A stretch of DNA of 64,000 nucleotides from Nocardioides sp. Root190 (GTDB lineage: Bacteria > Actinomycetota > Actinomycetes > Propionibacteriales > Nocardioidaceae). Below are positions 1 to 64,000 of this stretch, one piece after another (position 1 is the stretch's first letter; every line of letters starts with the position of its first letter). The translations under genes were made by a program, and so were the position numbers. The DNA lies in NCBI RefSeq assembly GCF_001428565.1, contig NZ_LMIA01000001.1:581612-645611 (forward strand). The letters are read 5' to 3'. The notes beneath the pieces were generated by a model. That model was given only the letters and a program-made list of their open reading frames with translations, was not told the DNA's origin and ran no database searches.

Positions 1-16
1 AACAGCGTGTTGCAGC

Positions 17-56
17 GCGCCTGACACTCCGCGCCTGACGCTCCGCCTGAGACTCC
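17..56. repeat. three tandem copies of a 12-14 bp unit
   Basis: Units GCGCCTGACACTCC (17-30), GCGCCTGACGCTCC (31-44) and GCCTGAGACTCC (45-56) follow one another directly downstream of the stop of the TetR gene at 69. The flanking bases 2-20 also resemble the repeat at 59506-59520. No function is evident; too few and too short to be CRISPR-like. Confidence 0.7.
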
Positions 57-68
57 GGGCCCGAGACG

Positions 69-671
69 TCAGGCGATCGCGGCAGCAGCCCCGAGGGCAC
101 CGATCGCCGCGATCACGTCGGTGACGTCACCCTCGACCTCGCCGGCAAGCCAGTCCGCGACGAGCTCGGTCGTGCCGGCGACGAGCAGGCGCGTGGCGAG
201 CAGGCGGCGCGCCTTCGCGCGCCGGCCCCGTGGTGCGCCCGGGAGCACCTCGGCTGCCACGAAGCGGGTGTACTCGTCGATGGCGAGATGGCGTCGTGCC
301 GCCAGGACCGGCGTCGCCGGACTCTCGACGTAGAGGCGGGCCAGGCGCTCGTCGCTGCGCAGTGACTCGACCAGCGCCTCGACGACGAGCGGCGCACGCT
401 CGGCCTCGGCGACGCCGTCGATGGTGGCGCGCATCCGGTCGAGCAGACCGGTGTAGAACTCGTCGGCAACGGCGAGGAGGAGGTCGTCACGGGTCGGGAA
501 GCTCTCGTAGAAGTACCGCTTGCCCAGGGCGCTGTCGGCGCAGACCGCCTCGACGGTGACCGCACCGACGCCTTCGCGACCGATCACGGCGCGGCAGCTC
601 TCGAGCAGGCTCGCCCGGCGGGTGGCCACGCGATCGGCCGCACTCACGCCGCCGTACGAACGTCCCGCCAT
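69..671 (-). CDS. TetR/AcrR-family transcriptional regulator
   Basis: A 200-residue DNA-binding repressor of the TetR family. The helix-turn-helix lies in roughly residues 20-60; the recognition helix region reads ALGKRYFYESFPTRDDLL, typical of the family, and the C-terminal ligand domain is Ala/Arg-rich and generic. I start it at the ATG at 671, preceded by AGGA 8 bases upstream; the frame stays open further upstream but without family resemblance. It is divergent from the membrane protein/LDI-like pair at 772-3287, with a strong palindrome at 721-742 between them, so it most likely represses that pair and itself. The inducer cannot be read from sequence; a terpenoid or its CoA or alcohol derivative is a guess from the neighbour. 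Confidence 0.9.
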   Translation of the reverse strand: MAGRSYGGVSAADRVATRRASLLESCRAVIGREGVGAVTVEAVCADSALGKRYFYESFPTRDDLLLAVADEFYTGLLDRMRATIDGVAEAERAPLVVEALVESLRSDERLARLYVESPATPVLAARRHLAIDEYTRFVAAEVLPGAPRGRRAKARRLLATRLLVAGTTELVADWLAGEVEGDVTDVIAAIGALGAAAAIA

Positions 672-692
672 GACGCCATCCTGCCCCACCCA

Positions 693-721
693 TTGACAGG
701 GGGCGACGTCGGTCGTAATTT
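693..721 (+). promoter_or_regulatory. sigma70-type promoter of the LDI-like operon
   Basis: TTGACA at 693-698 and TAATTT at 716-721 are separated by exactly 17 bases. This is the best consensus-like promoter in the window and points to the gene at 772. The operator at 721-742 starts at the end of the -10 box, so a bound repressor would cover the start site. Confidence 0.75.
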
Positions 722-742
722 CTGTTACGGCGCCGTGACAGA
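721..742. promoter_or_regulatory. palindromic operator between TetR and the LDI-like operon
   Basis: A 22-bp palindrome with only one mismatched base pair; its core at 723-740 is TGTTACGGCGCCGTGACA. An overlapping second palindrome, CGTAA-N6-TTACG, lies at 714-729. Size and position are typical of TetR-family operators. Confidence 0.75.
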
Positions 743-771
743 TTGACGGTGAGCAGAGGAAGGAGCCCACC

Positions 772-1365
772 ATGGCCTGCTGTGCAGCACTCGCTGTCGT
801 CCTCGGTGCGCTCCGCGCCGTCTGGTTCCGCCTGTTCCCCGGCCGCCGTCCGCCCGAGCCCGGCTTCGCGCCGCCGGCCCGTCGCTCGGCCGACGGCCTG
901 CCGCTGTCTCCCCCGGCCGCAACGGCCTCTGCCCCACCGCCGCGGCAGCAGCCCACGAGGCGGCCACGCCTCGTCGGCAGCCTCCTGCTCGGCGTCACCT
1001 TCGGTGTCGCGGCGTACGCCGTCGCCATCTCCCTTGCCCGCGCGACTCCTCTGGTGCGCACCCTCGAGGGGGCGTGGCTCGCTCGCGACATCGCGCTCGT
1101 CGTCCTCGCCGCGCTCGCCCTCACCGGCTCCCTCGCACTGCGCACCAGCACCAGCCCCACCTCGCGACCCGCGGTCCTCGTCGGCGCCGGCGCCGCGTGG
1201 ACCGAGCTGGGCCTGGTCGACATGCACCTGCTCGGACTCTTCGAGTTCCGCGTCGCCGCCCTGCCCCTCGACCTCCTCCTCCACGGCGGCGGCCTGGTCC
1301 TGCTCCTCGCCGCCGCCCCGCACCTGACGTCCACCCGCACCTCACCGAGAGCGAGCACCGCATGA
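772..1365 (+). CDS. hypothetical membrane protein, first gene of LDI-like operon
   Basis: A 197-residue protein I cannot assign to a named family. A short hydrophobic N-terminus (ACCAALAVVLGALRAVWFRL) is followed by a Pro/Arg/Ala-rich stretch to about residue 62. Hydrophobic segments then fall at about 65-85, 100-120, 130-155 and 160-185, so it is probably a four-helix inner-membrane protein. An excellent ribosome-binding site (AGGAAGGAG) precedes the ATG. Its stop overlaps the next start as ATGA, so it is translationally coupled to the LDI-like enzyme and may be its membrane partner or chaperone (inference). Confidence 0.75.
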   Translation: MACCAALAVVLGALRAVWFRLFPGRRPPEPGFAPPARRSADGLPLSPPAATASAPPPRQQPTRRPRLVGSLLLGVTFGVAAYAVAISLARATPLVRTLEGAWLARDIALVVLAALALTGSLALRTSTSPTSRPAVLVGAGAAWTELGLVDMHLLGLFEFRVAALPLDLLLHGGGLVLLLAAAPHLTSTRTSPRASTA

Positions 1366-3287
1366 CCGCCGTCGACACCCGTCCGGAGGAGGCGACCACC
1401 GTCCTGCTGCCGACCGACATCGCGATGTTCCCGCCGGCGACCCGCCACTCGATGCTCCGCTCGCTGGCCGGGTACGCCGTCCTGTGGCTCTGCGGCGCCG
1501 CCGCTCTGCTCCTCGACGCCGGTCCCCGCACGACCACCTTCGCGCTGGGTCTGGCCCTGCCGGGCGGCGGGCTCTTCCACGCCGGCCACGCGACCTGGGG
1601 GGTGGTGGCCCTGGTCTCCGTCGTGCTCGCGGTGTTCATCTGGTGGGCGGCCGGTCCGACGGTGCTGCCACCGGTGGCATGGCTCGCGACGGCGGCGGTC
1701 CCGGCACTGACCCTCGACGCGCCGCAGGGATCGACCGGCGGCGCCATCGCCGTCCTCGCCACCATCCCGTTGCTCGTGGCCCTCGCGGCGGCAGTCCACG
1801 CGGTTCGTCATGCCACCCAGCAGCGGCGCGGTGCCGTGCTGAACGAGCGGCTGGCGACGGTGGAGTTCCGGGTGACCGGCGCGCCGTCGTACCCGCAGGA
1901 CTTCACGGTCGTCGAGCACAGCGACACCGACCTGAGGCGCCTCCGCGCGTCGATCGACCTAGCGCTGCAGCCGCTCGACTCCTACGAGGGCTTCACGCAC
2001 ATCGACCAGTTCCGTGAGGGCGCGCTGCGCTACCAGCTCAACGCACTGTCCTACGGACTGTCGATGTCACAGTTCACCCGCACGCCCGCGTTCCGCGGCT
2101 ACCTCGCCGAGGCGCAGCGCAACACGATCGAGAAGGTGCTGCAGCGCAAGGTCTGGGGCTACTGGCCGCTGGAGAACTCGTGGGGACACCTGCGCCTGGA
2201 CAAGGACCCGATCCCGGTCGGTTCCAACGTCATGCTGACCGGCTTCTTCGGCCTCCAGGTGGGGTTGTACTCCTCCCTCAACGACGATCGCTACACCCGG
2301 CCCGGCTCGCTGAGCTTCCGCTGGGACGAGTCGAGGGCCTACCCCCACGACCTTCCCGGTCTGGCCAGCAACGTCAGCGACAGCGTGCGCGGCTCGCGGT
2401 TCGGGCTCTACCCGTGCGAGCCGAACTGGATCTACACGATCTGCAACACCTTCGGCCTCAACACCGTGCTCTCCAGCGAGCAGCGCCAGCCGGGCGGCAA
2501 CGCCGACGAGGTCCGCGCGCTGTTGCGCCGGTCCTACGAGTCGGAGTTCCTGCGCCCCGACGGCCGCATCGTCGGAGTGCGGTCGTCGCACCTCGGTCTC
2601 TCGTGGAACTTCTGGGCCAGTCCGTCGGTGCAGCTCGCGACGACGTACTGGCTCAACCCCGGCATGCCCGACCTCGCGCAGCGCACGTGGTGGCTGATCC
2701 GCGACGGATGGCTGCGGGTCGAGGGCGGCCGGGTCAGCACTCCCCGCAGCGTGGTCAGCAGGCTCGACCCCGGCAACTACAAGCTCGGGACCGACACCTT
2801 CACCCTCGCCGTCACGACGATGGCCGCGCGAGAGATCGGCGACGAGGAGACGGCTCTGGCCGCCGAGGCCACCCTCGTCGAGCGCGAGCATCTCGAGCAG
2901 GCCCACGGCGCCGAACGCGTCGGCAACGCCAGCGGGCTGGCGAACTCCTACCTCAACCTCGGTCGCTTCGGGCGTCGCAGTGGACTGCGCGACCTGGTCG
3001 CCTTCGGCCCGCCGGCCGAGTGGCGCGACGGCCCGGTCCTCGACGAGGCGGCCTACCCCGACGTGCTCGTCGCGAAGGCGGTCTCCGACGGCACGGCCCT
3101 CGACCTCGTGCTGGCGCCCGGCGAGGGCCCGGTCCGCACCCGGCTCACCCTCGCGCAGCTGCGCCCCGGGGCGTCGTACGACGTGCGCGGGGGCCGCGAG
3201 CAGAGCCTGGTCGCCGACGGCGCCGGGCGGGCGACGCTCGAGGTGGACCTGGGCGGACGGCTCGAGCTCCGCATCACCCCCGCCTGA
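1362..3287 (+). CDS. membrane-anchored linalool dehydratase/isomerase-like protein
   Basis: A 641-residue protein in two parts. Residues about 30-150 hold four or five hydrophobic helices; residues about 165-600 resemble the linalool dehydratase/isomerase (Ldi) domain, an alpha/alpha barrel that in Castellaniella LinD dehydrates linalool to myrcene and isomerises linalool and geraniol. Signature stretches are RYQLNALSYGL, GYWPLENSWGH (His276) and YPCEPNWIYTICN with Cys352 and Cys361, nine residues apart as are LinD Cys171 and Cys180. The segment NVMLTGFFGLQ probably aligns with the LinD Met125/His129 region, where this protein would have Phe295 rather than His. The N-terminal membrane part is absent from periplasmic LinD. 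Start: ATG in an ATGA overlap with the preceding gene. Substrate unknown; a tertiary alcohol or terpene is likely by family. Confidence 0.8.
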   Translation: MTAVDTRPEEATTVLLPTDIAMFPPATRHSMLRSLAGYAVLWLCGAAALLLDAGPRTTTFALGLALPGGGLFHAGHATWGVVALVSVVLAVFIWWAAGPTVLPPVAWLATAAVPALTLDAPQGSTGGAIAVLATIPLLVALAAAVHAVRHATQQRRGAVLNERLATVEFRVTGAPSYPQDFTVVEHSDTDLRRLRASIDLALQPLDSYEGFTHIDQFREGALRYQLNALSYGLSMSQFTRTPAFRGYLAEAQRNTIEKVLQRKVWGYWPLENSWGHLRLDKDPIPVGSNVMLTGFFGLQVGLYSSLNDDRYTRPGSLSFRWDESRAYPHDLPGLASNVSDSVRGSRFGLYPCEPNWIYTICNTFGLNTVLSSEQRQPGGNADEVRALLRRSYESEFLRPDGRIVGVRSSHLGLSWNFWASPSVQLATTYWLNPGMPDLAQRTWWLIRDGWLRVEGGRVSTPRSVVSRLDPGNYKLGTDTFTLAVTTMAAREIGDEETALAAEATLVEREHLEQAHGAERVGNASGLANSYLNLGRFGRRSGLRDLVAFGPPAEWRDGPVLDEAAYPDVLVAKAVSDGTALDLVLAPGEGPVRTRLTLAQLRPGASYDVRGGREQSLVADGAGRATLEVDLGGRLELRITPA

Positions 3288-3296
3288 CCCCCTCGC

Positions 3297-3376
3297 CGAG
3301 TTGGCGGTTCCCGCCCCTCGAGTTGTCCGTTGGTGTGCACCAACCGCCAACTCGAGGGGAAGAAACCAACAACTCG
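3297..3376. terminator. nested double hairpin between convergent genes
   Basis: Inner stem: 22-bp arms at 3314-3335 and 3338-3359 with two mismatches and a 2-base loop (right arm contains CACCAACCGCCAACTCGAGG). Outer stem: CGAGTTGGCGGTT at 3297-3309 pairs with AACCAACAACTCG at 3364-3376 with two mismatches. It lies between the convergent LDI-like and solute-binding genes and could stop transcription from both sides, although no U-tract is present. The four related arms suggest a REP-like intergenic element. Confidence 0.65.
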
Positions 3377-3385
3377 CGGGTGCGG

Positions 3386-4645
3386 TCAGCCCTGCTGCAG
3401 AGCCGTCAGCATCGCGGTCGCCGTGGCCTGGTCGATGCAGGTCGTCGGCTCGGCGTCGGAGCGGAACTCCCCCTCGGTCAGCTTCGCGGTGAAGTAGCAC
3501 AGCGGGAACGACGGCTGCCCCTCCGGGAAGTTCAGCGGCGGCGCGATGCCGTCGAGGGTCTCGTCCTCCAGCAGGCGCAGACCCTTCACGACGTCCGCGC
3601 CGGTGGAGGTCGGCGAGATGCCGCCGGCCTCGGCAGCAGCCTTGAACAGCTCGCCACCGGCCCACGGGTAGATCAACGGGAAGCTGAACTGGGGGCTCTC
3701 GAGCACCTTCGGGGCGTGCTTCTCCAGGCCGTCGAGGAAGCCCTTCACGCCGGGAACGGTCTCGTCGGTGTAGACGGCGTTGGTCGCCACGATGAGCGAT
3801 CCGTCGAGGTTCTCGTCCGTCGTCCAGCTCTTCTGGGTGGTTGCCGAGGAGGCAATCTGGATCGGCTTGAAGCCGGCCTGCTCGCACGACTCCGCGATCC
3901 GCGGGACGACGTCGGAGTTCACGGCGTTGAACATCGCGTCGACACCCTTGTCCTTGAAGGACTGGCACTCGGCGAGGTACTTCGGTGCCGACTGGGAGAC
4001 CTTGGCCTCGACGACGGTCATGCCGGCCTGGGCCGCGAGCGGCTTCACGATCGCCGGGAGCTGTGCGCAGACCGGGGTCTCGGAGCAGTACATGAGGCCG
4101 AGCTCCTTGGCGCCGGACTTGGCGGCCACGGTTACCTCGCCGAGCAGCAGCAGCGGCAGGGTGGAACCCGAGGCGTAGAAGTTCGGGTCGGTGAAGAACG
4201 ACGTGTCGACCGGCTGACCGCCGACGACGGGGATGCCCTTCTCGGAGACGTACGACGCCCACTGGTCGGAGACCAGGCTCATGGTGCCGACGATGGCCAT
4301 GACCTTGTCCTTCTCGACGAGCTGCTTGGCCTTGGCCAGGCCCGTTGCGGGGTTCTGGCCGTCGTCGTACGCGATGACCTCGACCGGGTGACCGTTGATG
4401 CCGCCGGCCTCGTTGGTGGTGCTGGCCCAGGCCTTGAGCACGTCCAGGCTCTGTCCGAGCGACGCCGCCAGCGGGCCCGTACAGCTGCACAGGGTGCCGA
4501 TCCGGATCGGGTCGCCGGTCAGGCCGCCCGATTCGACGTCGAGCTTGCTGTCCTTGGAGTCATCCGAGCCGCAGGCGGCCAGCAGACCGGCGAGGAGTGC
4601 GAGCACAGCGGCGATGAGGCCGGCGCGCAGCAGTCTTTTCTTCAT
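3386..4645 (-). CDS. ABC transporter substrate-binding lipoprotein (LivK-like)
   Basis: A 419-residue periplasmic-binding protein of the branched-chain amino acid/amide type (type I fold). It begins MKKRLLRAGL, has a hydrophobic signal segment and a lipobox LAAC with Cys25, so it is a lipoprotein on the outer face of the membrane. The mature part has the family pattern (IRIGTLCSCTGPLA near residue 45, two Rossmann-like lobes). I start at the ATG at 4645 because the signal peptide begins there; upstream codons are not signal-like. It follows the LivF gene by 37 bases in an apparent operon with the fused permease/ATPase. In catabolic islands this class often binds aromatic or fatty acids rather than amino acids, so the ligand is open. 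Confidence 0.9.
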   Translation of the reverse strand: MKKRLLRAGLIAAVLALLAGLLAACGSDDSKDSKLDVESGGLTGDPIRIGTLCSCTGPLAASLGQSLDVLKAWASTTNEAGGINGHPVEVIAYDDGQNPATGLAKAKQLVEKDKVMAIVGTMSLVSDQWASYVSEKGIPVVGGQPVDTSFFTDPNFYASGSTLPLLLLGEVTVAAKSGAKELGLMYCSETPVCAQLPAIVKPLAAQAGMTVVEAKVSQSAPKYLAECQSFKDKGVDAMFNAVNSDVVPRIAESCEQAGFKPIQIASSATTQKSWTTDENLDGSLIVATNAVYTDETVPGVKGFLDGLEKHAPKVLESPQFSFPLIYPWAGGELFKAAAEAGGISPTSTGADVVKGLRLLEDETLDGIAPPLNFPEGQPSFPLCYFTAKLTEGEFRSDAEPTTCIDQATATAMLTALQQG

Positions 4646-4682
4646 CAGTGTTTCCACTTTCTTTTGGGGTGGGCGAGAAGGG

Positions 4683-5392
<710 letters not shown>

Positions 5393-5393
<1 letters not shown>

Positions 5394-8068
5394 CACGCAC
5401 CTGCCGTGGCGGTCTCGACGTCCGGCGAGCCGAGGTAGGCCGCCTGGACCAGGTCAGAGCTTCGGACCTCGTCCGGTGTTCCCTCGAAGAGGGGCTTGCC
5501 GAAGTCGAGGACATGGATGTGGTCGCAGACGTCCAGCACGAGCGCCATGTCGTGCTCGACGATCAGGATCCCGACGCCACGTTCGCGAACCACCGTCTTC
5601 AGGATCTCGCCGAAACGACGGCTCTCCGTGTGGTCCAGGCCCGAGCTCGGCTCGTCCAGCAGCAGCACCGACGACGGCCCGGCCAGGCAGCGGGCGAGCT
5701 CGACGAGGCGTCGCTGCCCGGTCGACAGCGATCCCGCGGTCCGGTCGGCCAGGTCCGCGATGCCGCAGAGCTCCAGCGCCGAGCGCGTCGCCGTGGCCAC
5801 CTTGCGGTTCTCGCCCGGGAACGCGAAGAGCTGACGCAGCGGGTTGCCCCCGGCGAGGACGCCCTCGGCACCGATGGCGACGTTCTGACGGACCGAGAGC
5901 GAGTCGAACAGCTCCATTCTCTGGAAGGTGCGCCCCAGGCCGTGCCGGGCACGTCGGGCGACCGACCACCGCGTCGCCGTGTGGTCGGCGACCCGGATCC
6001 GGCCGCTGCTGGCACGCACCAGGCCCGAGCACGCGTTGAAGGTCGTGGTCTTGCCCGCACCGTTCGGCCCGATCAGGCCGGTGATGCGTCCGGTGGGTGC
6101 GGTCAGGGTGAGGCCGTCGACGGCGACCACGCCGCCGTACCTCACGGTCAGCGCGTCCGCCTCGAGAGCCATCGGCGTGACCGGCTCGCGCTCGACGGCC
6201 ACACCGTCGACACCACGGCGCTTCCACACGAGTCGGTCCAGCAGGTCACGGACGACCCGCGGCACCTGGAGCTTGCCGGTCAGTGCCGCGACGACGATGG
6301 CGAGCACACCGAAGGCGACCTGCATCCGGAAGGCGATCTCCGGGTCACCGCTGTACGACGGCAGCAGGATCATCACACCGGCGGCGAGCAGGGCGTACCA
6401 CGGCTCGTGACCGACGACGATCACGATCAGCGCGAACCACGTGATGGACAGCAGCGGCTGGTAGCTGTCGGCGGACACATTGGTCGATGCGGCGCCGGCG
6501 AGGGCACCGCCGACGGCGGCCAGGAAGGCGGACAGGCAGAAGACCAGCACGCGGGTGACCTCGAGCGAGACGCCCGCGGTCGTCAGCGCCGTCGGGGACT
6601 CCGCGACCCCGCGCAGGAGGCGGCCCATCCGGCCCCGGTTGAGGGCGACGACGAGCAACGCTACGGCGACGGTGATGACCAGGACGAGCCGGTAGTAGCC
6701 CGCGTCCTCCTCCGCACCGAACACCGACGGGCGGGGAACGGTCAGGCCCGCGCCGGTGTCACCGAACATGAAATCCTGTGTGTAGAACATGACCTGGAGC
6801 ACGATCCCGAAGCCGAACGTCGCCAGCGCCAGGTAGAGCGGGCTCAACCGGATCGCGGGGATCGCCAGCACCGCCCCGATGGGTACGGCGACGAGGCCGG
6901 CCACGAGCAGGGCGAGGAACCACGGCAGTCCCTGGTCGACGGTGAGCCGGGCGAACGCCGACGCACCGATCGCGGTGAACCCCACGTGGCACAGCGAGGC
7001 CTGTCCGGACGTGCGCACGAGGAGTCCGAGCGACAGGAAGACGATCGTCATCGCCAGCGCGACGGTCCAGTCGGTCAGGTGGATGTCGGCGAAGGACGGC
7101 ACGGTGGTCAGGAAGCCGACGACACCGAGGCCGAAGACGATCTGCAGCGAACCGGGCGCACGCCAGGACGGGCGGGTCCGGGCGGCTGGCCGCTCGCGGG
7201 TGGCGAGGAACCGGCGCGGCATCAGCAGCAGGACCAGGAAGAGCGCGAGGAACGGCATCGCCGCGGGAATGCCGGCCCAGAGCCCCTCGGTGAACTCCCG
7301 GGTCGCGAGCGAGGCGGCCACCCCGATCACCAGTCCACCGACGAAGGTGGCGGGAAGGCTGGTGAAGCGGCCGATCGCGGCAGCACCGAAGGCCTGCACC
7401 ACCAACAGCGTCAGCTGCAGCGGGTCGAGCGGCAGCAGGGGCGCGAAGAGGACACCGGAGAGCGAGGCCAGTCCCGCACCCACGCTCCAGGCGAGGCGGC
7501 GGGTCGCCGCTGCGCTGGTGCCGGTCAGGTCCAGCAGGTCGGGGTCGTCGACGACCGCGCGCATCGCGACACCGCGACGCAACAGGGTCAGTCCGAGCGA
7601 CAGCAGCACGGTCACGACCACGGCGACGAGGAAGGTGATCGCGTCGGACCACTGCACCACCGTGTCGCCGATGGTGAAGGTGGAGTCCGACAGGAACACC
7701 GGAACGGTGCGGACCTCGATCTGTCCGTAGACCAGCGTCACGCCACCCTGGACGAGCAGCAGGACGCCGATGGTCGCCGCGATCTGGAGCTCCAGCGTGG
7801 CGCGGGCGACCATCCGGGTCAGCGCCTCGAGCACCAGCCCCATGAGCGGGCCGATGATCAGGACGCAGACCAGGGCGGACCAGAACCACGGGAGTCCCTG
7901 GTCGACGTACAACGTGTAGAACCCGTAGGCACTCACCGTGGCCATCGCGCCGTGCGCGAAGTTGAAGATGCCGGACGTCTTGTAGGTCAGGACGAGACCC
8001 ACTGCCGCCAGCCCGTAGATCGACCCCGTCACCAGTCCAGCGATGACGAAGGGCACGAGTTCACCCAC
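5393..8068 (-). CDS. LivH-LivM-LivG fusion: two permease domains plus ATPase
   Basis: One 891-residue chain holds three importer components usually made as separate proteins. Residues about 1-290 are a LivH-type permease, about 305-600 a LivM-type permease, and about 635-891 a LivG-type ATPase with Walker A GPNGAGKTT (Lys673), a signature LSTGQ in place of SGGQ, and VLLLDEPSSGLD as Walker B. There is no internal stop or frameshift signal, and linkers are short and Arg/Pro-rich. The start is the GTG at 8068 with GGAG seven bases upstream. With LivF and the binding lipoprotein downstream it makes a complete importer. Such permease/ATP-binding fusions occur in actinobacteria, so this is uncommon rather than unique. 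Confidence 0.92.
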
Positions 8069-8141
8069 GTGGAGCTCCGATCAGGATTACTCGCCGCTCC
8101 CCTCCAGAGCGACTCGTCCTCCCGAGCGAGAACTTCCCAAA

Positions 8142-8170
8142 AATCTAAGCCCGATTCAATTTATTTTCAA
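8142..8170 (-). promoter_or_regulatory. promoter of the ABC importer operon
   Basis: On the minus strand TTGAAA (8165-8170) and TAGATT (8142-8147) are separated by 17 bases, giving a leader of about 65 bases before the GTG at 8068. Direct repeats TTCAAT at 8155-8160 and 8166-8171, one helical turn apart, overlap the -35 region and may bind a regulator. Confidence 0.6.
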
Positions 8171-8189
8171 TAGGGTCGTAAAAAATAAA

Positions 8190-8217
8190 GGAACCCAGGA
8201 CCTTGGTCCCGGGTTCC
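8190..8217 (-). terminator. rho-independent terminator of the TetR pair
   Basis: GGAACCC and GGACC (8190-8202) pair with GGTCC and GGGTTCC (8205-8217) across a 2-base loop with one mismatch. On the minus strand the stem is followed by a U-rich tract (CTTTATTTTTTAC), so it should end transcription of the TetR genes at 8240-9541. Confidence 0.8.
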
Positions 8218-8239
8218 ATTCCCTGATGGCAGTGGACCG

Positions 8240-8896
8240 TCAGCCAGCGGTTTCCGACCTGCTGATCTCCACGCAACGCGCGGCGATCTCGGCGGCCTCA
8301 GCGACTCCGAGTCCCAAAAGCCGCAGGGACAGCTCGGCCTGGACCGCGATGACCGACTCGTCGTGCTCGCCGTCGAGGATCCGGCGGATCAGGGCGAGGG
8401 ATCCGGCGACGACGTTGTGGACCACGACGTCGACGTCAGGAACGACGAACCGACCGGCCTCCACCCCGGCTTCGACGACCGCCGTGGCCTGGGGGCCCAT
8501 CGCGCGGGAGTAGACGAGGTCGGAGTGGTCGAGATGCACCAGGACCCGTGCCAGATCAGGGTCATCGAAGGCCATGCCGACGATGCGGAGGACCGCGAGA
8601 CCCGTGGTGACAGCAGGATCCTGATGGCGATTGGACTCGTTGATGCCGGCCGTCGATGCCATCTCGGCGAGCGAGTCCTCGACGACGGCCTCGACGAGCT
8701 CTTCCTTGTTGGCGAAGTGGTTGTAGAAGGAGCCGAGGCCGACGTCGGCCTGCTCGGTGATGTCCTGGATCTTGAGGCTGGCGACACCGTTGGCAGCGAT
8801 GAGATGGCGGCCGGCGGCGAGCAGGACGCCGCGGGTACGCGCACGCCGCCGGTCGTAGCGGCTCTCGCCCGCAGCAGGCGGGATCTTGGGAGACAC
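8240..8896 (-). CDS. TetR-family transcriptional regulator (second of tandem pair)
   Basis: A 218-residue repressor. The DNA-binding domain is in residues about 15-65, with ADVGLGSFYNHFANKEELVEA as the recognition region (shown in part, residues about 50-70). It starts at GTG 8896, nine bases after the stop of the other TetR gene, so the two are cotranscribed from the promoter near 9552. Target and ligand are unknown; the divergent P450 or the importer promoter at 8142-8170 are the nearest candidates. Confidence 0.88.
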   Translation of the reverse strand: MSPKIPPAAGESRYDRRRARTRGVLLAAGRHLIAANGVASLKIQDITEQADVGLGSFYNHFANKEELVEAVVEDSLAEMASTAGINESNRHQDPAVTTGLAVLRIVGMAFDDPDLARVLVHLDHSDLVYSRAMGPQATAVVEAGVEAGRFVVPDVDVVVHNVVAGSLALIRRILDGEHDESVIAVQAELSLRLLGLGVAEAAEIAARCVEISRSETAG

Positions 8897-8905
8897 GCCG
8901 GTGCC

Positions 8906-9541
8906 CTATCCGTTGCCGGACGGTGCGTAGAGGACGCTCCAGATGATGTCCGCGAGTGCAGCGCACACGGCGTCGCGCTGTTCGGGCGCCGCCGGTTCCA
9001 CCAGTTGCGAGATGCCACGCTCGGCCATCCAGGTGAGCCAGGCAGCATGGTTGACCGGATCGATCTCGGGGCGGATGGTGCCGTCGGCCTGGCCGGCGCG
9101 GATGTAGTCGATGGCGCCCTGGTACGCGCCCGACCACCCCGTCTTGAACTGCTCGCGGGCTCGCGGGTTCACGGCTCCCGCCTCGTAGAGTGCGTCGATC
9201 AGGCAGACGTGCGGCGTCCAGACATCGACGGTGCGTCGCACCTGGTGCTCGAACTCCGACCGCGTGGCCCGGGGGCCGAGCCGGTAGAGGTCGGCTGCCG
9301 AGTCGATGATCTCCTGCATGGCGGGCTGGGTGATGGCGATCAGCAGCTCGTCCTTGACCCGGAAGTTGTAGTAGAAGGTCGATCGCGGGACGTCGGCGCG
9401 CTCGATGATCTCGTCCACCGTGAGGTCCGCCCAGCGCCGGCCCTCCCGCAGGAGGGACTCGACTGGCCGCAACAGCCGGAGGACGAGTGCTTCCTTGCGC
9501 TCAGTCCGGCGCTGCTCCTGCCGTTCGCCGCGTGAAGTCAT
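8906..9541 (-). CDS. TetR-family transcriptional regulator (first of tandem pair)
   Basis: A 211-residue repressor with an HTH in residues about 20-65 (ADVPRSTFYYNFRVKDELL). I start at the ATG at 9541; it has no good Shine-Dalgarno sequence. A TATAGT box on the minus strand (9552-9557) lies only 10 bases upstream, which implies a very short leader. It is divergent from the P450 at 9740, and the palindrome at 9578-9596 sits between them, so it probably controls the P450. Confidence 0.88.
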   Translation of the reverse strand: MTSRGERQEQRRTERKEALVLRLLRPVESLLREGRRWADLTVDEIIERADVPRSTFYYNFRVKDELLIAITQPAMQEIIDSAADLYRLGPRATRSEFEHQVRRTVDVWTPHVCLIDALYEAGAVNPRAREQFKTGWSGAYQGAIDYIRAGQADGTIRPEIDPVNHAAWLTWMAERGISQLVEPAAPEQRDAVCAALADIIWSVLYAPSGNG

Positions 9542-9577
9542 GGTGGGCCGAACTATAGCGTTGACGCATCTACACAG

Positions 9578-9596
9578 GTTGGATAGCGTGTCCAAC
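9578..9596. promoter_or_regulatory. candidate operator between TetR and P450
   Basis: GTTGGA-N7-TCCAAC is a perfect inverted repeat in the 198-bp divergent region. It overlaps a possible plus-strand promoter for the P450 (TTGACG 9561-9566, 17-base spacer, TAGCGT 9584-9589) and lies just upstream of the TATAGT box of the TetR gene (9552-9557, minus strand). Confidence 0.55.
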
Positions 9597-9739
9597 TGCT
9601 TCACCCAAACATCTTGACCCGACCACGGTCCAGGCGGCGGTGAACGACGACGGGGCACTCGCGCCCCGCCCTCCAAGCGCGCCGGCGAATGCCGATGCCC
9701 TCCATCTGCCGTTGAACATCCACGCCCACAGGAGCCTTC

Positions 9740-10978
9740 ATGGACACCGAGACCCAGCACGACATCCCGCTCGACGAGGTCGACTTCAACGACCTGTCGT
9801 TCTTCGAGAGCGGTCCGCCGCACGTGATCTTCGCTCGCATGCGCGCCGAGGCGCCGGTCCTGTGGAACAGGCCGACTCATGACAATGACGGGTTCTGGTC
9901 GCTGTCGCGCCATGCCGACGACGTCGCCGTCACGAGCGACTGGGAGACCTTCTCCTCGGCTCGCCGTGGCATCTTCCTACGCGAGGAAGGCATCCTGCCG
10001 AAGGAGTTCACCAGCAACGTCTTCAGCATGATGGACCCACCGGACCACGGGAAGCAGCGTGGCATCCTGGCGAAGGTCTTCACCCCCAAGGCCGTGATGG
10101 CGCGCGAGCCCCACATCCGTGCCGTGTTCAACAGCGCGGTCGATCAGATCATCGACAGGGGCAGCTGCGACCTCGTCGACGACATCGGCGTCAGGTTCCC
10201 GCTGGCCGTCATCTCGGACATGCTCGGGGTTCCCGAGTCGGACCAGCACCTGCTGTTCAAGTGGACCAACACGATGGCCGACACCCACGGCACGCCCGAA
10301 GAGGGCATGACGATGATGGGCGAGCTGGCGGCGTACCTGGTGAGCCTCATCGCCGAGAAGCGGACGAACCCCACCGACGATCTGTTGTCACGGCTGCTCG
10401 AGGCCGATGTCGAAGGCCGCAAGCTCGACGACATGGAGGTGATCCTCCACTTCGCGCAGCTCATGGCTGGAGGCAACGAGACCACCCGCAACGCGTTCTC
10501 GGGCGGGGTGCTCGCCCTGCTCGAGAACCCTGATCAGCTGCAGGCACTGAGGAACGACCCGGGACTCATCAACAGTGCGGTCGAGGAGATCCTCCGCTGG
10601 CACACGCCGATCATGCACAACGCTCGCACGGCAACACGGGACGTCGAGATCGCCGGGACCAAGATCTCCGAGGGTGAGCGCGTCGCAATGTGGCGTTCGT
10701 CGTCCAATCGCGATGCCTCCGTGTTCGATGACGCCGATCGCTTCCTGATCGATCGGCGCAACAACAAGCACTTCACCTTCAGCGGTGGCCCGCACTACTG
10801 CCTCGGCAACCAGCTCGCCCGCCTGGAGCTGCGGATCTGCATCCTGGAGCTCCTTCAGCGCATGCCCGACCTGGCGCTCGCGGGCGAGGCAGAGCGCGTG
10901 CCCAACAACTCCTTCCACTGGATGAAGAAGGTCCCGGTCTCCTTCACGCCTGGAACGCGGTCACCTCAGACCGTCTGA
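9740..10978 (+). CDS. cytochrome P450 (CYP142/CYP125-like)
   Basis: A 412-residue soluble bacterial P450 monooxygenase. The I-helix motif AGGNETT (243-249), the K-helix EEILR and the haem loop FSGGPHYCLGNQLARLEL with Cys354 as axial ligand are intact. The CLGNQLARLEL stretch resembles actinobacterial P450s that hydroxylate sterol side chains and other branched lipids, but the substrate cannot be fixed from sequence. AGGAG precedes the ATG at good spacing. Electrons probably come from the ferredoxin and reductase at 29786-31257, since none is adjacent. Its end overlaps the convergent membrane-protein gene by 13 bases. Confidence 0.93.
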   Translation: MDTETQHDIPLDEVDFNDLSFFESGPPHVIFARMRAEAPVLWNRPTHDNDGFWSLSRHADDVAVTSDWETFSSARRGIFLREEGILPKEFTSNVFSMMDPPDHGKQRGILAKVFTPKAVMAREPHIRAVFNSAVDQIIDRGSCDLVDDIGVRFPLAVISDMLGVPESDQHLLFKWTNTMADTHGTPEEGMTMMGELAAYLVSLIAEKRTNPTDDLLSRLLEADVEGRKLDDMEVILHFAQLMAGGNETTRNAFSGGVLALLENPDQLQALRNDPGLINSAVEEILRWHTPIMHNARTATRDVEIAGTKISEGERVAMWRSSSNRDASVFDDADRFLIDRRNNKHFTFSGGPHYCLGNQLARLELRICILELLQRMPDLALAGEAERVPNNSFHWMKKVPVSFTPGTRSPQTV

Positions 10979-11886
10979 GTCCGGCCTTCCCGGGTCGGGG
11001 CGGCCTCCCGCGGCCCCGACCCGATCGTGATCACCGGCGGGGGCACGTCGCCCTCGGGTACGCCGAAGACGGCGGCCTTGACGATCGCGAGCTTGCCCTG
11101 GACGGCGACCTCCTCGTCCGGCCGGCAGACCACGAAGGACAGCAGCCACACGCAGGTGAGCGCGAGACCCACGGTCATCAGCCAGGCCACGTGACTGATC
11201 CACAGCGGTGCATCGAGGTTCAGTGCCGTCCACACCGGCCAGGCGGTGGCGCCGTTGCCGATGCCGTCGGCCATCGGGATGAACGGGATGACCAGCAGGA
11301 TGCGCCAGCCCGGGAGGTAGGGCTTCATCCGGTAGATCAGGGCACCTGCGGTCAGCGGCATGATCGGGTTGACGAAGACCCACCAGAGCGGCAGCCCCCA
11401 GAAGTTCACGGGTTGCGGGCCGTAGTACTCGTAGGCACCCATCAGCACGCCGGGACTCTCGAGGAAGATGTTGATGAAGACGTCCATGACGTAGAGCTGG
11501 AACAGGCCCTTCACGGTGACCCCGTTGGAGAACACCCGGTAGGCGAGGTAGGCCAGCCCGCCGACGTACCAGATGTAGACGAAGTTGATGAAGAGCGGGA
11601 AGTCCCGTCCCATCGACGTGAACGTCGTCAGGTAGGCGTCCTCGCGGATGTAGCAGAGGCCGAGCGTGTCGACGATCGGCTCGAACAGGCAGGCCAGTCC
11701 CCCGCCGATCAGGCACACCAGGAGCAAGGGGCCGCGGCCGGTCACCAGGTGCTTGATCGCGAAGAACACCCCGATCGCGACGGGGATTCCGAGGAAGACC
11801 GTGAAGGCGATCTCGGGTCCGAAGGGCATCTCGGTGGTCGGGTGGGCTGGTATCTCTCGGGCAGCAGCGAGCATGGGCGACACCAT
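10966..11886 (-). CDS. polytopic membrane protein of unknown function
   Basis: A 306-residue protein with about seven hydrophobic segments (near residues 28-48, 55-75, 100-120, 128-150, 165-190, 200-218 and 230-255) and a charged C-terminal tail of about 50 residues. Aromatic-rich loops such as LMGAYEYYGPQPVNFWG may line a hydrophobic pocket. I do not recognise the family. The ATG at 11886 has no Shine-Dalgarno sequence and directly abuts the inverted repeat at 11887-11908; a second ATG at 11874 is possible. It is divergent from the CrtC-like operon and convergent with the P450, which suggests a role in handling the same lipid substrate (inference). Confidence 0.8.
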   Translation of the reverse strand: MVSPMLAAAREIPAHPTTEMPFGPEIAFTVFLGIPVAIGVFFAIKHLVTGRGPLLLVCLIGGGLACLFEPIVDTLGLCYIREDAYLTTFTSMGRDFPLFINFVYIWYVGGLAYLAYRVFSNGVTVKGLFQLYVMDVFINIFLESPGVLMGAYEYYGPQPVNFWGLPLWWVFVNPIMPLTAGALIYRMKPYLPGWRILLVIPFIPMADGIGNGATAWPVWTALNLDAPLWISHVAWLMTVGLALTCVWLLSFVVCRPDEEVAVQGKLAIVKAAVFGVPEGDVPPPVITIGSGPREAAPTREGRTQTV

Positions 11887-11908
11887 AAATCTAATGTGAT
11901 GTAGATTT
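11887..11908. promoter_or_regulatory. inverted repeat AAATCTA-N8-TAGATTT
   Basis: Perfect 7-bp arms at 11887-11893 and 11902-11908, directly against the start codon of the membrane protein and upstream of the CrtC-like operon. The half-sites resemble the AATCTA/GATT motif found at other promoters in this window. Confidence 0.6.
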
Positions 11909-11919
11909 CAATATTGAAA
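11906..11919. promoter_or_regulatory. 14-bp palindrome TTTCAATATTGAAA
   Basis: A perfect palindrome in the AT-rich divergent region upstream of the operon at 12006, overlapping the end of the previous repeat. Its position suits an operator or a -10 region for the plus-strand operon. Confidence 0.5.
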
Positions 11920-12005
11920 ACATCTTCAGTTTCTGCGAACGTGGTGGCCGTCACGCACCGCCACCACTCCCGGAGCCAGTCCGGGACCACCTCAGGAGCC
12001 TCCGC

Positions 12006-13088
12006 ATGAGCCACGCCGTGCACCCGCCCGAGACCGACCTCCTCCTCCCGCTCCCCGAGGGCGAGGACTGGGACCACCACACGATCCACACCCACTACTT
12101 CGGGTTCTCCGTGCCCGAGGCCGCGATCGGCGCGTTCCTCTACATCCGCTACCAGCCGACGTTTCCCCTGTGCCAGGGCGGCGTCGCGCTGTTCCAGGGC
12201 CTCGAGAACGTCAACGTCATCGACATCGCCCACCTGGACTACGAGATCACGATGCCGTGGCCCGAGGTCGACGGTCAGGTCATCACGACGGCCAACGGTC
12301 TGCGGATCGAGTTCACCGAGCCGGGCCGGGTCGCCCGGGTCAGCTACGCCAGCAAGGACGGTCGTACGTCGTTCGACGTCACCCAGACCGCGGTGACCCC
12401 GTTGCTCGCGCGCGGCCACGTCATGCCCGGCGAGGACGACCACCACGGCGATCCCGGTCGCATCACCGGCGGCAGCGAGCAGTTCATGCACTGCGTCGGC
12501 ACCCTCACGCTCGATGGCACGGAGTACGCCGTCGACTGCTTCGCGCCGCGGGACCGCTCCTGGCGCCAGGTCCGCACCGAGGACCAGGGCGGCGTGCCCG
12601 TCCCGCCCGTCGGCTGGTCGCCGATGTACTTCGCCTCGCCGGACGGACAGGACGACCTGATCTTCAACCAGATCAGCTTCGAGGCCCCCGACACCGACCC
12701 CGAGTGGACCGGACTGTTCGACCTCCCCGAGGGAGCGCCCACCCACCACTTCGCCTGGCTGATCCACAAGGGCGAGACGCGGCAGGTCACCCGGATCCGG
12801 CGCAACGTGCTGGAGCGCCAGCCGATCACCTTCGCGACCCTGCGCCAGGAGGTCGAGGCCACCGACGAGGACGGACGGGTGTGGCGCTTCACCGGCGAGG
12901 CGATCGCGACCGCGACGATCCCCGCCTGGCCCAACGTCTCCTTCCACGACAGCGTCTTCCGCTGGACCGACGAGGAGGGCCGCGTCGCCCACGCGACCTA
13001 CCAGGAGATCTGGTTCGACAAGTACCAGCGGGCCATGGTCGCCCGCGCCTCCGGCTCCACCTCCATCGTCCAGGAAGGAACGAACTGA
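12006..13088 (+). CDS. CrtC/AttH-like lipocalin-fold protein (DUF7064/7065 type)
   Basis: A 360-residue soluble protein, predicted to be mostly beta-strand. The motif VDCFAPRDRSWRQVR near residue 180 resembles the RDRSWG signature of hydroxyneurosporene-synthase-like (CrtC) and DUF7064/7065 proteins, made of two lipocalin-like barrels. Members are often found with terpenoid, carotenoid or steroid genes but are mostly uncharacterised; hydration or binding of a polyprenoid is the family precedent. AGGAG precedes the start, and the stop overlaps the next start by one base (TGATG). Two distant paralogues lie at 19289-20392 and 25230-26159. Confidence 0.7.
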   Translation: MSHAVHPPETDLLLPLPEGEDWDHHTIHTHYFGFSVPEAAIGAFLYIRYQPTFPLCQGGVALFQGLENVNVIDIAHLDYEITMPWPEVDGQVITTANGLRIEFTEPGRVARVSYASKDGRTSFDVTQTAVTPLLARGHVMPGEDDHHGDPGRITGGSEQFMHCVGTLTLDGTEYAVDCFAPRDRSWRQVRTEDQGGVPVPPVGWSPMYFASPDGQDDLIFNQISFEAPDTDPEWTGLFDLPEGAPTHHFAWLIHKGETRQVTRIRRNVLERQPITFATLRQEVEATDEDGRVWRFTGEAIATATIPAWPNVSFHDSVFRWTDEEGRVAHATYQEIWFDKYQRAMVARASGSTSIVQEGTN

Positions 13089-14191
13089 TGGCCCTCGCCA
13101 ACACCAACCCCGAGGAGATCCGCGGCGCTCTCGAGTCGTGGCTCGGCGAGCGCCTGCCCGGCGCGACGATCAGTGACTGCGACGTGCCCGCCGCGAGCGG
13201 GATGTCGAACCTGACGATCCTCTTCACCGCCAACGGAGCCGACGGCGCCGAGCTCGGGAAGTACGTCGCACGCGTGGCCCCCTCGGGCCCCTCGGTCTTC
13301 CCCGGATACGACTTCGAGCGCGAGGCCGCGGTCATGAACGCCCTGGCCTCCGTCGGCCTGCCCGCCCCGGTGGTGCGCTGGGTCGAGCTCTCCCCCGACG
13401 TCCTCGGCTCGCCCTTCCTGGTGATGGAACGTGCCTTCGGCCGCGTCCCCGGCGACGACCCGCCCTTCACCGCCGCCGGCTGGGTCCTCGACGACCTGTC
13501 GCCCGAGCAGCGTGGCGAGATGTGCCGCAACTCGCTCGAGGGGATCGCCGCGATCCACTCCGCCGACTGGCGCGCACTCGGCCTCGCCTCGCTCGCACCC
13601 CCGGCGGGCTCCGACGCAACCTCGGTCCACGACGCCGATCTGGAGCACTGGCTGGGCTTCTACGACTGGGCGCGCGCCGGCGACACCAACGCCACCGTCG
13701 AGGCCGGCTTCGCGTGGCTCACCAAGCACCGCCCGGTCGACGACCGCGACCCCGTGCTGCTGTGGGGCGACGCCCGGATCGGCAACATGCTCTTCGGTGA
13801 GGACCTCGCGGTCAGCGCGATCCTCGACTGGGAGATGGTCGGCCTCGGCCAGCCCGAGGCCGACATCGCCTGGTGGCTGTTCATCCTGCGCCACCACACC
13901 GAGGGCATCGGATTCCCTGTCCCAGAAGGCTTCCCGTCGCGCGAGGAGGTCGTGGCGACGTACGAGAAGGCCGCCGGACGCTCGCTAGAGCACCTCGACT
14001 TCCACGAGGTGTGGGCGGCCGTACGGCTCTCGATCATCATGCACCGCGCGGGCAACCTGATGATCGAGATCGGACTCCTTCCGCCGGATGCCCCGATGAA
14101 GTTCAACAACCCCGCCAGCCAGCTCCTCGCCCGACTCATCGGCGCCCCCGCCCCGGGCGGTGACGCGCAGTCGTTCATCGGGAACCGCTGA
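13088..14191 (+). CDS. APH-family small-molecule kinase (ACAD10/11-like)
   Basis: A 367-residue protein of the aminoglycoside phosphotransferase/choline kinase superfamily. Residues about 20-100 form the N-lobe (KYVARVAPSG region), the catalytic loop reads LLWGDARIGNMLF (the usual HGD is WGD, but the catalytic Asp and the metal-binding Asn are kept) and ILDWE supplies the second metal ligand. This pattern is that of the actinobacterial phosphotransferase group related to the kinase domain of ACAD10/11 and LvaA, which phosphorylate hydroxyl groups of hydroxyacyl compounds. An antibiotic-resistance role is unlikely given the catabolic setting. It overlaps both neighbours by one base. Confidence 0.82.
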   Translation: MALANTNPEEIRGALESWLGERLPGATISDCDVPAASGMSNLTILFTANGADGAELGKYVARVAPSGPSVFPGYDFEREAAVMNALASVGLPAPVVRWVELSPDVLGSPFLVMERAFGRVPGDDPPFTAAGWVLDDLSPEQRGEMCRNSLEGIAAIHSADWRALGLASLAPPAGSDATSVHDADLEHWLGFYDWARAGDTNATVEAGFAWLTKHRPVDDRDPVLLWGDARIGNMLFGEDLAVSAILDWEMVGLGQPEADIAWWLFILRHHTEGIGFPVPEGFPSREEVVATYEKAAGRSLEHLDFHEVWAAVRLSIIMHRAGNLMIEIGLLPPDAPMKFNNPASQLLARLIGAPAPGGDAQSFIGNR

Positions 14192-14949
14192 TGGCCTCGA
14201 CCCAGCCAGCGATGGACGATCGTGAGATCGAGCTCCACCGCCGCATCCAGGTCGCCATGGCCTGGTGCGGTCCGGCGTTCGTCGTGCTGCTGTTCGGCGG
14301 CTGGGGCCTGCTCGGCGGGATGATCCCGCTGATCTCCGCCGGCGATGCCCCCTCCGCCGTGGCAGCGGCGTACGACGCCCACCCGACGCTGCAGAAGGTC
14401 GGCCTCCTGCTGGGGCTGATCGGCTGCTTCACGACGGTGCCCTACTTCATCGTGATCAGCCTGCAGCTGCGCCGGATGGAGGGGAGATTCCCCTCGCTGG
14501 CGATCCTGCAGCTCAGCTCCGGACTCATCATCTGCGTGGTCCTGACCATCCCGATGCTGCTGTTCATCGCCACGGCCTTCCGGCCCGAACGGCCCGCCGA
14601 GGTCACCCAGACACTCAACGACATCAACTACATCCTGCTGATCCTGCCGTGGCCCCCGATCATCGGTCAGCTCGTCGCGATCGGCGTCGCGGTGCTGATC
14701 GACCGCGGCCGGGTGTTCCCGCGCTGGGTCGCCGGCTACAGCTTCTGGGTGGCCTTCCTGCTGCTGCCCGCCTCCTTCATCATCTTCTTCCGCACCGGCA
14801 TCTTCGCGTGGACGGGCCTGGTCGGGTTCTGGATCCCCGCCGCCGTCTTCGGCACCTGGTACCTCGTCATGACCCAGGTCCTGCTGCGTGCCATCGCATC
14901 CGAGGCGGCCGAGCTCCGTGCTGCCCTCCCTGCCCTCAAGGAGTCCTGA
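14191..14949 (+). CDS. six-helix membrane protein, paralogue of 33856-34548
   Basis: A 252-residue integral membrane protein with about six hydrophobic helices (near residues 25-50, 70-92, 102-125, 143-165, 180-200 and 208-232). Stretches RMEGRFPSLAILQL and FPRWVAGYSFWVAFLLLP align with RMDKGFPLLAFVQL and FPRWVAFLNFFVALSFIP in the protein at 33856-34548, so the two are paralogues. Family name unknown to me. Both sit in operons with a CrtI-like oxidoreductase, which hints at a substrate-channel or anchor role (inference). One-base overlap with the kinase gene. Confidence 0.78.
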   Translation: MASTQPAMDDREIELHRRIQVAMAWCGPAFVVLLFGGWGLLGGMIPLISAGDAPSAVAAAYDAHPTLQKVGLLLGLIGCFTTVPYFIVISLQLRRMEGRFPSLAILQLSSGLIICVVLTIPMLLFIATAFRPERPAEVTQTLNDINYILLILPWPPIIGQLVAIGVAVLIDRGRVFPRWVAGYSFWVAFLLLPASFIIFFRTGIFAWTGLVGFWIPAAVFGTWYLVMTQVLLRAIASEAAELRAALPALKES

Positions 14950-14950
14950 C

Positions 14951-16564
14951 ATGACCGTTCCCGACAAGACCACGACCGACGTCCTCGTCATCGGCGCCGG
15001 CCACAACGGCCTGGTCGCCGCCTGCTACCTCGCCAAGGCAGGGTTCAGCGTCGAGGTCGTCGAGGCCTCACCCACGATCGGCGGGATGATCTCGACCAAC
15101 CCGATCTTCCCCGAGGCCCCGGACCACCTGATCAACGAAGGTGGCATCCAGGCGTCGTTGTTCCGGTCCTCCGGCATCGAGGAGCACCTGAACCTGCGCA
15201 AGTACGGCTTCAAGCAGATCATCGCCGACCCGTTCCACGTCCACCTCGACCCCGAGGGTCCCTCCCTCGCGTTCTGGCACGACCCGGCGAAGACCGTGGA
15301 GGAGCTCAAATACTTCTCCCCCAAGGACGCCCGCGCCTACGAGGCCTTCGCCCGCTCGCTCGATGCCGCGATGGACCTGGCGATTCCCTACATGAACGGC
15401 CACCCGCTGCGCCCGAGCTCGGAGCTGATGCGGGAGCTGCCGAAGGCGCTGAGGAAGCGCAAGGAGCTGCTGCCGCTGACGACCTTCCTGACGACCTCGC
15501 ACAAGGAGTTCATCGAGGAGCGCTTCGACACCCCGCTCCTGCGGGCCGCGCTGGCCTCGATGCCCCCCTTCTGCTGGATGACGCAGGACGGCACGGCCTG
15601 GGCGCTGATCTACATCGCGATGTGCCACCGCACGAACTCCGCCCGCTTCCAGGGCGGCACCGGCGGTCTGACCAACGCCCTGACCCAGTGCCTGCTGGAG
15701 TACGGCGGCAAGGTCCGCGTCAACAGCCGCGTGACCGAGCTGCTGACGCGTGGCACCGAGGTCACGGGCGTACGCCTCGAGGACGGCACGGACCTCCACG
15801 CCACCACGACGCTGGCGTCCTGCAGCCCGAAGGCGACGCTGGCCCAGCTCCTGCCGGCAGGGATGATGCCCGACCACCTGGAGCGGCGCGCCAGGGCGAT
15901 CCCGACCAACGTGCTGGAGACGACGACCCTCAAGATCGACGTCGCCGTGTCAGGTCGGCTCTCGATGCCGCGGCACACGAAGTGGCGCAAGGACGGCCTC
16001 GACCTGACCGAGCCGATCGTCAGCTGGCAGACCTACGAGGACCACATCGACGCGTGGAACAGCGCCGTGCAGCGGACCTACCCGAAGAACGAGTGCTTCA
16101 TCGGCATCGTCCCGTCGCGCCTGGACCCCACCCAGGCACCTGATGGCCAGGACACCTTCTGGGCCTGGTCGGGCATCTTCCCGCGCAACCCCACCGTCGG
16201 GTGGGACCAGATGCGCGACCAGATCGGCGACAAGGTGCTCGCCGAGTCCTCCCTGTACTACGAGGGCCTGGACAGCATGGAGATCAACCGCCGGGTGATG
16301 TCCGCGCCCGAGCTCGAGGAGCGCTTCAACGTGCCGGACGGGAACGTCTATCACGTCGAACCGGTCGGCATGCGCTTCGGAGGACTGCGTCCTGCGCAGG
16401 GGTTCGGTGGCTACGAGACGCCGGTCCCCGGCCTGTGGATCACCGGCGCGGGGACCCACCCCACCGGCGGCATCTCCGGCCTGCCGGGCAAGAACGCCGC
16501 CGAGGCGATGATCCGAGCCGGTCGCGACGGGGCGCTCACGCGGCTGAGGAAGCGGTTCGCCTGA
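14951..16564 (+). CDS. CrtI/PYROXD2-like FAD-dependent oxidoreductase
   Basis: A 537-residue flavoprotein. The N-terminal dinucleotide-binding motif VIGAGHNGLVAACYLAKAG (about residues 13-31) and the C-terminal FAD motif GLWITGAGTHPTGGISGLPG (about 495-515) are those of phytoene-desaturase-like and PYROXD2-like enzymes, which desaturate or isomerise long hydrophobic molecules. It is the last gene of the four-gene operon starting at 12006, one base after the membrane protein stop. The paralogue at 31369-32676 is about 100 residues shorter and from a different subgroup. Substrate unknown. Confidence 0.87.
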   Translation: MTVPDKTTTDVLVIGAGHNGLVAACYLAKAGFSVEVVEASPTIGGMISTNPIFPEAPDHLINEGGIQASLFRSSGIEEHLNLRKYGFKQIIADPFHVHLDPEGPSLAFWHDPAKTVEELKYFSPKDARAYEAFARSLDAAMDLAIPYMNGHPLRPSSELMRELPKALRKRKELLPLTTFLTTSHKEFIEERFDTPLLRAALASMPPFCWMTQDGTAWALIYIAMCHRTNSARFQGGTGGLTNALTQCLLEYGGKVRVNSRVTELLTRGTEVTGVRLEDGTDLHATTTLASCSPKATLAQLLPAGMMPDHLERRARAIPTNVLETTTLKIDVAVSGRLSMPRHTKWRKDGLDLTEPIVSWQTYEDHIDAWNSAVQRTYPKNECFIGIVPSRLDPTQAPDGQDTFWAWSGIFPRNPTVGWDQMRDQIGDKVLAESSLYYEGLDSMEINRRVMSAPELEERFNVPDGNVYHVEPVGMRFGGLRPAQGFGGYETPVPGLWITGAGTHPTGGISGLPGKNAAEAMIRAGRDGALTRLRKRFA

Positions 16565-16575
16565 GCTTCAACAAC

Positions 16576-16620
16576 ATCGGCAGGGATCCGATCAACCTGC
16601 TTGATCGGATCCCTGCCGAT
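16576..16620. terminator. 20-bp perfect hairpin after the CrtI-like gene
   Basis: ATCGGCAGGGATCCGATCAA (16576-16595) and its exact reverse complement (16601-16620) surround a 5-base loop. It begins 11 bases after the stop of the operon at 12006-16564. No U-tract follows, but the stem is strong enough to be a terminator or an mRNA 3'-end stabiliser. It takes up the first part of the 312-bp stretch to 16876; the rest holds only the doubtful small frame at 16638-16901. Confidence 0.8.
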
Positions 16621-16637
16621 CTGTCTGCCGCTGGCCG

Positions 16638-16901
16638 GTGTGTGCCGGTCAGGCGGGGCTCGGGCGGGCCGGTCTGGTAGACCGTCCCGCACCACAACGC
16701 GAAGATGCTGTCGCCGATCCCCCGCGGGCCGGGCAGGTCCCCGGTCACCCCGACGCCGTCCGCTATCTCGACGTCCTCGAGTCGGCCGTCGGTGCCGGGT
16801 GGACCGTGGCGCTGCTCCTCGTCGCGGCCGTCTTCGCCGTGGCGTTCATCAGCCTCGTCCGGTGGTACCCGAGCGCTCAGGAACGCATCCGCTCCTGGTA
16901 G
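16638..16901 (+). pseudogene. possible small membrane protein or remnant of a transporter C-terminus
   Basis: An open frame of 87 codons from a GTG. The last 45 residues look like real protein: a single transmembrane helix (GWTVALLLVAAVFAVAFISL) followed by a charged tail (VRWYPSAQERIRSW), with third codon positions almost all G or C. The N-terminal half is not protein-like, there is no ribosome-binding site, and the start lies just behind the hairpin at 16576-16620. It may be the surviving end of a deleted multi-helix transporter, or a short membrane peptide. It overlaps the phosphatase gene end by 25 bases. Confidence 0.35.
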
Positions 16902-17569
16902 CGCTCGATCGTGTCCTCGGCCGCGCCGTGATGGAGGAACCAGCCGCGCGCGCCCTGCGAGTGCGACGTGATCTCGTCGATGATGAGGGTGATCGCCTCG
17001 AGCGGCGTCTCCGCCCAGGTCGGGTCCCAGTCAGCACTCATGGCACCGCGGGCGAACAGCCGCGTGAGTACGCCGTCGATGTTGGCGTTCGTCGCCTGGT
17101 AGTCGGCGACCACGGCCTCCACGGGCACGCCCGCCAGCAGGAGCAGGGCGGCGATCGACGCCCCCGTGCGGTCCTTGCCCGCGGCACAGTGGATGTAGGT
17201 CGCACCGTCGTCGGGCATCAGGTCGAGCAGGCTCGCGATGGCGGGGCCGGAGTGGGTGACCATGTCGCGGTAGACGCTGACCAGTGAGTCGCGGCGCGTC
17301 ATCTGGGCGAGGTCCGCGGCATCGAAGAGCTGCCTGGCGACGAAGGTGGTGCTGGCGGGCCAGCGGTACGGCGAGCGGGCGCGCTCCTTGTCCGAGCGCA
17401 GGTCGATGACTGCGGCGGGAGGCCAGGACACGCCGGTGGGCGGCCCGTCGCCGTCGTACAAGGCATCCCCGCGCAGGAGGACGCCGAAGCTGGTCTGCCC
17501 GCCGCCGTCGAGCGGAAGACCCCCGACGTCACGGACGTTGACCGGTCCCACGATCACGGATTCGCTCAC
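16877..17569 (-). CDS. tyrosine-phosphatase-like protein (PTP fold)
   Basis: A 230-residue protein with the bacterial protein-tyrosine/serine phosphatase loop HCAAGKDRTG (His127, Cys128, Arg134) and the N-terminal NVRDVGG motif of this group. Homologues dephosphorylate phosphotyrosine, phosphoinositides or small phosphoesters. It is the last gene of the nine-gene operon from 27820; its start overlaps the upstream stop as ATGA. Beside phosphohistidine phosphotransferases it could remove the phosphate from a phosphorylated intermediate, but that is inference. Confidence 0.88.
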   Translation of the reverse strand: MSESVIVGPVNVRDVGGLPLDGGGQTSFGVLLRGDALYDGDGPPTGVSWPPAAVIDLRSDKERARSPYRWPASTTFVARQLFDAADLAQMTRRDSLVSVYRDMVTHSGPAIASLLDLMPDDGATYIHCAAGKDRTGASIAALLLLAGVPVEAVVADYQATNANIDGVLTRLFARGAMSADWDPTWAETPLEAITLIIDEITSHSQGARGWFLHHGAAEDTIERYQERMRS

Positions 17570-19287
17570 CCGATCACCTCGACCGTTCCGGCGTTGCCGT
17601 CGACCCGAACTCGCATGCCATCACGTAGATCGACGGTACCTGTGCGGGTGTTGGCGACACAGGGCAGTCCCAGCTCGCGGCACACGATGGCGGCGTGGCT
17701 CATCGCCGAGCCGACGTCGGTGACGACCGCCTCGGCGAGCGGGAAGAGCGAGGCCCAGCCGGGGTCCGTCGCCTTGCAGACCATCACGGTGCCGTCGTCG
17801 AAGTCGGCCTCGTCGAGGTCGGTGACGACCTTCACGATGCCCTCGGCGACGCCGGCGCTGACGCCGATGCCGGTCACGACGAGTCCGTCGTGCGGCGCCC
17901 CCGGAGCCTTGAGAGGTCCCGTGTCGGCGGCCTCGGTCACCGGGAGTGAGGTGACCGGGGCGAGTCCGTGCCACACGTGGGGCAGGCGCATCAGGTCGTA
18001 GGCGTCGTGGTCACTGCGACGACGGGCCACGGTCTCGGCCAACGAACCGCCATCGATGACCAGAGCGGAGCGGTCCGTCGCGCGATTGATCCGGTGGAGC
18101 TCGTCGATGGCCAGGAAGCGCACGTCGGCGGGGTCCGCGAGCAGACCCTCCTCGACCAGGCGACGGCCTGCGGTGCGCGCGGCAGCACGGGTCACGTCGA
18201 CGCAGCGCAGGATGTTGGCCCGGCCGGTCTCGCGCCAGTCCGGGGCGTGGGCGGCGAAGCGCAGCAGTGCCCGGGCCGGGACGGCCCGCCAGCGACCGAG
18301 CGCCTCTTCCAGTCGTCGTACGGCGACCGCGTGCTCCTCGGTGCGACGCACGACGAGCGCATCCATGTCCCCGGTACGGCTGCGGTAGCGCTCGGCGAGG
18401 GCGATCACCATCGACGGGTCCTCGCGCCAGGACACCGACTCGACCAGGCCTTCGCGCGGACCGTGGTAACCGTGGCGCTGCAGGAAGGTGTCGATGTCGA
18501 TCTCATCGGCGGAGAGGCGCCACAGGTCCCGCACCAGCTCGAACTCGGCGGTTCCCTGCTCGCTCTTCACCAGCTGGTGGCCGAGCTCGGGCATCCCGGC
18601 CTTCGCCGCCAGCGTCTCGACCTGGCCCATCACACCCTGGCACGCCATCGAGAGGACCATGTGGATCATCAGGACGCGCTCGAACTGGGCACGCGCCTCG
18701 ACCAGCAGTGCGGTGGCACCGGCGAGGTCGAGGTCGTCCGCGGCGAAGGCGGCATGGCGCCACCACTCGGCGATCTCGCGGGCCGTCGGGTCCAGCTCGC
18801 GCATCGCGCGACGCAGCGTGCGTGGGAACTTCACGGCGACGAACGGGTAGCGCCGCATCTTGCGCAGTCCGGTCGGCTCGGGAAGTCCGCCACCCTGGAC
18901 GGAGCCGAAGAGCTGCTCCTCCATCATCGCTGCGGACCCGCCGGGCACCCGGGCAGCCATCTGGCCCATCAGGTCGACGTTGGCGATCGCATGACCGTGG
19001 GAGACCGAGATGAACCGCGCGTCGACGTCGTCCGGCAGCGCGCGCTCGGACTCCGGCATGACGCCGAGATCCACCCAGCAGTCGCGCATCGTCGACTCGG
19101 TCGGCGGGAAGTACAGCGACCAGGTCAGCGGCGTGACCGTGCCGGGCAGACCTTCGTCGACGTTGGCGGTCGTCCACCGCAGCCGGCGCCCCGGGGCGTG
19201 GACGGGGCTGCGCAGCAGGTCGGCCACGGGTGCGCTCGGGACGGGGGTCGGCTTCGTCGTGCGCCGGGTACGAGTCTTCGGTGGCAT
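17566..19287 (-). CDS. PEP-utilising/RPH-like protein lacking the ATP-binding domain (copy 1)
   Basis: A 573-residue protein. The first 45 residues are basic and Pro-rich (MPPKTRTRRTTKP...), followed by a long helical domain of about 420 residues that resembles the substrate-binding domain of rifampicin phosphotransferase (includes RHGYHGPREG), and a C-terminal swivelling phosphohistidine domain with MSHAAIVCRELGLPC, His531 being the phosphorylated residue. The N-terminal ATP-grasp domain of true dikinases is missing, so it must be phosphorylated by another protein, most simply the dikinase-like protein at 23096-24604. Phenylphosphate synthase PpsA has the same architecture. ATG at 19287 chosen because it directly follows the upstream stop at 19289. 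Confidence 0.85.
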   Translation of the reverse strand: MPPKTRTRRTTKPTPVPSAPVADLLRSPVHAPGRRLRWTTANVDEGLPGTVTPLTWSLYFPPTESTMRDCWVDLGVMPESERALPDDVDARFISVSHGHAIANVDLMGQMAARVPGGSAAMMEEQLFGSVQGGGLPEPTGLRKMRRYPFVAVKFPRTLRRAMRELDPTAREIAEWWRHAAFAADDLDLAGATALLVEARAQFERVLMIHMVLSMACQGVMGQVETLAAKAGMPELGHQLVKSEQGTAEFELVRDLWRLSADEIDIDTFLQRHGYHGPREGLVESVSWREDPSMVIALAERYRSRTGDMDALVVRRTEEHAVAVRRLEEALGRWRAVPARALLRFAAHAPDWRETGRANILRCVDVTRAAARTAGRRLVEEGLLADPADVRFLAIDELHRINRATDRSALVIDGGSLAETVARRRSDHDAYDLMRLPHVWHGLAPVTSLPVTEAADTGPLKAPGAPHDGLVVTGIGVSAGVAEGIVKVVTDLDEADFDDGTVMVCKATDPGWASLFPLAEAVVTDVGSAMSHAAIVCRELGLPCVANTRTGTVDLRDGMRVRVDGNAGTVEVIG

Positions 19288-19288
19288 C

Positions 19289-20392
19289 TCAACGCTCCTC
19301 GGGGGACGGCAACTGGGACGGGCGGTAGTCACGCTCGATGACGCCGTACCCGACCTCACCGTCGGGCGCGACGACCCGGACGGTGCTCTGGGTGATGGCC
19401 AGGGCGTCGGGCTCGGTGCGCAGGTCGAGTCCGTTGATGTTCTCGTTGGGCGCGAGGAAGGTCAGCGTGTAGCCGTGCAGCCACCTCGCCCCCAGCTGGT
19501 ACGACGACCCGTCGGCCCGCTCGAAGCCGACGACGAGCTCGCGGGGCTGGTGGGTGCGGACGTCCGCGAGCCCGGTGAACCGGATCGACGCGCCGATCTC
19601 CACGGTGCCGTCCTCGGTCGGGCCGCCCTCGAAGATCGCCTGGGTGCGGTGGTCGACGGCACCCTCGGTGTTCCAGTTGACCAGTCCGTTGACCACTCGC
19701 CCCGAGCCCGGGAAGACGAACACGCAGAAGTGCAGGCCGCCGAGGCGACTGACGTCCCGGGGGCCGCTGGAGTGGTCGCGGATCGCGGTGCCGTCGACGT
19801 CCCATGCCTCGCCGGCCACGCCGGCCCCTGCCGTGAGCCGACCAGTCGCCCGGAAGCCCTGGGTGTGGTGGAAGGCCGCCCACTGCAGACCGTCGATCCC
19901 CAGCGCAGCGTGCATGTCCCACACCGGAGCGACGGCCTCGAGGTCGAGGGCGAAGGTGAACGGACGCGCCGGCCCCGCTCCGATCGGCCCCTGCGACATG
20001 GCGGCCAGGTCAGTCATCTCTCCGGCACCGTCGAACTCCAGGCGCCAGCGCGTCAGTGGCTCCACGCAGGTGATCCGGAGGTTGCCGGTCGCAGGGCCCC
20101 GGTCGTCGGGCGCCCTTCCCCAGGACCGGTCGACCAGCAGCCGACCGTCGGGCAGGAGCGCGATCACCTGCGCCCACCACAGCTCTGGGTCCTCTGGCCA
20201 GCGACCGCAGTGGATGAACGCGCCGACGCCCTCGCCGCCGTCCGCACCCGGTGACCAGACGTGGAAGAACATCGTTTCGCTCCAACCCGGCACGTCCGCC
20301 GGGATGGCATGGAGCATGTCATCGTCCGGATCGACCCCGAACGGGTTGGCCCCGACGAGGACCCGGACGGCGCCGGTGGTGACCGCGCTCAT
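19289..20392 (-). CDS. CrtC-like lipocalin-fold protein (DUF7064/7065 type)
   Basis: A 367-residue protein predicted to be rich in beta-strand. The motif GTAIRDHSSGPRDVSRLG near residue 205 corresponds to the RDRSWG region of the CrtC/AttH-like superfamily, here with His-Ser-Ser-Gly. It is related to the proteins at 12006 and 25230 in overall plan but is clearly divergent. It sits between the luciferase-like gene and RPH-like copy 1 with a one-base overlap (TGATG) upstream and a one-base gap downstream, so it is surely cotranscribed. Binding or hydration of a hydrophobic substrate is the family precedent; no enzyme activity is established here. Confidence 0.7.
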   Translation of the reverse strand: MSAVTTGAVRVLVGANPFGVDPDDDMLHAIPADVPGWSETMFFHVWSPGADGGEGVGAFIHCGRWPEDPELWWAQVIALLPDGRLLVDRSWGRAPDDRGPATGNLRITCVEPLTRWRLEFDGAGEMTDLAAMSQGPIGAGPARPFTFALDLEAVAPVWDMHAALGIDGLQWAAFHHTQGFRATGRLTAGAGVAGEAWDVDGTAIRDHSSGPRDVSRLGGLHFCVFVFPGSGRVVNGLVNWNTEGAVDHRTQAIFEGGPTEDGTVEIGASIRFTGLADVRTHQPRELVVGFERADGSSYQLGARWLHGYTLTFLAPNENINGLDLRTEPDALAITQSTVRVVAPDGEVGYGVIERDYRPSQLPSPEER

Positions 20393-21492
20393 CAGCGTGC
20401 TCCGACAGGGACGGGGGTGCGCCAGGCGGCCGCCACTGCGGCGTTCTGGCCCGGCGTGCTGCCATAGGTCGCGACCTCGTCGGCACCGGCGGCGCGGTAG
20501 TCCTGCAACCGGGCGACGACATCGGCGGTGCTCCCGAGTGCGCAGGACTCCTCGATCCACGAGTCCGGGACCAGACGCGCGGGCTCCAGCAGCTCGATGC
20601 GGTGGAAGGCGGTGTCGGCCATCTCCCCACTGGTCAGCTGCTGGTGGGCACGGAGCCGCTGCACCGGCTCGGGATCCCAGCCGTTGGCGCGGACCGTGGC
20701 GTCGCCGTACTCCTTGGCCTGGAGGTAGGTCACGGCCCGGGCGTGCGCGAGCGCACGCGCCTCGTCCTGGGCGAGGTCGGGGGCGGTGATCACGCACGCC
20801 ACCACCCGGAGGCTGGCGGGGTCGCGGTCGATCCGCTCGCAGGCCTCCCGCAGGCGGGCCACGGCGGCGGCCACCGCATCAGGCGTGAAGAGCGGCGGCA
20901 GGATCACTCCGTCGAAGGCAGTGGCCGCAGCGGCCGCTGCCCGGGGCAGGGCGAACGATCCCGACCACACCTCCGGCGGCGCCCCCTGGTGGACGTCACC
21001 GAGCTTGATCGACTCGTACCGACCGGCCGGCCCGTCGTGCGTCACGACCTCGCCGGCCCACAGCCGGTGCAGGAGCTGCACGTAGTCGACGATCCCGTCG
21101 TAGCCGGCGGTCCGGAGGCCTTCGTGCTTGAGGTAGCCGTGGTCACCACGGCCGAGACCGAGCACGAACCGCTCCCCGAACATCGCCTGCATGGTGGCGC
21201 CGAACGCAGCCATGTGGAGCAGGTGTCGACGGGCCGGCGAGACCAGACCGGTGGCCAGACCGAGGTGTTCGGTGCGCGCTCCGACGGCGCCGAGGAAGAC
21301 GCCCGCCTCCTTGAGGTTCCAACGCTCGGAGAAGAAGATCCGCCTGAATCCGAGCTGTTCGGCCTCGACCGCGTCGGCCAGTCCCTGCCGCGGCGTACGG
21401 ACTGCCGTCTCGTTGGGTACGTCGTCGGGCAGCCGGGACGCGACGCGACCCGCCACGACGTAGGCACTGAGATCGGGGTGCTGGGTTCTCAT
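20392..21492 (-). CDS. luciferase-like (LLM-class) flavin-dependent oxidoreductase
   Basis: A 366-residue TIM-barrel oxidoreductase of the bacterial luciferase superfamily. Typical stretches are EQLGFRRIFFSERW, LGLATGLVSPARRHLLHMA and RFVLGLGRGDHGYL. In actinobacteria many members use F420, others FMNH2; sequence alone does not decide. The ATG at 21492 overlaps the upstream stop as ATGA. It is the only redox enzyme of the nine-gene operon and may oxidise or reduce the compound handled by the phosphotransferase proteins. Confidence 0.87.
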   Translation of the reverse strand: MRTQHPDLSAYVVAGRVASRLPDDVPNETAVRTPRQGLADAVEAEQLGFRRIFFSERWNLKEAGVFLGAVGARTEHLGLATGLVSPARRHLLHMAAFGATMQAMFGERFVLGLGRGDHGYLKHEGLRTAGYDGIVDYVQLLHRLWAGEVVTHDGPAGRYESIKLGDVHQGAPPEVWSGSFALPRAAAAAATAFDGVILPPLFTPDAVAAAVARLREACERIDRDPASLRVVACVITAPDLAQDEARALAHARAVTYLQAKEYGDATVRANGWDPEPVQRLRAHQQLTSGEMADTAFHRIELLEPARLVPDSWIEESCALGSTADVVARLQDYRAAGADEVATYGSTPGQNAAVAAAWRTPVPVGAR

Positions 21493-23099
21493 GCGAGGAC
21501 CTCCACGGTTCCCTTGTCGCCGTCGAGACGGAGCAGTTGTCCGTCCTGGATCCGGTGGCTGCCGGTCTCCGTGCCGCACACGCAGGGGATGCCGAGCTCG
21601 CGGGCGACGATCGGCCCGTGGCTGAGGAGGCCACCGTGGTCGGTGACCACTCCCCCGGCGACGAGGAACAGCGACACCCAGCTCGGGTCAGTGGTCTCGC
21701 AGACGAGGATGTCGCCGTCGTCGAGCTCCACCTCTGCGGGATCGCGGACCACCCGAGCACGACCCTCCACGACACCGCCGCTGGCAGCCACACCGGTCAC
21801 GACATCGCCGACCTGCGCGGCCGCGCCGGCTCCGTCACCGGCCTTGACGACGTCGGGCACTCCGGACCACGACATGGGCAGACGCAGTTCCTGCCGGGTC
21901 CGCAGCTCCTGGGTACGACGGGCCACCAGCACGCGCTGGTCTGTGCGGACACCGGCCACGACCTGGTCGTGGCGCAGGTGGAAGACGTCGTCGCGCTCCG
22001 CGATCACGTCGGCCTCGACGAGCAGCTCACCGAGCCGACGTGCTGCGGCGCGGGCCACGTCGAAGGTCAGCAGGTAGCCCGCCTTGCCCTGTTCTCGCAG
22101 GGCGAGGAAGCGCGAGGCGGTCCGGAGCAGGAACGCGGTCGGACGCCGTCGGAGGCGCGGGGTCGCAGCAAGGAGGGTGGTGATCGCCTCGGCCCGCACC
22201 GCGACCTGGGCAGCGCTCCGTGCCTTGGGCGAGCGGGGCGAGCCCGGCTCGATCGCCCGGTAGTCACCGAGCCGCGCCAGGATCGGCGACGGGTCCTCGC
22301 GCCACACCGATCCGTGCAGCTGGCCCTCACCGGGACCGTGGTAGCCGTGCCGGTCGGAGAACTCCGGCATCGCGATCTCCCCGTGCGCCAGGGCCCACAG
22401 GTCGTGTGCGACCTCGTTCTCGTCCGAGCCGACACCCGAGAGCAGCTGGGCCTCGAGCCCGTCGAACCCGACGGCGGCAGCTGCCTCGGCAACCTTGTCC
22501 GCGAAGCTCGAGCTGATCATCGCGACGCCCATGTGGATCGACATGATCTCCTCGAACCGTGCCCGCGCATCAGCGAGTACGGCGAGACAGCCGGCCTCGT
22601 CGAGGTCCGGGATCCGCGGCAGCTGCTCCAGACGCCACCGGCGCAGCTCGGCGAACATCGCGTCGTGCCGCTTCGGCACACCGATCAGCCACCGCGGCGC
22701 TCGGACGAGGATGGCGGGAAGCCGCTTCATGGAGTTCGCATCGACCGTCTCGGGCCGCGCGTAGCCGAACAGCTGCTTCTCGACCGCTGTGGCCGACGTC
22801 CCGGGCATCACGTTCGCGATCTCCCGGAACATGTCGATGTTGCCGGCACCGCGTCCGGCGAAGACCGCCCAGAAGCAGTCGTCCGCCTGGGTGGGGACGT
22901 GCACGTCGGCATCCGTGTAGACGCCGAGGTCGCGGAACATGCGACGGAACGCCCGCTCCATGGGAGCGAAGACGAAGCTGATCCCGAAGGCGGTGAAGAC
23001 GCCGGGGAAGGCCTCGGCGACATTGCCCGTCGTCCAGGTCGTCTCCGCGCGCGGTGACGGGGTGTCGATCAGGTCGAACATCTCCTCGACGGTGGTCAT
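21489..23099 (-). CDS. PEP-utilising/RPH-like protein lacking the ATP-binding domain (copy 2)
   Basis: A 536-residue protein with the same plan as copies 1 and 3: a helical substrate-type domain (WTTGNVAEAFPGVFTAF at the N-terminus, RHGYHGPGEGQL mid-protein) and a C-terminal phosphohistidine domain. Its catalytic loop reads LLSHGPIVARELGIPC with His494; the residues after His (Gly-Pro) differ from the Ala-Ala of the other copies. The ATP-grasp domain is absent. The ATG at 23099 overlaps the stop of the dikinase-like gene as ATGA, which favours making the two proteins together as a complex. Confidence 0.85.
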   Translation of the reverse strand: MTTVEEMFDLIDTPSPRAETTWTTGNVAEAFPGVFTAFGISFVFAPMERAFRRMFRDLGVYTDADVHVPTQADDCFWAVFAGRGAGNIDMFREIANVMPGTSATAVEKQLFGYARPETVDANSMKRLPAILVRAPRWLIGVPKRHDAMFAELRRWRLEQLPRIPDLDEAGCLAVLADARARFEEIMSIHMGVAMISSSFADKVAEAAAAVGFDGLEAQLLSGVGSDENEVAHDLWALAHGEIAMPEFSDRHGYHGPGEGQLHGSVWREDPSPILARLGDYRAIEPGSPRSPKARSAAQVAVRAEAITTLLAATPRLRRRPTAFLLRTASRFLALREQGKAGYLLTFDVARAAARRLGELLVEADVIAERDDVFHLRHDQVVAGVRTDQRVLVARRTQELRTRQELRLPMSWSGVPDVVKAGDGAGAAAQVGDVVTGVAASGGVVEGRARVVRDPAEVELDDGDILVCETTDPSWVSLFLVAGGVVTDHGGLLSHGPIVARELGIPCVCGTETGSHRIQDGQLLRLDGDKGTVEVLA

Positions 23100-24604
23100 C
23101 GCCCCTCCTCGCTGGTCGAGGTGCCAGGAGCGCCAGCGGCGAGCCTCGCCACCACCGAAGCCGGATCGCTGTCCTCGATCCCGAGCCACTCCCGCAGCGT
23201 CGCCAGGGCCGGATCGTCCGCGGTGGCGGCGGGTTCGACGGCCAGCGCACCGAGGTGGACCGTGCCGCTGCCTCCGTCGACGGTGACGACCTGACCGGCG
23301 AGCGCCATCAGGGTGTCCGTGCCGGTGCCGACCACGCAGGGCAGGCCGAGCTCTCGGCAGACCACGGCGGCATGGGACGTGGAGCCCCCGATCTCGGTCA
23401 CCACGGCCACCGACGCGGCCATGCCGGCCACGTCGTCGGGATCCGTGGTCGGCCGCACCAGGACGACCGATTCGCCGTCGTCGGCACGGTCCTCGGCCTC
23501 ATCGGCGTCGGTCACGACCACGCCGACGGCGATGCCCGGGCAGGCCGGCTTGCCGGTGGCGACGGCGGGCGACGCGGCCACGTCCGCGGCCGCGAGCCGC
23601 GGTCGCAGCAGTGCGCGGACGTCGTCGGGGCGGATCCGGGCGATCGCCTCATCGCGGTCGATCACGCCGGCCTCCGCGAGGTGGATCGCCGAGCGGACCG
23701 CGGCTTCCGGTGCCCGCTTCGCGGGACGGGACTGCAGGAGCCACAGGGTGCCGGACTGCACGGTGAACTCGATGTCCATCACGTCGCGGCCTTCGCGTTC
23801 CAGGGTGCGGGTCGCCTCCATCAGCTCGGCGTGGACCTGCGGCTGGGCCTGGGCGAGTGTGTCGAGCGGGAGGGCGTCGGCCCGGCCCGAGACGACGTCC
23901 TCACCCTGCCCGCGGGCCAACCACTCGCCGTACACGGAGCCACCGCCGGTCAACGGGTCCCGGGAGAACAGGACGCCGGTGCCGGAGTCGTCGTCGAGGT
24001 TGCCGAACACCATGGCCTGCACAGTCACGGCGGTTCCGCCGTCGTCGGGGATGCCGCGCGCGGCGCGATAGGCGATCGCCCGCTTCGAGAACCAGCTCTC
24101 GAGCACGGCACAGACCGCGAGGTAGAGCTGCTCCCACGGGTCCTCCGGAGCCGGGGCGCCGACGACCTTGGCGAACTGCTCCTCGAAGCGGACCCGGGTG
24201 TCGGCGGCGTACGCCGTGCTGCCGGTCTCCTGGGCGAGACGCTCCTGGCTGGCGGCGTTGATCCCGAGGTTGAGAACCGTGTCCATCATCCCGGGCATGC
24301 TGGTGGACGCACCCGACCGGACCGAGACCAGCAAGGGCCGCTCCCCGCCGAAGCAGCGATCGACGGCCTGCTCGATGCCTGCGACGGCCGCGACGACCTC
24401 CTGCCAGATCTCGTCGGGCAGCGTGCCGCCGGCCCGGTGGTAGGCACGGCAGACGTCCGTGGTCACGACGAACGCGGGCGGCACCGGGATGCCGAGTCCG
24501 AGCATCTGCTGGATGCTCCACGCCTTGCCGCCGATCTCCTCGCGGCTGTGGCCGCCGTCGCCGGCCAGCGCCACGACGGAACCCGTCGAGACGACCGTGC
24601 TCAC
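23096..24604 (-). CDS. pyruvate-phosphate-dikinase-like protein, ATP-grasp plus phosphohistidine domains only
   Basis: A 502-residue protein with the N-terminal nucleotide-binding half of PPDK (GGKAWS 26-31, VRSGASTSMPGMMDTVLNLG 95-114, and DIEFTVQSGTLWLLQSRPAK near 310-330) and the swivelling domain with STSHAAVVCRELGLPC, His411. The C-terminal PEP/pyruvate TIM barrel of true PPDK, about 350 residues, is missing, so pyruvate cannot be the acceptor in the usual way. It is the only member of the operon able to use ATP. Likely role: autophosphorylation and phosphate transfer to the three RPH-like partners or their substrate. GTG start at 24604, overlapping the upstream stop as GTGA. Confidence 0.88.
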   Translation of the reverse strand: MSTVVSTGSVVALAGDGGHSREEIGGKAWSIQQMLGLGIPVPPAFVVTTDVCRAYHRAGGTLPDEIWQEVVAAVAGIEQAVDRCFGGERPLLVSVRSGASTSMPGMMDTVLNLGINAASQERLAQETGSTAYAADTRVRFEEQFAKVVGAPAPEDPWEQLYLAVCAVLESWFSKRAIAYRAARGIPDDGGTAVTVQAMVFGNLDDDSGTGVLFSRDPLTGGGSVYGEWLARGQGEDVVSGRADALPLDTLAQAQPQVHAELMEATRTLEREGRDVMDIEFTVQSGTLWLLQSRPAKRAPEAAVRSAIHLAEAGVIDRDEAIARIRPDDVRALLRPRLAAADVAASPAVATGKPACPGIAVGVVVTDADEAEDRADDGESVVLVRPTTDPDDVAGMAASVAVVTEIGGSTSHAAVVCRELGLPCVVGTGTDTLMALAGQVVTVDGGSGTVHLGALAVEPAATADDPALATLREWLGIEDSDPASVVARLAAGAPGTSTSEEGR

Positions 24605-25218
24605 AGCGCCCGTCCTGCGGCGGCCTCGTCGGCCCGGGTCAGTCCGGCGAGTCCGATCAGCTCTTCGTGCAGCTCGAACCACACCGTGTGATAGCTGTCC
24701 GCGAGCGGGCGGGCGAACCAGCTGTGGTCGCCCTCGCGGATCAGCTGGAGGGCCCGTGCGAACTTCGCCGGGTAGTGGCCGAGCCGGGGTGCGAGGTCGA
24801 CGAATCGCTGCAGCAGTGGGGCAAAGGCCACGTCGAGGACACCGAGGTCGTCGATCACCGCGCCGTCGTAGGTCGCGTCCGTGTGGTCGTTGGGCGTCGA
24901 CTCGTCCTTGAGCTGCCAGCGCGTCATCAGCGCCTTGAGCACGTTGTTGTGGTCGTCGAACTCGTGATAGGCGGCCACCAGGGCTGCCCGGTCGACGGTG
25001 TCCCGCTCCTCGGCGAGCTCGGCCTCCAGCGCGATGCGCCCGACCGGGGTGAGCTTGAGGCGCTCGCGCGCCTCCTCGATGTGACCGGCCGCCTGCAGGT
25101 CGCGCAGGATCGGCGCAGCGGCGTCACCGGAAAGGCCGGCGGCCGCAGCGAGGTCGTCGGCCTTGGCGCGGCCCTTGAGCCGCACGGCCTGGAAGAGGCG
25201 GAGTCGTTCGTTCGTCAT
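24601..25218 (-). CDS. winged-helix protein with C-terminal helical domain
   Basis: A 205-residue protein. Residues 1-70 look like a winged helix (FQAVRLKGRAKADDLAAAAG, then SGDAAAPILRDLQAAGHI as recognition helix and LTPVGR as wing end). Residues about 75-205 are helical with conserved-looking aromatics (FVDLAPRLGHYPAKFARAL). It could be an operon-specific regulator or, since such modules accompany PEP-utilising proteins, a structural subunit. It is translationally coupled to the dikinase-like gene and lies 11 bases after the CrtC-like gene. Confidence 0.65.
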   Translation of the reverse strand: MTNERLRLFQAVRLKGRAKADDLAAAAGLSGDAAAPILRDLQAAGHIEEARERLKLTPVGRIALEAELAEERDTVDRAALVAAYHEFDDHNNVLKALMTRWQLKDESTPNDHTDATYDGAVIDDLGVLDVAFAPLLQRFVDLAPRLGHYPAKFARALQLIREGDHSWFARPLADSYHTVWFELHEELIGLAGLTRADEAAAGRAL

Positions 25219-25229
25219 GGCGGGTCTCC

Positions 25230-26159
25230 TCAGTGGACGCGGTGGACGATGCCCTGCTCGAAGAAGCCCGCGCCGGGCTTCCCGTCGAGCTCGAGCTGCA
25301 TGAAGTCGTCATAGGTGCCGAAGGCCGGACCGTCGGTCTCCGCGCCCATGGGCACGAAGAAGCCGGCGAGGCGATCGGTGAGGGTGACCACCCGGACCGA
25401 CCCGTCGTCGAGGGTCAGCGTGGTGGCGAGGAACTGCGCGGCCGCCGTACGACGGAAGCCGATCTCCTTGATCGAGTGCGACCCGGCGGCGTCGATCACG
25501 AAGCCGTCCGCCTTGAGCACCCCGTTGGTGCCGAGGAACTTCATCGCGGTGACGAAGACCTGTCCGGGGGTGCCGTCGGCATCGGCGAAGACACCGACCA
25601 GTCCGGCGTACTCGGCCCATTGGGCCGACTCGTCGCGGAATCCCCAAGTGCGGTCGCGCATCCCGAAGCCGTCGATCTCGTAGCGCGCCCCGTCGACCTC
25701 GAAGGTGCCGACCAGGCGGCAGGCCTGCTGGAAGTGCTGCAACGGCTTGCCCGGAACGAGGGCCGGGATCAGGTCGTTCAGCGAGTAGTCGGCCGGCTGG
25801 TGCACCGGGGAGTTGGTGAGTCGTGCGACCAGGTCGGGGTGGTCGACCGTGATGGTGCCGTCCAGGCCGAAGGAGATGCTGGTGCTCTCGAAGGAGCCGG
25901 GCTCGAGCTCCTCGATGACCTCGACGACCTCGCCGCCGCCGAGCAGGACCGAGCAGCGCGCGCGTCGGGCACCGGTGCCGTTGGGTGAGGTGGAGAGGTG
26001 GAAGGTGCCGAAGACCTGACGCTCGACGTCCCAGAAGGACAGGTAGGCGTTGTCCTTCCAGACCGGGTCACCCGGACCCGCCTCGTCGTTGTGGATGGGT
26101 TCGGCCAGCGGCCCCCAGAGGTCGGTGCCGGTCGTGGTGGGCTCAGTGGTCGCGGTCAT
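25230..26159 (-). CDS. CrtC-like lipocalin-fold protein (DUF7064/7065 type)
   Basis: A 309-residue protein, the second CrtC-like member of this operon. It contains YEIDGFGMRDRTWGFRD (about residues 158-174), the clearest RDRxWG signature of the three in this window, in a strand-rich sequence with many aromatics. Its ATG overlaps the stop of RPH-like copy 3 as ATGA. The pairing of a CrtC-like gene directly with an RPH-like gene happens twice in this operon, suggesting that the two act on the same molecule (inference). Confidence 0.75.
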   Translation of the reverse strand: MTATTEPTTTGTDLWGPLAEPIHNDEAGPGDPVWKDNAYLSFWDVERQVFGTFHLSTSPNGTGARRARCSVLLGGGEVVEVIEELEPGSFESTSISFGLDGTITVDHPDLVARLTNSPVHQPADYSLNDLIPALVPGKPLQHFQQACRLVGTFEVDGARYEIDGFGMRDRTWGFRDESAQWAEYAGLVGVFADADGTPGQVFVTAMKFLGTNGVLKADGFVIDAAGSHSIKEIGFRRTAAAQFLATTLTLDDGSVRVVTLTDRLAGFFVPMGAETDGPAFGTYDDFMQLELDGKPGAGFFEQGIVHRVH

Positions 26160-27820
26160 GCGGTGACTCCTTCAGGCTGGGTGGGGTGCTGGGCGGGGTG
26201 CTGGATTGGATTCGCTCGTTCGAGGACCTCGACGGTCCCGGCCCTGCCGTCGACGCGGACGAGGTCGCCGTCGCGCAGGACCTGGGTGCCGGTGCCGGTG
26301 TTCATGACGCAGGGGATGTCGAGCTCCCGGGCGACGACGGCGGCGTGGCTCATCAGCCCGCCGATGTCGACGACCAGTGCGCCGGACAGGAACATCAGGG
26401 AGACCCACGCGGGGTCGGTCGTGTGGGCGACGAGGATGTCGCCGTCCTCGACCTCGGCGCTCGACGGGTCGAGCGCCACGACGACGCGACCCTCGACCGT
26501 GCCGGGGCAGGCGCCGAGGCCCTGGAGCAGGGTCACCTCGCCGTCCGCGACCGGCACGAAGGGCAGTGGCTCCGGCTGACCGGTCCAGGCCGACGGGACC
26601 CTCAGCGACTGGTACTCCTCGCGCTGCGCCCGACGGCGGGCCACGACGCCCCGCAGGTCGTCGCGGTGGCGCAGCAGGTGGTCGGACAGCTCCGCGACGG
26701 TGAGGTACGACGCGTCGTCCGCACCGTCGATCCGTCCGATGGCGACCAGCTCGGCGCCGATCCGACGCGACGCGGCACGCAGGACGTCGAGGCTCTGCAG
26801 GTAGGACACCTTGCCCACGCCGCGCAGCGGAATGAAGCGACGGGCCAGACGGAGCACGACCCTCGCCTTCTGCCGACCCACCGGGCCGAGCGAGGCCATC
26901 AGGGCGGCCTCGGCACGTTGCCGCTCGGCGAGGTGCTCGGCGTCGCGGGCATCTGGTGCCTCGGAGTCGGCCTTGACGGCGTACTGCGCGACGATGCGCC
27001 GCACCGCCTCGGGGTCCTCGCGCCAGACGCGGGTGTCGACCTCGCCCTCGCCGGGACCGTGGTAGCCGTGCCGGCGCAGGAACTCCCCGAGCGGCAGGGT
27101 GCCGCGCGAGACGTGCCACAGGTCGAGCAGGACGACGTTCTCCTCGTGCGGGGTCCCGCGCAGCAGCGCGGAGGCATCGACCCCGGCCCGATCGGCCAGC
27201 TTGTCGAGCTGCTCCTGGACGGGCTGGATGGCGGCCGCGCTGATCAGCGCCTGGGCCGCGAGGTTCTCGGCGAAGCGCCGGTCCGCCTCGGCCGCGAGGC
27301 GCTGGAGCGACGCCAGGTCGAGCGAGTCGATGCGGGCGACCTCGGTGCGCCACCAGGCGTCCGTGCGCGCCCGGAGGTCCTCGATCCGATGGGCGATGCC
27401 GGCGAAGCTGCGGGGGTAGCGGGCGAGGATGAAGGGGACCCGGCGCAACGAGGGTCGAGCGACGTGGTCGGGTGGCACGAAGCCGAAGAAGTCGCGGGCC
27501 AGCGCTTCCCCGCTCTGACCGGGGACGAGGTCGCCGATCTCGCAGAGGAAGTCCACCCGCACCGCCATGCGGCCGAAGAAGGCGTTCGTGATGCGTTCTG
27601 CCGGATCGGCGGGGATCTGCATGCGGTCCGTCGCAAGAACGCCCATCGCGTGGAACGGCAGCCGCAGACCGGTCTCGCTCGCCGGCACCCAGGCGCTCGC
27701 TGTCAGCGGGGTCATCACGCCGGGCACTGCCTCGGCGAGATTGATCGAGGACCAGGACGAGCCTGCGGGAGCGGTCGCGTGGAGGACTGTCCCGTCCTCG
27801 TCGGTGGAGTGGTGCGGCAT
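26156..27820 (-). CDS. PEP-utilising/RPH-like protein lacking the ATP-binding domain (copy 3)
   Basis: A 554-residue protein and the first gene of the nine-gene operon. It has the helical substrate-type domain (NLAEAVPGVMTPLTASAW near the N-terminus, RRHGYHGPGEGE mid-protein) and a C-terminal phosphohistidine domain with LMSHAAVVARELDIPC, His492. Like copies 1 and 2 it lacks the ATP-grasp domain. GAAGGA precedes the ATG at 27820. The operator at 27831-27858 lies only 11 bases upstream, so a bound TetR protein would block expression of the entire operon. Confidence 0.86.
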   Translation of the reverse strand: MPHHSTDEDGTVLHATAPAGSSWSSINLAEAVPGVMTPLTASAWVPASETGLRLPFHAMGVLATDRMQIPADPAERITNAFFGRMAVRVDFLCEIGDLVPGQSGEALARDFFGFVPPDHVARPSLRRVPFILARYPRSFAGIAHRIEDLRARTDAWWRTEVARIDSLDLASLQRLAAEADRRFAENLAAQALISAAAIQPVQEQLDKLADRAGVDASALLRGTPHEENVVLLDLWHVSRGTLPLGEFLRRHGYHGPGEGEVDTRVWREDPEAVRRIVAQYAVKADSEAPDARDAEHLAERQRAEAALMASLGPVGRQKARVVLRLARRFIPLRGVGKVSYLQSLDVLRAASRRIGAELVAIGRIDGADDASYLTVAELSDHLLRHRDDLRGVVARRRAQREEYQSLRVPSAWTGQPEPLPFVPVADGEVTLLQGLGACPGTVEGRVVVALDPSSAEVEDGDILVAHTTDPAWVSLMFLSGALVVDIGGLMSHAAVVARELDIPCVMNTGTGTQVLRDGDLVRVDGRAGTVEVLERANPIQHPAQHPTQPEGVTA

Positions 27821-27830
27821 GCGATCGTCC

Positions 27831-27858
27831 TTCGTTTTTAATGGGATCTAAAAACGAA
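27831..27858. promoter_or_regulatory. 28-bp operator of the phosphotransferase operon
   Basis: TTCGTTTTTA-N8-TAAAAACGAA has perfect 10-bp arms and lies between the divergent RPH-like gene (start 27820) and TetR gene (start 27926). A second palindrome, TGTAC-GTT-GTACA at 27859-27871, follows immediately. Very AT-rich against the background, as expected for an operator/promoter region. Confidence 0.85.
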
Positions 27859-27925
27859 TGTACGTTGTACACTCAGCCTTGGCAAGAGGGAATTGTGACG
27901 AGCACCACGACAGCGGAGGAAAGCC

Positions 27926-28546
27926 ATGGCGCGGATCGCAGGGCTAGACGTCCCCGGCATCGTCAAGGCGGCCATCGCGATCGCCGACCGTGACGGCCTC
28001 GACAAGTTGACGATGCGACGGCTCTCGGCCGAGCTCGGCGTGACCCCGATGGCGACGTACAACCACGTCAGCGGCAAGGAGGAGCTGCTCGACCTGGTGC
28101 TCGACGAGTCGATCGGCCAGCTGGGCGTTGGCGATCCCGGGGACGACCCGGAGGCGGTGATCCTCGACTGGTTCCTCCGCCTGCACGACCTGCTGATCGA
28201 GCACCCGTCACTGGCGCAGGCCACCGCCGGACGGCGGATCGTCGGCCCCCAGGCAGGGCGTGCCGCGTTGGCCCTCAGCGAGATCGCTGAAGGGATCTGC
28301 CACGACCTGGACCGCGCCGCCGAGATGGTCGTCGCGGCGTTCTGGCTGACTCTCGGCAGCGGCCTGCACCGGGCGTCTCGCCATCCTGGCGGCTACGCGG
28401 CCGACCAGCACCCCGAGGACGAGCCGACCGGGACGGCACCCGCGGCCGAGCTCGCCCTTCGCGCCCGCGTGCTGGCCACCGCCGGCAGGGACGACCAGTT
28501 CCGCCGCAGCCTCGCGGTCCTGATCAAGGGCCACCTGTCCGGCTAG
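27926..28546 (+). CDS. TetR-family regulator of the phosphotransferase operon
   Basis: A 206-residue TetR-type repressor. The HTH region reads MRRLSAELGVTPMATYNHV (about residues 33-51), followed by a C-terminal domain resembling TetR_C types with large ligand pockets. It is divergent from the nine-gene operon with the operator 27831-27858 in between, so autoregulation and control of the operon are the simplest reading. Its end overlaps the convergent APH-like gene by four bases. Confidence 0.9.
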   Translation: MARIAGLDVPGIVKAAIAIADRDGLDKLTMRRLSAELGVTPMATYNHVSGKEELLDLVLDESIGQLGVGDPGDDPEAVILDWFLRLHDLLIEHPSLAQATAGRRIVGPQAGRAALALSEIAEGICHDLDRAAEMVVAAFWLTLGSGLHRASRHPGGYAADQHPEDEPTGTAPAAELALRARVLATAGRDDQFRRSLAVLIKGHLSG

Positions 28547-29739
28547 GGTGCCGCGACGTACGACCCGTGGTCAGCGATCGCATGCGCCAGTCGCTCGATG
28601 ATGAGGCGGCTGACGTCGTCCTCCTGCATCCGAGGCTGAAGCGCGCTGCGGCCCAGCACCGTCGTCCAGGTGTGGAACGGGTACATCAGGTTCTCGCGGT
28701 AGAGCCGCCGGGCGGTGTCCAGGTCGGGGACGACTCCCCCGGCCGCACCGAAGGCGTCGAGGTACATCGCCAGCAGGTCGTCCTCCCACGCCCGGCGGTC
28801 CTCGACGGTGAGCGCGGAGCCAATGGCATAGGCGACGTCGAAGGCCCACGAACCCTTCATGCAGACCTGCCAGTCCAGCAGGGTGACCGTTCCGTCGCCG
28901 GTCCGATAGGTGTTGCCGACGTGCGGATCCCCGTGCAGCAGGGTCAGGTCGCCCTCGCTGCTGGCCGACATCGAGCTCAGCAGGTTGGTCCAGAGGTGGC
29001 CGAGGTTGCGCTGCACGACGTCGGGGACCACGTCTGCCGAGCGCTCCACCCCGACCTCCACGCGACGCTTCATGTTGAGGAACGCGCTCGTGTTGTGGAA
29101 GTGGTCGATCGGTCGCTTGAGCCAGGCATGGTCCGTCAGGGCCTGCGCGTTGGACATGGACCCGTGGAAGCTCGCCATGCCGAGCAGGAGGCTCTCGATG
29201 TCGGACCGGGAGACCTGGCTGGTCGAGTGCAGGAAGGTCGCGGCCTGGGTGGTGGCGACGTCCTCCATCAACACGATCGATCGCCAGGACACGGGGTCCA
29301 CGTCGCCGAAGTAGCCCTGCGGTCCAGCCACGGTGAGACCGCCACGCAGATGGCAGTAGAAGAGCGGCTCGCCGTCGATGCAGCGGATCAGGCCCATGAA
29401 AAGCCGTTGCTGGAAGGTCGTCGTCAGCTTGGCGAACACCCGGTCAGGTAGTCCTGCAGCCTGGCCGGCGTCGTTGTAGGTGAGATCCAGGGTCGCGCGC
29501 GACGTCGTCTGGCTCGTCGCGCCATCGGCGGTGAAGCCGAGCACGCGAGCACCGGGAACCTCCCCACAGAGGGCACCGGTCAGCCACTCCTCGGTGAGGT
29601 CGCCCACCGAAGCGGGCACCGAGCGCAACCGACGCGACCCGGGGACCACCTCCGCCAGTCGGCAACCACCGGTGCTGGCCATTCGGCCCAGGGCCCGTGC
29701 CGCGGTCCGTGCCGGCGAGGGCGTGGTGTTGTTCGACAT
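28543..29739 (-). CDS. APH-family/EcKinase-like small-molecule kinase
   Basis: A 398-residue kinase-like protein of the APH superfamily, closer to the EcKinase/DUF1679 type than the one at 13088. The catalytic loop LLHGDPHVGNTY and the metal site LLDWQ are intact. The closest relative here is the protein at 52994-54184, which shares the same order of motifs (GEPLFYCHLR versus GESLFYNHAR; VLMEDV versus VLLEDL). It lies 46 bases behind the ferredoxin reductase gene in the same direction and is probably in that operon. Substrate unknown; hydroxylated lipids or steroids are plausible from family precedent. Confidence 0.82.
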   Translation of the reverse strand: MSNNTTPSPARTAARALGRMASTGGCRLAEVVPGSRRLRSVPASVGDLTEEWLTGALCGEVPGARVLGFTADGATSQTTSRATLDLTYNDAGQAAGLPDRVFAKLTTTFQQRLFMGLIRCIDGEPLFYCHLRGGLTVAGPQGYFGDVDPVSWRSIVLMEDVATTQAATFLHSTSQVSRSDIESLLLGMASFHGSMSNAQALTDHAWLKRPIDHFHNTSAFLNMKRRVEVGVERSADVVPDVVQRNLGHLWTNLLSSMSASSEGDLTLLHGDPHVGNTYRTGDGTVTLLDWQVCMKGSWAFDVAYAIGSALTVEDRRAWEDDLLAMYLDAFGAAGGVVPDLDTARRLYRENLMYPFHTWTTVLGRSALQPRMQEDDVSRLIIERLAHAIADHGSYVAAP

Positions 29740-29785
29740 TGCCTGGACTCCTGATCTGATCGAAAGGTGAAGGGACGCCGCACTC

Positions 29786-31063
29786 TCAGACGGAGGCGGC
29801 GAACTTCTCCGCGTGGGCGATCCGGCGCTTCTCGGCGAAGGCCAGGGCGTCGTCCCACGAGCCGCCCTTCATGATCTGGACGCGGTACTTCATGATCTCG
29901 GTCTGGCCGTTGACGGTGAGCGCACCGATCAGACGGTCACCGCGGCGGTAGAGGGCGACCCAGCGGCCACCGGCGGCGGGGTCGCCGTCGACCAGGAGCA
30001 CCTCGTCGGCATCAGGCGAGCCGACGAACTGGATCCGCACGTCGTACCAGTCGGACCAGAAGTACGGAACCGTGCCGTAGGCCTTGGCGTTCTCGGGGTC
30101 GAGCGCGTTCCGTGCGGCGGCCGCGCCCTGCTCGGCCGCAGCGGTCCAGTTCTCCATCCGCTGACGCTCGCCGAGGGTCGGGTTCATCCAGCTGGCGACG
30201 TCGCCGGCGGCGTACACGCCGGGAACGCCGGTCCACAGGTTCTCGTCACAGACGATGCCGCCGATGGTGCTGTCGATCATCAGCCCGGAGCCCTCGAGCC
30301 AGCCGACCGACGGGATGACGCCGATGCCGACGACGACCAGGTCGGCCTCGATCGTGGTGCCGTCGGCGAGGACGACGCGCTCGACCTTGCCGTCGCCCTC
30401 GATGGAGGCGACGCCGACGCCACAGCGCAGCGTGGTCCCGTTGAGCTCGTGCAGGGATGCGATCGCTGCGCCCATCTCGTGTCCCGTCGCCCGCACGAGC
30501 GGGGTCGGGAGCGCTTCGACGATGGTGGCCTCGAGACCGCGCTTGCGCGCCGTCGAGGCGAGCTCGGAGCCGATGAAGCCGGCGCCGATGACGACGGTCC
30601 GGGCTCCGGCCTCGAGCTTGTCGCGCACCGCGAGCGAGTCGTCGAGCGTGCGCAACGGGTGGACGCCGTCGAGGCCCTCGGCCCCGGGCAGCAGCCGGGC
30701 ATGCGCGCCGGTGGCGATGACGAGCAGGTCGTAGGGGATCTGCTCGTCGCCGACCGTCACCGTGCGTGCCTCGGTGTCGAGGGCCGTGGCGGGCTGGCCG
30801 AGGCGTACGTCGACGCCCAGCTCCTCGCGCATCGTCTCCTCGGTCCGGAACCACGGGACCTCCGGCAGCTCACCGCTGTCGTCGGCCGCCGCGAGGAACG
30901 CCTTCGAGAGCGGGGGGCGGTCGTAGGGCAGGTGGTCCTCGGCGCCGATCAGGACGATCTCACCGGTGAACCCGGTCTTGCGTGCGGCCTCGACCGCACG
31001 CAGGCCCGCGAGCGAGGCCCCGACGACGACCAGTCGACGCGGGTCGACGTCGGCCTGGCTCAT
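29786..31063 (-). CDS. FAD-dependent ferredoxin reductase
   Basis: A 425-residue flavoprotein of the putidaredoxin-reductase/ThcD type that passes electrons from NAD(P)H to a ferredoxin serving P450s or oxygenases. It has an N-terminal FAD motif (VVVGASLAGLRAVEAARKTG, about 12-31), a central NAD(P)H motif (VVIGAGFIGSELAS, about 152-165) and the C-terminal FAD site GVYAAGDVASW. The ATG at 31063 overlaps the ferredoxin stop as ATGA, so the two are made as a pair. Confidence 0.94.
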   Translation of the reverse strand: MSQADVDPRRLVVVGASLAGLRAVEAARKTGFTGEIVLIGAEDHLPYDRPPLSKAFLAAADDSGELPEVPWFRTEETMREELGVDVRLGQPATALDTEARTVTVGDEQIPYDLLVIATGAHARLLPGAEGLDGVHPLRTLDDSLAVRDKLEAGARTVVIGAGFIGSELASTARKRGLEATIVEALPTPLVRATGHEMGAAIASLHELNGTTLRCGVGVASIEGDGKVERVVLADGTTIEADLVVVGIGVIPSVGWLEGSGLMIDSTIGGIVCDENLWTGVPGVYAAGDVASWMNPTLGERQRMENWTAAAEQGAAAARNALDPENAKAYGTVPYFWSDWYDVRIQFVGSPDADEVLLVDGDPAAGGRWVALYRRGDRLIGALTVNGQTEIMKYRVQIMKGGSWDDALAFAEKRRIAHAEKFAASV

Positions 31064-31257
31064 GCGTCGACGATCTTCAGCGCCTCGGTCGGGCAGCCGG
31101 CGACGGCCTCCTCGACCTCCTGCAGCTCGCCGTCGCTGATCGTCTCCTTGAGCACGATCAGCTCGCCGTCGTCGTTGACCTCGAAGAAGTCGGGCGCGAG
31201 TGACTCGCAGATCCCCAGGCCCGTGCACTTGTCGAAATCGACCGTCACACACTTCAT
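31060..31257 (-). CDS. 3Fe-4S ferredoxin (P450 redox partner type)
   Basis: A 65-residue ferredoxin. Cys11, Cys17 and Cys55 form the pattern C-x5-C...C-P of the single-cluster [3Fe-4S] ferredoxins that partner actinobacterial P450s; the second Cys of the usual CxxCxxC series is replaced (CTGLGIC). I start at ATG 31257; the open frame extends upstream through non-conserved sequence. Nearest P450 genes are 20 and 30 kb away in this window, so this pair likely serves both, and perhaps the Rieske oxygenase. Confidence 0.92.
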   Translation of the reverse strand: MKCVTVDFDKCTGLGICESLAPDFFEVNDDGELIVLKETISDGELQEVEEAVAGCPTEALKIVDA

Positions 31258-31302
31258 CGTCTTCTCCGTTCTCAGGTCGGCGGCTCCGCCGGTTCCCTCG
31301 AT

Positions 31303-31318
31303 CATAACTTGAGTTATG
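31303..31318. promoter_or_regulatory. palindrome CATAACT-TG-AGTTATG upstream of ferredoxin operon
   Basis: Perfect 7-bp arms, 46 bases upstream of the ferredoxin start. The same motif in degenerate form lies at 58793-58808 between the SCP2 and TetR genes, so the TetR at 58890 is a good candidate to bind both. Confidence 0.7.
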
Positions 31319-31348
31319 CTCATTGGCGAGCCTGCGACAGAGATTTTC

Positions 31349-31360
31349 TTATCTGGATTA
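31349..31360. promoter_or_regulatory. copy of the TAATC-nn-GATTA motif
   Basis: TTATCTGGATTA followed by GATTTT matches the perfect copy at 45006-45017 in 10 of 12 positions. It lies between the CrtI-like stop at 31369 and the ferredoxin operon. A TTGACA box on the minus strand (31367-31372) adjoins it, though a matching -10 box is poor. Confidence 0.5.
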
Positions 31361-31368
31361 GATTTTTG

Positions 31369-32676
31369 TCAAGAAGCGACGGGCTGGAAGGCCGCGACGA
31401 TCTTGCCGACGACGATCTCCGCGGTCTCGGCGCAGGCGGTCGTGCCACCGTTGGCGTACTCCTTCACCGCGTCACCGACGTTCCACAGACCCACGAACGG
31501 GGTGTCGTGGGACATGTCGAAACCGGCAACCGCACGCTGCGGCGGCCAGCCGTCGCGCGTGGTGACCGTGCTGAGGATCCGCGCCCGCTCGTCGAAGCCG
31601 GGAATCGTGTCGCGCAGGTCCTCCATGAGCAGCTCGTACTCCGCGGCCTCGTCGAAGTCACCGACCGACGGCTTCGGCACAGCCGTGCCGACATAGAGGT
31701 TCCAGCCCTCGGGAGCCATCTCCGGACAGATGTCGGTGTAGTTCGCGATGTAGGCCAGGCGCCGCGAGGACGCGAAGCTCAACATGCCCGGGGCATCGAT
31801 CAGACGCTCCTGGCTGGCGAAGTTGACGGTGATCATCGCGGTCGGGCGGTCCGCACGCTTCACGGTCTCCTGGTAGTCGGCCGGGACATTGCCCTCGCCG
31901 AGCAGCCCGAGGGTCGCCGCGGGACCGACGTTGCTGATCACGATCGGCGCGCTGATGGTCTCGCCGCCGGCGAGGACGACGCCGGTGACCGTGTCGCCGT
32001 CGAGGAGGATCTGCTCGACCTCGGTCGAGAGTCGGATCTCGCCGCCGTCGCGCTCGATCGTCTCGGCCAGGCCCTTCCAGAGGCCGATCGTGCCCTCGGG
32101 GTGGAAGCCGAAGCGCTTGAACGCGCTCTTGCGGGTGAAGTAGGTGAGGAACACGCGGGCCGGCAGGTCCTCGGAACCGACGGCGAAGACCGAGGCGGCC
32201 ATGTTGCGGAAGATGCCGTGGACGCCCTCGTTCTTGGTGTACTTCGACACCCATTCCTGCAGCGTCACCTCGTCCTCGGGCAGCCCGTCGTCCTTGCGCG
32301 CGGCGCCGATGCCTCCGACGAGCTTGGCGCCCTGCCGGGTCAGCTTCTGCAGCAGGAAGCCCCAGCCGCCGCCGGTGACGTCGACGTCCTTGCCCTTGAT
32401 CCGGTAGAGGATCGGCGGGCTCGGCTCGCGGATGTCGAAGGGCGCGCCGACCTCGCGGCAGGTGCGCTCGGTGACACCACCGACCTCGATGACGATGGCG
32501 CCGTCGTTGACCTTGAAGCCGTCGACGTCAGTCGTCGATGCGCGCCCGCCGACCTTGTCGAGGCGCTCGACGACGAGCGTGCGGTAGCCCTGGTGCTGCA
32601 GGCGGGCGGCGGTGAAGAGTCCGCCCGCACCCGCTCCGATGACGATGGCGTCGTACGACGAATGGGTCGTGGTCAT
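31369..32676 (-). CDS. CrtI-like FAD-dependent desaturase/oxidoreductase
   Basis: A 435-residue flavoprotein with the FAD-binding motif VIGAGAGGLFTAARLQHQG (about 12-30), the following E-x-x-x-x-x-G-G-R element (ERLDKVGGRAST) and a C-terminal region GLWNVGDAVKEYANGG. It belongs to the phytoene desaturase/amine oxidase group and is shorter than the one at 14951. It is the last gene of an operon with ACAD, a membrane protein and a SnoaL-crotonase fusion. Desaturation of a cyclic or prenoid substrate is a plausible role. Confidence 0.87.
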   Translation of the reverse strand: MTTTHSSYDAIVIGAGAGGLFTAARLQHQGYRTLVVERLDKVGGRASTTDVDGFKVNDGAIVIEVGGVTERTCREVGAPFDIREPSPPILYRIKGKDVDVTGGGWGFLLQKLTRQGAKLVGGIGAARKDDGLPEDEVTLQEWVSKYTKNEGVHGIFRNMAASVFAVGSEDLPARVFLTYFTRKSAFKRFGFHPEGTIGLWKGLAETIERDGGEIRLSTEVEQILLDGDTVTGVVLAGGETISAPIVISNVGPAATLGLLGEGNVPADYQETVKRADRPTAMITVNFASQERLIDAPGMLSFASSRRLAYIANYTDICPEMAPEGWNLYVGTAVPKPSVGDFDEAAEYELLMEDLRDTIPGFDERARILSTVTTRDGWPPQRAVAGFDMSHDTPFVGLWNVGDAVKEYANGGTTACAETAEIVVGKIVAAFQPVAS

Positions 32677-32689
32677 TGCATTCTCCTGA

Positions 32690-33853
32690 TCAGTAAGAGC
32701 GCGGCAGGCCGAGCGAGGTCTGCGCGACGAAGTTGAGGACCATCTCCCGGCTGACCGGGGCGGTGCGCATGAGGCGGGTGACGAACCAGAGCTCGGACAG
32801 GCCGTACTCGTGGGAGAGGCCGTTGCCACCGTGGGTCTGGATCGCCTGGTCGAGGGCCTTCAGCGCAGCCTCCGCGCCGACGTACTTGGCGATGTTGGCC
32901 GCCTCCGCGGCACCGGAGTCGCCCTCGTCGTAGAGGACGGCGGCGTGCTGGGTGGCCAGCCGGGCGACTTCGACGTCGATGTGGGCAGCGGCGAGCGGGT
33001 GGGCGACGCCCTGGTGCTGCCCGATCGGGACCGACCAGACCTGGCGGGTCTTGGCGTAGTCGGCGGCCTTCTCCACGGCGTAGCGACCGACGCCCGAGGT
33101 GATCGCGCCGACCATGATCCGCTCGGGGTTGAGGGCGGCGAAGACCTGGCGGAGGCCGTTTCCGGCCTCACCCACCAGCCACTCGGGCTCGACGCGCACG
33201 TCGTCGAAGAAGACACTGAACTGCTTGTCCGGCGACACGATCGAGGTCGGGATCCTCTGGAAGCTCAGGCCCGGGGCATCGGTGGGCACGAGGAAGATCG
33301 AGAGCCTCTTCTTCTCCGGCGTCGACAGCTCCGCATCGCGGGTGACGACCAGGATGGCGTCGCACTGGTCGATCGCGGAGATGTAGTACTTCGACCCGCT
33401 GATCCGCCAGCCGTCGCCGTCGCGGGACGCCGTGGTGGAGACCTCGTGGCTGTTGGAGCCGGCGTCGGGCTCGGTGAGCCCGAAGGCCACCTTGCGCGTG
33501 CCAGCGGCGATGCCGGTGAGCCACTCCTGCTTCTGGTCCTCGGAACCGTGCGCGGCCAGCAGCGAGCCGATCATCGCCGGGGAGATCACCCACACCAGCA
33601 TCGGCATGCCGTGCGCCGAGAGCTCCTCCACGACGACCACGGCCTCCTGCATGCCGCCGCCACCGCCGCCGTACTCCTCGGGCAGGTGGACACCGAGCAG
33701 GCCGGCCTGACCGAGCTCGGCCCACAGCTCGGTGACGTCCTCGCCGGCGTGCGAGCGCTCGAGGAAGTACTTCTGGTCGTAGCGCGCACAGATCTTGGCG
33801 ACGGTCTCGCGGATGGCGCGGTGCTCGTCGGTGTCGCGGATGAGTCCGGGCAT
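32690..33853 (-). CDS. acyl-CoA dehydrogenase
   Basis: A 387-residue FAD enzyme of the acyl-CoA dehydrogenase family. The N-terminal domain (LPEEYGGGGGGMQEAVVVVE), the FAD-contacting FGLTEPDAGSNS (about 147-158) and the C-terminal helical bundle (QTHGGNGLSHEYGLSELW) are complete. The YEGTxEI segment carrying the usual catalytic Glu is not seen; the C-terminus reads RTAPVSREMVLNFVAQ instead, so the base must be placed elsewhere, as in other subgroups. The start at 33853 is two bases after the membrane protein stop. Confidence 0.92.
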   Translation of the reverse strand: MPGLIRDTDEHRAIRETVAKICARYDQKYFLERSHAGEDVTELWAELGQAGLLGVHLPEEYGGGGGGMQEAVVVVEELSAHGMPMLVWVISPAMIGSLLAAHGSEDQKQEWLTGIAAGTRKVAFGLTEPDAGSNSHEVSTTASRDGDGWRISGSKYYISAIDQCDAILVVTRDAELSTPEKKRLSIFLVPTDAPGLSFQRIPTSIVSPDKQFSVFFDDVRVEPEWLVGEAGNGLRQVFAALNPERIMVGAITSGVGRYAVEKAADYAKTRQVWSVPIGQHQGVAHPLAAAHIDVEVARLATQHAAVLYDEGDSGAAEAANIAKYVGAEAALKALDQAIQTHGGNGLSHEYGLSELWFVTRLMRTAPVSREMVLNFVAQTSLGLPRSY

Positions 33854-33855
33854 GT

Positions 33856-34548
33856 TCAGGCTCCTTGCGGGGTGGGGTCGAGGGTCTTGTTCGCCTGCGT
33901 GCAGGCCCACGCCATGACGAACAGGAAGACGCAGTACGTCGTCAGGGCGAGCCAGAAGACGAACAGGCCGTTCCACGCGAACGGGCCGGTCTTGAAGAAC
34001 CAGGCCAGGACGTCGGGGATGAACGAGAGGGCGACGAAGAAGTTCAGGAAGGCGACCCAGCGCGGGAAGAGTCCGGATCGGTCACGCAGGATCGCCACGC
34101 CCACGGCGACGTTCTGGACCATGAACGGCATGATCCCGGTGAACAGGAACAGGAAGGCCGCGTCGTTGAGGAGCACGATGTCGCTGTGGTCGCGGTCGCC
34201 ACGGAAGGCCGCGAGGGCGAAGATCAGCTGCGGGAAGAAGTTGATCAGCACCGTCGTCGCTGCGGCGATCAGCTGCACGAAGGCGAGCAGCGGGAAGCCC
34301 TTGTCCATCCGGTACAGGTGCACCGAGATCAGCGCCAGGAGCGGGATCATCAGCACCACCCCGAGCGAGGACAGCACGAAGCCGGCCCGCACCCTGCTGG
34401 CATCATCGAGGAAGAAGGCGACGACATCCGCCGTCGACTCCGAGGGGCCCATGGGCAGCGGCAGCATCCCGGCCACCAGCCACCCGATCAGCGTGACGAG
34501 CACCGCGAGAGGTCCGGTCAACGCCGCGTAGTCGGCAAGCTTCTTCAA
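33856..34548 (-). CDS. six-helix membrane protein, paralogue of 14191-14949
   Basis: A 230-residue integral membrane protein with about six hydrophobic helices; it aligns with the protein at 14191-14949 over RMDKGFPLLAFVQL and FPRWVAFLNFF. I start at a TTG (34548), which has AGGAGA eight bases upstream and begins the conserved part (LKKLADYAALTGPLAVLV); no ATG or GTG in the right place exists. It is embedded in an operon of lipid-oxidising enzymes. Function unknown. Confidence 0.75.
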   Translation of the reverse strand: MKKLADYAALTGPLAVLVTLIGWLVAGMLPLPMGPSESTADVVAFFLDDASRVRAGFVLSSLGVVLMIPLLALISVHLYRMDKGFPLLAFVQLIAAATTVLINFFPQLIFALAAFRGDRDHSDIVLLNDAAFLFLFTGIMPFMVQNVAVGVAILRDRSGLFPRWVAFLNFFVALSFIPDVLAWFFKTGPFAWNGLFVFWLALTTYCVFLFVMAWACTQANKTLDPTPQGA

Positions 34549-34562
34549 GGTGTCTCCTGTGC

Positions 34563-35846
34563 TCAGTGGCCCTGGAAGGCGGGGCGCTGCTTGGCGGCGA
34601 AGGCGGCGACCGCCGCCTTCGCGTCGTCGGTACGGGCCGCGGCCACGAGCGCCTCGACCTCGGCGTTGAGCTGGTCGGGCAGGCTGCGGTCCCACGACTC
34701 CCGGAGCAGCGCCCGCATCCCGGCGAACGCGCGGGTCGGCCCGGAGGCGAGGCGGCGGGCGATCTCCTCGCCGCGCGCACGGGCCTCGTCAGCCGGGACG
34801 GCTTCGGCCACCAGGCCCCACTCGACGGCCTGGGCCGCGGTGATCGGCTCGTTGAGGAGGTAGGCACGCGCGGCCCGGGCCGGGCCGATCCGGCGAGGCA
34901 GGTGCCAGGTGCCGCCTCCGTCACCGCTCAGCCCGATGGCCGCGAAGGCCGTCACGAAGCGGGCGTCGTCGGCGGCCACGACCAGGTCGGCGGCGTACAC
35001 GAGTCCCAGGCCGCCGCCGGCGACGGCACCCTGGGCGACCGTCACGATCGGCGCACCGAGGGTGGCGAGCACCTGGAAGGCGAGGTGGAAGGGCGTGGTC
35101 ATCTGTCGCAGGAGCGCACCGAGGTCGTCGCCGGCATGCTCGGTGAAGTGACCGATGTCGCCGCCGACGGTCAGGTCCGGGCCCTCGCCGCAGATCAGCA
35201 CGGCTCGCACGCTCGGGTCACCGGCGATCCGGACGGCCGCGACGAGCAGCTCGTCGGCCAGGCGCTGGTCGATGGCGTTGCGGGCCTCGGGCCTGCTCAG
35301 GCAGAGCGTCGCCACGCCTTCGGCGACGGTCAGGTCGATGGTGGCGAGGTCGGGCGCGGGCGCGTACCAAGCGTTTTCGGGCCGATTCGGCTGCAATCGC
35401 CCCGGATTCGCTTGGTGCGCGCCGCCGCCCGACCCGCTGTCACCGAGGGCGGCGACGAAGGCAGCGGAATCGGTGAGCTGGGTCAGGGCGCTGATCCGCC
35501 CGTCCCGGATCTCCCACTGGTGCAGGAACCACGCCTCGAAGGGGAGTCCGCTCTCGCGGCCCTTGCCGCGGTAGGTGCCCTGCACCTGCAGCCGACCGTC
35601 CTCGAGCAGCTGGTACGACGCTGGCTCGGTGCGGACGCGCCAGTGGCTCCCGATCCGGAACCACCCGTCGCGGATCATCGCCTCGGCGCCGACGTGCTCG
35701 CCGCCGATCCCGAACGGGAGGCCGGGGGTGAGGCGCGCGACGAAGTCGTCGGTGAGTGCGGAGGTGATCCGGTCACGGTCGCCCGCCGCGAGGGCGTCGT
35801 ACAAGCCCTCGAGAAGGACACGGGCCGATCCAACGATTTCGCTCAC
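34563..35846 (-). CDS. SnoaL-like domain fused to enoyl-CoA hydratase (crotonase)
   Basis: A 427-residue two-domain protein. Residues 1-140 form an NTF2/SnoaL-like alpha+beta barrel (FVARLTPGLPFGIGGEHVG, GTYRGKGRESGLPFEAWF). Residues about 168-427 form a crotonase domain with the CoA-binding and oxyanion-hole stretches RPEARNAIDQRLAD, TVGGDIGHF and VAGGGLGLVYAADLVV. The linker, residues about 142-163, is encoded by a DNA palindrome (35359-35423). Start: GTG at 35846, placed directly at the predicted transcription start. Isomerase, hydratase and ring-opening activities are all possible for such a fusion. Confidence 0.85.
   Translation of the reverse strand: MSEIVGSARVLLEGLYDALAAGDRDRITSALTDDFVARLTPGLPFGIGGEHVGAEAMIRDGWFRIGSHWRVRTEPASYQLLEDGRLQVQGTYRGKGRESGLPFEAWFLHQWEIRDGRISALTQLTDSAAFVAALGDSGSGGGAHQANPGRLQPNRPENAWYAPAPDLATIDLTVAEGVATLCLSRPEARNAIDQRLADELLVAAVRIAGDPSVRAVLICGEGPDLTVGGDIGHFTEHAGDDLGALLRQMTTPFHLAFQVLATLGAPIVTVAQGAVAGGGLGLVYAADLVVAADDARFVTAFAAIGLSGDGGGTWHLPRRIGPARAARAYLLNEPITAAQAVEWGLVAEAVPADEARARGEEIARRLASGPTRAFAGMRALLRESWDRSLPDQLNAEVEALVAAARTDDAKAAVAAFAAKQRPAFQGH
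35359..35423. repeat. palindromic element inside the SnoaL-crotonase linker
   Basis: Arms GGCGCGTACCAAGCG (35359-35373) and CGCTTGGTGCGCGCC (35409-35423) are 15 bp with one mismatch that becomes a G-U wobble in RNA. The 35-base centre also has small repeats. It lies in frame exactly at the interdomain linker, resembling palindromic elements that insert into genes without breaking them. Confidence 0.65.
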
Positions 35847-35852
35847 CTAATT

Positions 35853-35864
35853 GAATATAGATTA
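35853..35864. promoter_or_regulatory. promoter of the SnoaL-crotonase operon with motif copy; leaderless start
   Basis: GAATATAGATTA matches TAATCTAGATTA in 10 of 12 positions. On the minus strand TATATT (35854-35859) is a good -10 box whose expected start site falls on or within a base of the GTG at 35846. No Shine-Dalgarno sequence is present, so the mRNA is probably leaderless. Confidence 0.6.
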
Positions 35865-35900
35865 AAGAATGTGCAGACGGCAAGGTGTGGCCGGGTCGGC

Positions 35901-36016
35901 TTCATCACGGGATGTAGGCGAAGGGGCACTTCCCGGGTGGAGCTCCGCTACAGAAGTGCGCGCTCGCCTGCATACCGTGATGAACCGGCACCCATTCGCC
36001 TACATCCCGTGATGAA
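35901..36016. repeat. inverted-repeat element with three arms
   Basis: TTCATCACGGGATGTAGGCG.. (22 bp, 35901-35922) has its exact reverse complement at 35995-36016, and a degenerate third copy of the right arm at 35963-35987 (CTCGCCTGCATACCGTGATG and so on). GCACTTC and GAAGTGC form a further inner pair. It fills much of the 208-bp gap between the thiolase stop at 36055 and the crotonase start; no gene is visible there. Confidence 0.75.
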
Positions 36017-36054
36017 CCGCCGCCACGCGACCGGACAAAGCCCGAAACAGACGG

Positions 36055-37245
36055 TCAGCCGCGCTCGTTGCCCACCACGGACACGAAGGACACGCATCCG
36101 CCGGGACGGCCGCCGAGGTTGTGGGTCAGCGCCAACCGCGGATCGGCGAGCTGGCGCGGACCTGCGTCGCCACGCAGCTGCAGCCAGGCCTCGTAGAGCA
36201 TCCGCAGACCGCTCGCACCGACCGGGTGGCCGAAGGACTTCAGACCCCCGTCCACGTTGACCGCGAGCCGGCCGTCGGCATCGAAGTCGCCGCCGAGGAC
36301 GTCCGTCCAGGCCTGGCCGCGATCGGCGAAGCCGAGATCCTCCATCAGCACGATCTCGGTGGGCGTGAAGCAGTCGTGGACCTCGGCGAGCGAGAGCTCC
36401 GAGCGCGGGTCGGTGATGCCGGCCTGGGCGTAGGCGTCGGCAGCCGAGTGCACGACCTCCGGGAACGTCGTGAAGTCGTACGCCGGATCGAGGCCGCCGC
36501 GCATCGGACCGGCCGCGAGTGACAGGGCCTTCACGAAGATCGGTCGGTCGGTGTAGTCGTAGGCATCCTCGGCCCGCACGATCAGCGCCGCAGCGGCGCC
36601 GTCGGAGACACCGGAGCAGTCGAAGATGCCGAGTCGGCCGGCGACCTTCGGGGCCCCCTCGATCGTCTCGCGGGACACCTCCTTGCGGAACTGCGCCTTC
36701 GGGTTGCGCGCCCCGTTGACGTGGTTCTTCCACGCCACGTGGGTCATCGCCTCCCGCATCGCGATGGGGTCGACGCCGTACTTCGAGGTGTAGGCCGGGT
36801 CGAGCAGCGAGAACGCCGCCGGAGCGGTCAGCGAGAGCTCTGCGGCCGTGCCATCAGAGGGCGGGTCTGCCCTCAGGAGGCCCGAGAAGCCGGAGTCCTT
36901 GAGCTTCTCGACACCCACGGCCATGACCCGGTCATAGGCACCGGACGCAACGGCGTAGCAGGCGTTGCGGAAGGCTTCCGAGCCCGTCGCGCAGTAGTTC
37001 TCGACGCGGGTGACCGGCTTGTAGTCGATCCCCAACGGACGGCTCAGCGTCAGGCCGGACTGGCCAGAGGCCAGCGTTCCGAGCCAGTAGGCGTCGACGT
37101 CGTCGCGCTGGACGCCCGCGGATCCGAGGGCCTCGCCCACTGCGTCGAGCAGCAGGTCGTCGGTCGACGACTCCCAGCGCTCGCCGAACCGGGTGCAGCC
37201 CATGCCGACGATGGCGACGGCGTCCTTGATGCCCTTGCTGGCCAC
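36055..37245 (-). CDS. SCP-x/Ltp-type thiolase
   Basis: A 396-residue thiolase-superfamily protein of the lipid-transfer-protein type. Nucleophile Cys85 (ENYCATGSEA), the SFGHPVGASG His loop and the C-terminal LGGRPGGCVSF are present. Proteins of this type cleave beta-keto or, with a DUF35 partner, beta-hydroxy acyl-CoAs of sterol side chains by thiolysis or retro-aldol reaction. The DUF35 partner is supplied by the directly upstream gene (stop 37246, adjacent). GTG start at 37245. Confidence 0.9.
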   Translation of the reverse strand: MASKGIKDAVAIVGMGCTRFGERWESSTDDLLLDAVGEALGSAGVQRDDVDAYWLGTLASGQSGLTLSRPLGIDYKPVTRVENYCATGSEAFRNACYAVASGAYDRVMAVGVEKLKDSGFSGLLRADPPSDGTAAELSLTAPAAFSLLDPAYTSKYGVDPIAMREAMTHVAWKNHVNGARNPKAQFRKEVSRETIEGAPKVAGRLGIFDCSGVSDGAAAALIVRAEDAYDYTDRPIFVKALSLAAGPMRGGLDPAYDFTTFPEVVHSAADAYAQAGITDPRSELSLAEVHDCFTPTEIVLMEDLGFADRGQAWTDVLGGDFDADGRLAVNVDGGLKSFGHPVGASGLRMLYEAWLQLRGDAGPRQLADPRLALTHNLGGRPGGCVSFVSVVGNERG

Positions 37246-38589
37246 TCAGAGCACCTTGGCCTTCCAGAAGTAGTTGTGGACGTTGCCAGCCGTGAACAGC
37301 CGGCGGAAGACCAGCGACACCTCCGCGCCCACGTCGACCCGCTCCGGGTCGGCATCGGCGATCTCGAGCGTCGTCCGGCCACCCCCGTCGAAGTCGACGA
37401 CGACGTCGATCACGGGCGGCGAGGGCGAGAAGGCCAGTCGGTCGATCGTGAACGTCGCCACCGTTCCGGTCTGGTCAGCCAACGAGACCGTTTCCATCGC
37501 ATCGACAGCGCTGCACGACCGGCACACCCGCAACGGCGGCACGTGGACGAAGCCGCACGCGGTGCAGCGGGAGCCGGCGAAGCCGAACTTCCAGGTACCG
37601 GCGCGTGCCGACGGCGGTCCCGCAGGGCGATCCGGCTCCGGGCGTCGAGGCAGCTCGCGCTCGACCAGGCCGCGCCAGGAGAGGTACGTCAGATGGGGAA
37701 TCGGGCGTCCGCCCGCCAGTTGGTCGGCGACCGACCGCGCAGCGCGACGTGAGGCGAGCAGATCGGTGGTGCGCAACAACAGTCCGTCGCAGCCATCGAC
37801 CGCCGAGAGCACGAGGACGGTCTCGCCCGGACCAGCGACGTCGAGCACCGCAGCCAGACCGAGCAGCGGATCCACGGCACCGGAGAAACCGATCGGCGAG
37901 CTGCTCGAGGAGAGCGCTCCCTTGACGAGAGCCCCCGCCCGCTTGGTGATTCCCGAGTTCCCGCTAGTAACGACGACATGGTCGGCCTCCGTGAGACCAG
38001 CCTCGTCGAGCAGTCGCGCGGCCACGCCACGGACCAGGTCGGCGTACTGCTCGAAGCCGAAGCGCTCCTCCCACTGCTCCCCCGTCGTGCGTTGCGGGTC
38101 GCGCCAGCGGTCGAGCACTTCGAGGGTCTCGCTGGCCATGCCGAGCACCTCGGCGATCGCGTCGCCGTCACCGAACAGCAGAGCTGCGGCGCCGTCACCG
38201 CCGGCCTTCTCGTCAGCGGAACCGGGCTTGCCGACCCGGACATCTGCAGCGACGACGAGGCCGCCGGAGGCGACCGCGGCCCGCATCCCGGCAAAGGTCG
38301 AGCGAGCCGAGCCGATCAGGTCGGCGGCCGGAACGGTCGACGGAAGCCGCAAGGCAGCGTGGACGGCGGCGGCGTTCGTCTTGTCGAGGTACGGCGGCGA
38401 CGTGCTCGCCCACCAGAGCGAACCCGGTGCGTGGCCGGTCAGCCCGCGCGCGGCCTCGACCGCCATGGTCGTTGCGTCCTCGTCGAACGAGGCGACCACC
38501 CGGGTGCCACGGACTCCGCTCTCGCTCCCGAGCCGGTACGCCGGCACGTAGGCGCCGTAGCCGAGCAGGCCCATCGGTCCGCTCGTCAC
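37246..38589 (-). CDS. HMG-CoA synthase-like protein fused to DUF35 OB-fold domain
   Basis: A 447-residue fusion. Residues about 6-320 have a thiolase-fold/HMG-CoA synthase-like sequence (GLLGYGAYVPAYRL at the start); residues about 335-447 are a DUF35 domain with a zinc ribbon (CTACG, then CRSC) and an acyl-CoA-binding OB fold. Where ketosynthases and HMG-CoA synthases have their nucleophilic Cys, this protein reads LIGSARSTFAG, apparently Ala95, so the first domain may be a non-catalytic partner. Start: GTG at 38589 in a GTGA overlap with GGGGAG upstream; ATG at 38574 is the alternative. Likely forms a complex with the thiolase at 36055-37245. Confidence 0.83.
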   Translation of the reverse strand: MTSGPMGLLGYGAYVPAYRLGSESGVRGTRVVASFDEDATTMAVEAARGLTGHAPGSLWWASTSPPYLDKTNAAAVHAALRLPSTVPAADLIGSARSTFAGMRAAVASGGLVVAADVRVGKPGSADEKAGGDGAAALLFGDGDAIAEVLGMASETLEVLDRWRDPQRTTGEQWEERFGFEQYADLVRGVAARLLDEAGLTEADHVVVTSGNSGITKRAGALVKGALSSSSSPIGFSGAVDPLLGLAAVLDVAGPGETVLVLSAVDGCDGLLLRTTDLLASRRAARSVADQLAGGRPIPHLTYLSWRGLVERELPRRPEPDRPAGPPSARAGTWKFGFAGSRCTACGFVHVPPLRVCRSCSAVDAMETVSLADQTGTVATFTIDRLAFSPSPPVIDVVVDFDGGGRTTLEIADADPERVDVGAEVSLVFRRLFTAGNVHNYFWKAKVL

Positions 38590-39812
38590 GACGAGACTCC
38601 CCGGAACAGGGCAGCGATGCCCTGGCCGCCGCCGATGCACATCGTCTCCAGCGCCAGACCGCCACGACGCCGGTCGAGCTCGTGCAGCATCGTCGTGAGG
38701 ATCCGTACGCCGGTGGCACCGATGGGATGGCCGAGGGAGATGCCGGAGCCGTTGACGTTGAGACGGTCCTCGACCTCGTCGAGCTTCACGCCCCAACCGG
38801 CGAGCACGGCGAGCACCTGGACGGCGAAGGCCTCGTTGACCTCGATCAGGTCGAGGTCGTCGAAGCAGACGCCGGTGCGGGCGAAGAGCCGCTGCACGGC
38901 GGAGACCGGGCCGATGCCCATGATCGAGGGGTCGACGCCGGCGGCGGCCCAGCCCTCGAACCAGGCGATGGGCTCGAGGCCGAGCTCCTCGAGCCGGTCC
39001 TCGGCGACGACCAGGCAGGCGGCTGCGGCGTCGTTCTGCTGGGCGGCGTTGCCGGCCGTCACGGTCCCGCCGGGCGTGATCGTGCGCAGCTTGCCCAGCG
39101 TGTCCATCGAGGAGTCCGGACGCACCCCCTCGTCGCGGTCGAAGATGACGGCGTCACCGCGACGCTGCGGCACCGAGACCGGCACGACCTCGTCGGCGAA
39201 GACGCCGGACTCCCAGGCCGCAGCGGCCCTCTGGTGGCTGCGGGCCGAGAAGGCGTCGGCCTCGTCGCGGCCGATCCCGAACTGCGTGGCGAGGTTCTCC
39301 GCGGTCTCGATCATTCCGCTGATCCGGCCGAAACGCTCCTCGGGCTGCGAGCGCTCGCGCCCACGGTCCAGCCGGTCGTAGAGGGTCTGGTTGCCCGAGC
39401 GCGAGCCCCAGCGCGCGGTGGTCGTGTAGTGCTCGATGTTGCTCATCGACTCCACACCACCTGCGATGACCACGTCGGCGGCACCTGTCTGCACGGTCAT
39501 GGCCGCCGTGATGACGGCCTGCAGGCCACCCCCACATCGACGGTCGACCTGGAAGCCCGGGACCTCGATCGGCAGGCCTGCGGCGAGGGCCGCCCAGCGG
39601 CCGATGCAGGGCGCCTCGGAGTTCGCGTAGGACTGGGCGAAGGCCACGTCCTCGATGACGGTGGGGTCGACACCGGTGCGCTCCACGAGCGCACGGATGA
39701 CGTCGGCGGCGAGCTGCTCTGCCCGGACCGGCAGCAGCGTGCCGCCGAAGGCTCCGACAGCGGTCCGGACAGGACCGACGATGGCGACGCGCCTCAGGCT
39801 GGTGCCAGTCAC
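38586..39812 (-). CDS. acetyl-CoA acetyltransferase (thiolase)
   Basis: A 408-residue degradative thiolase. Cys93 (DRRCGGGLQA) is the acyl nucleophile, and the C-terminal part has NEAFAVQ, SLGHPIGATG with the catalytic His and MCIGGGQG with the second Cys. It removes acetyl- or propionyl-CoA at the end of a beta-oxidation turn. GTG start at 39812 with AAGGAG upstream; ten bases behind the CoA-transferase. One of three thiolases in the window. Confidence 0.93.
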   Translation of the reverse strand: MTGTSLRRVAIVGPVRTAVGAFGGTLLPVRAEQLAADVIRALVERTGVDPTVIEDVAFAQSYANSEAPCIGRWAALAAGLPIEVPGFQVDRRCGGGLQAVITAAMTVQTGAADVVIAGGVESMSNIEHYTTTARWGSRSGNQTLYDRLDRGRERSQPEERFGRISGMIETAENLATQFGIGRDEADAFSARSHQRAAAAWESGVFADEVVPVSVPQRRGDAVIFDRDEGVRPDSSMDTLGKLRTITPGGTVTAGNAAQQNDAAAACLVVAEDRLEELGLEPIAWFEGWAAAGVDPSIMGIGPVSAVQRLFARTGVCFDDLDLIEVNEAFAVQVLAVLAGWGVKLDEVEDRLNVNGSGISLGHPIGATGVRILTTMLHELDRRRGGLALETMCIGGGQGIAALFRGVSS

Positions 39813-39822
39813 GGGGACTCCT

Positions 39823-41097
39823 TCACACCGACGCCAGCACGCGGTCAGCGCGGGCGTCGAGCTCTGCTCGGTGGGCCGGGTCGGCGACGGCGATCATCCG
39901 CTCGACCCGTTGGTTCAGGGTGGCGCCGCGCAGGTCCGCGACGCCATGCTCGGTGACCACGACGATCCCCTCGGAGCGGGGTGTCGAGGTCGGCCCGGAC
40001 AGTCGGCTCACGATCCGTTGCACGGGACCGCTGCGGCTGCGGGCAGTGGAGGGGAGCGCGACGATCGGCACGCCTCCTGCGGATCGGCCTGCGCCACGGA
40101 GGAAGTCGACAGCACCGCCGACCGCGCCGACGTACCGTCCACCGGCGAGCTCGGAGTTGACCTGGCCGGTGAGGTCGACCTCGATGGCGGCGTTGATCGC
40201 GACGAGCTGGTACGACGTCGCGAGCACCTGCGGGTCGTGCGTGTAGGCCGTGGGGCGCAGCTCGACGGCTGGATTGCGGTGCGCCCAGGCGAACAGGTCG
40301 CGGGTGCCGCCGAAGAGGCCGCCGATCGCCACGCCCGGGTCGTTGGTCTTGCGGGTTCCGTTGGCGACCCCCGCCTCCACCAGGCGCATCGCGGTGTCGT
40401 TGATGATCCCGGAGTGGATGCCGAGGTCACGGTGCTCGAAGAGCTCGGCGAGCACGGCCTCCGGCAGTGCGCCGATGCCGAACTGCAGGGTCGCGCCGTC
40501 GGGCACGAGCTCGGCCACCCGGCGGGCCACGGCCAGGGAGTCGTCGCCGACGGCGGGCGTCGGGACCTCACCGGGGATGCGGGACACCTGCACGGCCGCG
40601 GTGATCTGGTCCGCACCCAGGGTGCGCGCACCGAGGGTGAACGGGACCTGGTCGTTGATCTCGGCGATCACTACGCGGGCGGTGTCGATCGCCGCCGAGA
40701 AGTAGTCGTCGCCGAGCCCGAGGCTGTGCCGTCCGTGCTCGTCCGGTGGGGAGACCTGGACCAGCACCACGTCAGCGTGGAAGTCACCACCCGAGAGCAG
40801 CGCAGGCAGCGTCGAGTAGTGGACCGGCCAGATCTCCAGGCGCTCGGCGCCGTGGAGCGCGGCGTTCGTGCCGGCCCCGCAGTAGGAGTGCACCGTCAGG
40901 CCCGACGCCGGCACGGTGTCGAGGGTGAGCGCGCTCTGCGCCGGGATCCCGACGAAGCAGCGCAGGTCGCCGATCCCCTCGGCCTGCGCCACCAGCTCCT
41001 CGACGAGCGTCGCGGGCTCGGCGCACGTCTGGCCCCAGGTGATCGTGTCGCCGGGCCGGATGTGCTGCGCCAGATCGATGGCCGGGTCGATCCTCAC
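39823..41097 (-). CDS. acetyl-CoA hydrolase/4-hydroxybutyrate CoA-transferase family
   Basis: A 424-residue family I-like CoA-transferase. Recognisable stretches are GDTITWGQTCAEPATLVEEL near the N-terminus, LQFGIGALPEAVLAEL in the middle and VVTEHGVADLRGATLNQR near the C-terminus. It moves CoA between a short acyl-CoA and a carboxylate, saving ATP in substrate activation. GTG at 41097 forms a GTGA overlap with the preceding small gene; a GTG at 41106 would add three residues. Confidence 0.9.
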   Translation of the reverse strand: MRIDPAIDLAQHIRPGDTITWGQTCAEPATLVEELVAQAEGIGDLRCFVGIPAQSALTLDTVPASGLTVHSYCGAGTNAALHGAERLEIWPVHYSTLPALLSGGDFHADVVLVQVSPPDEHGRHSLGLGDDYFSAAIDTARVVIAEINDQVPFTLGARTLGADQITAAVQVSRIPGEVPTPAVGDDSLAVARRVAELVPDGATLQFGIGALPEAVLAELFEHRDLGIHSGIINDTAMRLVEAGVANGTRKTNDPGVAIGGLFGGTRDLFAWAHRNPAVELRPTAYTHDPQVLATSYQLVAINAAIEVDLTGQVNSELAGGRYVGAVGGAVDFLRGAGRSAGGVPIVALPSTARSRSGPVQRIVSRLSGPTSTPRSEGIVVVTEHGVADLRGATLNQRVERMIAVADPAHRAELDARADRVLASV

Positions 41098-41378
41098 CCA
41101 CGCCACCGATCGTGCGAGGGATCCAGGAGCTGGGTCAGGTGACCGTCGCCGAGCCACACGATCGACTCCAGCTCGAGCGCGTCCAGGTGGCGCACCCGCC
41201 CGGTCCTCAGGTCCTCGATCCGCAGGCGGACCGAGTTGCCCTCGGTGTCCAGACGCACGGCCATGGAGGCGAACTCGCTCTCCACCACCTTGCCCTGCGC
41301 GATCGTGACGTCGTCGTCCCCGTCCTCGATCACGATCTCGTGCCGAGGGCCCTCCGCAGGCTGTGCGTCCATGTCCAC
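41094..41378 (-). CDS. small hypothetical protein in the Rieske oxygenase operon
   Basis: A 94-residue acidic protein that I do not recognise. The first 15 residues are polar, and the remainder alternates hydrophobic and charged residues like a small beta-barrel or beta-sandwich (VRLRIEDLRTGRVRHLDALE, then SIVWLGDGHL). There are no Cys residues, so it is not a ferredoxin. AGGGGA precedes the GTG at 41378; the ATG at 41372 is an alternative. Its position between the beta subunit and the CoA-transferase, with an overlap to the latter, suggests an accessory subunit (inference). Confidence 0.7.
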   Translation of the reverse strand: MDMDAQPAEGPRHEIVIEDGDDDVTIAQGKVVESEFASMAVRLDTEGNSVRLRIEDLRTGRVRHLDALELESIVWLGDGHLTQLLDPSHDRWRG

Positions 41379-41385
41379 TGTCCCC

Positions 41386-41946
41386 TCAGATCAGGAAGCC
41401 GAGCGTCGGCACGGCCTGCTCGTTGTCGACCAGGACGACCTTCTTGTACGCCAGCCTGATCTGGCCGTCGATGCGCCGCAACCGGTACGTCGTACGGCCG
41501 CCCCACAGCGTGTTGCCACGGTCCCGGGACTCGAGCACCATGAAGTTGGCACCGATCTCGAGGTCGATCTCGCCGGCGGCGTTCGCACGTCCGCCGAGGA
41601 GCTCGACGTTGCCGATGATCCGGCGCAGGTTGGACGGCGGAGCCTGCGCGTAGCGCTTGCCGGTCTTCACCTGCTTCATCCGCGTCGAGATGCGGCTGCG
41701 GTTGTCGAAGATGATCGACACGGTCGTCCGGGGGTGGTCTCCCTCACCGTCCACGGGCACCCAGTAGATCGCGTCATCGGTCCACAGCGCCTCCCAGCCG
41801 TCGTAGTCGTTCTCGTCGGCCAGCCGCGCCTCCTTGTAGAGGAACTGCTCGACATCCCGCACCTCCCACCCGTGCGGGATGTCGACCAGCTCTCCGGCCG
41901 TGTCGGGGCGGGGAGGGAGCTCGGTCAGCGCGTTCACGGTCACCAT
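41386..41946 (-). CDS. ring-hydroxylating dioxygenase beta subunit
   Basis: A 186-residue small subunit of a Rieske non-haem iron dioxygenase, with the NTF2-like fold. Typical features are VEQFLYKEARLADENDYDGW, then ALWTDDAIYWVP and the C-terminal YRLRRIDGQIRLAYKKVVL. Its ATG shares one base with the alpha-subunit stop. Beta subunits stabilise the alpha3beta3 oxygenase. Confidence 0.93.
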   Translation of the reverse strand: MVTVNALTELPPRPDTAGELVDIPHGWEVRDVEQFLYKEARLADENDYDGWEALWTDDAIYWVPVDGEGDHPRTTVSIIFDNRSRISTRMKQVKTGKRYAQAPPSNLRRIIGNVELLGGRANAAGEIDLEIGANFMVLESRDRGNTLWGGRTTYRLRRIDGQIRLAYKKVVLVDNEQAVPTLGFLI

Positions 41947-43244
41947 CAGTCGTCCTGCCCTTCATCGGGTGCGGTCATCAGCGTCTTGTAGTGGTTCCAG
42001 AAGCCGCGCATGCCGGTCTCGTCGGTCGCGGTGCCGATGGTGAAGCCGTTCTCGTCCACGCTCTCGCGGTGCAGGCCCCGTCGTACGTCGAGCCACTCGG
42101 GGTCGGCCATCGCCACCCCGCGCTGGTTGCGCTCGTACATCTCGGTGTCGTCGGCGAGCAGCATGCCCGCCGGACCGACCGAGCCGATCGACTGCGACAC
42201 CATCCGCATGTTGAGCTCGTGGCCGCCGTCGAACTGAACGGCGGTGGAGTACTGCACGCACTCGCCGACCCCGACGGGCTGGATGTTGAAGACCTGGATC
42301 TCGGCGATGAACAGGTTGGGGAAGATCATCACGTGGGGCGCGCCCTCGATCATCAGGCGATCGGCGTCCTCACCGTGCGCCTCCTTCATCGCTGCCACAT
42401 AGTTGGGCACCCGGTCCGGAGTCGTCCCGAACCAGCGCATCGGCTCGGCGAAGCCGCGGAACTCAGGACGCAGGTCGTTCTCGCTGTGGCCATCACCCAG
42501 GCTGCGGGTGACGGCGGTCGAGTTGTCGCTGTAGAGCTCGCCGATCGGGCTGCCCGTGACGCCGAAGATCGAGCCGTGGACGAACTGCGGGTGGTAGCCG
42601 TCGGTCTCGTTCTCGGCGAGGAACTTCCAGTTGGAGCGGGTCTTGTGGCGCAGCCACCCGGCATCCAACGACACCTTGCCCGCCGGCGCGAGCCCGACCA
42701 GACGGTCGATCTCGCCCTTCGCGGCACCGAGGTGCTCCTCGAGGCTGGGCCCCTCCTCGGCGAGGCTGCCGAAGACGAAGCCCTGGTACGACGCAACGCG
42801 GGCGACCTTGCCCATGCCGAGCGGCAGCTGCTTCTTGCCGCCGTACCCCTTGTTGTAGGGGTAGCCGAGCAGCTCGCCCGTGTTGCGGTAGGTCCAGCCG
42901 TGGTACGGGCACCGGAACGAGCTCGAGTTGCCCGACTTGTCGTCACAGACCTGCAGGCCGCGGTGCGCGCAACGGTTGATGAGGAGGTGGACCTCCCCCT
43001 CCTTGTCGCGGGTCATCACGACGTCCTGGTCGGCGAGCTGCTTGCGGACGTAGTCGTTGACCTGCGGGACCTCGCTCTCGTGACCCACGAAGACCCACGT
43101 CCTGTGCCAGATCTTGCGCAGCTCCTCGGCGAAGATCGAGGGGTCCGTGTAGAGCGTGCCGTGAACCCGGGCGGGCTGGATCAACCGGTCGTAGCGGCTC
43201 CCTCCCTCCTCGACCTCGGACGCGGACGGGACCACAGCGGTCAT
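41946..43244 (-). CDS. Rieske ring-hydroxylating dioxygenase alpha subunit
   Basis: A 432-residue catalytic subunit. The Rieske [2Fe-2S] site is Cys92-x-His94 and Cys112-x2-His115; the mononuclear iron site has His218 and His223 with Asp215 as the inter-subunit electron bridge. It adds O2 to an aromatic or alicyclic acid or hydrocarbon. No dedicated reductase is next to it; the ferredoxin pair at 29786-31257 is the nearest electron source. It is coupled by ATGA to the upstream acyl-CoA synthetase, which hints that the oxygenase may act on a CoA ester or on the acid precursor. Confidence 0.94.
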   Translation of the reverse strand: MTAVVPSASEVEEGGSRYDRLIQPARVHGTLYTDPSIFAEELRKIWHRTWVFVGHESEVPQVNDYVRKQLADQDVVMTRDKEGEVHLLINRCAHRGLQVCDDKSGNSSSFRCPYHGWTYRNTGELLGYPYNKGYGGKKQLPLGMGKVARVASYQGFVFGSLAEEGPSLEEHLGAAKGEIDRLVGLAPAGKVSLDAGWLRHKTRSNWKFLAENETDGYHPQFVHGSIFGVTGSPIGELYSDNSTAVTRSLGDGHSENDLRPEFRGFAEPMRWFGTTPDRVPNYVAAMKEAHGEDADRLMIEGAPHVMIFPNLFIAEIQVFNIQPVGVGECVQYSTAVQFDGGHELNMRMVSQSIGSVGPAGMLLADDTEMYERNQRGVAMADPEWLDVRRGLHRESVDENGFTIGTATDETGMRGFWNHYKTLMTAPDEGQDD

Positions 43245-44989
43245 GACGTTTCTCCTTGCTGGGCGACCAGCTCGACGAGCCGGAACTTCTGGACCTTGCC
43301 GGTGGCGGTGGTGGGCAGTGCGGTGGCGTCGAGGAACTCGACCCGCTTGGGGACCTTGAAGCGGGCGAGGTGCTCGCGCGCGTGGGCGATGACGTCATCG
43401 GCGGTGAGGGCCTCCCCCTCGGCACCGGGCGCGCGGACGATGACGGCACACCCGATCTCGCCCCAGCGGTCGTCCACGACTCCGACGGCGTAGACCTGGC
43501 TGATGCCGGCGTGGGCGCCGAGGACCTCCTCGACCTCCTTGGGCATGACCAGCTCGCCGCCGGACTTGTAGACCTCCTTGCTGCGACCGGTGAGGACGAG
43601 GTAGCCGTCCTCCCGGACCAGGCCGAGGTCGCCGGAGTGGAGCCAGACGGTGCCGTCGGCGGAGGTGTGCAGCGCGGCGGCGGTCTCCTCGGGCTTCGCG
43701 TGGTAGCCGAGCATCGTGGTCGGGCCGTACGACGTCAGCTCGCCGACCGCGCCGTCAGCCAGCACCTCGCCGGTCACGGGGTCGACGGTCCGGTAGACGC
43801 AGAGGGCCGCATCGGCGCCGACGCCGGCCACGCCGGCGAGCTTGGGCCGCCCGACGGTGGTCGAGGTCAGCACCAGGTCGTCCTCGGGCAGCGTCAGCGT
43901 CATCGCGCCGCCGCACTCGGTCATGCCGTAGCCGGTGACGATCTCGCTCACGCCGAACTCGCGCTCCACCTGCTCCCAGAGCCACACGGGCGCAGGCGCC
44001 GAGCCGCAGAGGATCGCGGTCAGGCTGGTCAGGTCGGCCTCGTGACGCAGCGGCGACTCGACCAGCGCGACGGCCATCGTGGGCACGCAGAGCATGTCGG
44101 TGGCGCGGTGCTTCTCGATCGCGGTGAGGTAGGCCTCGGCACTGAACGACGGCAGCATGATGACCGCACCGCCCACGAAGGTCGCCGACAGCAGGCCCTC
44201 GACGTAGCCGAACATGTGGTAGCAGGGCAGCGAGAAGAGGATCCGCCGGCCGTCCTCGTAGGCCCGGGTCAGCGCTGAGGCGTACGCCGTGCGCAGCACC
44301 GCGTCGTGGGTGACCTGGACGCCCTTCGGCGATCCGGTGCTGCCGGAGGTGTAGAGCAGGTCGGCGATGTCGTCAGGGCCGTGACCCGCGCCGTCGGCCG
44401 CTCCCGGGTTGTCCGCGCCGAGGGCCGCGAGGTCGCCGCCGGTGAAGGCACCGGGACGGGAGCTGTCACCCGGCCGCTCGACGAGCACCACGTGACGGAG
44501 GCCGTCGGGTGCACCCCCACCGGCGACCGCACGGTCGGCGAAGCCGGGAGCGTCCCAGCCGGGCACGATCTCATCGAGCATGCCGGCGTGGTCGAGGGTC
44601 TGGAAGTGGTCGTTGGTGAGCAGCACCTTGCAGTCGGACTGCTCGAGCACGTAGCGCAGCTCGTCGGTGCGGTAGAGGAAGTTGAAAGGGATCGCGACGG
44701 CGCCGGCGCGCGCGATGGCGAACTTCAGCGTGACGAACTCGGCGTGGTTGGCCATCAGGAGGCCGACCCGGTCGCCGCGGCGGACACCGAGACTCGCCAG
44801 ACCGTCGGCCAGGCGTCGCGACTCGGCGGCCACGTCGGCGTACGTCAGGACCCGCTCGTCGGTCACGACGAGCTCGCGCTCGCCGAACTGCTCGGCACAC
44901 GTGTCGAGCCAGGTGTCCAGGGTGCGCGGCACCCACGTGGGGAAGCGGTCGGCCAGTGCGGCGCGCCGCTCGGTGACGAGAACGTTCAC
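43241..44989 (-). CDS. AMP-dependent acyl-CoA synthetase
   Basis: A 582-residue adenylate-forming enzyme that activates a carboxylic acid with ATP and CoA. The P-loop-like LLYTSGSTGSPKGVQ (about 218-232), YGMTE, LHSGDLG and the C-terminal catalytic Lys in TTATGKVQKFR (about 565-575) are all present. GTG start at 44989 with a perfect AGGAGG. First gene of the eight-gene operon to 36055; the TAATCTAGATTA palindrome lies 17 bases upstream. Confidence 0.93.
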   Translation of the reverse strand: MNVLVTERRAALADRFPTWVPRTLDTWLDTCAEQFGERELVVTDERVLTYADVAAESRRLADGLASLGVRRGDRVGLLMANHAEFVTLKFAIARAGAVAIPFNFLYRTDELRYVLEQSDCKVLLTNDHFQTLDHAGMLDEIVPGWDAPGFADRAVAGGGAPDGLRHVVLVERPGDSSRPGAFTGGDLAALGADNPGAADGAGHGPDDIADLLYTSGSTGSPKGVQVTHDAVLRTAYASALTRAYEDGRRILFSLPCYHMFGYVEGLLSATFVGGAVIMLPSFSAEAYLTAIEKHRATDMLCVPTMAVALVESPLRHEADLTSLTAILCGSAPAPVWLWEQVEREFGVSEIVTGYGMTECGGAMTLTLPEDDLVLTSTTVGRPKLAGVAGVGADAALCVYRTVDPVTGEVLADGAVGELTSYGPTTMLGYHAKPEETAAALHTSADGTVWLHSGDLGLVREDGYLVLTGRSKEVYKSGGELVMPKEVEEVLGAHAGISQVYAVGVVDDRWGEIGCAVIVRAPGAEGEALTADDVIAHAREHLARFKVPKRVEFLDATALPTTATGKVQKFRLVELVAQQGETS

Positions 44990-45005
44990 GACACCCTCCT
45001 TTCTT

Positions 45006-45017
45006 TAATCTAGATTA
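45006..45017. promoter_or_regulatory. perfect palindrome TAATCTAGATTA
   Basis: Lies 17 bases upstream of the acyl-CoA synthetase start at 44989, in the 30-bp gap after the gene at 45020. It is the most perfect copy of a motif that recurs at 58256, 31349, 35853 and 52969, each time upstream of a catabolic gene or operon. Confidence 0.7.
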
Positions 45018-45019
45018 GA

Positions 45020-46648
45020 TTATTCGGGAAGTTCACGCAACGCCTCGGTGCCGACCAGGTCCACGAGCCTGAACTTCTGGACCTTGCCGGTGGGCGTGAC
45101 CGGCAGGTCGCCGGCGAGGAACCACCGGCTGGGCAGCTTGTACGGCGACAGCCGCTCCCGGCAGTGCGCGACCAGCGACGCCCGCAGGGCCGCAGGATCG
45201 TCCGTTTCGCCCGGCTCGCGCAGGTGCACCGCGGCGGCGACGATCTCGCCCATCCGCTCGTCCGGCAGGCCGAACACCGTGGCGGACAGGACCGAAGGAT
45301 GCTCGGCCAGGCAGGACTCGATGCCCGCAGGTGCGATGTTCTCGCCACCGCGGATGATCAGCTCCTTGAGCCGCCCGGTCAGCGTGATGTAGCCACGCTC
45401 GTCCATCGCACCGAGGTCGCCCAGGTGGACGAAGCCGTCGGCATCGACGGTGGCGGCCGTGGCGACCGGATCGTGGAGGTACTCGACCAGCTGCTGGTAA
45501 CCGCGGGCGCAGATCTCGCCCGGCTCCCCCAGCGCGACCACCTTGCCGGTGCCCGGGTCGACGATCTTCACGTCGACCTGCGGCAGCGGGTGACCGACCG
45601 TCCTCAGCTTGTCCTCACGGGCATCGCCGGGACGGGTCGCCGTCAGCACCGGGGAGAGCTCGGTCTGTCCGAAGACGTTGGTCACCGCGGCGCCGAAGAC
45701 CTGCTCGGTCGCCTCGATCATCGCCGCCGGGACGTTGGAGGCGCCGCCCAGCGCGACCTTCACCTGCGGCGCAGCCTCGTCGGAGACCCGCTGCGCCTCC
45801 AGCAGCGCACCGAGCACGGCCGGGACGAAGAAGAGGACCTCGACGCCCTCGCGCCGCATGGTGTCCAGCACCGGCCCGGGAGCGAACTGTTCCACCAGCA
45901 CCTCGGTGCCACCGAGCCACAGCGGCCCGAGGGTCCCGATCACGCAGGCCGCGGTGTGGAACATCGGCAGCGGGTTGATCGTCACCGCACCGGCCGGCAT
46001 GTCGACGTACTCCATGGTGAGCCGCGCGACATTGACCAGCGAACGGTGGCGCAGCAGAACGCCCTTGGGGTTGCCGGTCGTGCCGGAGGTGTACTGCAGC
46101 ATCACCGGGAGGTCGGGGTCGGTCGGCGCCTCGGCGAGGACTGTGGGGTCCACGGCTCGGGCGCGCCACTCGTCACGGTCGGAGAGGCTGATCAGCCGCA
46201 GGTGCGGGCGATCTGCCGCCACCTCCGCGGCGACGGACGCCATGTCGTAGTCGCGGCTGCGGTCGGCGTGCAGCAGCACCGTGCAACCGGAGTGGTCGAC
46301 GGCGTACTCCAGCTCGGCGCCGCGCAACACCGGGTTCAGCGCCACGAGCACGACCCCGGCCAACGCCGCGCCGTGCTGGACCAGGACCCACTCCACGACG
46401 TTCGGCGCCCACAGGGCGACGTGGTCGCCGGGCTTCGCCACCCGGCGGATCCCTGTCGCGATGAGCTGTGCCTCGGCATGGAGCTCGGCGTAGGTCAGTC
46501 GCACCTCTGCGCCATCCCCGTGCCGGTTCCCGACGAGGGCGAGCCGGTCGGGGAACTCGGCCGCGCGCTCCGCCAGCAGCGCGGGAACGGTCAGGTCGAT
46601 CAGGTCGACGGACCTGTCCGCCGGCAGGTACGACGTGGTGAGGCTCAT
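45020..46648 (-). CDS. AMP-dependent acyl-CoA synthetase
   Basis: A 542-residue adenylate-forming enzyme. MLQYTSGTTGNPKGVLLRH (about 190-208), FGQTE, HLGDLGAMDERGYI and TPTGKVQKFR with the C-terminal Lys are intact. It is the last gene of the operon from 50359 and overlaps the upstream crotonase stop by one base. The C-terminal PTGKVQKFRLVDLV matches that of the synthetase at 43241, indicating related enzymes. Confidence 0.93.
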   Translation of the reverse strand: MSLTTSYLPADRSVDLIDLTVPALLAERAAEFPDRLALVGNRHGDGAEVRLTYAELHAEAQLIATGIRRVAKPGDHVALWAPNVVEWVLVQHGAALAGVVLVALNPVLRGAELEYAVDHSGCTVLLHADRSRDYDMASVAAEVAADRPHLRLISLSDRDEWRARAVDPTVLAEAPTDPDLPVMLQYTSGTTGNPKGVLLRHRSLVNVARLTMEYVDMPAGAVTINPLPMFHTAACVIGTLGPLWLGGTEVLVEQFAPGPVLDTMRREGVEVLFFVPAVLGALLEAQRVSDEAAPQVKVALGGASNVPAAMIEATEQVFGAAVTNVFGQTELSPVLTATRPGDAREDKLRTVGHPLPQVDVKIVDPGTGKVVALGEPGEICARGYQQLVEYLHDPVATAATVDADGFVHLGDLGAMDERGYITLTGRLKELIIRGGENIAPAGIESCLAEHPSVLSATVFGLPDERMGEIVAAAVHLREPGETDDPAALRASLVAHCRERLSPYKLPSRWFLAGDLPVTPTGKVQKFRLVDLVGTEALRELPE

Positions 46649-47466
46649 CAGCTCTCCTCGGAGACGGTCACTCCGGGTGCGGCTCCGAACCGGGGGCGTC
46701 GCTTCTCGGCGAAGGCGGACACGCCCTCGGCGAAGTCGTCGGTGTCCCAGAGCATCGTCTGGTTGCGGACCTCGAGGTCGAGGACGGCGAGGGGGTGGCG
46801 GGGCTCACCGGAGAGCATCTGCTTGATGACGCCGAGGGCCAGCGGAGGCCCTGATGCCAGCGTGGCGGCGTCCTCGAGGGCTGCCGTCAGCGCCTCGCCG
46901 CGCGCGACGACCCGGTCCACGAGGCCGATCGAACCAGCCTCCGCACCCTTGACCCGGGTGCCGAGCATCAGCATCTGGCGGGCACGAGAGGTGCCGACCC
47001 GTGCGGGCAGCGAGGCGAAGATCCCCATGTCGCCGGCCAGTCCGACGCCGGTGAACGTCGTGGCGAAGGTGGCGTCGTCCGCCGACACCACCCGGTCACA
47101 TGCCAAGGCGAGGGCCGTTCCCGCGCCGAACGCTGGACCCTCGACAGCTGCGACCACGGGCTTGGGCGTGTGCCAGAGGGCACGGATGATGCGTTGGGCC
47201 GCCTGGGCGCGCGCGGTCGTCTCGTGCCGGGGCTGGCGCCTCATGGTGGAGATGTCGCCGCCCGAGCAGAAGGCCCCGTCCGCGCCGGTCAGCACGATCA
47301 CCCGTACCTCGGGCGCTGCGTCCGCGGCCTCGACCGCGTCGGCGAGCGCGTAGCGCAGCGGCAGGTTGATGGCGTTCTTCACCTGCGGCCGGTTGAGCGT
47401 GATGATCCGCACCGCGCCCCGGTCCTCGACCAGGATCAGGTCGGCCTCCACCTGGGGCGTGCTCAT
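46648..47466 (-). CDS. enoyl-CoA hydratase/isomerase
   Basis: A 272-residue crotonase. Oxyanion-hole regions are GAFCSGGDISTM (about 67-78) and VEGPAFGAGTALALACDRVV (about 114-133). It hydrates or isomerises an enoyl-CoA. It is one of three consecutive crotonase genes of this operon; they share low similarity, so they probably act at different steps. ATG at 47466, one base after the upstream stop. Confidence 0.92.
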   Translation of the reverse strand: MSTPQVEADLILVEDRGAVRIITLNRPQVKNAINLPLRYALADAVEAADAAPEVRVIVLTGADGAFCSGGDISTMRRQPRHETTARAQAAQRIIRALWHTPKPVVAAVEGPAFGAGTALALACDRVVSADDATFATTFTGVGLAGDMGIFASLPARVGTSRARQMLMLGTRVKGAEAGSIGLVDRVVARGEALTAALEDAATLASGPPLALGVIKQMLSGEPRHPLAVLDLEVRNQTMLWDTDDFAEGVSAFAEKRRPRFGAAPGVTVSEES

Positions 47467-47467
47467 C

Positions 47468-48280
47468 TCAGCGACCCTCGTAGACGCCGGGACGGCGCTC
47501 GATGACGGCGGCGAGCGCCTCGAGGCTGTCCGCAGTGCCGGAGAGCTCGGACACGACACGCGCCTCCTCCGGCATCCGTTCGACGACGGTGGAACCCAGG
47601 CCGTCCCACACGAGACGCTTGGTGGCGGACAGGCCGAGCGGCGGCTGCGCGGCCAGGTCGGCGGCGAGGGCGTTCACCGCGTCGGCCAGCTCGGCGTCGG
47701 GAACCACCCGGCTCACGATGCCGAGGTCGTGTGCCTCGGCCGCGGTCAACGTCGGGTTCGTCAGCAGGATGTCCAGCGCCTTGCGCACACCGACGATCCG
47801 GGCGAGCGTGACCGTGGTGCCGCCGTCGGGCGCCATCCCGACCCGGACTGCGCCGGAGAAGAACTTCGCCGACTCGGCGGCGACCACGAGGTCGACCGCG
47901 CACGCGAACCCGAACCCGGCCCCGCCGGCAGCGAATCCCTGGATCTGCGCGATCACGGGGACCTTGAGCTGGATCAGCGCCGCGGTCGCGAGCTGGAGCC
48001 AGGCGGTGGCCTCGCGCAGGTAGTCGGGAAGACCGTCACCCTTGCCGAGGAAGGTCTTGACGTCACCGCCGGCGCAGAAGTGGCGGCCCTCGCCGCTGAG
48101 GACGGCGACGCGCACCGTCGGGTCGGCGTGGACCCGCAGCACCGCGGAGTGCAGCTCGCGGAGCAGGTCGGCGTCGACTGCGTTGGCGGCCTCCGGGCGG
48201 TTGAGGCGGATCCGGGCGATCCCGTCAGCGATGTCGAGCAGGACCAGGCCTTCGCTGATGACTGCGGTGGATGCGCTCAT
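47468..48280 (-). CDS. enoyl-CoA hydratase/isomerase
   Basis: A 270-residue crotonase with RPEAANAVDADLLREL, RHFCAGGDVKTF and FAAGGAGFGFACAVDLVV at the CoA and oxyanion sites. It directly adjoins the next crotonase (stop and start contiguous at 48280/48281). C-terminal ELSGTADSLEALAAVIERRPG is typical of the short bacterial forms. Confidence 0.92.
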   Translation of the reverse strand: MSASTAVISEGLVLLDIADGIARIRLNRPEAANAVDADLLRELHSAVLRVHADPTVRVAVLSGEGRHFCAGGDVKTFLGKGDGLPDYLREATAWLQLATAALIQLKVPVIAQIQGFAAGGAGFGFACAVDLVVAAESAKFFSGAVRVGMAPDGGTTVTLARIVGVRKALDILLTNPTLTAAEAHDLGIVSRVVPDAELADAVNALAADLAAQPPLGLSATKRLVWDGLGSTVVERMPEEARVVSELSGTADSLEALAAVIERRPGVYEGR

Positions 48281-49075
48281 CTACTTCTCCTCCTTGCGGC
48301 CAGCGAAGGCCGTGACACTGGCACCACCGGCGTCGCCGGAGATGTGGGCGACGACGGCGTCCATCTCGAGGTCGAGACCGGACTCGAGATCGGTCGCGAG
48401 GCCCTCGCGGACCAGTCGCTTGATGCTGCGCACCGCGTCGGTACGACGTCCCGCGAGCCGCGACGCGAAGGCGTCGACGTCGTGGTCGAACGAGTCAGCG
48501 GCGAACGACCGGTAGGCGATGCCCCACTCGACCGCGTCGACACCGGTGATCCGGTCGCCGGAGAGCAGGAGGCCCAGGGCCCGCTGCCGTCCGGCGATGC
48601 GCGGGAGCCGCTGGGAGCTGCCGCCGCCGGGGACCATGCCGAAGTTCACGTGGTTGTCGGAGATGCGGGCGTCGTGGCGCACCAGGACGATGTCGCAGGC
48701 CTGCATGAGCTCGAAACCACCGGCCATCGCGACACCCTCGACCGCGGCGATGACGGGCTGCTCGATCTCCCCCACCGCCGCGCAGGCGGCGCGGAAGGCG
48801 GCGAAGAGAGTACGGAGCGAGTCGGGGCCGTCGGCCCGCAGGCGCTGGACCTCCTCGAAGTCACCGCCAGCACAGAAATTGCCACCCGAGCCGCGGATCA
48901 CGACCACCCGCACATCAGGGTCGGCACCCGCAGAGCGCAGTGCCTGCTCGAGCGCCGCGGCGAGGGCGGTGGTGACCGCGTTCATCGCGTCCGGTCGGTC
49001 GAGCGTGATCGTGGCGACGCCCTCGGCGATCTTCAGGCTGACGGGCGCGACCCAGGCCGGAGCGGAGGCGTTCAC
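48281..49075 (-). CDS. enoyl-CoA hydratase/isomerase
   Basis: A 264-residue crotonase with [28 protein letters not shown] and [20 protein letters not shown]. The usual Glu positions cannot be assigned with certainty by eye, so isomerase or hydratase cannot be distinguished. GTG start at 49075 overlaps the SDR stop as GTGA. Confidence 0.92.
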
Positions 49076-49809
49076 ATGCCCCTCCCGCCGGAGACCTCGA
49101 GCACGGCGCCGGTCATGTAGCTGGACAGGTCGGAGGCCAGGAACGCGACGACGTTCGCGATCTCGTCCGGCTCACCGGCCCGGCGCATCGGGATGGTCGC
49201 CTCGGTGGCGGCGTACGCCTCGGCCGACATGGCCTCGGTCATCGGGGTGCGGATCAGGCCCGGCTGGATCGCGTTGACCCGGACGCCGTGGTGGGCGAGC
49301 TCCTTGGCCGCGGCCTTGGTCATGCCGACGATGCCCGCCTTGGCGGCGCTGTAGTTGGTCTGACCCGGGTTGCCGACCTTGCCCGACATCGAGGAGATGT
49401 TGATGATGCTGCCGCGCCTGGCCTCGCGCATGACCTCGCTGGCGGCACGGATGCCGAGCCAGGTGCCCTGCAGGTGCACGGTGATGACGGCCTGGAAGTT
49501 CTCGAGGGTCATCTTCTTCAGCGACGCGTCGCGGGTGATCCCGGCGTTGTTGACCAGCACGTCGAGACCGCCGTACGCGTCGACGGCGTCACGCACGAGG
49601 GCGGCGACGCTGGCTTCGTCGGTCACGTCGCACGCGACTCCGCGGGCGTTCTCACCGATGCCGGCGGCCGCCGCCGCGGCCTTGTCACCGTCGAGGTCGG
49701 CGATGGTCACGCGGGCGCCGTGGTCGGCGAGGACTGTGGCGATGGCCAGCCCGATCCCCTGCGCCGCGCCGGTGACGACGGCGGTACGGCCGTCCAGCAG
49801 GTCGCTCAT
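49072..49809 (-). CDS. FabG-like short-chain dehydrogenase
   Basis: A 245-residue NAD(P)-dependent [11 protein letters not shown] (13-20), NNAG (87-90), catalytic Ser140, Tyr153 and Lys157 are intact. It likely oxidises a hydroxyacyl-CoA formed by the neighbouring hydratases. Length and the C-terminal SGGRGM match 3-oxoacyl reductase-type enzymes. ATG at 49809; the in-frame ATG at 49818 would add three residues. The 88 bases before it to the MaoC stop hold no gene. Confidence 0.92.
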
Positions 49810-49897
49810 GCTGCACATTCCTTGCCTGAGCCCTGCGGTGCCTCGCTCCGGCACACCTCGCTGGCGCTCGGCGTACCTCCGCGGGGGCTCCTCGCGC

Positions 49898-50359
49898 TCA
49901 TGCGATGTACCTCACGATCGAGTGGACGACGGCAGCCGGCTTGTCCGAGCCGTCGATCTCGAAGGTGCTCTCGAAGATCGCCTGGACGGCGCCGTCCAGG
50001 GGCGTCACGGACAGGACGGTGGCGGTCAGGCGGATCTTGCTGCCGACCCGGACCGGCGCCATGAAGCGCACCTTGTCGAGGCCATAGTTGACGGCCATCC
50101 GCACGTTGTCGACCCGGTAGAGCTGGTTGAGCAGCGGCGGGAGCAGCGACAGGGTCAGGAAGCCGTGCGCGATGGTGGCGCCGAACGGGCCGTCCTTCGA
50201 GCGCTCCGGATCCACGTGGATCCACTGGTGGTCCCCGGTCGCGTCAGCGAACTGGTCGATCCGTGCCTGGTCGACCTCCAGCCAGTCGGAGGTGCCGAGC
50301 ACGTCTCCGGTTGCGTTCGCGAAGCCCGCGACCCCGTCGTACACCTTCACTGCAGTCAC
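49898..50359 (-). CDS. MaoC-like (R)-specific enoyl-CoA hydratase
   Basis: A 153-residue single hotdog-fold hydratase. The hydratase-2 motif is seen as DHQWIHVDP, then [16 protein letters not shown] with the catalytic Asp/His pair. GTG start at 50359. First gene of the minus-strand operon reaching 45020, divergent from the thiolase at 50458 across an AT-rich region with a palindrome at 50380-50392. Confidence 0.92.
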
Positions 50360-50379
50360 ACCCGTCCGGTCGACGTAGA

Positions 50380-50404
50380 TTTTGAATCAAAACTAAATTA
50401 TAGT
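50380..50404. promoter_or_regulatory. divergent operator/promoter between MaoC and thiolase
   Basis: TTTTGA-A-TCAAAA (50380-50392) is a perfect odd palindrome, followed by TATAGT (50399-50404), a good plus-strand -10 box for the thiolase at 50458. The palindrome lies in the spacer where a repressor would block RNA polymerase. Confidence 0.6.
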
Positions 50405-50457
50405 CTGGACTTGAAAAGTGCAATGCAGCGCCAGAACGTCACGCAGGAGGAACCCAC

Positions 50458-51612
50458 ATGTCCGAGGCCTACATCGTTGAAGCGGTGCGCACGCCCGTCG
50501 GTCGCCGCAAGGGAGGCTTCGCCGAGGTCCACCCCGCCGACCTCGCAGCCCACTCCCTCAAGGAGCTCGTCAGCCGCGCCGGCGTCGACCCCGCCGCGAT
50601 CGAGGACGTCGTCCTCGGCTGCCTCGACAACATCGGCGCCCAGGCAGGCGACATCGCCCGGACGTCGGCGCTCGCCGCCGGGTTCCCCGAGACCGTCCCC
50701 GGCGTCACCATCGACCGCCAGTGCGGATCGGCCCAGCAGGCCGTGAGCTTCGCCGCCATGGGCGTCAAGAGCGGCATGCAGGACCTGGTCGTCGCCGGCG
50801 GCGTGCAGAAGATGACCCAGTTCCCCATCCTCTCCGCCTTCGGCGCCGGTGCCGAGTTCGGCTCCACCGACCCGTGGACCGGGTGCGAGGGCTGGCAGGC
50901 GCGCTACCCGGGCGAGGAGATCTCCCAGTTCCGCGGCGCCGAGATGATGGCCGCGCACTGGAAGCTCACCCGCGACGACTGCGAGGCGTGGGCCTACCAG
51001 AGCCACCAGCGCGCGCTCGCCGCGATCGACGCCGGGTACTTCGACCGCGAGATCAGCCCCTTCGCCGGCGTGAGCGTCGACGAGGGCCCGCGCCGCGACA
51101 CCACCCGCGAGAAGATGGCGACGCTGCAGACCCTGGTTCCGACCGGTGTCCTCACCGCCGGCGTCGCCTCCCAGATCTCGGACGCCTCCGCCGCCCTGCT
51201 GATCGCCTCCGAGGCCGCCGTCAAGGAGCACGGACTCACCCCTCGGGCACGGATCCACCACGCCTCGGTGCGCGGGGACGACCCGGTGATGATGCTGTCG
51301 GCGCCGATCTCCGCCACGCAGTACGCCCTCAAGAAGGCCGGTCTGACGATCGACGACATCGACGTCATCGAGATCAACGAGGCCTTCGCGCCCGTCGTGC
51401 TCGCGTGGAACATCGAGCTCAACGCCGACCCCGCCAAGGTCAACCCCAACGGCGGCGCGATCGCGCTCGGCCACCCGATCGGCGCCACCGGTGCCCGCCT
51501 GATGACCTCGATGCTCCACGAGCTCGAGCGCACCGGCGGCCGCTACGGCCTGCAGACCATGTGCGAGGGCGGCGGCCAGGCCAACGTCACCATCATCGAG
51601 CGGCTCGGCTGA
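50458..51612 (+). CDS. acetyl-CoA acetyltransferase (thiolase)
   Basis: A 384-residue thiolase. Cys89 (DRQCGSAQQA) is the nucleophile, with NEAFAPVV, ALGHPIGATG and MCEGGGQA downstream. AGGAGG precedes the ATG at good distance. It is coupled to the acyl-CoA dehydrogenase eight bases downstream, a common pairing in side-chain beta-oxidation. Confidence 0.94.
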   Translation: MSEAYIVEAVRTPVGRRKGGFAEVHPADLAAHSLKELVSRAGVDPAAIEDVVLGCLDNIGAQAGDIARTSALAAGFPETVPGVTIDRQCGSAQQAVSFAAMGVKSGMQDLVVAGGVQKMTQFPILSAFGAGAEFGSTDPWTGCEGWQARYPGEEISQFRGAEMMAAHWKLTRDDCEAWAYQSHQRALAAIDAGYFDREISPFAGVSVDEGPRRDTTREKMATLQTLVPTGVLTAGVASQISDASAALLIASEAAVKEHGLTPRARIHHASVRGDDPVMMLSAPISATQYALKKAGLTIDDIDVIEINEAFAPVVLAWNIELNADPAKVNPNGGAIALGHPIGATGARLMTSMLHELERTGGRYGLQTMCEGGGQANVTIIERLG

Positions 51613-51620
51613 GCACGACG

Positions 51621-52778
51621 ATGGAACGCACCCTCTACGACGACGACCACCAGTCCTACCGCGAGACCGTGCGGGAGTTCCTGGCCCGCGAGGTCATCCC
51701 GCACAAGGACCAGTGGGACGACGACAAGTGGATCCCCCGCGAGGTGTTCAAGGCCGCCGCCGAGGCAGGTCTCTACGGCCTGCAGGTCCCCGAGGAGCAC
51801 GGCGGCAGCGGCGTCGACGACTACCGCTACCGCCTGGTCGTGAGCGAGGAGGTCGCGAACGCCAATGCGATCTCCTTCGGTGTCACGCTGGGCCTGCAGG
51901 ACGACCTCTTCCTGGCCTACCTGCTCGGGAGGGCCGACGAGGAGCAGAAGAAGCGCTGGCTCCCCGGCTTCGCCGCGGGCGAGCTGATCGGCGCGCTCGC
52001 GATGACCGAGCCGGGCACCGGCTCGGACCTGCAGGGCATCCGCACCACGGCCCGCCTCGACGGTGACCACTACGTCGTCAACGGCCAGAAGACGTTCATC
52101 TCCTCGGGCATCATGGCCGACCTGATCGTCCTGGCCGTGCGGACCGACCCCGAGGGTGGCTCCAACGGGTTCAGCCTGCTGATGGTCGAGGCGGACTCCA
52201 CGCCCGGCTTCGAGCGCGGCCGCAAGCTCGACAAGATCGGCCTGCCCGCCCAGGACACGGCCGAGCTCTACTTCACCGACGCCCGCGTCCCTGTCGCGAA
52301 CCTCCTCGGCGAGGAGGGCCAGGGCCTGAAGTACCTGATGAGCCACCTCCCGCGCGAGCGGCTCGGGGTCTGCGCCCAGTCCATCACCACCGCTCAGGCG
52401 ACCCTGGACCAGACCATCGCCTACCTGAAGGACCGCACGGCCTTCGGCAAGCGACTGATCGACTTCCAGAACACCCGCTTCGAGCTCGCCGAGATGGAGA
52501 CCGAGCTCGACATGGCCCAGGCGTGGATGGACACCGCGGTCGTCGCCTTCAACGACGGCAGGCTGACGCCGGTCGAGGCGGCCAAGGGCAAGTGGTACAT
52601 CAGCGAGCTGATGAAGCGCATCGTCGACCGCTGCCTGCAGCTCCACGGTGGCTACGGCTTCATGCGCGAGTACCCCGTCGGCAAGGCCTACATCGACACC
52701 CGGATCCAGACGATCTACGGCGGCACGACCGAGATCATGAAGGAGATCATCGGGCGGGACATCGCCGGGGGGCGCTGA
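51621..52778 (+). CDS. acyl-CoA dehydrogenase
   Basis: A 385-residue FAD enzyme. ALAMTEPGTGSDLQGIRT contacts the flavin and substrate, QLHGGYGFMREYPVGKAY and IYGGTTEIMKEIIGRDI near the C-terminus contain the catalytic Glu in the YxGTTEI position. It introduces the alpha,beta double bond in an acyl-CoA. Unlike the ACAD at 32690 it has the standard active site. The hairpin at 52783-52814 follows the stop by four bases. Confidence 0.94.
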   Translation: MERTLYDDDHQSYRETVREFLAREVIPHKDQWDDDKWIPREVFKAAAEAGLYGLQVPEEHGGSGVDDYRYRLVVSEEVANANAISFGVTLGLQDDLFLAYLLGRADEEQKKRWLPGFAAGELIGALAMTEPGTGSDLQGIRTTARLDGDHYVVNGQKTFISSGIMADLIVLAVRTDPEGGSNGFSLLMVEADSTPGFERGRKLDKIGLPAQDTAELYFTDARVPVANLLGEEGQGLKYLMSHLPRERLGVCAQSITTAQATLDQTIAYLKDRTAFGKRLIDFQNTRFELAEMETELDMAQAWMDTAVVAFNDGRLTPVEAAKGKWYISELMKRIVDRCLQLHGGYGFMREYPVGKAYIDTRIQTIYGGTTEIMKEIIGRDIAGGR

Positions 52779-52782
52779 CGCT

Positions 52783-52814
52783 GCAGGGATCCCCTCCCCA
52801 GAGGGGATCCCTGC
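52783..52814 (+). terminator. 14-bp perfect hairpin after the ACAD gene
   Basis: GCAGGGATCCCCTC (52783-52796) and GAGGGGATCCCTGC (52801-52814) flank a 4-base loop CCCA. A strong stem without U-tract, immediately after the operon end. Its CAGGGATC core resembles that of the hairpin at 16576. The rest of the gap to 52993 holds no gene. Confidence 0.8.
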
Positions 52815-52968
52815 GCTTCCTGCCCACTGCAACGGCCGGGAAGCGCAGGGAGAGGCCAGGAAGCACCCCTCAGCGGCCGCGGCACCACCTCGCGAAACCC
52901 GTCGTACGACGTACGCCCGCGCCCACCGACCACCGTCGAGGCGCGGGCCTCTCTCGGACTTCACCCCT

Positions 52969-52980
52969 TAATCGAAATTC
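52969..52980. promoter_or_regulatory. degenerate copy of the TAATC-nn-GATTA motif
   Basis: TAATCGAAATTC matches the copy at 58256-58267 in 10 of 12 positions and lies 13 bases upstream of the ATG at 52994, in the only AT-rich patch of this gap. Confidence 0.4.
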
Positions 52981-52993
52981 AACTGGAGGCACC

Positions 52994-54184
52994 ATGGCGC
53001 TCAAGGACACCCTCTCGGTCATCGCGATGGCCGGGCAGGTCGCGGCAACGGTGGCCCTCGAGCGGGTCGGACCCGGTCCGCGGCTCGACCGCCCGGGCGT
53101 CGTACCCCCGAACGCGGAGGCGATCACCGCCGCCTGGCTGACCAGGGCCCTCGCCAGCGACGTCGCCGGTGCCGAGGTCACGGCGATCGAGATCACCGGC
53201 GGCAGTGACGGCACGTCCTCGCGACGGGCGCTGAGCATCGAGTGGAACGCTGCCGGAACCGCAGCGGGGTTGCCGACCAGGCTCTTCAGCAAGGCAGCCG
53301 CCGGGCTCTTCTCCCGACTGCTGCTCGGGCTCACCGACATCGCCGAGGGCGAGTCCCTCTTCTACAACCACGCGCGGCCGACCCTCGAGCTGCGCAGTCC
53401 CCGTGCCCACTACGCCGGGTTCGATCCGCGCACGCGGCGCTCACTCGTCCTGCTCGAAGACCTCTCGACGACCGGGTGGACCTTTCCGGATCCCCAGTCC
53501 AACCCCGTCACGCGCACCGACGCCGAGGACATGGTCGACCAGCTCGCGGCCTACCACTCCGGGCTCTGGGACAGTCCACGATTCCTCCGCGACCTCAGCG
53601 GGCTCAAGGGCGCTGCGCGCTGGCAGGAGGACCTCGACGGTCGGGTCGGCTTCCGGTCACGGACGTTGCGGGGCTTCGATCGCGCGGCGGAGGTGCTGCC
53701 GGCCGGGATCCTCGCGCGGCGTGCCGACGTCTACCCGTCCTTCCACCGGGCGCTGTCGTTGCACGAGCAGGGACCGCAGACCCTGCTCCACCAGGACCTG
53801 CACCTCGGCAACTGGCTGCGCGACGCCGACGGTCGGATGGGGCTCTACGACTGGCAGTGCGTGGCCCGTGGCAACTGGGCACTCGACTACTCCTACGCGA
53901 TGGCGGGCGCCCTCGAGCCCGCCGACCGTCGCGAGTGGGAGGAGGGCCTCCTGCGCCGTTACCTCGAGCAGCTCGCCGACGCAGGAGTCGCCCCTCCGTC
54001 GTACGACGCCGCCTGGCTCGCCTATCGGCAGCAGCCGATGCACGCGTTCGCCTTCGGCCTCTTCACCCTCGGCGGCACCCGCTTCGAGCCCGAGCTCCAG
54101 CCACGCGCCTACACGCTCGCGGCGATCGGCCGGATCGCGCAGTTCGTCGACGACCACGGAACCCTCGCCACCCTGGAGGACTGA
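52994..54184 (+). CDS. APH-family/EcKinase-like small-molecule kinase
   Basis: A 396-residue protein of the same subgroup as 28543-29739. Catalytic loop LLHQDLHLGNWL (HGD replaced by HQD, Asp and Asn kept) and metal site GLYDWQ. A short hydrophobic N-terminal helix (TLSVIAMAGQVAATVAL) may touch the membrane. TGGAGG precedes the ATG. It opens a three-gene plus-strand group with a metallo-hydrolase and a receiver domain. Confidence 0.82.
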   Translation: MALKDTLSVIAMAGQVAATVALERVGPGPRLDRPGVVPPNAEAITAAWLTRALASDVAGAEVTAIEITGGSDGTSSRRALSIEWNAAGTAAGLPTRLFSKAAAGLFSRLLLGLTDIAEGESLFYNHARPTLELRSPRAHYAGFDPRTRRSLVLLEDLSTTGWTFPDPQSNPVTRTDAEDMVDQLAAYHSGLWDSPRFLRDLSGLKGAARWQEDLDGRVGFRSRTLRGFDRAAEVLPAGILARRADVYPSFHRALSLHEQGPQTLLHQDLHLGNWLRDADGRMGLYDWQCVARGNWALDYSYAMAGALEPADRREWEEGLLRRYLEQLADAGVAPPSYDAAWLAYRQQPMHAFAFGLFTLGGTRFEPELQPRAYTLAAIGRIAQFVDDHGTLATLED

Positions 54185-54190
54185 CCCCGG

Positions 54191-54208
54191 CGGCGCCTGT
54201 CGGCGCCG
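54191..54208. other. small GC-rich hairpin in the kinase/hydrolase gap
   Basis: CGGCGCC (54191-54197) pairs with GGCGCCG (54202-54208) across a 4-base loop. It may attenuate transcription or adjust mRNA stability between the two genes; in a GC-rich genome it can also be chance. Confidence 0.3.
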
Positions 54209-54257
54209 TTCACCGATCGAGCGACGCCGCCGGAACGTGCGGCCCGAGGAGGACCAC

Positions 54258-55250
54258 ATGTCCGAGCCCACCCGCGTCACCGACCGGGTCGCGGCCATCG
54301 CCCTTCCCCTGCCACTGGAGGGCCTGACGAGCGTCAACTGCTACGTCCTTCGTGGCGACCGGGAGACCGTGCTTGTCGACCCGGGCTGGTCCTCGCCAGA
54401 GACCGAGCGGGCCCTGCTCGACGGCCTGGACGCGCTCGGCCTCGCGCCGGGCGACATCAGCCGGACACTGACCACGCACCACCACTGGGACCACTACACG
54501 CAGGGCCTGACCTGGCAGCGGAAGCACGACATCGCGGTCCATCTCGGTCGCGGCGACGACCACAGCATCCACGCCTGGCGCGACCTCGAGGGCGCCTTCC
54601 CGCGCCAGGTCGGCCTGCTGCAGGCTGCCGGGGCGCGGGAGCTGGCCGCCGAGGTCGCCGCTCTCCCGGTCGAGATCCACGAGCAGGGCATGGACTTCGA
54701 CCTGCCCGCCGCCTGGCTGGACGACGGGGACCAGATCGATCTCGGCAACCTCACCGTGCGCGCCCTCGCGACCCCCGGCCACACCCGCGGCCACGTGTGC
54801 TTCGAGGTCGTCGAGGAGCATCTGCTGCTCACCGGCGATCACGTCCTGCCGCGCATCACGCCGTCCATCGCCTACGAGCGCGAGCCGTCGCCGGACTCCC
54901 TCACGTCGTACCTCGGATCGCTGGGACTCGTCGCCGCCCTCCCCGACCACCGGATGCTCCCCGCCCACGGCGCGATCGGGGGCCGAGCCGCCCAGCGTGC
55001 GAGCGAGCTGATCGCGCACCACGAGGAGCGGCTGGCAGTCGTCCGGGGGCTCGTCGAGCAGGGTCACGCCACCTCCTTCGAGGTCGCCCGGGCGATGACC
55101 TGGACGCGCCACGAGCGCCGGCTCGAGGATCTGGAGATCACGCACCGGATGACCGCCGTCCTCGAGGTCGCGGCCCACCTCGTCGTGCTGGAGAAGGCAG
55201 CGAGGCTCACCAGAGCCACCACCAACGGCACGGACGTCTTTGCCGTGTGA
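54258..55250 (+). CDS. metallo-beta-lactamase-fold hydrolase
   Basis: A 330-residue MBL-fold protein. The metal site HHHWDH (His74, His75 or His76, Asp78, His79), the second-site ATPGHTRGHVCF and the LLTGDHVLP Asp are intact, so two zinc or iron ions are expected. The domain from about residue 240 on is helical, as in glyoxalase-II/hydroxyacylglutathione-hydrolase-like and lactonase-like members. It may hydrolyse a thioester, lactone or phosphoester intermediate. GAGGAGGA precedes the ATG. Confidence 0.88.
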   Translation: MSEPTRVTDRVAAIALPLPLEGLTSVNCYVLRGDRETVLVDPGWSSPETERALLDGLDALGLAPGDISRTLTTHHHWDHYTQGLTWQRKHDIAVHLGRGDDHSIHAWRDLEGAFPRQVGLLQAAGARELAAEVAALPVEIHEQGMDFDLPAAWLDDGDQIDLGNLTVRALATPGHTRGHVCFEVVEEHLLLTGDHVLPRITPSIAYEREPSPDSLTSYLGSLGLVAALPDHRMLPAHGAIGGRAAQRASELIAHHEERLAVVRGLVEQGHATSFEVARAMTWTRHERRLEDLEITHRMTAVLEVAAHLVVLEKAARLTRATTNGTDVFAV

Positions 55251-55318
55251 CCACAGCGCCCGGCGCTCGTTGGACGAGTGAGGCCCTTCGCCGAAGCCTC
55301 CTGACACTGGGGACACCG

Positions 55319-55714
55319 ATGGCAGCACCATGGCGGGTTCTCGTCGTCGACGACGACGCAGAGTGGCGTTTCACGGTGAGCGTGTACGTCGACCCGAACG
55401 ACAATCTCGAACTGACGGGAGCCACCTCACTCGCGCGCGCCCTGGCAGCGGTGGAGGAGGATCCACCCGACGCCGTCGTGATCGACATCGCCCCCGGCAG
55501 CAGCGGCGCCGACGGCTTCGTCACGCTCGGCGAGATCTGCCGTCTCGTACCGGACGCGCTGGTCTACGTCTACACCTACGAGGTCGACGGCGCCGCGGAT
55601 GCGCTGGCCATGGGCGCCAGCGCGGTCCTCGACAAGGCCACGCCCCCGCAGACCGTCCTCAGCCTGGTCTCGATCGCCCTGCGCGAGCGCGGTCCGGGCG
55701 AGCCCGGCCTGTGA
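55319..55714 (+). CDS. stand-alone response-regulator receiver domain
   Basis: A 131-residue CheY-like domain. The acidic triad DDD follows RVLVV, the expected phosphoacceptor is the Asp of VVIDIAP, then comes YTYE (switch Thr) and LDKA (conserved Lys). There is no output domain. GGGGA precedes the ATG at 55319; a GTG at 55247 that overlaps the hydrolase stop (GTGA) would add 24 residues and is possible. No histidine kinase lies in the window, so its partner is unknown. Confidence 0.82.
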   Translation: MAAPWRVLVVDDDAEWRFTVSVYVDPNDNLELTGATSLARALAAVEEDPPDAVVIDIAPGSSGADGFVTLGEICRLVPDALVYVYTYEVDGAADALAMGASAVLDKATPPQTVLSLVSIALRERGPGEPGL

Positions 55715-55743
55715 GAACTCCTGAGCGCCCCTGAGCACTCCGC

Positions 55744-56469
55744 TCAGCGGCCGCCGGCGACCCGCAACGTCGTCGCAGTGACGTACGACGCCGCATCGCT
55801 CATCAGCCAGGCGACCGCATCCGCGATCTCCTCGGGCTGCCCGGCGCGTCCGAGCGGGATCTGCGGCGCCATCCGTGCAACGCGCTCCGCATCTCCGGTC
55901 GTCGCGTGCAGGTCGGTGTCGATCAGGCCCGGCGCGACGGCGACGACCCGGATGCCGCGGTCGGCGACCTCCAGACCGAGACCGCGGGTGGCCAGGTCCA
56001 GCCCTGCCTTCGCAGCGGCGTAGTGGACGTACTCCCCCGGTGACCCGATGGTCGCGGCTCCCGAGGTGATGTTGACGACGACCCCGCCGCGACCGAGCAC
56101 GGCAACGGCCGCGCGGGCCACGAGGATCGGCGCCGTCAGGTTCACCTCGATGGTGCGGCGGATCTCCTCGGCCGGCGTCTGGTCCAGCGGCGCGAACCGG
56201 TAGGTCGCGCCCGCGTTGTTGACGACGCCGGTCAGCTCGCCGAGGTCCGCTGCGGCGGCGAAGAGCGCGTCGATACCGGCATCGGTGCCGAGGTCACCCG
56301 CGACCGCCACGCACCGCACCCCGAGCGCGGTCAGCTCGGCGACGGTCGCGGCCGCGCTCGTCTCGTCGCTGCGGTAGCCGAGGACGAGGTCATGGCCGTC
56401 CTCGGCGAGCCGTCGCGCCACCGCTGCGCCGATGCCGCGGGTTCCGCCGGTGATGATGGTGAGAGCCAT
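55744..56469 (-). CDS. short-chain dehydrogenase/reductase
   Basis: A 241-residue SDR. GGTRGIG (8-14), NNAG and the catalytic Ser-Tyr-Lys (NITSGA, YVHYAAAKAG) are present. It is close to FabG-type reductases and transcribed alone, divergent from the alpha/beta hydrolase at 56525 with 55 bases between. Substrate unknown. Confidence 0.9.
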   Translation of the reverse strand: MALTIITGGTRGIGAAVARRLAEDGHDLVLGYRSDETSAAATVAELTALGVRCVAVAGDLGTDAGIDALFAAAADLGELTGVVNNAGATYRFAPLDQTPAEEIRRTIEVNLTAPILVARAAVAVLGRGGVVVNITSGAATIGSPGEYVHYAAAKAGLDLATRGLGLEVADRGIRVVAVAPGLIDTDLHATTGDAERVARMAPQIPLGRAGQPEEIADAVAWLMSDAASYVTATTLRVAGGR

Positions 56470-56524
56470 GGACGAATCATCGCAAGCGTCCGGAGCAACA
56501 GCCTCCTTGTCCTAGGCTGCGGCC

Positions 56525-57355
56525 ATGTCGACGCCCCGCGGTCCCGGCTCCACGCCCCTGCCCGCAGAAATCGTGCGGGTGGACGCTCCGGAACCCCGCG
56601 CGACGCTCGTCCTCTGCCACGGCGCCTGGCACGGCGCGTGGTGCTGGCAGGACGGCTTCACCGAGCGACTGGCAGCGCGCGGCATCTCGACCGTGGCGCC
56701 GAGCCTGCGCGCCCACGCCGGGTCTGCGGGCAGCCACCGTCTCAACGCCGCCCGGATGCGGCACTACACCGACGACCTGACCGCCGTCATCGACGCCGTC
56801 GTCGCCACGGCCGACACCGCCGTGCACGTCGCCGGGCACTCGATGGGCGGTGGCGTCGTCCAGATGTTCCTGGCCCGTCCCGATCGGCCGGAGGTCGCGA
56901 GCGCGGCGCTGCTGGCGTCGATGCCCCCGGCCGGCGTCTGGCGGGTGACTCGCGACATGGCCCTGCACCGCACCCGCGACTTCCTCGCCGCCAACGCCCG
57001 GCTGGACCTCGGCCACCTGGTGCGCGAGGAGGAGGACGTGCGAGCGATGTTCTTCACCGCCGCCACACCCGGTGACGTCGTACGACGCACGACGCAGCGC
57101 CTGCAGTCGGAGTCCTACCTCGGTTTCCTCGACATGCTCGCGCTCGACCGGCCGCGCCCGCGACCCGGTCGCGAGCGGGTGCTGGTGATCGCGGCCGGCA
57201 AGGACCCGATCTTCAGCGCCGCCGATGCCACCGCCACGGCGCGGGCCTGGCACGCGCCGCTCTCCACGATCGAGGACATCGGCCACGACCTGATGCTCGA
57301 CACCGGCTGGGAGCAGGTCGCCGACCAGCTGGCCGACTGGATGCTCGGCGCCTGA
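56525..57355 (+). CDS. alpha/beta-fold hydrolase
   Basis: A 276-residue serine hydrolase. The nucleophile elbow GHSMGGG (Ser near residue 101), the oxyanion element CHGAWHGAWCWQ and the late Asp/His region (AAGKDPIF, IEDIGHDLML) are in the right order. It resembles MhpC-type and esterase-like members, so cleavage of an ester, C-C bond or lactone is possible. It is convergent with the SDR at 57364. Confidence 0.88.
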   Translation: MSTPRGPGSTPLPAEIVRVDAPEPRATLVLCHGAWHGAWCWQDGFTERLAARGISTVAPSLRAHAGSAGSHRLNAARMRHYTDDLTAVIDAVVATADTAVHVAGHSMGGGVVQMFLARPDRPEVASAALLASMPPAGVWRVTRDMALHRTRDFLAANARLDLGHLVREEEDVRAMFFTAATPGDVVRRTTQRLQSESYLGFLDMLALDRPRPRPGRERVLVIAAGKDPIFSAADATATARAWHAPLSTIEDIGHDLMLDTGWEQVADQLADWMLGA

Positions 57356-57363
57356 GCGGTCGG

Positions 57364-58227
57364 TCAGCCGACAGGGTTCTTGCCGAACGTCACGTCGTCC
57401 AGGCTCGCGATCTCGCTCCAGCGCTCGGAGACCTCGCGCAGCGACGGCGGCGCCGAGAAGACCGCACCCTTGTTCTGGAACTGGGCGACCCGGTAGACCT
57501 GACCGCCACCCGCGACGAACACTGCACCCGCGTCGGTGGACTCCTCGGAGAGGAGGTAGGTGACGACCGGGGAGACGTAGGACGGCGGGAGCTTGTCGAG
57601 CAGTTCCTGCGGCGCGATGTCGGCCGTCATCCGAGTGGCTGCCATCGGCGCGATCGCGTTGACCTGGATGCCGTCGCGGGCGCCCTCGATGGTCAACGTG
57701 TTGAGCAGGCCCACCAGGCCGGCCTTCGCGGCGCCGTAGTTGGCCTGACCGAAGTTGCCGAACAGGCCGCTGGTCGAGGTGGCCATCACGATCCGACCGA
57801 AGCCCTGCTCGCGGAAGTGCGGCCACACGGCCTTGCTCATGAAGTAGCCACCATCGAGGTGGACTGCCTGGACGAGCTTCCAGGCGTCGGTGTCCATCTT
57901 GGAGAAGGAGGTGTCGCGCAGGATGCCGGCGTTGTTGACCAGTCCGTGCACGGCCCCGAAGGTGTCGATCGCGGTGGCGACGATCGCGGTCGCACCCTCC
58001 TCGGTCGCGACGCTGTCGTAGTTGGCGACGGCCTCGCCGCCGGCTTCGCGGATCTCCTCGACGACCGCGTCGGCCATCGACGTACCCGCTCCGCTGCCGT
58101 CGCGCGACCCGCCGAGGTCGTTGACGACCACCTTGGCGCCGACGCTGGCCAGGAACAGGGCGTACTCCCGTCCGAGCCCGCCGCCCGCTCCCGTGACGAT
58201 GACTACGCGACCTTCGACTCCGGCCAT
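57364..58227 (-). CDS. MFE-2/HSD17B4-like (3R)-hydroxyacyl-CoA dehydrogenase (SDR)
   Basis: A 287-residue SDR. VTGAGGGLGREYALFLASVG at the cofactor site, then VVNDLGG, are characteristic of the dehydrogenase part of peroxisomal multifunctional enzyme 2 and its actinobacterial relatives, which act on sterol side-chain CoA esters. NNAG and Tyr-x3-Lys (ANYGAAKAG) are intact. AAGGAG precedes the ATG at 58227. The motif copy at 58256-58267 lies 29 bases upstream. Confidence 0.9.
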   Translation of the reverse strand: MAGVEGRVVIVTGAGGGLGREYALFLASVGAKVVVNDLGGSRDGSGAGTSMADAVVEEIREAGGEAVANYDSVATEEGATAIVATAIDTFGAVHGLVNNAGILRDTSFSKMDTDAWKLVQAVHLDGGYFMSKAVWPHFREQGFGRIVMATSTSGLFGNFGQANYGAAKAGLVGLLNTLTIEGARDGIQVNAIAPMAATRMTADIAPQELLDKLPPSYVSPVVTYLLSEESTDAGAVFVAGGGQVYRVAQFQNKGAVFSAPPSLREVSERWSEIASLDDVTFGKNPVG

Positions 58228-58255
58228 GCCGACAGCTCCTTGCACTCGAAAGATT

Positions 58256-58267
58256 TAATCGAGATTA
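58256..58267. promoter_or_regulatory. copy of the TAATC-nn-GATTA motif
   Basis: TAATC-GA-GATTA, followed by GAATA, lies between the SCP2 gene stop and the SDR start. With the flanks TTTAATC...GATTAGA it matches the 45006 copy almost base for base. Confidence 0.65.
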
Positions 58268-58327
58268 GAATACAACAACGGACCGCCGCCTGGGAGGAGG
58301 CAACGGTCCGTGGTCGGGTACGACGGG

Positions 58328-58732
58328 TCAGGAGACGACGAGGTCCTGACGGCCGGCCGCCTCGAGGGAGGCGATGTACTTCGGGAAGAGCTTCTTGCCG
58401 AGCGGCGCGAGCTTCAGCAGGCTGGCGACATTGCCGTCGACCTTGATCTTGCCGCGCGCCATCGACAGCGGCAGGTTGACCTTGCCCTGCCAGTAGGCGC
58501 TGCCGAGGTCGGCGGTCATCTTCATGGTCGCAGCGGGATCGGCCATGCCGACGCCGTCTCCGATGGCCTGCTTGCCCATGTCGATGACCAGGCTGGTCTC
58601 GGGCTCGGTGAACTCGAACTTCACGACGATGCCGGTCGCGACCATCTTCGGCCCGACCTCCGGGTCGTCGAATCCGGCCTGGAACACGCCGCCGATGTAG
58701 TGGCGGACCTCGTCAGCATTCTTGAAAGCCAT
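58328..58732 (-). CDS. SCP2 sterol-binding-domain protein
   Basis: A 134-residue single-domain protein of the sterol carrier protein 2 fold (five strands and helices; VKFEFTEPETSLVIDM, then MKMTADLGSAYWQGKVNL and GKIKVDGNVASLLKLAPLGK). It binds acyl-CoAs, sterols or other lipids and could shuttle the substrate to the oxidising enzymes. Length is normal. Divergent from the TetR at 58890. Confidence 0.9.
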   Translation of the reverse strand: MAFKNADEVRHYIGGVFQAGFDDPEVGPKMVATGIVVKFEFTEPETSLVIDMGKQAIGDGVGMADPAATMKMTADLGSAYWQGKVNLPLSMARGKIKVDGNVASLLKLAPLGKKLFPKYIASLEAAGRQDLVVS

Positions 58733-58792
58733 CGCTGGACTCCTCTTCCCTGGAGCCACCGGACGTGCGCTCCGTCACACGACGGACCGTAA

Positions 58793-58808
58793 CATAAGTT
58801 AGGTTATG
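58793..58808. promoter_or_regulatory. palindrome CATAA-N6-TTATG between SCP2 and TetR
   Basis: CATAAGTTAGGTTATG is a degenerate copy of the palindrome at 31303-31318. It lies 60 bases upstream of the SCP2 start and 81 bases upstream of the TetR start, a typical autoregulatory location. Confidence 0.6.
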
Positions 58809-58889
58809 ATGGAAAGTGGAGCCGCCCGCCCAGCGGTGCGGTGGGCTCGCGCCCTACGATGGAGGTCGCAACCTCAGAGGAGCTCCCCG

Positions 58890-59447
58890 ATGACCGAGCG
58901 TCAGGTACGCCGCAACGAAGCGCTGCGCGACACGTGGTTCGAGGGTGCCAACCAGATCCTCGCGACCGAGGGCTACGGCGCCCTCAAGCTCGCGGCTCTC
59001 TGCAAGCGCCTCGGCGTGACGACGGGGTCCTTCTACCACTCGTTCGACAACTGGCAGGACTTCACCGACTCCCTGCTCGAGAACTGGCTGCGCGAGCGCA
59101 CCGAGCAGACGGTCACCATCGTGCGCCAGCACGACGACGCCGTCGAACGCCTCCTGATGCTCGCCCAGGCCAGCGCCGAGCTGCTGCACCAGACCGAGGC
59201 CGCGATCCGCGTGTGGGCCGGGGTCGACGAGCGCGTCGGGACCGTGCAGCGCAAGGTCGACGAAGGTCGCTACCAGGTCGTCCTCGAGGCCATGGCCCAG
59301 ATCGTCGGCCCCGTGCGCGCCGAGCAGTACGCCGTCTGGGGTCTCAGCACCCTGATCGGCTACGAGATGATCGCCGACCAGCACGGCCGCGAACACCTGC
59401 TCTGGTCGCTGGAGAGCATCCTCGCCGACGCCCGCAACGGCGCCTGA
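58890..59447 (+). CDS. TetR-family transcriptional regulator
   Basis: A 185-residue repressor with HTH region LCKRLGVTTGSFYHSFDNW (about residues 32-50). I start at the ATG at 58890, which has AGAGGAG upstream; the frame opens earlier at 58806 but that stretch is Arg-rich and not family-like. Likely binds the palindromes at 58793-58808 and 31303-31318, linking SCP2, itself and the ferredoxin operon. Confidence 0.88.
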   Translation: MTERQVRRNEALRDTWFEGANQILATEGYGALKLAALCKRLGVTTGSFYHSFDNWQDFTDSLLENWLRERTEQTVTIVRQHDDAVERLLMLAQASAELLHQTEAAIRVWAGVDERVGTVQRKVDEGRYQVVLEAMAQIVGPVRAEQYAVWGLSTLIGYEMIADQHGREHLLWSLESILADARNGA

Positions 59448-59505
59448 TCCCGCCCGACGCCGTCGTACTCGCCGTACTGGTCGTATCTCGGACGGCGGCA
59501 GCAGC

Positions 59506-59599
59506 GCTGTAACACGCTGTCCACGTATCAACCACGCCGCTGCAGCGCGCGTGTCGCGACGCCAACGGCGTGGAAGCCCGGTGAACGGCGTGTTACAGC
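59506..59599. repeat. nested inverted repeat
   Basis: Outer arms GCTGTAACACGC (59506-59517) and GCGTGTTACAGC (59588-59599) are perfect; inner arms CCACGCCG (59532-59539) and CGGCGTGG (59566-59573) are also perfect. The reverse complement of 59502-59520 is similar to bases 2-20 of this window. It fills the 217-bp gap between convergent TetR and ALDH genes together with the G-rich repeat behind it; no gene is present. Confidence 0.7.
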
Positions 59600-59635
59600 C
59601 CCGCGACCCGCCGCACGCACGCAACGTCGGGCAGC

Positions 59636-59660
59636 GGGCGGCGGGCGGCGGGCGGCGGGC
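59636..59660 (+). repeat. 3.6 copies of GGGCGGC
   Basis: A 7-bp tandem repeat giving four GGG runs separated by four bases each, a pattern able to fold as a G-quadruplex on the plus strand. It ends four bases before the ALDH stop codon at 59665. Confidence 0.6.
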
Positions 59661-59664
59661 CAGA

Positions 59665-61056
59665 TCAGAACAGCTTGCGCATCAACGCACGGGCCGTCGG
59701 GCCGTACGGCGGGTAGACGATCGACGGGTCGGGCTTGAAGCCCTTCATCGCGACCGACTTGCGGTGGCTGAGGGCCTGGAAGCCCCACTCGCCGTGGTAG
59801 GCCCCCATGCCGCTGGCCCCGACGCCGCCGAAGGGCAGGCTCGGGATCAGGTAGTGGATGGCGCAGTGGTTGACCACGGCCCCACCGGCCGGGATCTCCG
59901 CCACGAGCCGCTCGGCCGTCTTCTTGTTGCGACTGAAGACGTAGAGGCCCAGGGGCTTGGGGCGATCGTTGACGAACTCGATCACCTCGTCGACGGAGGT
60001 GAAGCTGCGCACGGGCAGGATCGGACCGAAGATCTCCTCGGTCATCGACGGCTCGTCCACGTCGGGGTCGACCAGGATGGTCGGCTCGATCGTGAGTGCC
60101 TTCGCGTCCAGTCCGCCGCCGGCCACGACCGTGCCCTTGGTCAGCTCCAGGTAGCTCGCGAGGCGGTCGAACTGGCGCTGGTTGACGATCCGCTTCGGGC
60201 CCTCCTCCGCGGTGAACTGCGCGACGGTCTCGCGGATCCTGGCGACCAGCTGCTCCTTGACCGACTCGTGCACGAGGACGTAGTCGGGTGCGATGCAGGT
60301 CTGGCCGGAGTTCATCAGCTTCACCCACGCGATCCGGCGGGCGACGACGTCGAGGTCGGCGTCCGCGGTGACGATCGCGGGGCTCTTTCCACCGAGCTCG
60401 AGGATGACCGGCGTCAGGGTGTTCGCTGCGCCGGCCATGATCTTGCGGCCGATCTCGGTGCCTCCGGTGAAGAAGGCGTGGTCGAACCCGAGGGACAGCA
60501 GCTCCTGGGTGACGATGCCGTCGCCCTCGACGACCGCGAACGCGTCCTTGTCGAGGTAGTCGGGCAGCGCCTCGGCCATCAGCCGCGACGTCGCCGAGGC
60601 CACCTCTGACGGCTTGAGGACGACGCAGTTGCCGGCGGCGAACGCAGCGACCATCGGACCGAGCGACAGGTTGATCGGGTAGTTCCACGGCCCGATCACC
60701 AGCGCGACGCCGAGCGGCTCGTACTGGATGCGCGCACTCGCGGGCATCTGGGCCAACGGCACCCGACGACGCTGCGGACGCATCCACCGGCGCAGGTGCT
60801 TGATCGCCTGCTCGGCCTCGCCCTTCGGCGGCGCGATGTCGCCGAACCAGGACTCGAACGGGCTGCGCCCCAGGTCGGCGGCGAGCGCCTCGGCGATGTC
60901 GGTCTCGCGCTCGGCGAGGAAGCGCACCAGGCCCTCGAGCTGCGCCTTGCGCCACTCGTAGGGCCGGGTACGGCCGCTCTTGTACGTCGTACGGAGCCGG
61001 CCGAGGAGGTCCCCGAGCCCGGTCGTGCTGCTCTGGTCGGCAGAGGTGGCAGTCAT
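59665..61056 (-). CDS. aldehyde dehydrogenase (class 3-like)
   Basis: A 463-residue NAD(P)-dependent enzyme that oxidises an aldehyde to an acid. Asn125 (PWNYP), Glu220 (LELGGKSP) and nucleophile Cys254 (SGQTCIAPDY) are intact. The length and the PWNYPINL, QTCIAPDYV motifs are those of class 3 fatty/aromatic aldehyde dehydrogenases. With the P450 and acyl-CoA synthetase it makes the series alcohol, aldehyde, acid, acyl-CoA. Confidence 0.93.
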   Translation of the reverse strand: MTATSADQSSTTGLGDLLGRLRTTYKSGRTRPYEWRKAQLEGLVRFLAERETDIAEALAADLGRSPFESWFGDIAPPKGEAEQAIKHLRRWMRPQRRRVPLAQMPASARIQYEPLGVALVIGPWNYPINLSLGPMVAAFAAGNCVVLKPSEVASATSRLMAEALPDYLDKDAFAVVEGDGIVTQELLSLGFDHAFFTGGTEIGRKIMAGAANTLTPVILELGGKSPAIVTADADLDVVARRIAWVKLMNSGQTCIAPDYVLVHESVKEQLVARIRETVAQFTAEEGPKRIVNQRQFDRLASYLELTKGTVVAGGGLDAKALTIEPTILVDPDVDEPSMTEEIFGPILPVRSFTSVDEVIEFVNDRPKPLGLYVFSRNKKTAERLVAEIPAGGAVVNHCAIHYLIPSLPFGGVGASGMGAYHGEWGFQALSHRKSVAMKGFKPDPSIVYPPYGPTARALMRKLF

Positions 61057-61084
61057 CGTGATTCTCCAGTCAGCTCAGGTCGGC

Positions 61085-62368
61085 TCAGGTCAGCGTGTAC
61101 GGCATGCGCTTGACGGCGCGGACGAAGTTGCCGACGAGGTACTCCGGCTCGCCGAGCACCAGGTTGGGTGCGCGGTGCAGCAGGTTGTCGAAGATCTCGC
61201 GGAGCTGGATCTTGGCGACGAAGTTGCCCATGCAGAAGTGCGGGCCGCCGCCGCCGAAGCCGACGTGCGGGTTGGGGTCGCGCAGGATGTCGAACTCGTG
61301 GGCGTTCTCGAAGACGTTCTCGTCGCGGTTGCCCGACGAGTACATCATCGCGATCCAGTCGCCTTCCCTGATCTGCGCGCCGCCGAGCACCGTGTCCTGG
61401 GTGGCGGTACGACGGAAGGTCATCACCGGGGACACCCAGCGGACGAACTCCTCGATCGCCGTACCGATGCGGCCCTGGTAGTCCTCGAGCAGCAGCGCCT
61501 TCTGCTCCGGGTACTGCTGGAGCGCACGCATCGCGAGGCTGATCGAGTTGCGGGTGGTGTCGTTGCCTGCGACCGAGAGCAGCACGAAGAAGGCACCGAT
61601 CTCGTCGTCGGTGAGCTTCTGGCCCTCGACCTCGGCGTTGACCAGACCGGTCATCAGGTCGTCCTGGGGGTTGTTGCGACGCTCCTCGGCGAGCTCCATG
61701 CCCATCATCAGCAGGCCGACGAGCGACTCGTTGAGGACCTCGCCCGGCTCGCGCCCGGCGGCAACCTCCTCGTCGGCCCAGGACACCATGCCGTCGGCGT
61801 GGTGCGCGGCCTCGAGACGCTTGTCGTCGTCGGTCAGCCCGATCATCTCGTAGATCGTCCACATCGGGAGCCGCTTGGAGACGACGTCGACGAAGTCGCC
61901 CTCAGGGTTCTCGAGGAGGTTGGTGACGATGTCGTGGGCCTGGCGCTTGATCTGGTCCTCGATCGCCTTCACCCGCTTGGGCGTGAACGCCGAGCTGACC
62001 AGGCGGCGGATCACCGGGTGGCGCGGCGCATCCATCCCGAGGAAGCTGCCGGCGGCCTCGTTGATGTCCTCCGGCACCTCCTCCATCTGGAAGCCCTGGC
62101 CCGAGCAGAACAGGTCGGTCCGCTTGCTGACCTCCTGGATGAGCGCATGGCTCGTGACCACCCACACGCCTTCGTTCTCCGAGGGGATGAGGGCGCCCTC
62201 GATCGGACGGTGCCAGCTGATCGGTGAGTCGGCGCGGAGCTTGGCGAAGGTGACCTCGCGCTCCTCGGCGGTCTTCGCCCAGAACGAGACCTCCGAGATG
62301 CTGTGCTCGTGGAGCGTGCGGGGCACGGTCACGGCAGCAGTGTCGAGGTCGTTCTCGATCATGGTCAT
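61085..62368 (-). CDS. cytochrome P450
   Basis: A 427-residue soluble P450. I-helix AGNDTTR starts at Ala267, the K-helix reads EEFVR, and haem ligand Cys379 lies in FGGGGPHFCMGNFVAK. It falls in the broad actinobacterial group that hydroxylates terminal methyl groups of sterol, terpene and alkyl chains. The position between an acyl-CoA synthetase (two bases upstream) and an ALDH fits terminal oxidation of a side chain. Less than 40% similar by eye to the P450 at 9740, so substrates probably differ. Confidence 0.93.
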   Translation of the reverse strand: MTMIENDLDTAAVTVPRTLHEHSISEVSFWAKTAEEREVTFAKLRADSPISWHRPIEGALIPSENEGVWVVTSHALIQEVSKRTDLFCSGQGFQMEEVPEDINEAAGSFLGMDAPRHPVIRRLVSSAFTPKRVKAIEDQIKRQAHDIVTNLLENPEGDFVDVVSKRLPMWTIYEMIGLTDDDKRLEAAHHADGMVSWADEEVAAGREPGEVLNESLVGLLMMGMELAEERRNNPQDDLMTGLVNAEVEGQKLTDDEIGAFFVLLSVAGNDTTRNSISLAMRALQQYPEQKALLLEDYQGRIGTAIEEFVRWVSPVMTFRRTATQDTVLGGAQIREGDWIAMMYSSGNRDENVFENAHEFDILRDPNPHVGFGGGGPHFCMGNFVAKIQLREIFDNLLHRAPNLVLGEPEYLVGNFVRAVKRMPYTLT

Positions 62369-62370
62369 GG

Positions 62371-63906
62371 TCAGACTCCCGTCGGGACGTACAGCTTCTC
62401 GAGCTCGCGCTTGACGAGCTTGCCGGTGGGCAGGCGCGGGATCTCGCCGATGAAGTCGACGGTCCGGGGCGCCTTGAAGTGGGCGATCCGCTCACGGGTG
62501 TAGTCGATGAGCTCCTGCGCGAGCTCGTCCGAGGCCGCCGCGGGGTCCTTGAGCTGGACCACTGCCTTGACCTGCTGGCCCATCTCGTCGTCCGGGACGC
62601 CGATCACGGCGACGTCGTAGATCGCCGGGTGCAGGGTGAGCACGGCCTCGACCTCGGCCGGGTAGATGTTCACGCCGCCGGAGATGATCGTGAACGCCTT
62701 GCGGTCGGTGAGGAACAGGTAGCCGTCCTCGTCTAGGTAGCCGAGGTCGCCGACGGCGGTCCACGACTGGTGCTGCGGGTGGGTCGCCTCGGCCGTCTTG
62801 GCCGGGTCGTTGTGGTACTCGAACGGGCGGGTCTCGCGCTCGAAGTAGACGGTGCCGACCTGACCGGCGGGCAGCTCGACGCCGTCCTCGTCGCAGATGT
62901 GGGTGATGCCGATCATCGCCTTGCCGACGGTGCCGCGCTTGCTGAGCCACTCCGGCGACGAGACGAAGGTGATGCCGTTCTGCTCGGTCGAGCCGTAGTA
63001 CTCGAAGACGACCGGCCCCCACCAGTCGATCATCGCCTGCTTGACGTCGGGCGGACACGGGGCAGCAGCGTGGACGGCGAGACGGAGGGTGCCGTGGGCG
63101 TACCTGGCCCGCGTCTCCTCGGGGAGCTGGAGCATCCGCACGAACATGGTGGGCACGAACTGCGCGGTGGTGACGCCGTACTTCTCGATCGCGGCCAGGG
63201 CACCCTCGGCGTCGAACTTCTCCATCATCACGACCGTGCCGCCGAGGGCCTGGACGGCGCCGCTCCACTTGAGCGGCGCTGCGTGGTAGACCGGCGCGGG
63301 CTGCAGGTAGACGTCACCCGGACCGACCTTGAAGGGTCCGCCGAGGAGTCCGGTGATCGGGTCGCCGGGCTGGTCGACCTGGATCGGCAGCATGGCCTGC
63401 TTGACGCCCTTCGGGCGGCCGGTGGTGCCGGAGGAGTACATCATGTCGGAGCCACGGGGCTGGTCGACGAGGCGCTCGCCGGCGCTGGCGAGCAGGTCGT
63501 CGTACGACGTGTAGCCCTCGACCTGGCCACCGAAGACGAACGCGTGCTCGACCTGGGCGGACAGCTCGCGGACCGCGGCCGCGCCCGAGACGCCGGCCGA
63601 GGCGATCAAGGCCTTGGCGCCGCTGTCGCTGACGATGTAGGCGATCTCGTCGGCGTTGAGGTTGCGGTTGACCGGGGTGATGTAGAGACCCGAGCGCATG
63701 CACGCCCAGTAGATCTCGAAGCACTCGGCAGCGTTGTCGGACAGCATCGCGACGACGTCGCCCTTGCGCAGTCCCAGACCGTGCAACGCGCTCGCCAGGG
63801 CCGCGGAGTTGTCGTCGAGCTGGCCGTAGGTGACGACTCGTCCCGAGCCCGTCATCACGACGGCCGGGTGGTCGGGGTTGGTCGCTGCGTGGGCTCCTGG
63901 ATACAT
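62371..63906 (-). CDS. AMP-dependent acyl-CoA synthetase (FadD-like)
   Basis: A 511-residue adenylate-forming enzyme. MMYSSGTTGRPKGVKQ (about 155-170), YYGSTEQNG, TAVGDLGYLDEDGYLFLTDR and the C-terminal LPTGKLVKRELEKL with the catalytic Lys are intact. GGAAGG precedes the ATG. First gene of the operon to 59665. The remaining 94 bases to the window end hold no visible gene or clear promoter. Confidence 0.93.
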   Translation of the reverse strand: MYPGAHAATNPDHPAVVMTGSGRVVTYGQLDDNSAALASALHGLGLRKGDVVAMLSDNAAECFEIYWACMRSGLYITPVNRNLNADEIAYIVSDSGAKALIASAGVSGAAAVRELSAQVEHAFVFGGQVEGYTSYDDLLASAGERLVDQPRGSDMMYSSGTTGRPKGVKQAMLPIQVDQPGDPITGLLGGPFKVGPGDVYLQPAPVYHAAPLKWSGAVQALGGTVVMMEKFDAEGALAAIEKYGVTTAQFVPTMFVRMLQLPEETRARYAHGTLRLAVHAAAPCPPDVKQAMIDWWGPVVFEYYGSTEQNGITFVSSPEWLSKRGTVGKAMIGITHICDEDGVELPAGQVGTVYFERETRPFEYHNDPAKTAEATHPQHQSWTAVGDLGYLDEDGYLFLTDRKAFTIISGGVNIYPAEVEAVLTLHPAIYDVAVIGVPDDEMGQQVKAVVQLKDPAAASDELAQELIDYTRERIAHFKAPRTVDFIGEIPRLPTGKLVKRELEKLYVPTGV

Positions 63907-64000
63907 CGTGCACCTTCCGGTTCGTGTTGCTCGTTGGGGGTGAGGACGCCGACCTGGTCCGATCTCCCCGAGAAATCAGACATGTGCGGGGCGTCACAAA

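What the first reader, a model, noticed from the sequence alone, without database searches (positions are those of the whole stretch)
16877..27820. Split, triplicated phosphohistidine phosphotransferase operon
Nine minus-strand genes, all overlapping or within 11 bases, encode one PPDK-like protein with the ATP-grasp and phosphohistidine domains (His411, no PEP barrel) and three RPH/PpsA-like proteins with substrate-type and phosphohistidine domains but no ATP-grasp (His531, His494, His492). Established precedents are phenylphosphate synthase, where the ATP-binding and His-containing parts are separate subunits, and rifampicin phosphotransferase, which has all three domains in one chain. I know of no described system with one ATP-using subunit and three different acceptor subunits, accompanied by CrtC-like proteins, an LLM oxidoreductase and a PTP-like phosphatase. 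Hypothesis: ATP-driven phosphorylation of one or more hydroxylated hydrophobic substrates, activating them for further breakdown.
Basis: partly seen in the sequence, partly recalled or inferred. Interest (0 to 1): 0.88.

Follow-up and report, generated by a model that had tools for sequence, protein, structure and literature searches.

The report
Shared-donor split kinase for lipid alcohols
A soil-type actinobacterium carries an operon in which one ATP-using protein appears to feed phosphate to three different partner enzymes that tag fat-like alcohols for breakdown, and relatives of the same parts in tuberculosis-type bacteria suggest what a puzzling virulence-linked kinase there may really do.

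Summary
Confirmed: nine tightly packed minus-strand genes; one ATP-grasp plus phosphohistidine protein (VADK) and three proteins with a substrate domain and phosphohistidine but no ATP-grasp. VADK is the window genome's only PPDK_N protein and a VadK/Rv1127c-type truncated PPDK; the 205-aa gene beside it belongs to a family that usually adjoins VadK. The acceptors model on rifampin phosphotransferase residues 318-867, lacking its ATP domain. In 118 genomes of a Mycobacterium-type genus, 57 of 58 VadK carriers hold an ATP-grasp-less acceptor of the counted kinds, against 2 of 60 others. Full-length acceptors found without VadK carry a fused ATP-grasp. The operon recurs, with a different third acceptor, in three of those genomes and, with its island, in a second species of the window's genus. 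The 'CrtC-like' proteins are relatives of 25-phosphosteroid lyase, so acceptor plus neighbour suggests ATP-dependent dehydration of a hydrophobic alcohol. In three Mycobacterium-type genomes a PKS-sized gene (a PKS in the one scanned) stands between VadK and an Rv2047c-like acceptor, suggesting a role in phosphomycoketide synthesis. Verdict: a new variant of two-component small-molecule dikinases; activity, substrate and His-to-His transfer are inferred.

The parts
26156..27820 (-). RPH1 acceptor, 554 aa: substrate-binding domain + phosphohistidine domain, no ATP-grasp; catalytic motif RG..K
   Evidence: orthologues L144, L145, L146, L163
25230..26159 (-). CRT1, 309 aa, DUF7065; AttH/25-phosphosteroid-lyase fold; overlaps RPH1 by 4 bp
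24601..25218 (-). PART, 205 aa, of a family that usually adjoins VadK genes (Rv1126c-type by position); weak winged-helix similarity at the N-terminus
23096..24604 (-). VADK, 502 aa, ATP-grasp + phosphohistidine (His411), no PEP barrel; proposed phosphoryl donor
21489..23099 (-). RPH2 acceptor, 536 aa, His494, catalytic RE..K (R335, E336, K339)
20392..21492 (-). LLM class F420-dependent oxidoreductase, TIGR03857
   Evidence: 430 bits, cut-off 218
19289..20392 (-). CRT2, 367 aa, weak DUF7065 match (below cut-off); second lyase-like protein, next to RPH3
17566..19287 (-). RPH3 acceptor, 573 aa, catalytic RE..R
16877..17569 (-). PTP-like phosphatase (Y_phosphatase3) with HCxxGKDR motif
   Evidence: motif read
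27926..28546 (+). divergent gene, 206 aa, which I label TetR-like by eye (not scanned against Pfam); a homologue is also divergent in G489
12006..13088 (+). DUF7064-like protein, 360 aa (Pfam match below cut-off; seed row of profile A4), third member of the lyase-like set
13088..14191 (+). APH-type kinase; best solved relatives 9fsg and 3ats; next to the DUF7064-like gene
14951..16564 (+). FAD-dependent oxidoreductase; homologues near the orthologous operons in L144 and L145 and in L169

Best explanation
The operon encodes a shared-donor, multi-acceptor small-molecule dikinase. VADK, with PART as its partner subunit, takes phosphoryl from ATP onto its own His411. It passes the phosphoryl to the mobile phosphohistidine domain of any of three acceptors (RPH1, RPH2, RPH3), which swing it onto the hydroxyl of a bound hydrophobic alcohol, as rifampin phosphotransferase does. 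Two acceptors (RPH1 with CRT1, RPH3 with CRT2) are paired with 25-phosphosteroid-lyase-like proteins that would eliminate the phosphate, giving ATP-dependent dehydration of an alcohol to an alkene; the F420-type oxidoreductase and the phosphatase handle the products. Substrate: probably a polycyclic isoprenoid (sterol- or terpenoid-like) degraded by the surrounding island of P450s, Rieske oxygenase, CoA ligases and beta-oxidation enzymes. Shown here: domain split, folds, donor-acceptor dependence across genomes, lyase-like fold and linkage. Published for a relative: autophosphorylation of VadK His422. Inferred: acceptor phosphorylation, His-to-His relay, elimination, substrate.
For: Domains and motifs. 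RPH2 model aligns to RPH-Lm 318-867, Z 30, 464 residues. VADK holds the only PPDK_N domain in the window genome and in G277. Class draw of 296: 9 of 9 genomes with full-length stand-alone acceptors have truncated VadK (three of them confirmed); G083 lacks it and has a fused ATP-grasp acceptor beside a CRT1-like gene. Window genus, 194 genomes: G000, G489, G502, G537, G547 have stand-alone acceptors and VadK-type matches, G083 is fused, and G587 has an HpeHI-like pair with a 296-aa ATP-grasp gene. Genus g13, 118 genomes: 57 of 58 versus 2 of 60, p 8e-30; the two full-length-acceptor genomes without VadK are fused. Same operon in L144, L145, L146, partly L163 and G489. CRT: 25-PSL is the best PDB sequence match of profile A4 (1.4e-7) and Z 23 by structure. 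Direct CRT neighbour: 29 of 63 acceptors versus 56 of 1165 other genes. L144, L145, L146 adjoin MlaE-type permease genes. VadK autophosphorylation, and failure of both H422A and H422D to restore growth, in PMC13400623.
Against: No activity data. RPH1 has Gly where RPH-Lm has catalytic Glu667, and 12 of 79 acceptor-like proteins outside the window lack the Arg. HpeHI transfers directly without a second His domain, so VADK's His could be regulatory. The CRT fold is shared with pericyclases and kievitone hydratase, not known to me to handle phosphate; single-protein searches with CRT2 and the DUF7064-like protein did not find 25-PSL. The CRT profile was built partly from genes found beside acceptors, which favours finding them there again. 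RPH2 has no lyase-like gene directly beside it. Genomes are related, so p-values overstate independence. VadK-like genes also occur with no acceptor seen nearby (L071-L074), G419 keeps VadK with a broken Rv2047c-like gene, and G368 has an Rv2047c-like gene but no VadK and no PPDK_N match at all.
Confidence: 0.72

Rival explanations
1. Direct transfer: the acceptor's swivel domain docks on the ATP-grasp of VADK, as HpeH does on HpeI, and VADK's own His411 is regulatory or vestigial. The operon is then simply a one-donor, three-acceptor HpeHI-type dikinase.
For: HpeHI, CreHI and PpsAB are described as working this way (PMC12167813); the fused acceptors have one ATP-grasp and one swivel domain; HpeHI-like pairs with an ATP-grasp-only gene exist in G335 and G587.
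Against: His411 is invariant in 17 of 17; in the relative VadK it is phosphorylated, and neither H422A nor H422D rescues, which fits a turnover intermediate.
Confidence: 0.3
2. VADK is a regulatory protein histidine kinase, as proposed for VadK of M. tuberculosis, and the neighbouring phosphohistidine proteins are its regulated targets or are unrelated to it.
For: PMC13400623 reports interaction with methylcitrate-cycle enzymes and flux effects.
Against: Acceptors have small-molecule-binding domains; acceptors and VadK co-occur across genomes, with self-sufficient fused acceptors where VadK is missing; no other PPDK_N protein in the window genome.
Confidence: 0.1
3. The acceptors activate a carbonyl or carboxyl carbon for condensation (as prodigiosin ligases PigC and RedH do) rather than phosphorylating an alcohol.
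For: RPH1 and RPH3 match NF052632 RedH at 144 and 141 bits, more than they match rifamycin phosphotransferase NF041857 (136 and 125 bits).
Against: RPH2 scores higher with rifamycin phosphotransferase (160 bits) than with RedH (126); the best PDB and fold match is RPH; linkage to phospholyase-like genes.
Confidence: 0.12
4. The CRT proteins are cofactor-free hydratases or cyclases (kievitone hydratase, pericyclase type), not phospholyases, so phosphorylation serves trapping or transport.
For: Z 21-24 for AttH, pericyclases and kievitone hydratase, tied with 25-PSL.
Against: 25-PSL is the only match below E 0.01 in the PDB by sequence and has the highest identity among the top structural rows (16% against 10-12%); adjacency to kinase-like genes.
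Confidence: 0.28

Closest known systems
Two-component small-molecule dikinases HpeHI, CreHI, PpsAB
   Same: Acceptor protein with RPH-like substrate and swivel domains, separate ATP-grasp protein, no ATP-grasp in the acceptor
   Different: Donor here is PPDK-derived, keeps its own phosphohistidine domain and comes with PART; one donor for three acceptors; lyase-like partners; probably not phenols
VadK (Rv1127c) with Rv1126c of M. tuberculosis
   Same: Truncated PPDK with ATP-grasp and catalytic His; a PART-family gene lies beside VadK in Mycobacterium-type genomes
   Different: Published as a regulatory kinase with no small-molecule acceptor; here it sits in an operon with three acceptors. The M. 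tuberculosis sequences themselves were not compared; the equation rests on architecture, neighbours and recall
Rifampin phosphotransferase (RPH)
   Same: Acceptor fold Z 30 over 464 residues; His, and Arg666/Lys670 positions in RPH2
   Different: RPH is one chain with its own ATP-grasp
25-hydroxysteroid kinase / 25-phosphosteroid lyase of Sterolibacterium
   Same: Same logic of phosphorylating an alcohol, then eliminating phosphate; CRT proteins related to 25-PSL
   Different: There the kinase is a single 40-kDa phosphotransferase-like protein (that it is APH-type is my inference); here it is a split dikinase. The window also has an APH kinase + DUF7064-like pair at 12006-14191

Membership tests
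Two-component small-molecule dikinase (HpeHI type) | acceptor with substrate-binding and swivel His domains, no ATP-grasp | tested here: met
Two-component small-molecule dikinase (HpeHI type) | separate subunit consisting of the ATP-grasp domain only | tested here: not met
   VADK has ATP-grasp plus its own phosphohistidine domain; pairs that do meet it were seen in G335 and G587
Two-component small-molecule dikinase (HpeHI type) | both components needed for phosphorylation of the substrate | not testable with these tools
   needs biochemistry; genome co-occurrence only
VadK family (NF004531) | score above the curated cut-off | tested here: met
   686 versus 456 bits; many full-length PPDKs also pass this cut-off, so it does not separate them alone
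VadK family (NF004531) | truncated after the His domain, no PEP barrel | tested here: met
   502 aa, PDB PPDK match ends at PPDK residue 536 of 874
VadK family (NF004531) | Rv1126c-type partner gene adjacent | tested here: met
   PART next to VADK; homologue adjacent in 15 of 20 truncated-VadK stretches and in 3 of 3 further ones; Rv1126c itself was not compared by name
Rifampin phosphotransferase | ATP-grasp, substrate and swivel domains in one chain | tested here: not met
25-phosphosteroid lyase | shared fold | tested here: met
   CRT1 model Z 23.2 to 9g2i, rmsd 3.6, 266 aligned; the fold is also shared with AttH, pericyclases and kievitone hydratase
25-phosphosteroid lyase | significant sequence relation | tested here: met
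   profile A4 E 1.4e-7, A5 5.5e-5; no hit from single proteins CRT2 and DUF7064-like
25-phosphosteroid lyase | elimination of phosphate from a 25-phosphosteroid | not testable with these tools
   -
CrtC carotenoid hydratase | match to the CrtC sequence profile | tested here: not met
   no CrtC Pfam model listed at E up to 0.1 for CRT1 or CRT2

The most novel reading that the evidence does not exclude
VadK-type truncated PPDKs are not regulatory kinases but common energy-coupling donors of a modular ATP -> His -> His -> small-molecule phosphorelay that serves interchangeable lipid-alcohol acceptors. In this actinobacterium it drives three acceptors, two of them coupled to phospholyases for ATP-dependent dehydration; in slow-growing mycobacteria the same donor with Rv2047c (reductase-like + acceptor) makes phosphomycoketide from the Pks12 product, the unassigned phosphorylation step of mycoketide antigen synthesis.
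Probability: 0.45. Interest if true: 0.92.

Novelty: new variant of a known kind. Interest (0 to 1): 0.78.

Why it matters
It would define a shared phosphoryl-donor module for lipid-alcohol chemistry in actinobacteria, extend ATP-dependent dehydration of alcohols beyond the anaerobic sterol pathway, and give a testable small-molecule role to VadK, whose need on cholesterol and propionate is currently explained as regulation. The kinase step of mycoketide antigen synthesis, called unidentified in a 2012 review (PMC3318773, passages read), becomes a concrete prediction.

Tried and rejected
Rejected: an ATP-grasp hidden in RPH1-3 (none); another PPDK_N protein in the window genome that could serve the acceptors (none); a CrtC label for CRT1 and CRT2. 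Led nowhere or stayed open: PART against the PDB gave only weak winged-helix matches; single-protein PDB searches of CRT2 and the DUF7064-like protein found no 25-PSL; the steroid transcriptome paper PMC7593942 has no mention of dikinases or phosphotransferases in its main text (find); the third acceptor of L144-L146 groups elsewhere than RPH3, whose long branch is unsurely placed. Two very long reading frames (L258 1208 aa, L267 932 aa) seemed to fuse acceptor and CRT, but in L267 the acceptor end lies in another frame and in L258 the acceptor match stops short, so I do not count them as fusions. My notebook line that PART sits next to every VadK was too strong: 15 of 20 stretches. A draft statement that only G000 and G489 of the window's genus have stand-alone acceptors was wrong: G502, G537 and G547 have more distant ones, and they too have VadK-type genes. 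Reading: HpeHI paper PMC12167813 abstract, passages, discussion; VadK paper PMC13400623 abstract, sections 5, 8, 9, 11, 14, 16, 17 and passages; PMC7058343 section 9 and passages; PMC8449060 abstract, sections 4 and 9; PMC4844700, PMC11061730, PMC3318773, PMC6851703, PMC7593942 passages only; other papers named in listings were not opened, among them two of the four that mention Rv2047c. Print status: the search for Rv2047c (four papers, two opened for passages) and for VadK with mycoketide or PEP-utilizing terms (one paper) showed me no paper that joins VadK and Rv2047c as one enzyme, and PMC13400623 does not mention rv2047 in its main text. The library lacks most subscription journals.
Full report
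OBSERVATION. The nine genes are real and tightly packed. Only VADK (23096-24604) carries PPDK_N; VADK and RPH1, RPH2, RPH3 all carry the PEP-utilizers phosphohistidine domain. VADK scores 686 bits with NF004531 (cut-off 456), a family that takes in truncated and full-length PPDKs and, as I recall, Rv1127c; it aligns to PPDK through residue 536 of 874, without the barrel. His411 is invariant in 17 of 17 aligned relatives.

ACCEPTORS. A profile of 14 acceptors finds rifampin phosphotransferase first in the PDB (E about 2e-57). The RPH2 model (mean pLDDT 88) aligns to RPH-Lm residues 318-867, Z 30.3, 464 residues, 21% identity: the rifampin-binding and swivel part without the ATP-grasp. RPH-Lm Arg666, Glu667 and Lys670 (passages of PMC4844700) fall on R335, E336, K339 of RPH2. 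Across 82 acceptor-like proteins, His is kept in 82; the triplet is RE..K in 27, RG..K in 24 (RPH1 included), RE..R in 18 (RPH3 included), other in 13. An ATP-grasp profile, run on these 82 and 13 outgroup proteins, hits seven of the 82: L110, one of the two in L178, L180, L189, L194, L220, L221.

DEPENDENCE ON THE DONOR. In the window genome PPDK_N occurs only in VADK, and of five PF00391 proteins four are this operon. In 296 genomes of the class (only the top 4 candidates per genome were scored), nine hold full-length stand-alone acceptors (G000, G050, G069, G073, G091, G107, G123, G277, G297) and all nine hold a truncated VadK, often unlinked (G050, G073, G107 read). A tenth, G083, of the window's genus, shows no truncated VadK; its acceptor is an 861-aa protein with its own PPDK_N (283 bits) beside a CRT1-like gene. 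In 194 genomes of the window's genus (top 7 candidates scored) seven have a match at E 1e-60: G000 and G489 (three or more acceptors each), G083 (fused), G502, G537, G547 (more distant stand-alone acceptors, 274-279 bits over two pieces) and G587 (partial match). G489, G502, G537 and G547 each have a VadK-type match (601-764 bits), in the last three within 5 kb of the acceptor; G587 has only a full-length PPDK, and its acceptor-like gene lies near a 296-aa ATP-grasp-only gene, as in HpeHI.

GENUS G13. In 118 genomes, 58 have a VadK-type match (dropped: G354, full-length PPDK only, and G388, broken; kept: G340, a contig-edge fragment) and 52 an Rv2047c-like gene (dropped: G388, broken, and G423, 317 bits); 50 have both, 8 VadK only, 2 the other only (G368, G400), Fisher p 4e-22. 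One of the 50, G419, has a broken Rv2047c-like gene; in the rest the best match lies in an open frame of about 790 aa or more. I predicted that the 8 VadK-only genomes would carry stand-alone acceptors: 8 of 8 do; none of 16 VadK-negative genomes (of the 58 with neither gene), nor G354, has a full-length match. Partial matches in shorter frames were read for two of these: G335 has an HpeHI-like pair with a 317-aa ATP-grasp gene, and G358 has ATP-grasp matches in two frames. A repeat over all 118 finds full-length acceptors in 17 genomes (in G353 as two pieces): 15 have VadK, and the two without it (G383, G431) have 821- and 827-aa proteins with ATP-grasp. Counting full-length acceptors or Rv2047c-like genes without ATP-grasp: 57 of 58 VadK genomes against 2 of 60 others, p 8e-30. 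The genomes are related, so this overstates independence. G368 is a true exception: no PPDK_N match at all.

TREE. On 91 sequences the stand-alone acceptors form a clade of 63 rows (support 100/99) that contains three of the ATP-grasp-fused proteins in scattered places; Rv2047c-like proteins are a separate clade of 8 (100/99). So one donor family seems to serve at least two acceptor lineages.

CONSERVED OPERON. L144, L145 and L146 (three genomes of g13) carry RPH1-CRT1-PART-VADK-RPH2-LLM-acceptor in order, with CRT2 near by on the other strand and no PTP gene seen; the third acceptor is not an RPH3 orthologue on the tree. Gordonia oryzae (L163) and Nocardia loci (L160, L165) carry parts. PART homologues adjoin truncated VadK in 15 of 20 stretches and in 3 of 3 more. 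Beside L144, L145 and L146 lie MlaE-type permease genes (one or two genes of each scanned), and in L144 a weak MlaD match. In G489 the nine genes and the surrounding island are collinear, dN/dS about 0.12-0.31.

LYASE-LIKE PARTNERS. CRT1 is DUF7065. The profile of CRT1, CRT2, the DUF7064-like protein and relatives finds 25-phosphosteroid lyase best in the PDB (E 1.4e-7; CRT1-centred profile 5.5e-5). The CRT1 model (pLDDT 88.9) matches AttH Z 23.9, 25-PSL Z 23.2, pericyclases and kievitone hydratase Z 21-23, so the fold alone does not fix the reaction. Of 63 acceptors, 29 lie directly beside a CRT-like gene, against 56 of 1165 other genes in the same stretches, p 2e-19; the stretches were fetched around acceptors or VadK, genes come from a crude caller, and the profile was seeded partly with such neighbours. 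The precedent for kinase plus phospholyase is 25-HSK/25-PSL (PMC8449060 sections 4 and 9; PMC11061730 passages); for 25-PSL I saw PDB titles only. The window also has an APH kinase next to the DUF7064-like gene.

LINK TO VADK. VadK of M. tuberculosis autophosphorylates on His422, is better soluble when made with Rv1126c, and neither H422A nor H422D restores growth on propionate (PMC13400623). In L153, L154 and L156 a 4151- or 4145-aa gene stands between VADK+PART and an Rv2047c-like gene; the one I scanned (L153) is a bimodular PKS. In L155 a large gene cut by the end of the stretch (not scanned), an Rv2047c-like gene and VADK lie within 13 kb. Pks12 has 4151 residues (PMC3318773). In PMC7058343 Table 1, rv1127c, rv2047c and pks12 share one requirement pattern (needed with mycobactin, not with carboxymycobactin, hemin or hemoglobin alone); 9 of the 45 listed genes have it, so it is supportive, not unique. 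PMC3318773 says the mycoketide phosphorylation enzyme was unidentified (2012). This is inference, not proof: the VadK paper reports other partners and, by 2D-TLC, no PDIM difference and slightly raised SL-1; the section read does not mention phosphomycoketide.

SURROUNDINGS. The window holds LIV-type ABC genes, two P450s, a ferredoxin-reductase-like flavoprotein, acyl-CoA dehydrogenase, thiolases and a ChsH2-type OB protein, CoA transferase, Rieske alpha/beta, CoA ligases and hydratases, consistent with degradation of a polycyclic isoprenoid; the substrate is not established.

WHAT IS KNOWN AND WHAT IS NEW. [quoted passage not shown] New here: a PPDK-derived donor with its own phosphohistidine and a partner gene, one donor for several acceptors, coupling to lyase-like proteins, and the bridge to VadK.

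Noticed in passing
12006-16564: Plus-strand block DUF7064-like + APH kinase + membrane protein + FAD enzyme; homologues of its parts lie near an acceptor in Mycobacterium triplex (L169). Looks like a second, APH-type kinase/lyase pair.
   Followed up: partly
L153, L154, L156, L155: VadK, an Rv2047c-like gene and a very large gene (a PKS in L153, the one scanned) in one locus in four mycobacterial genomes.
   Followed up: partly
L252 6976-11703: In G489, about 37 kb from its nine-gene operon, an extra CRT1-like + APH pair and an extra acceptor + CRT2-like pair.
   Followed up: no
G365 (L258-L260): One genome shows twelve acceptor matches, several of them around its VadK gene.
   Followed up: no
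acceptor motif: Acceptors with RG..K have a CRT-like neighbour in 16 of 23, those with RE..K or RE..R in 8 of 43; phylogeny may explain it.
   Followed up: partly
14191-14949: 252-aa membrane-type protein without Pfam match; relatives occur in many of the acceptor loci.
   Followed up: no
L071-L074: Diverged VadK-like + PART-like pairs with no acceptor gene in the fetched stretch.
   Followed up: no
L185: A Myxococcota contig with a VADK-like and an acceptor gene back to back.
   Followed up: no
L271, L276: HpeHI-like pairs (acceptor-like gene plus ATP-grasp-only gene) in genomes without a VadK-type match (G335, G587).
   Followed up: partly
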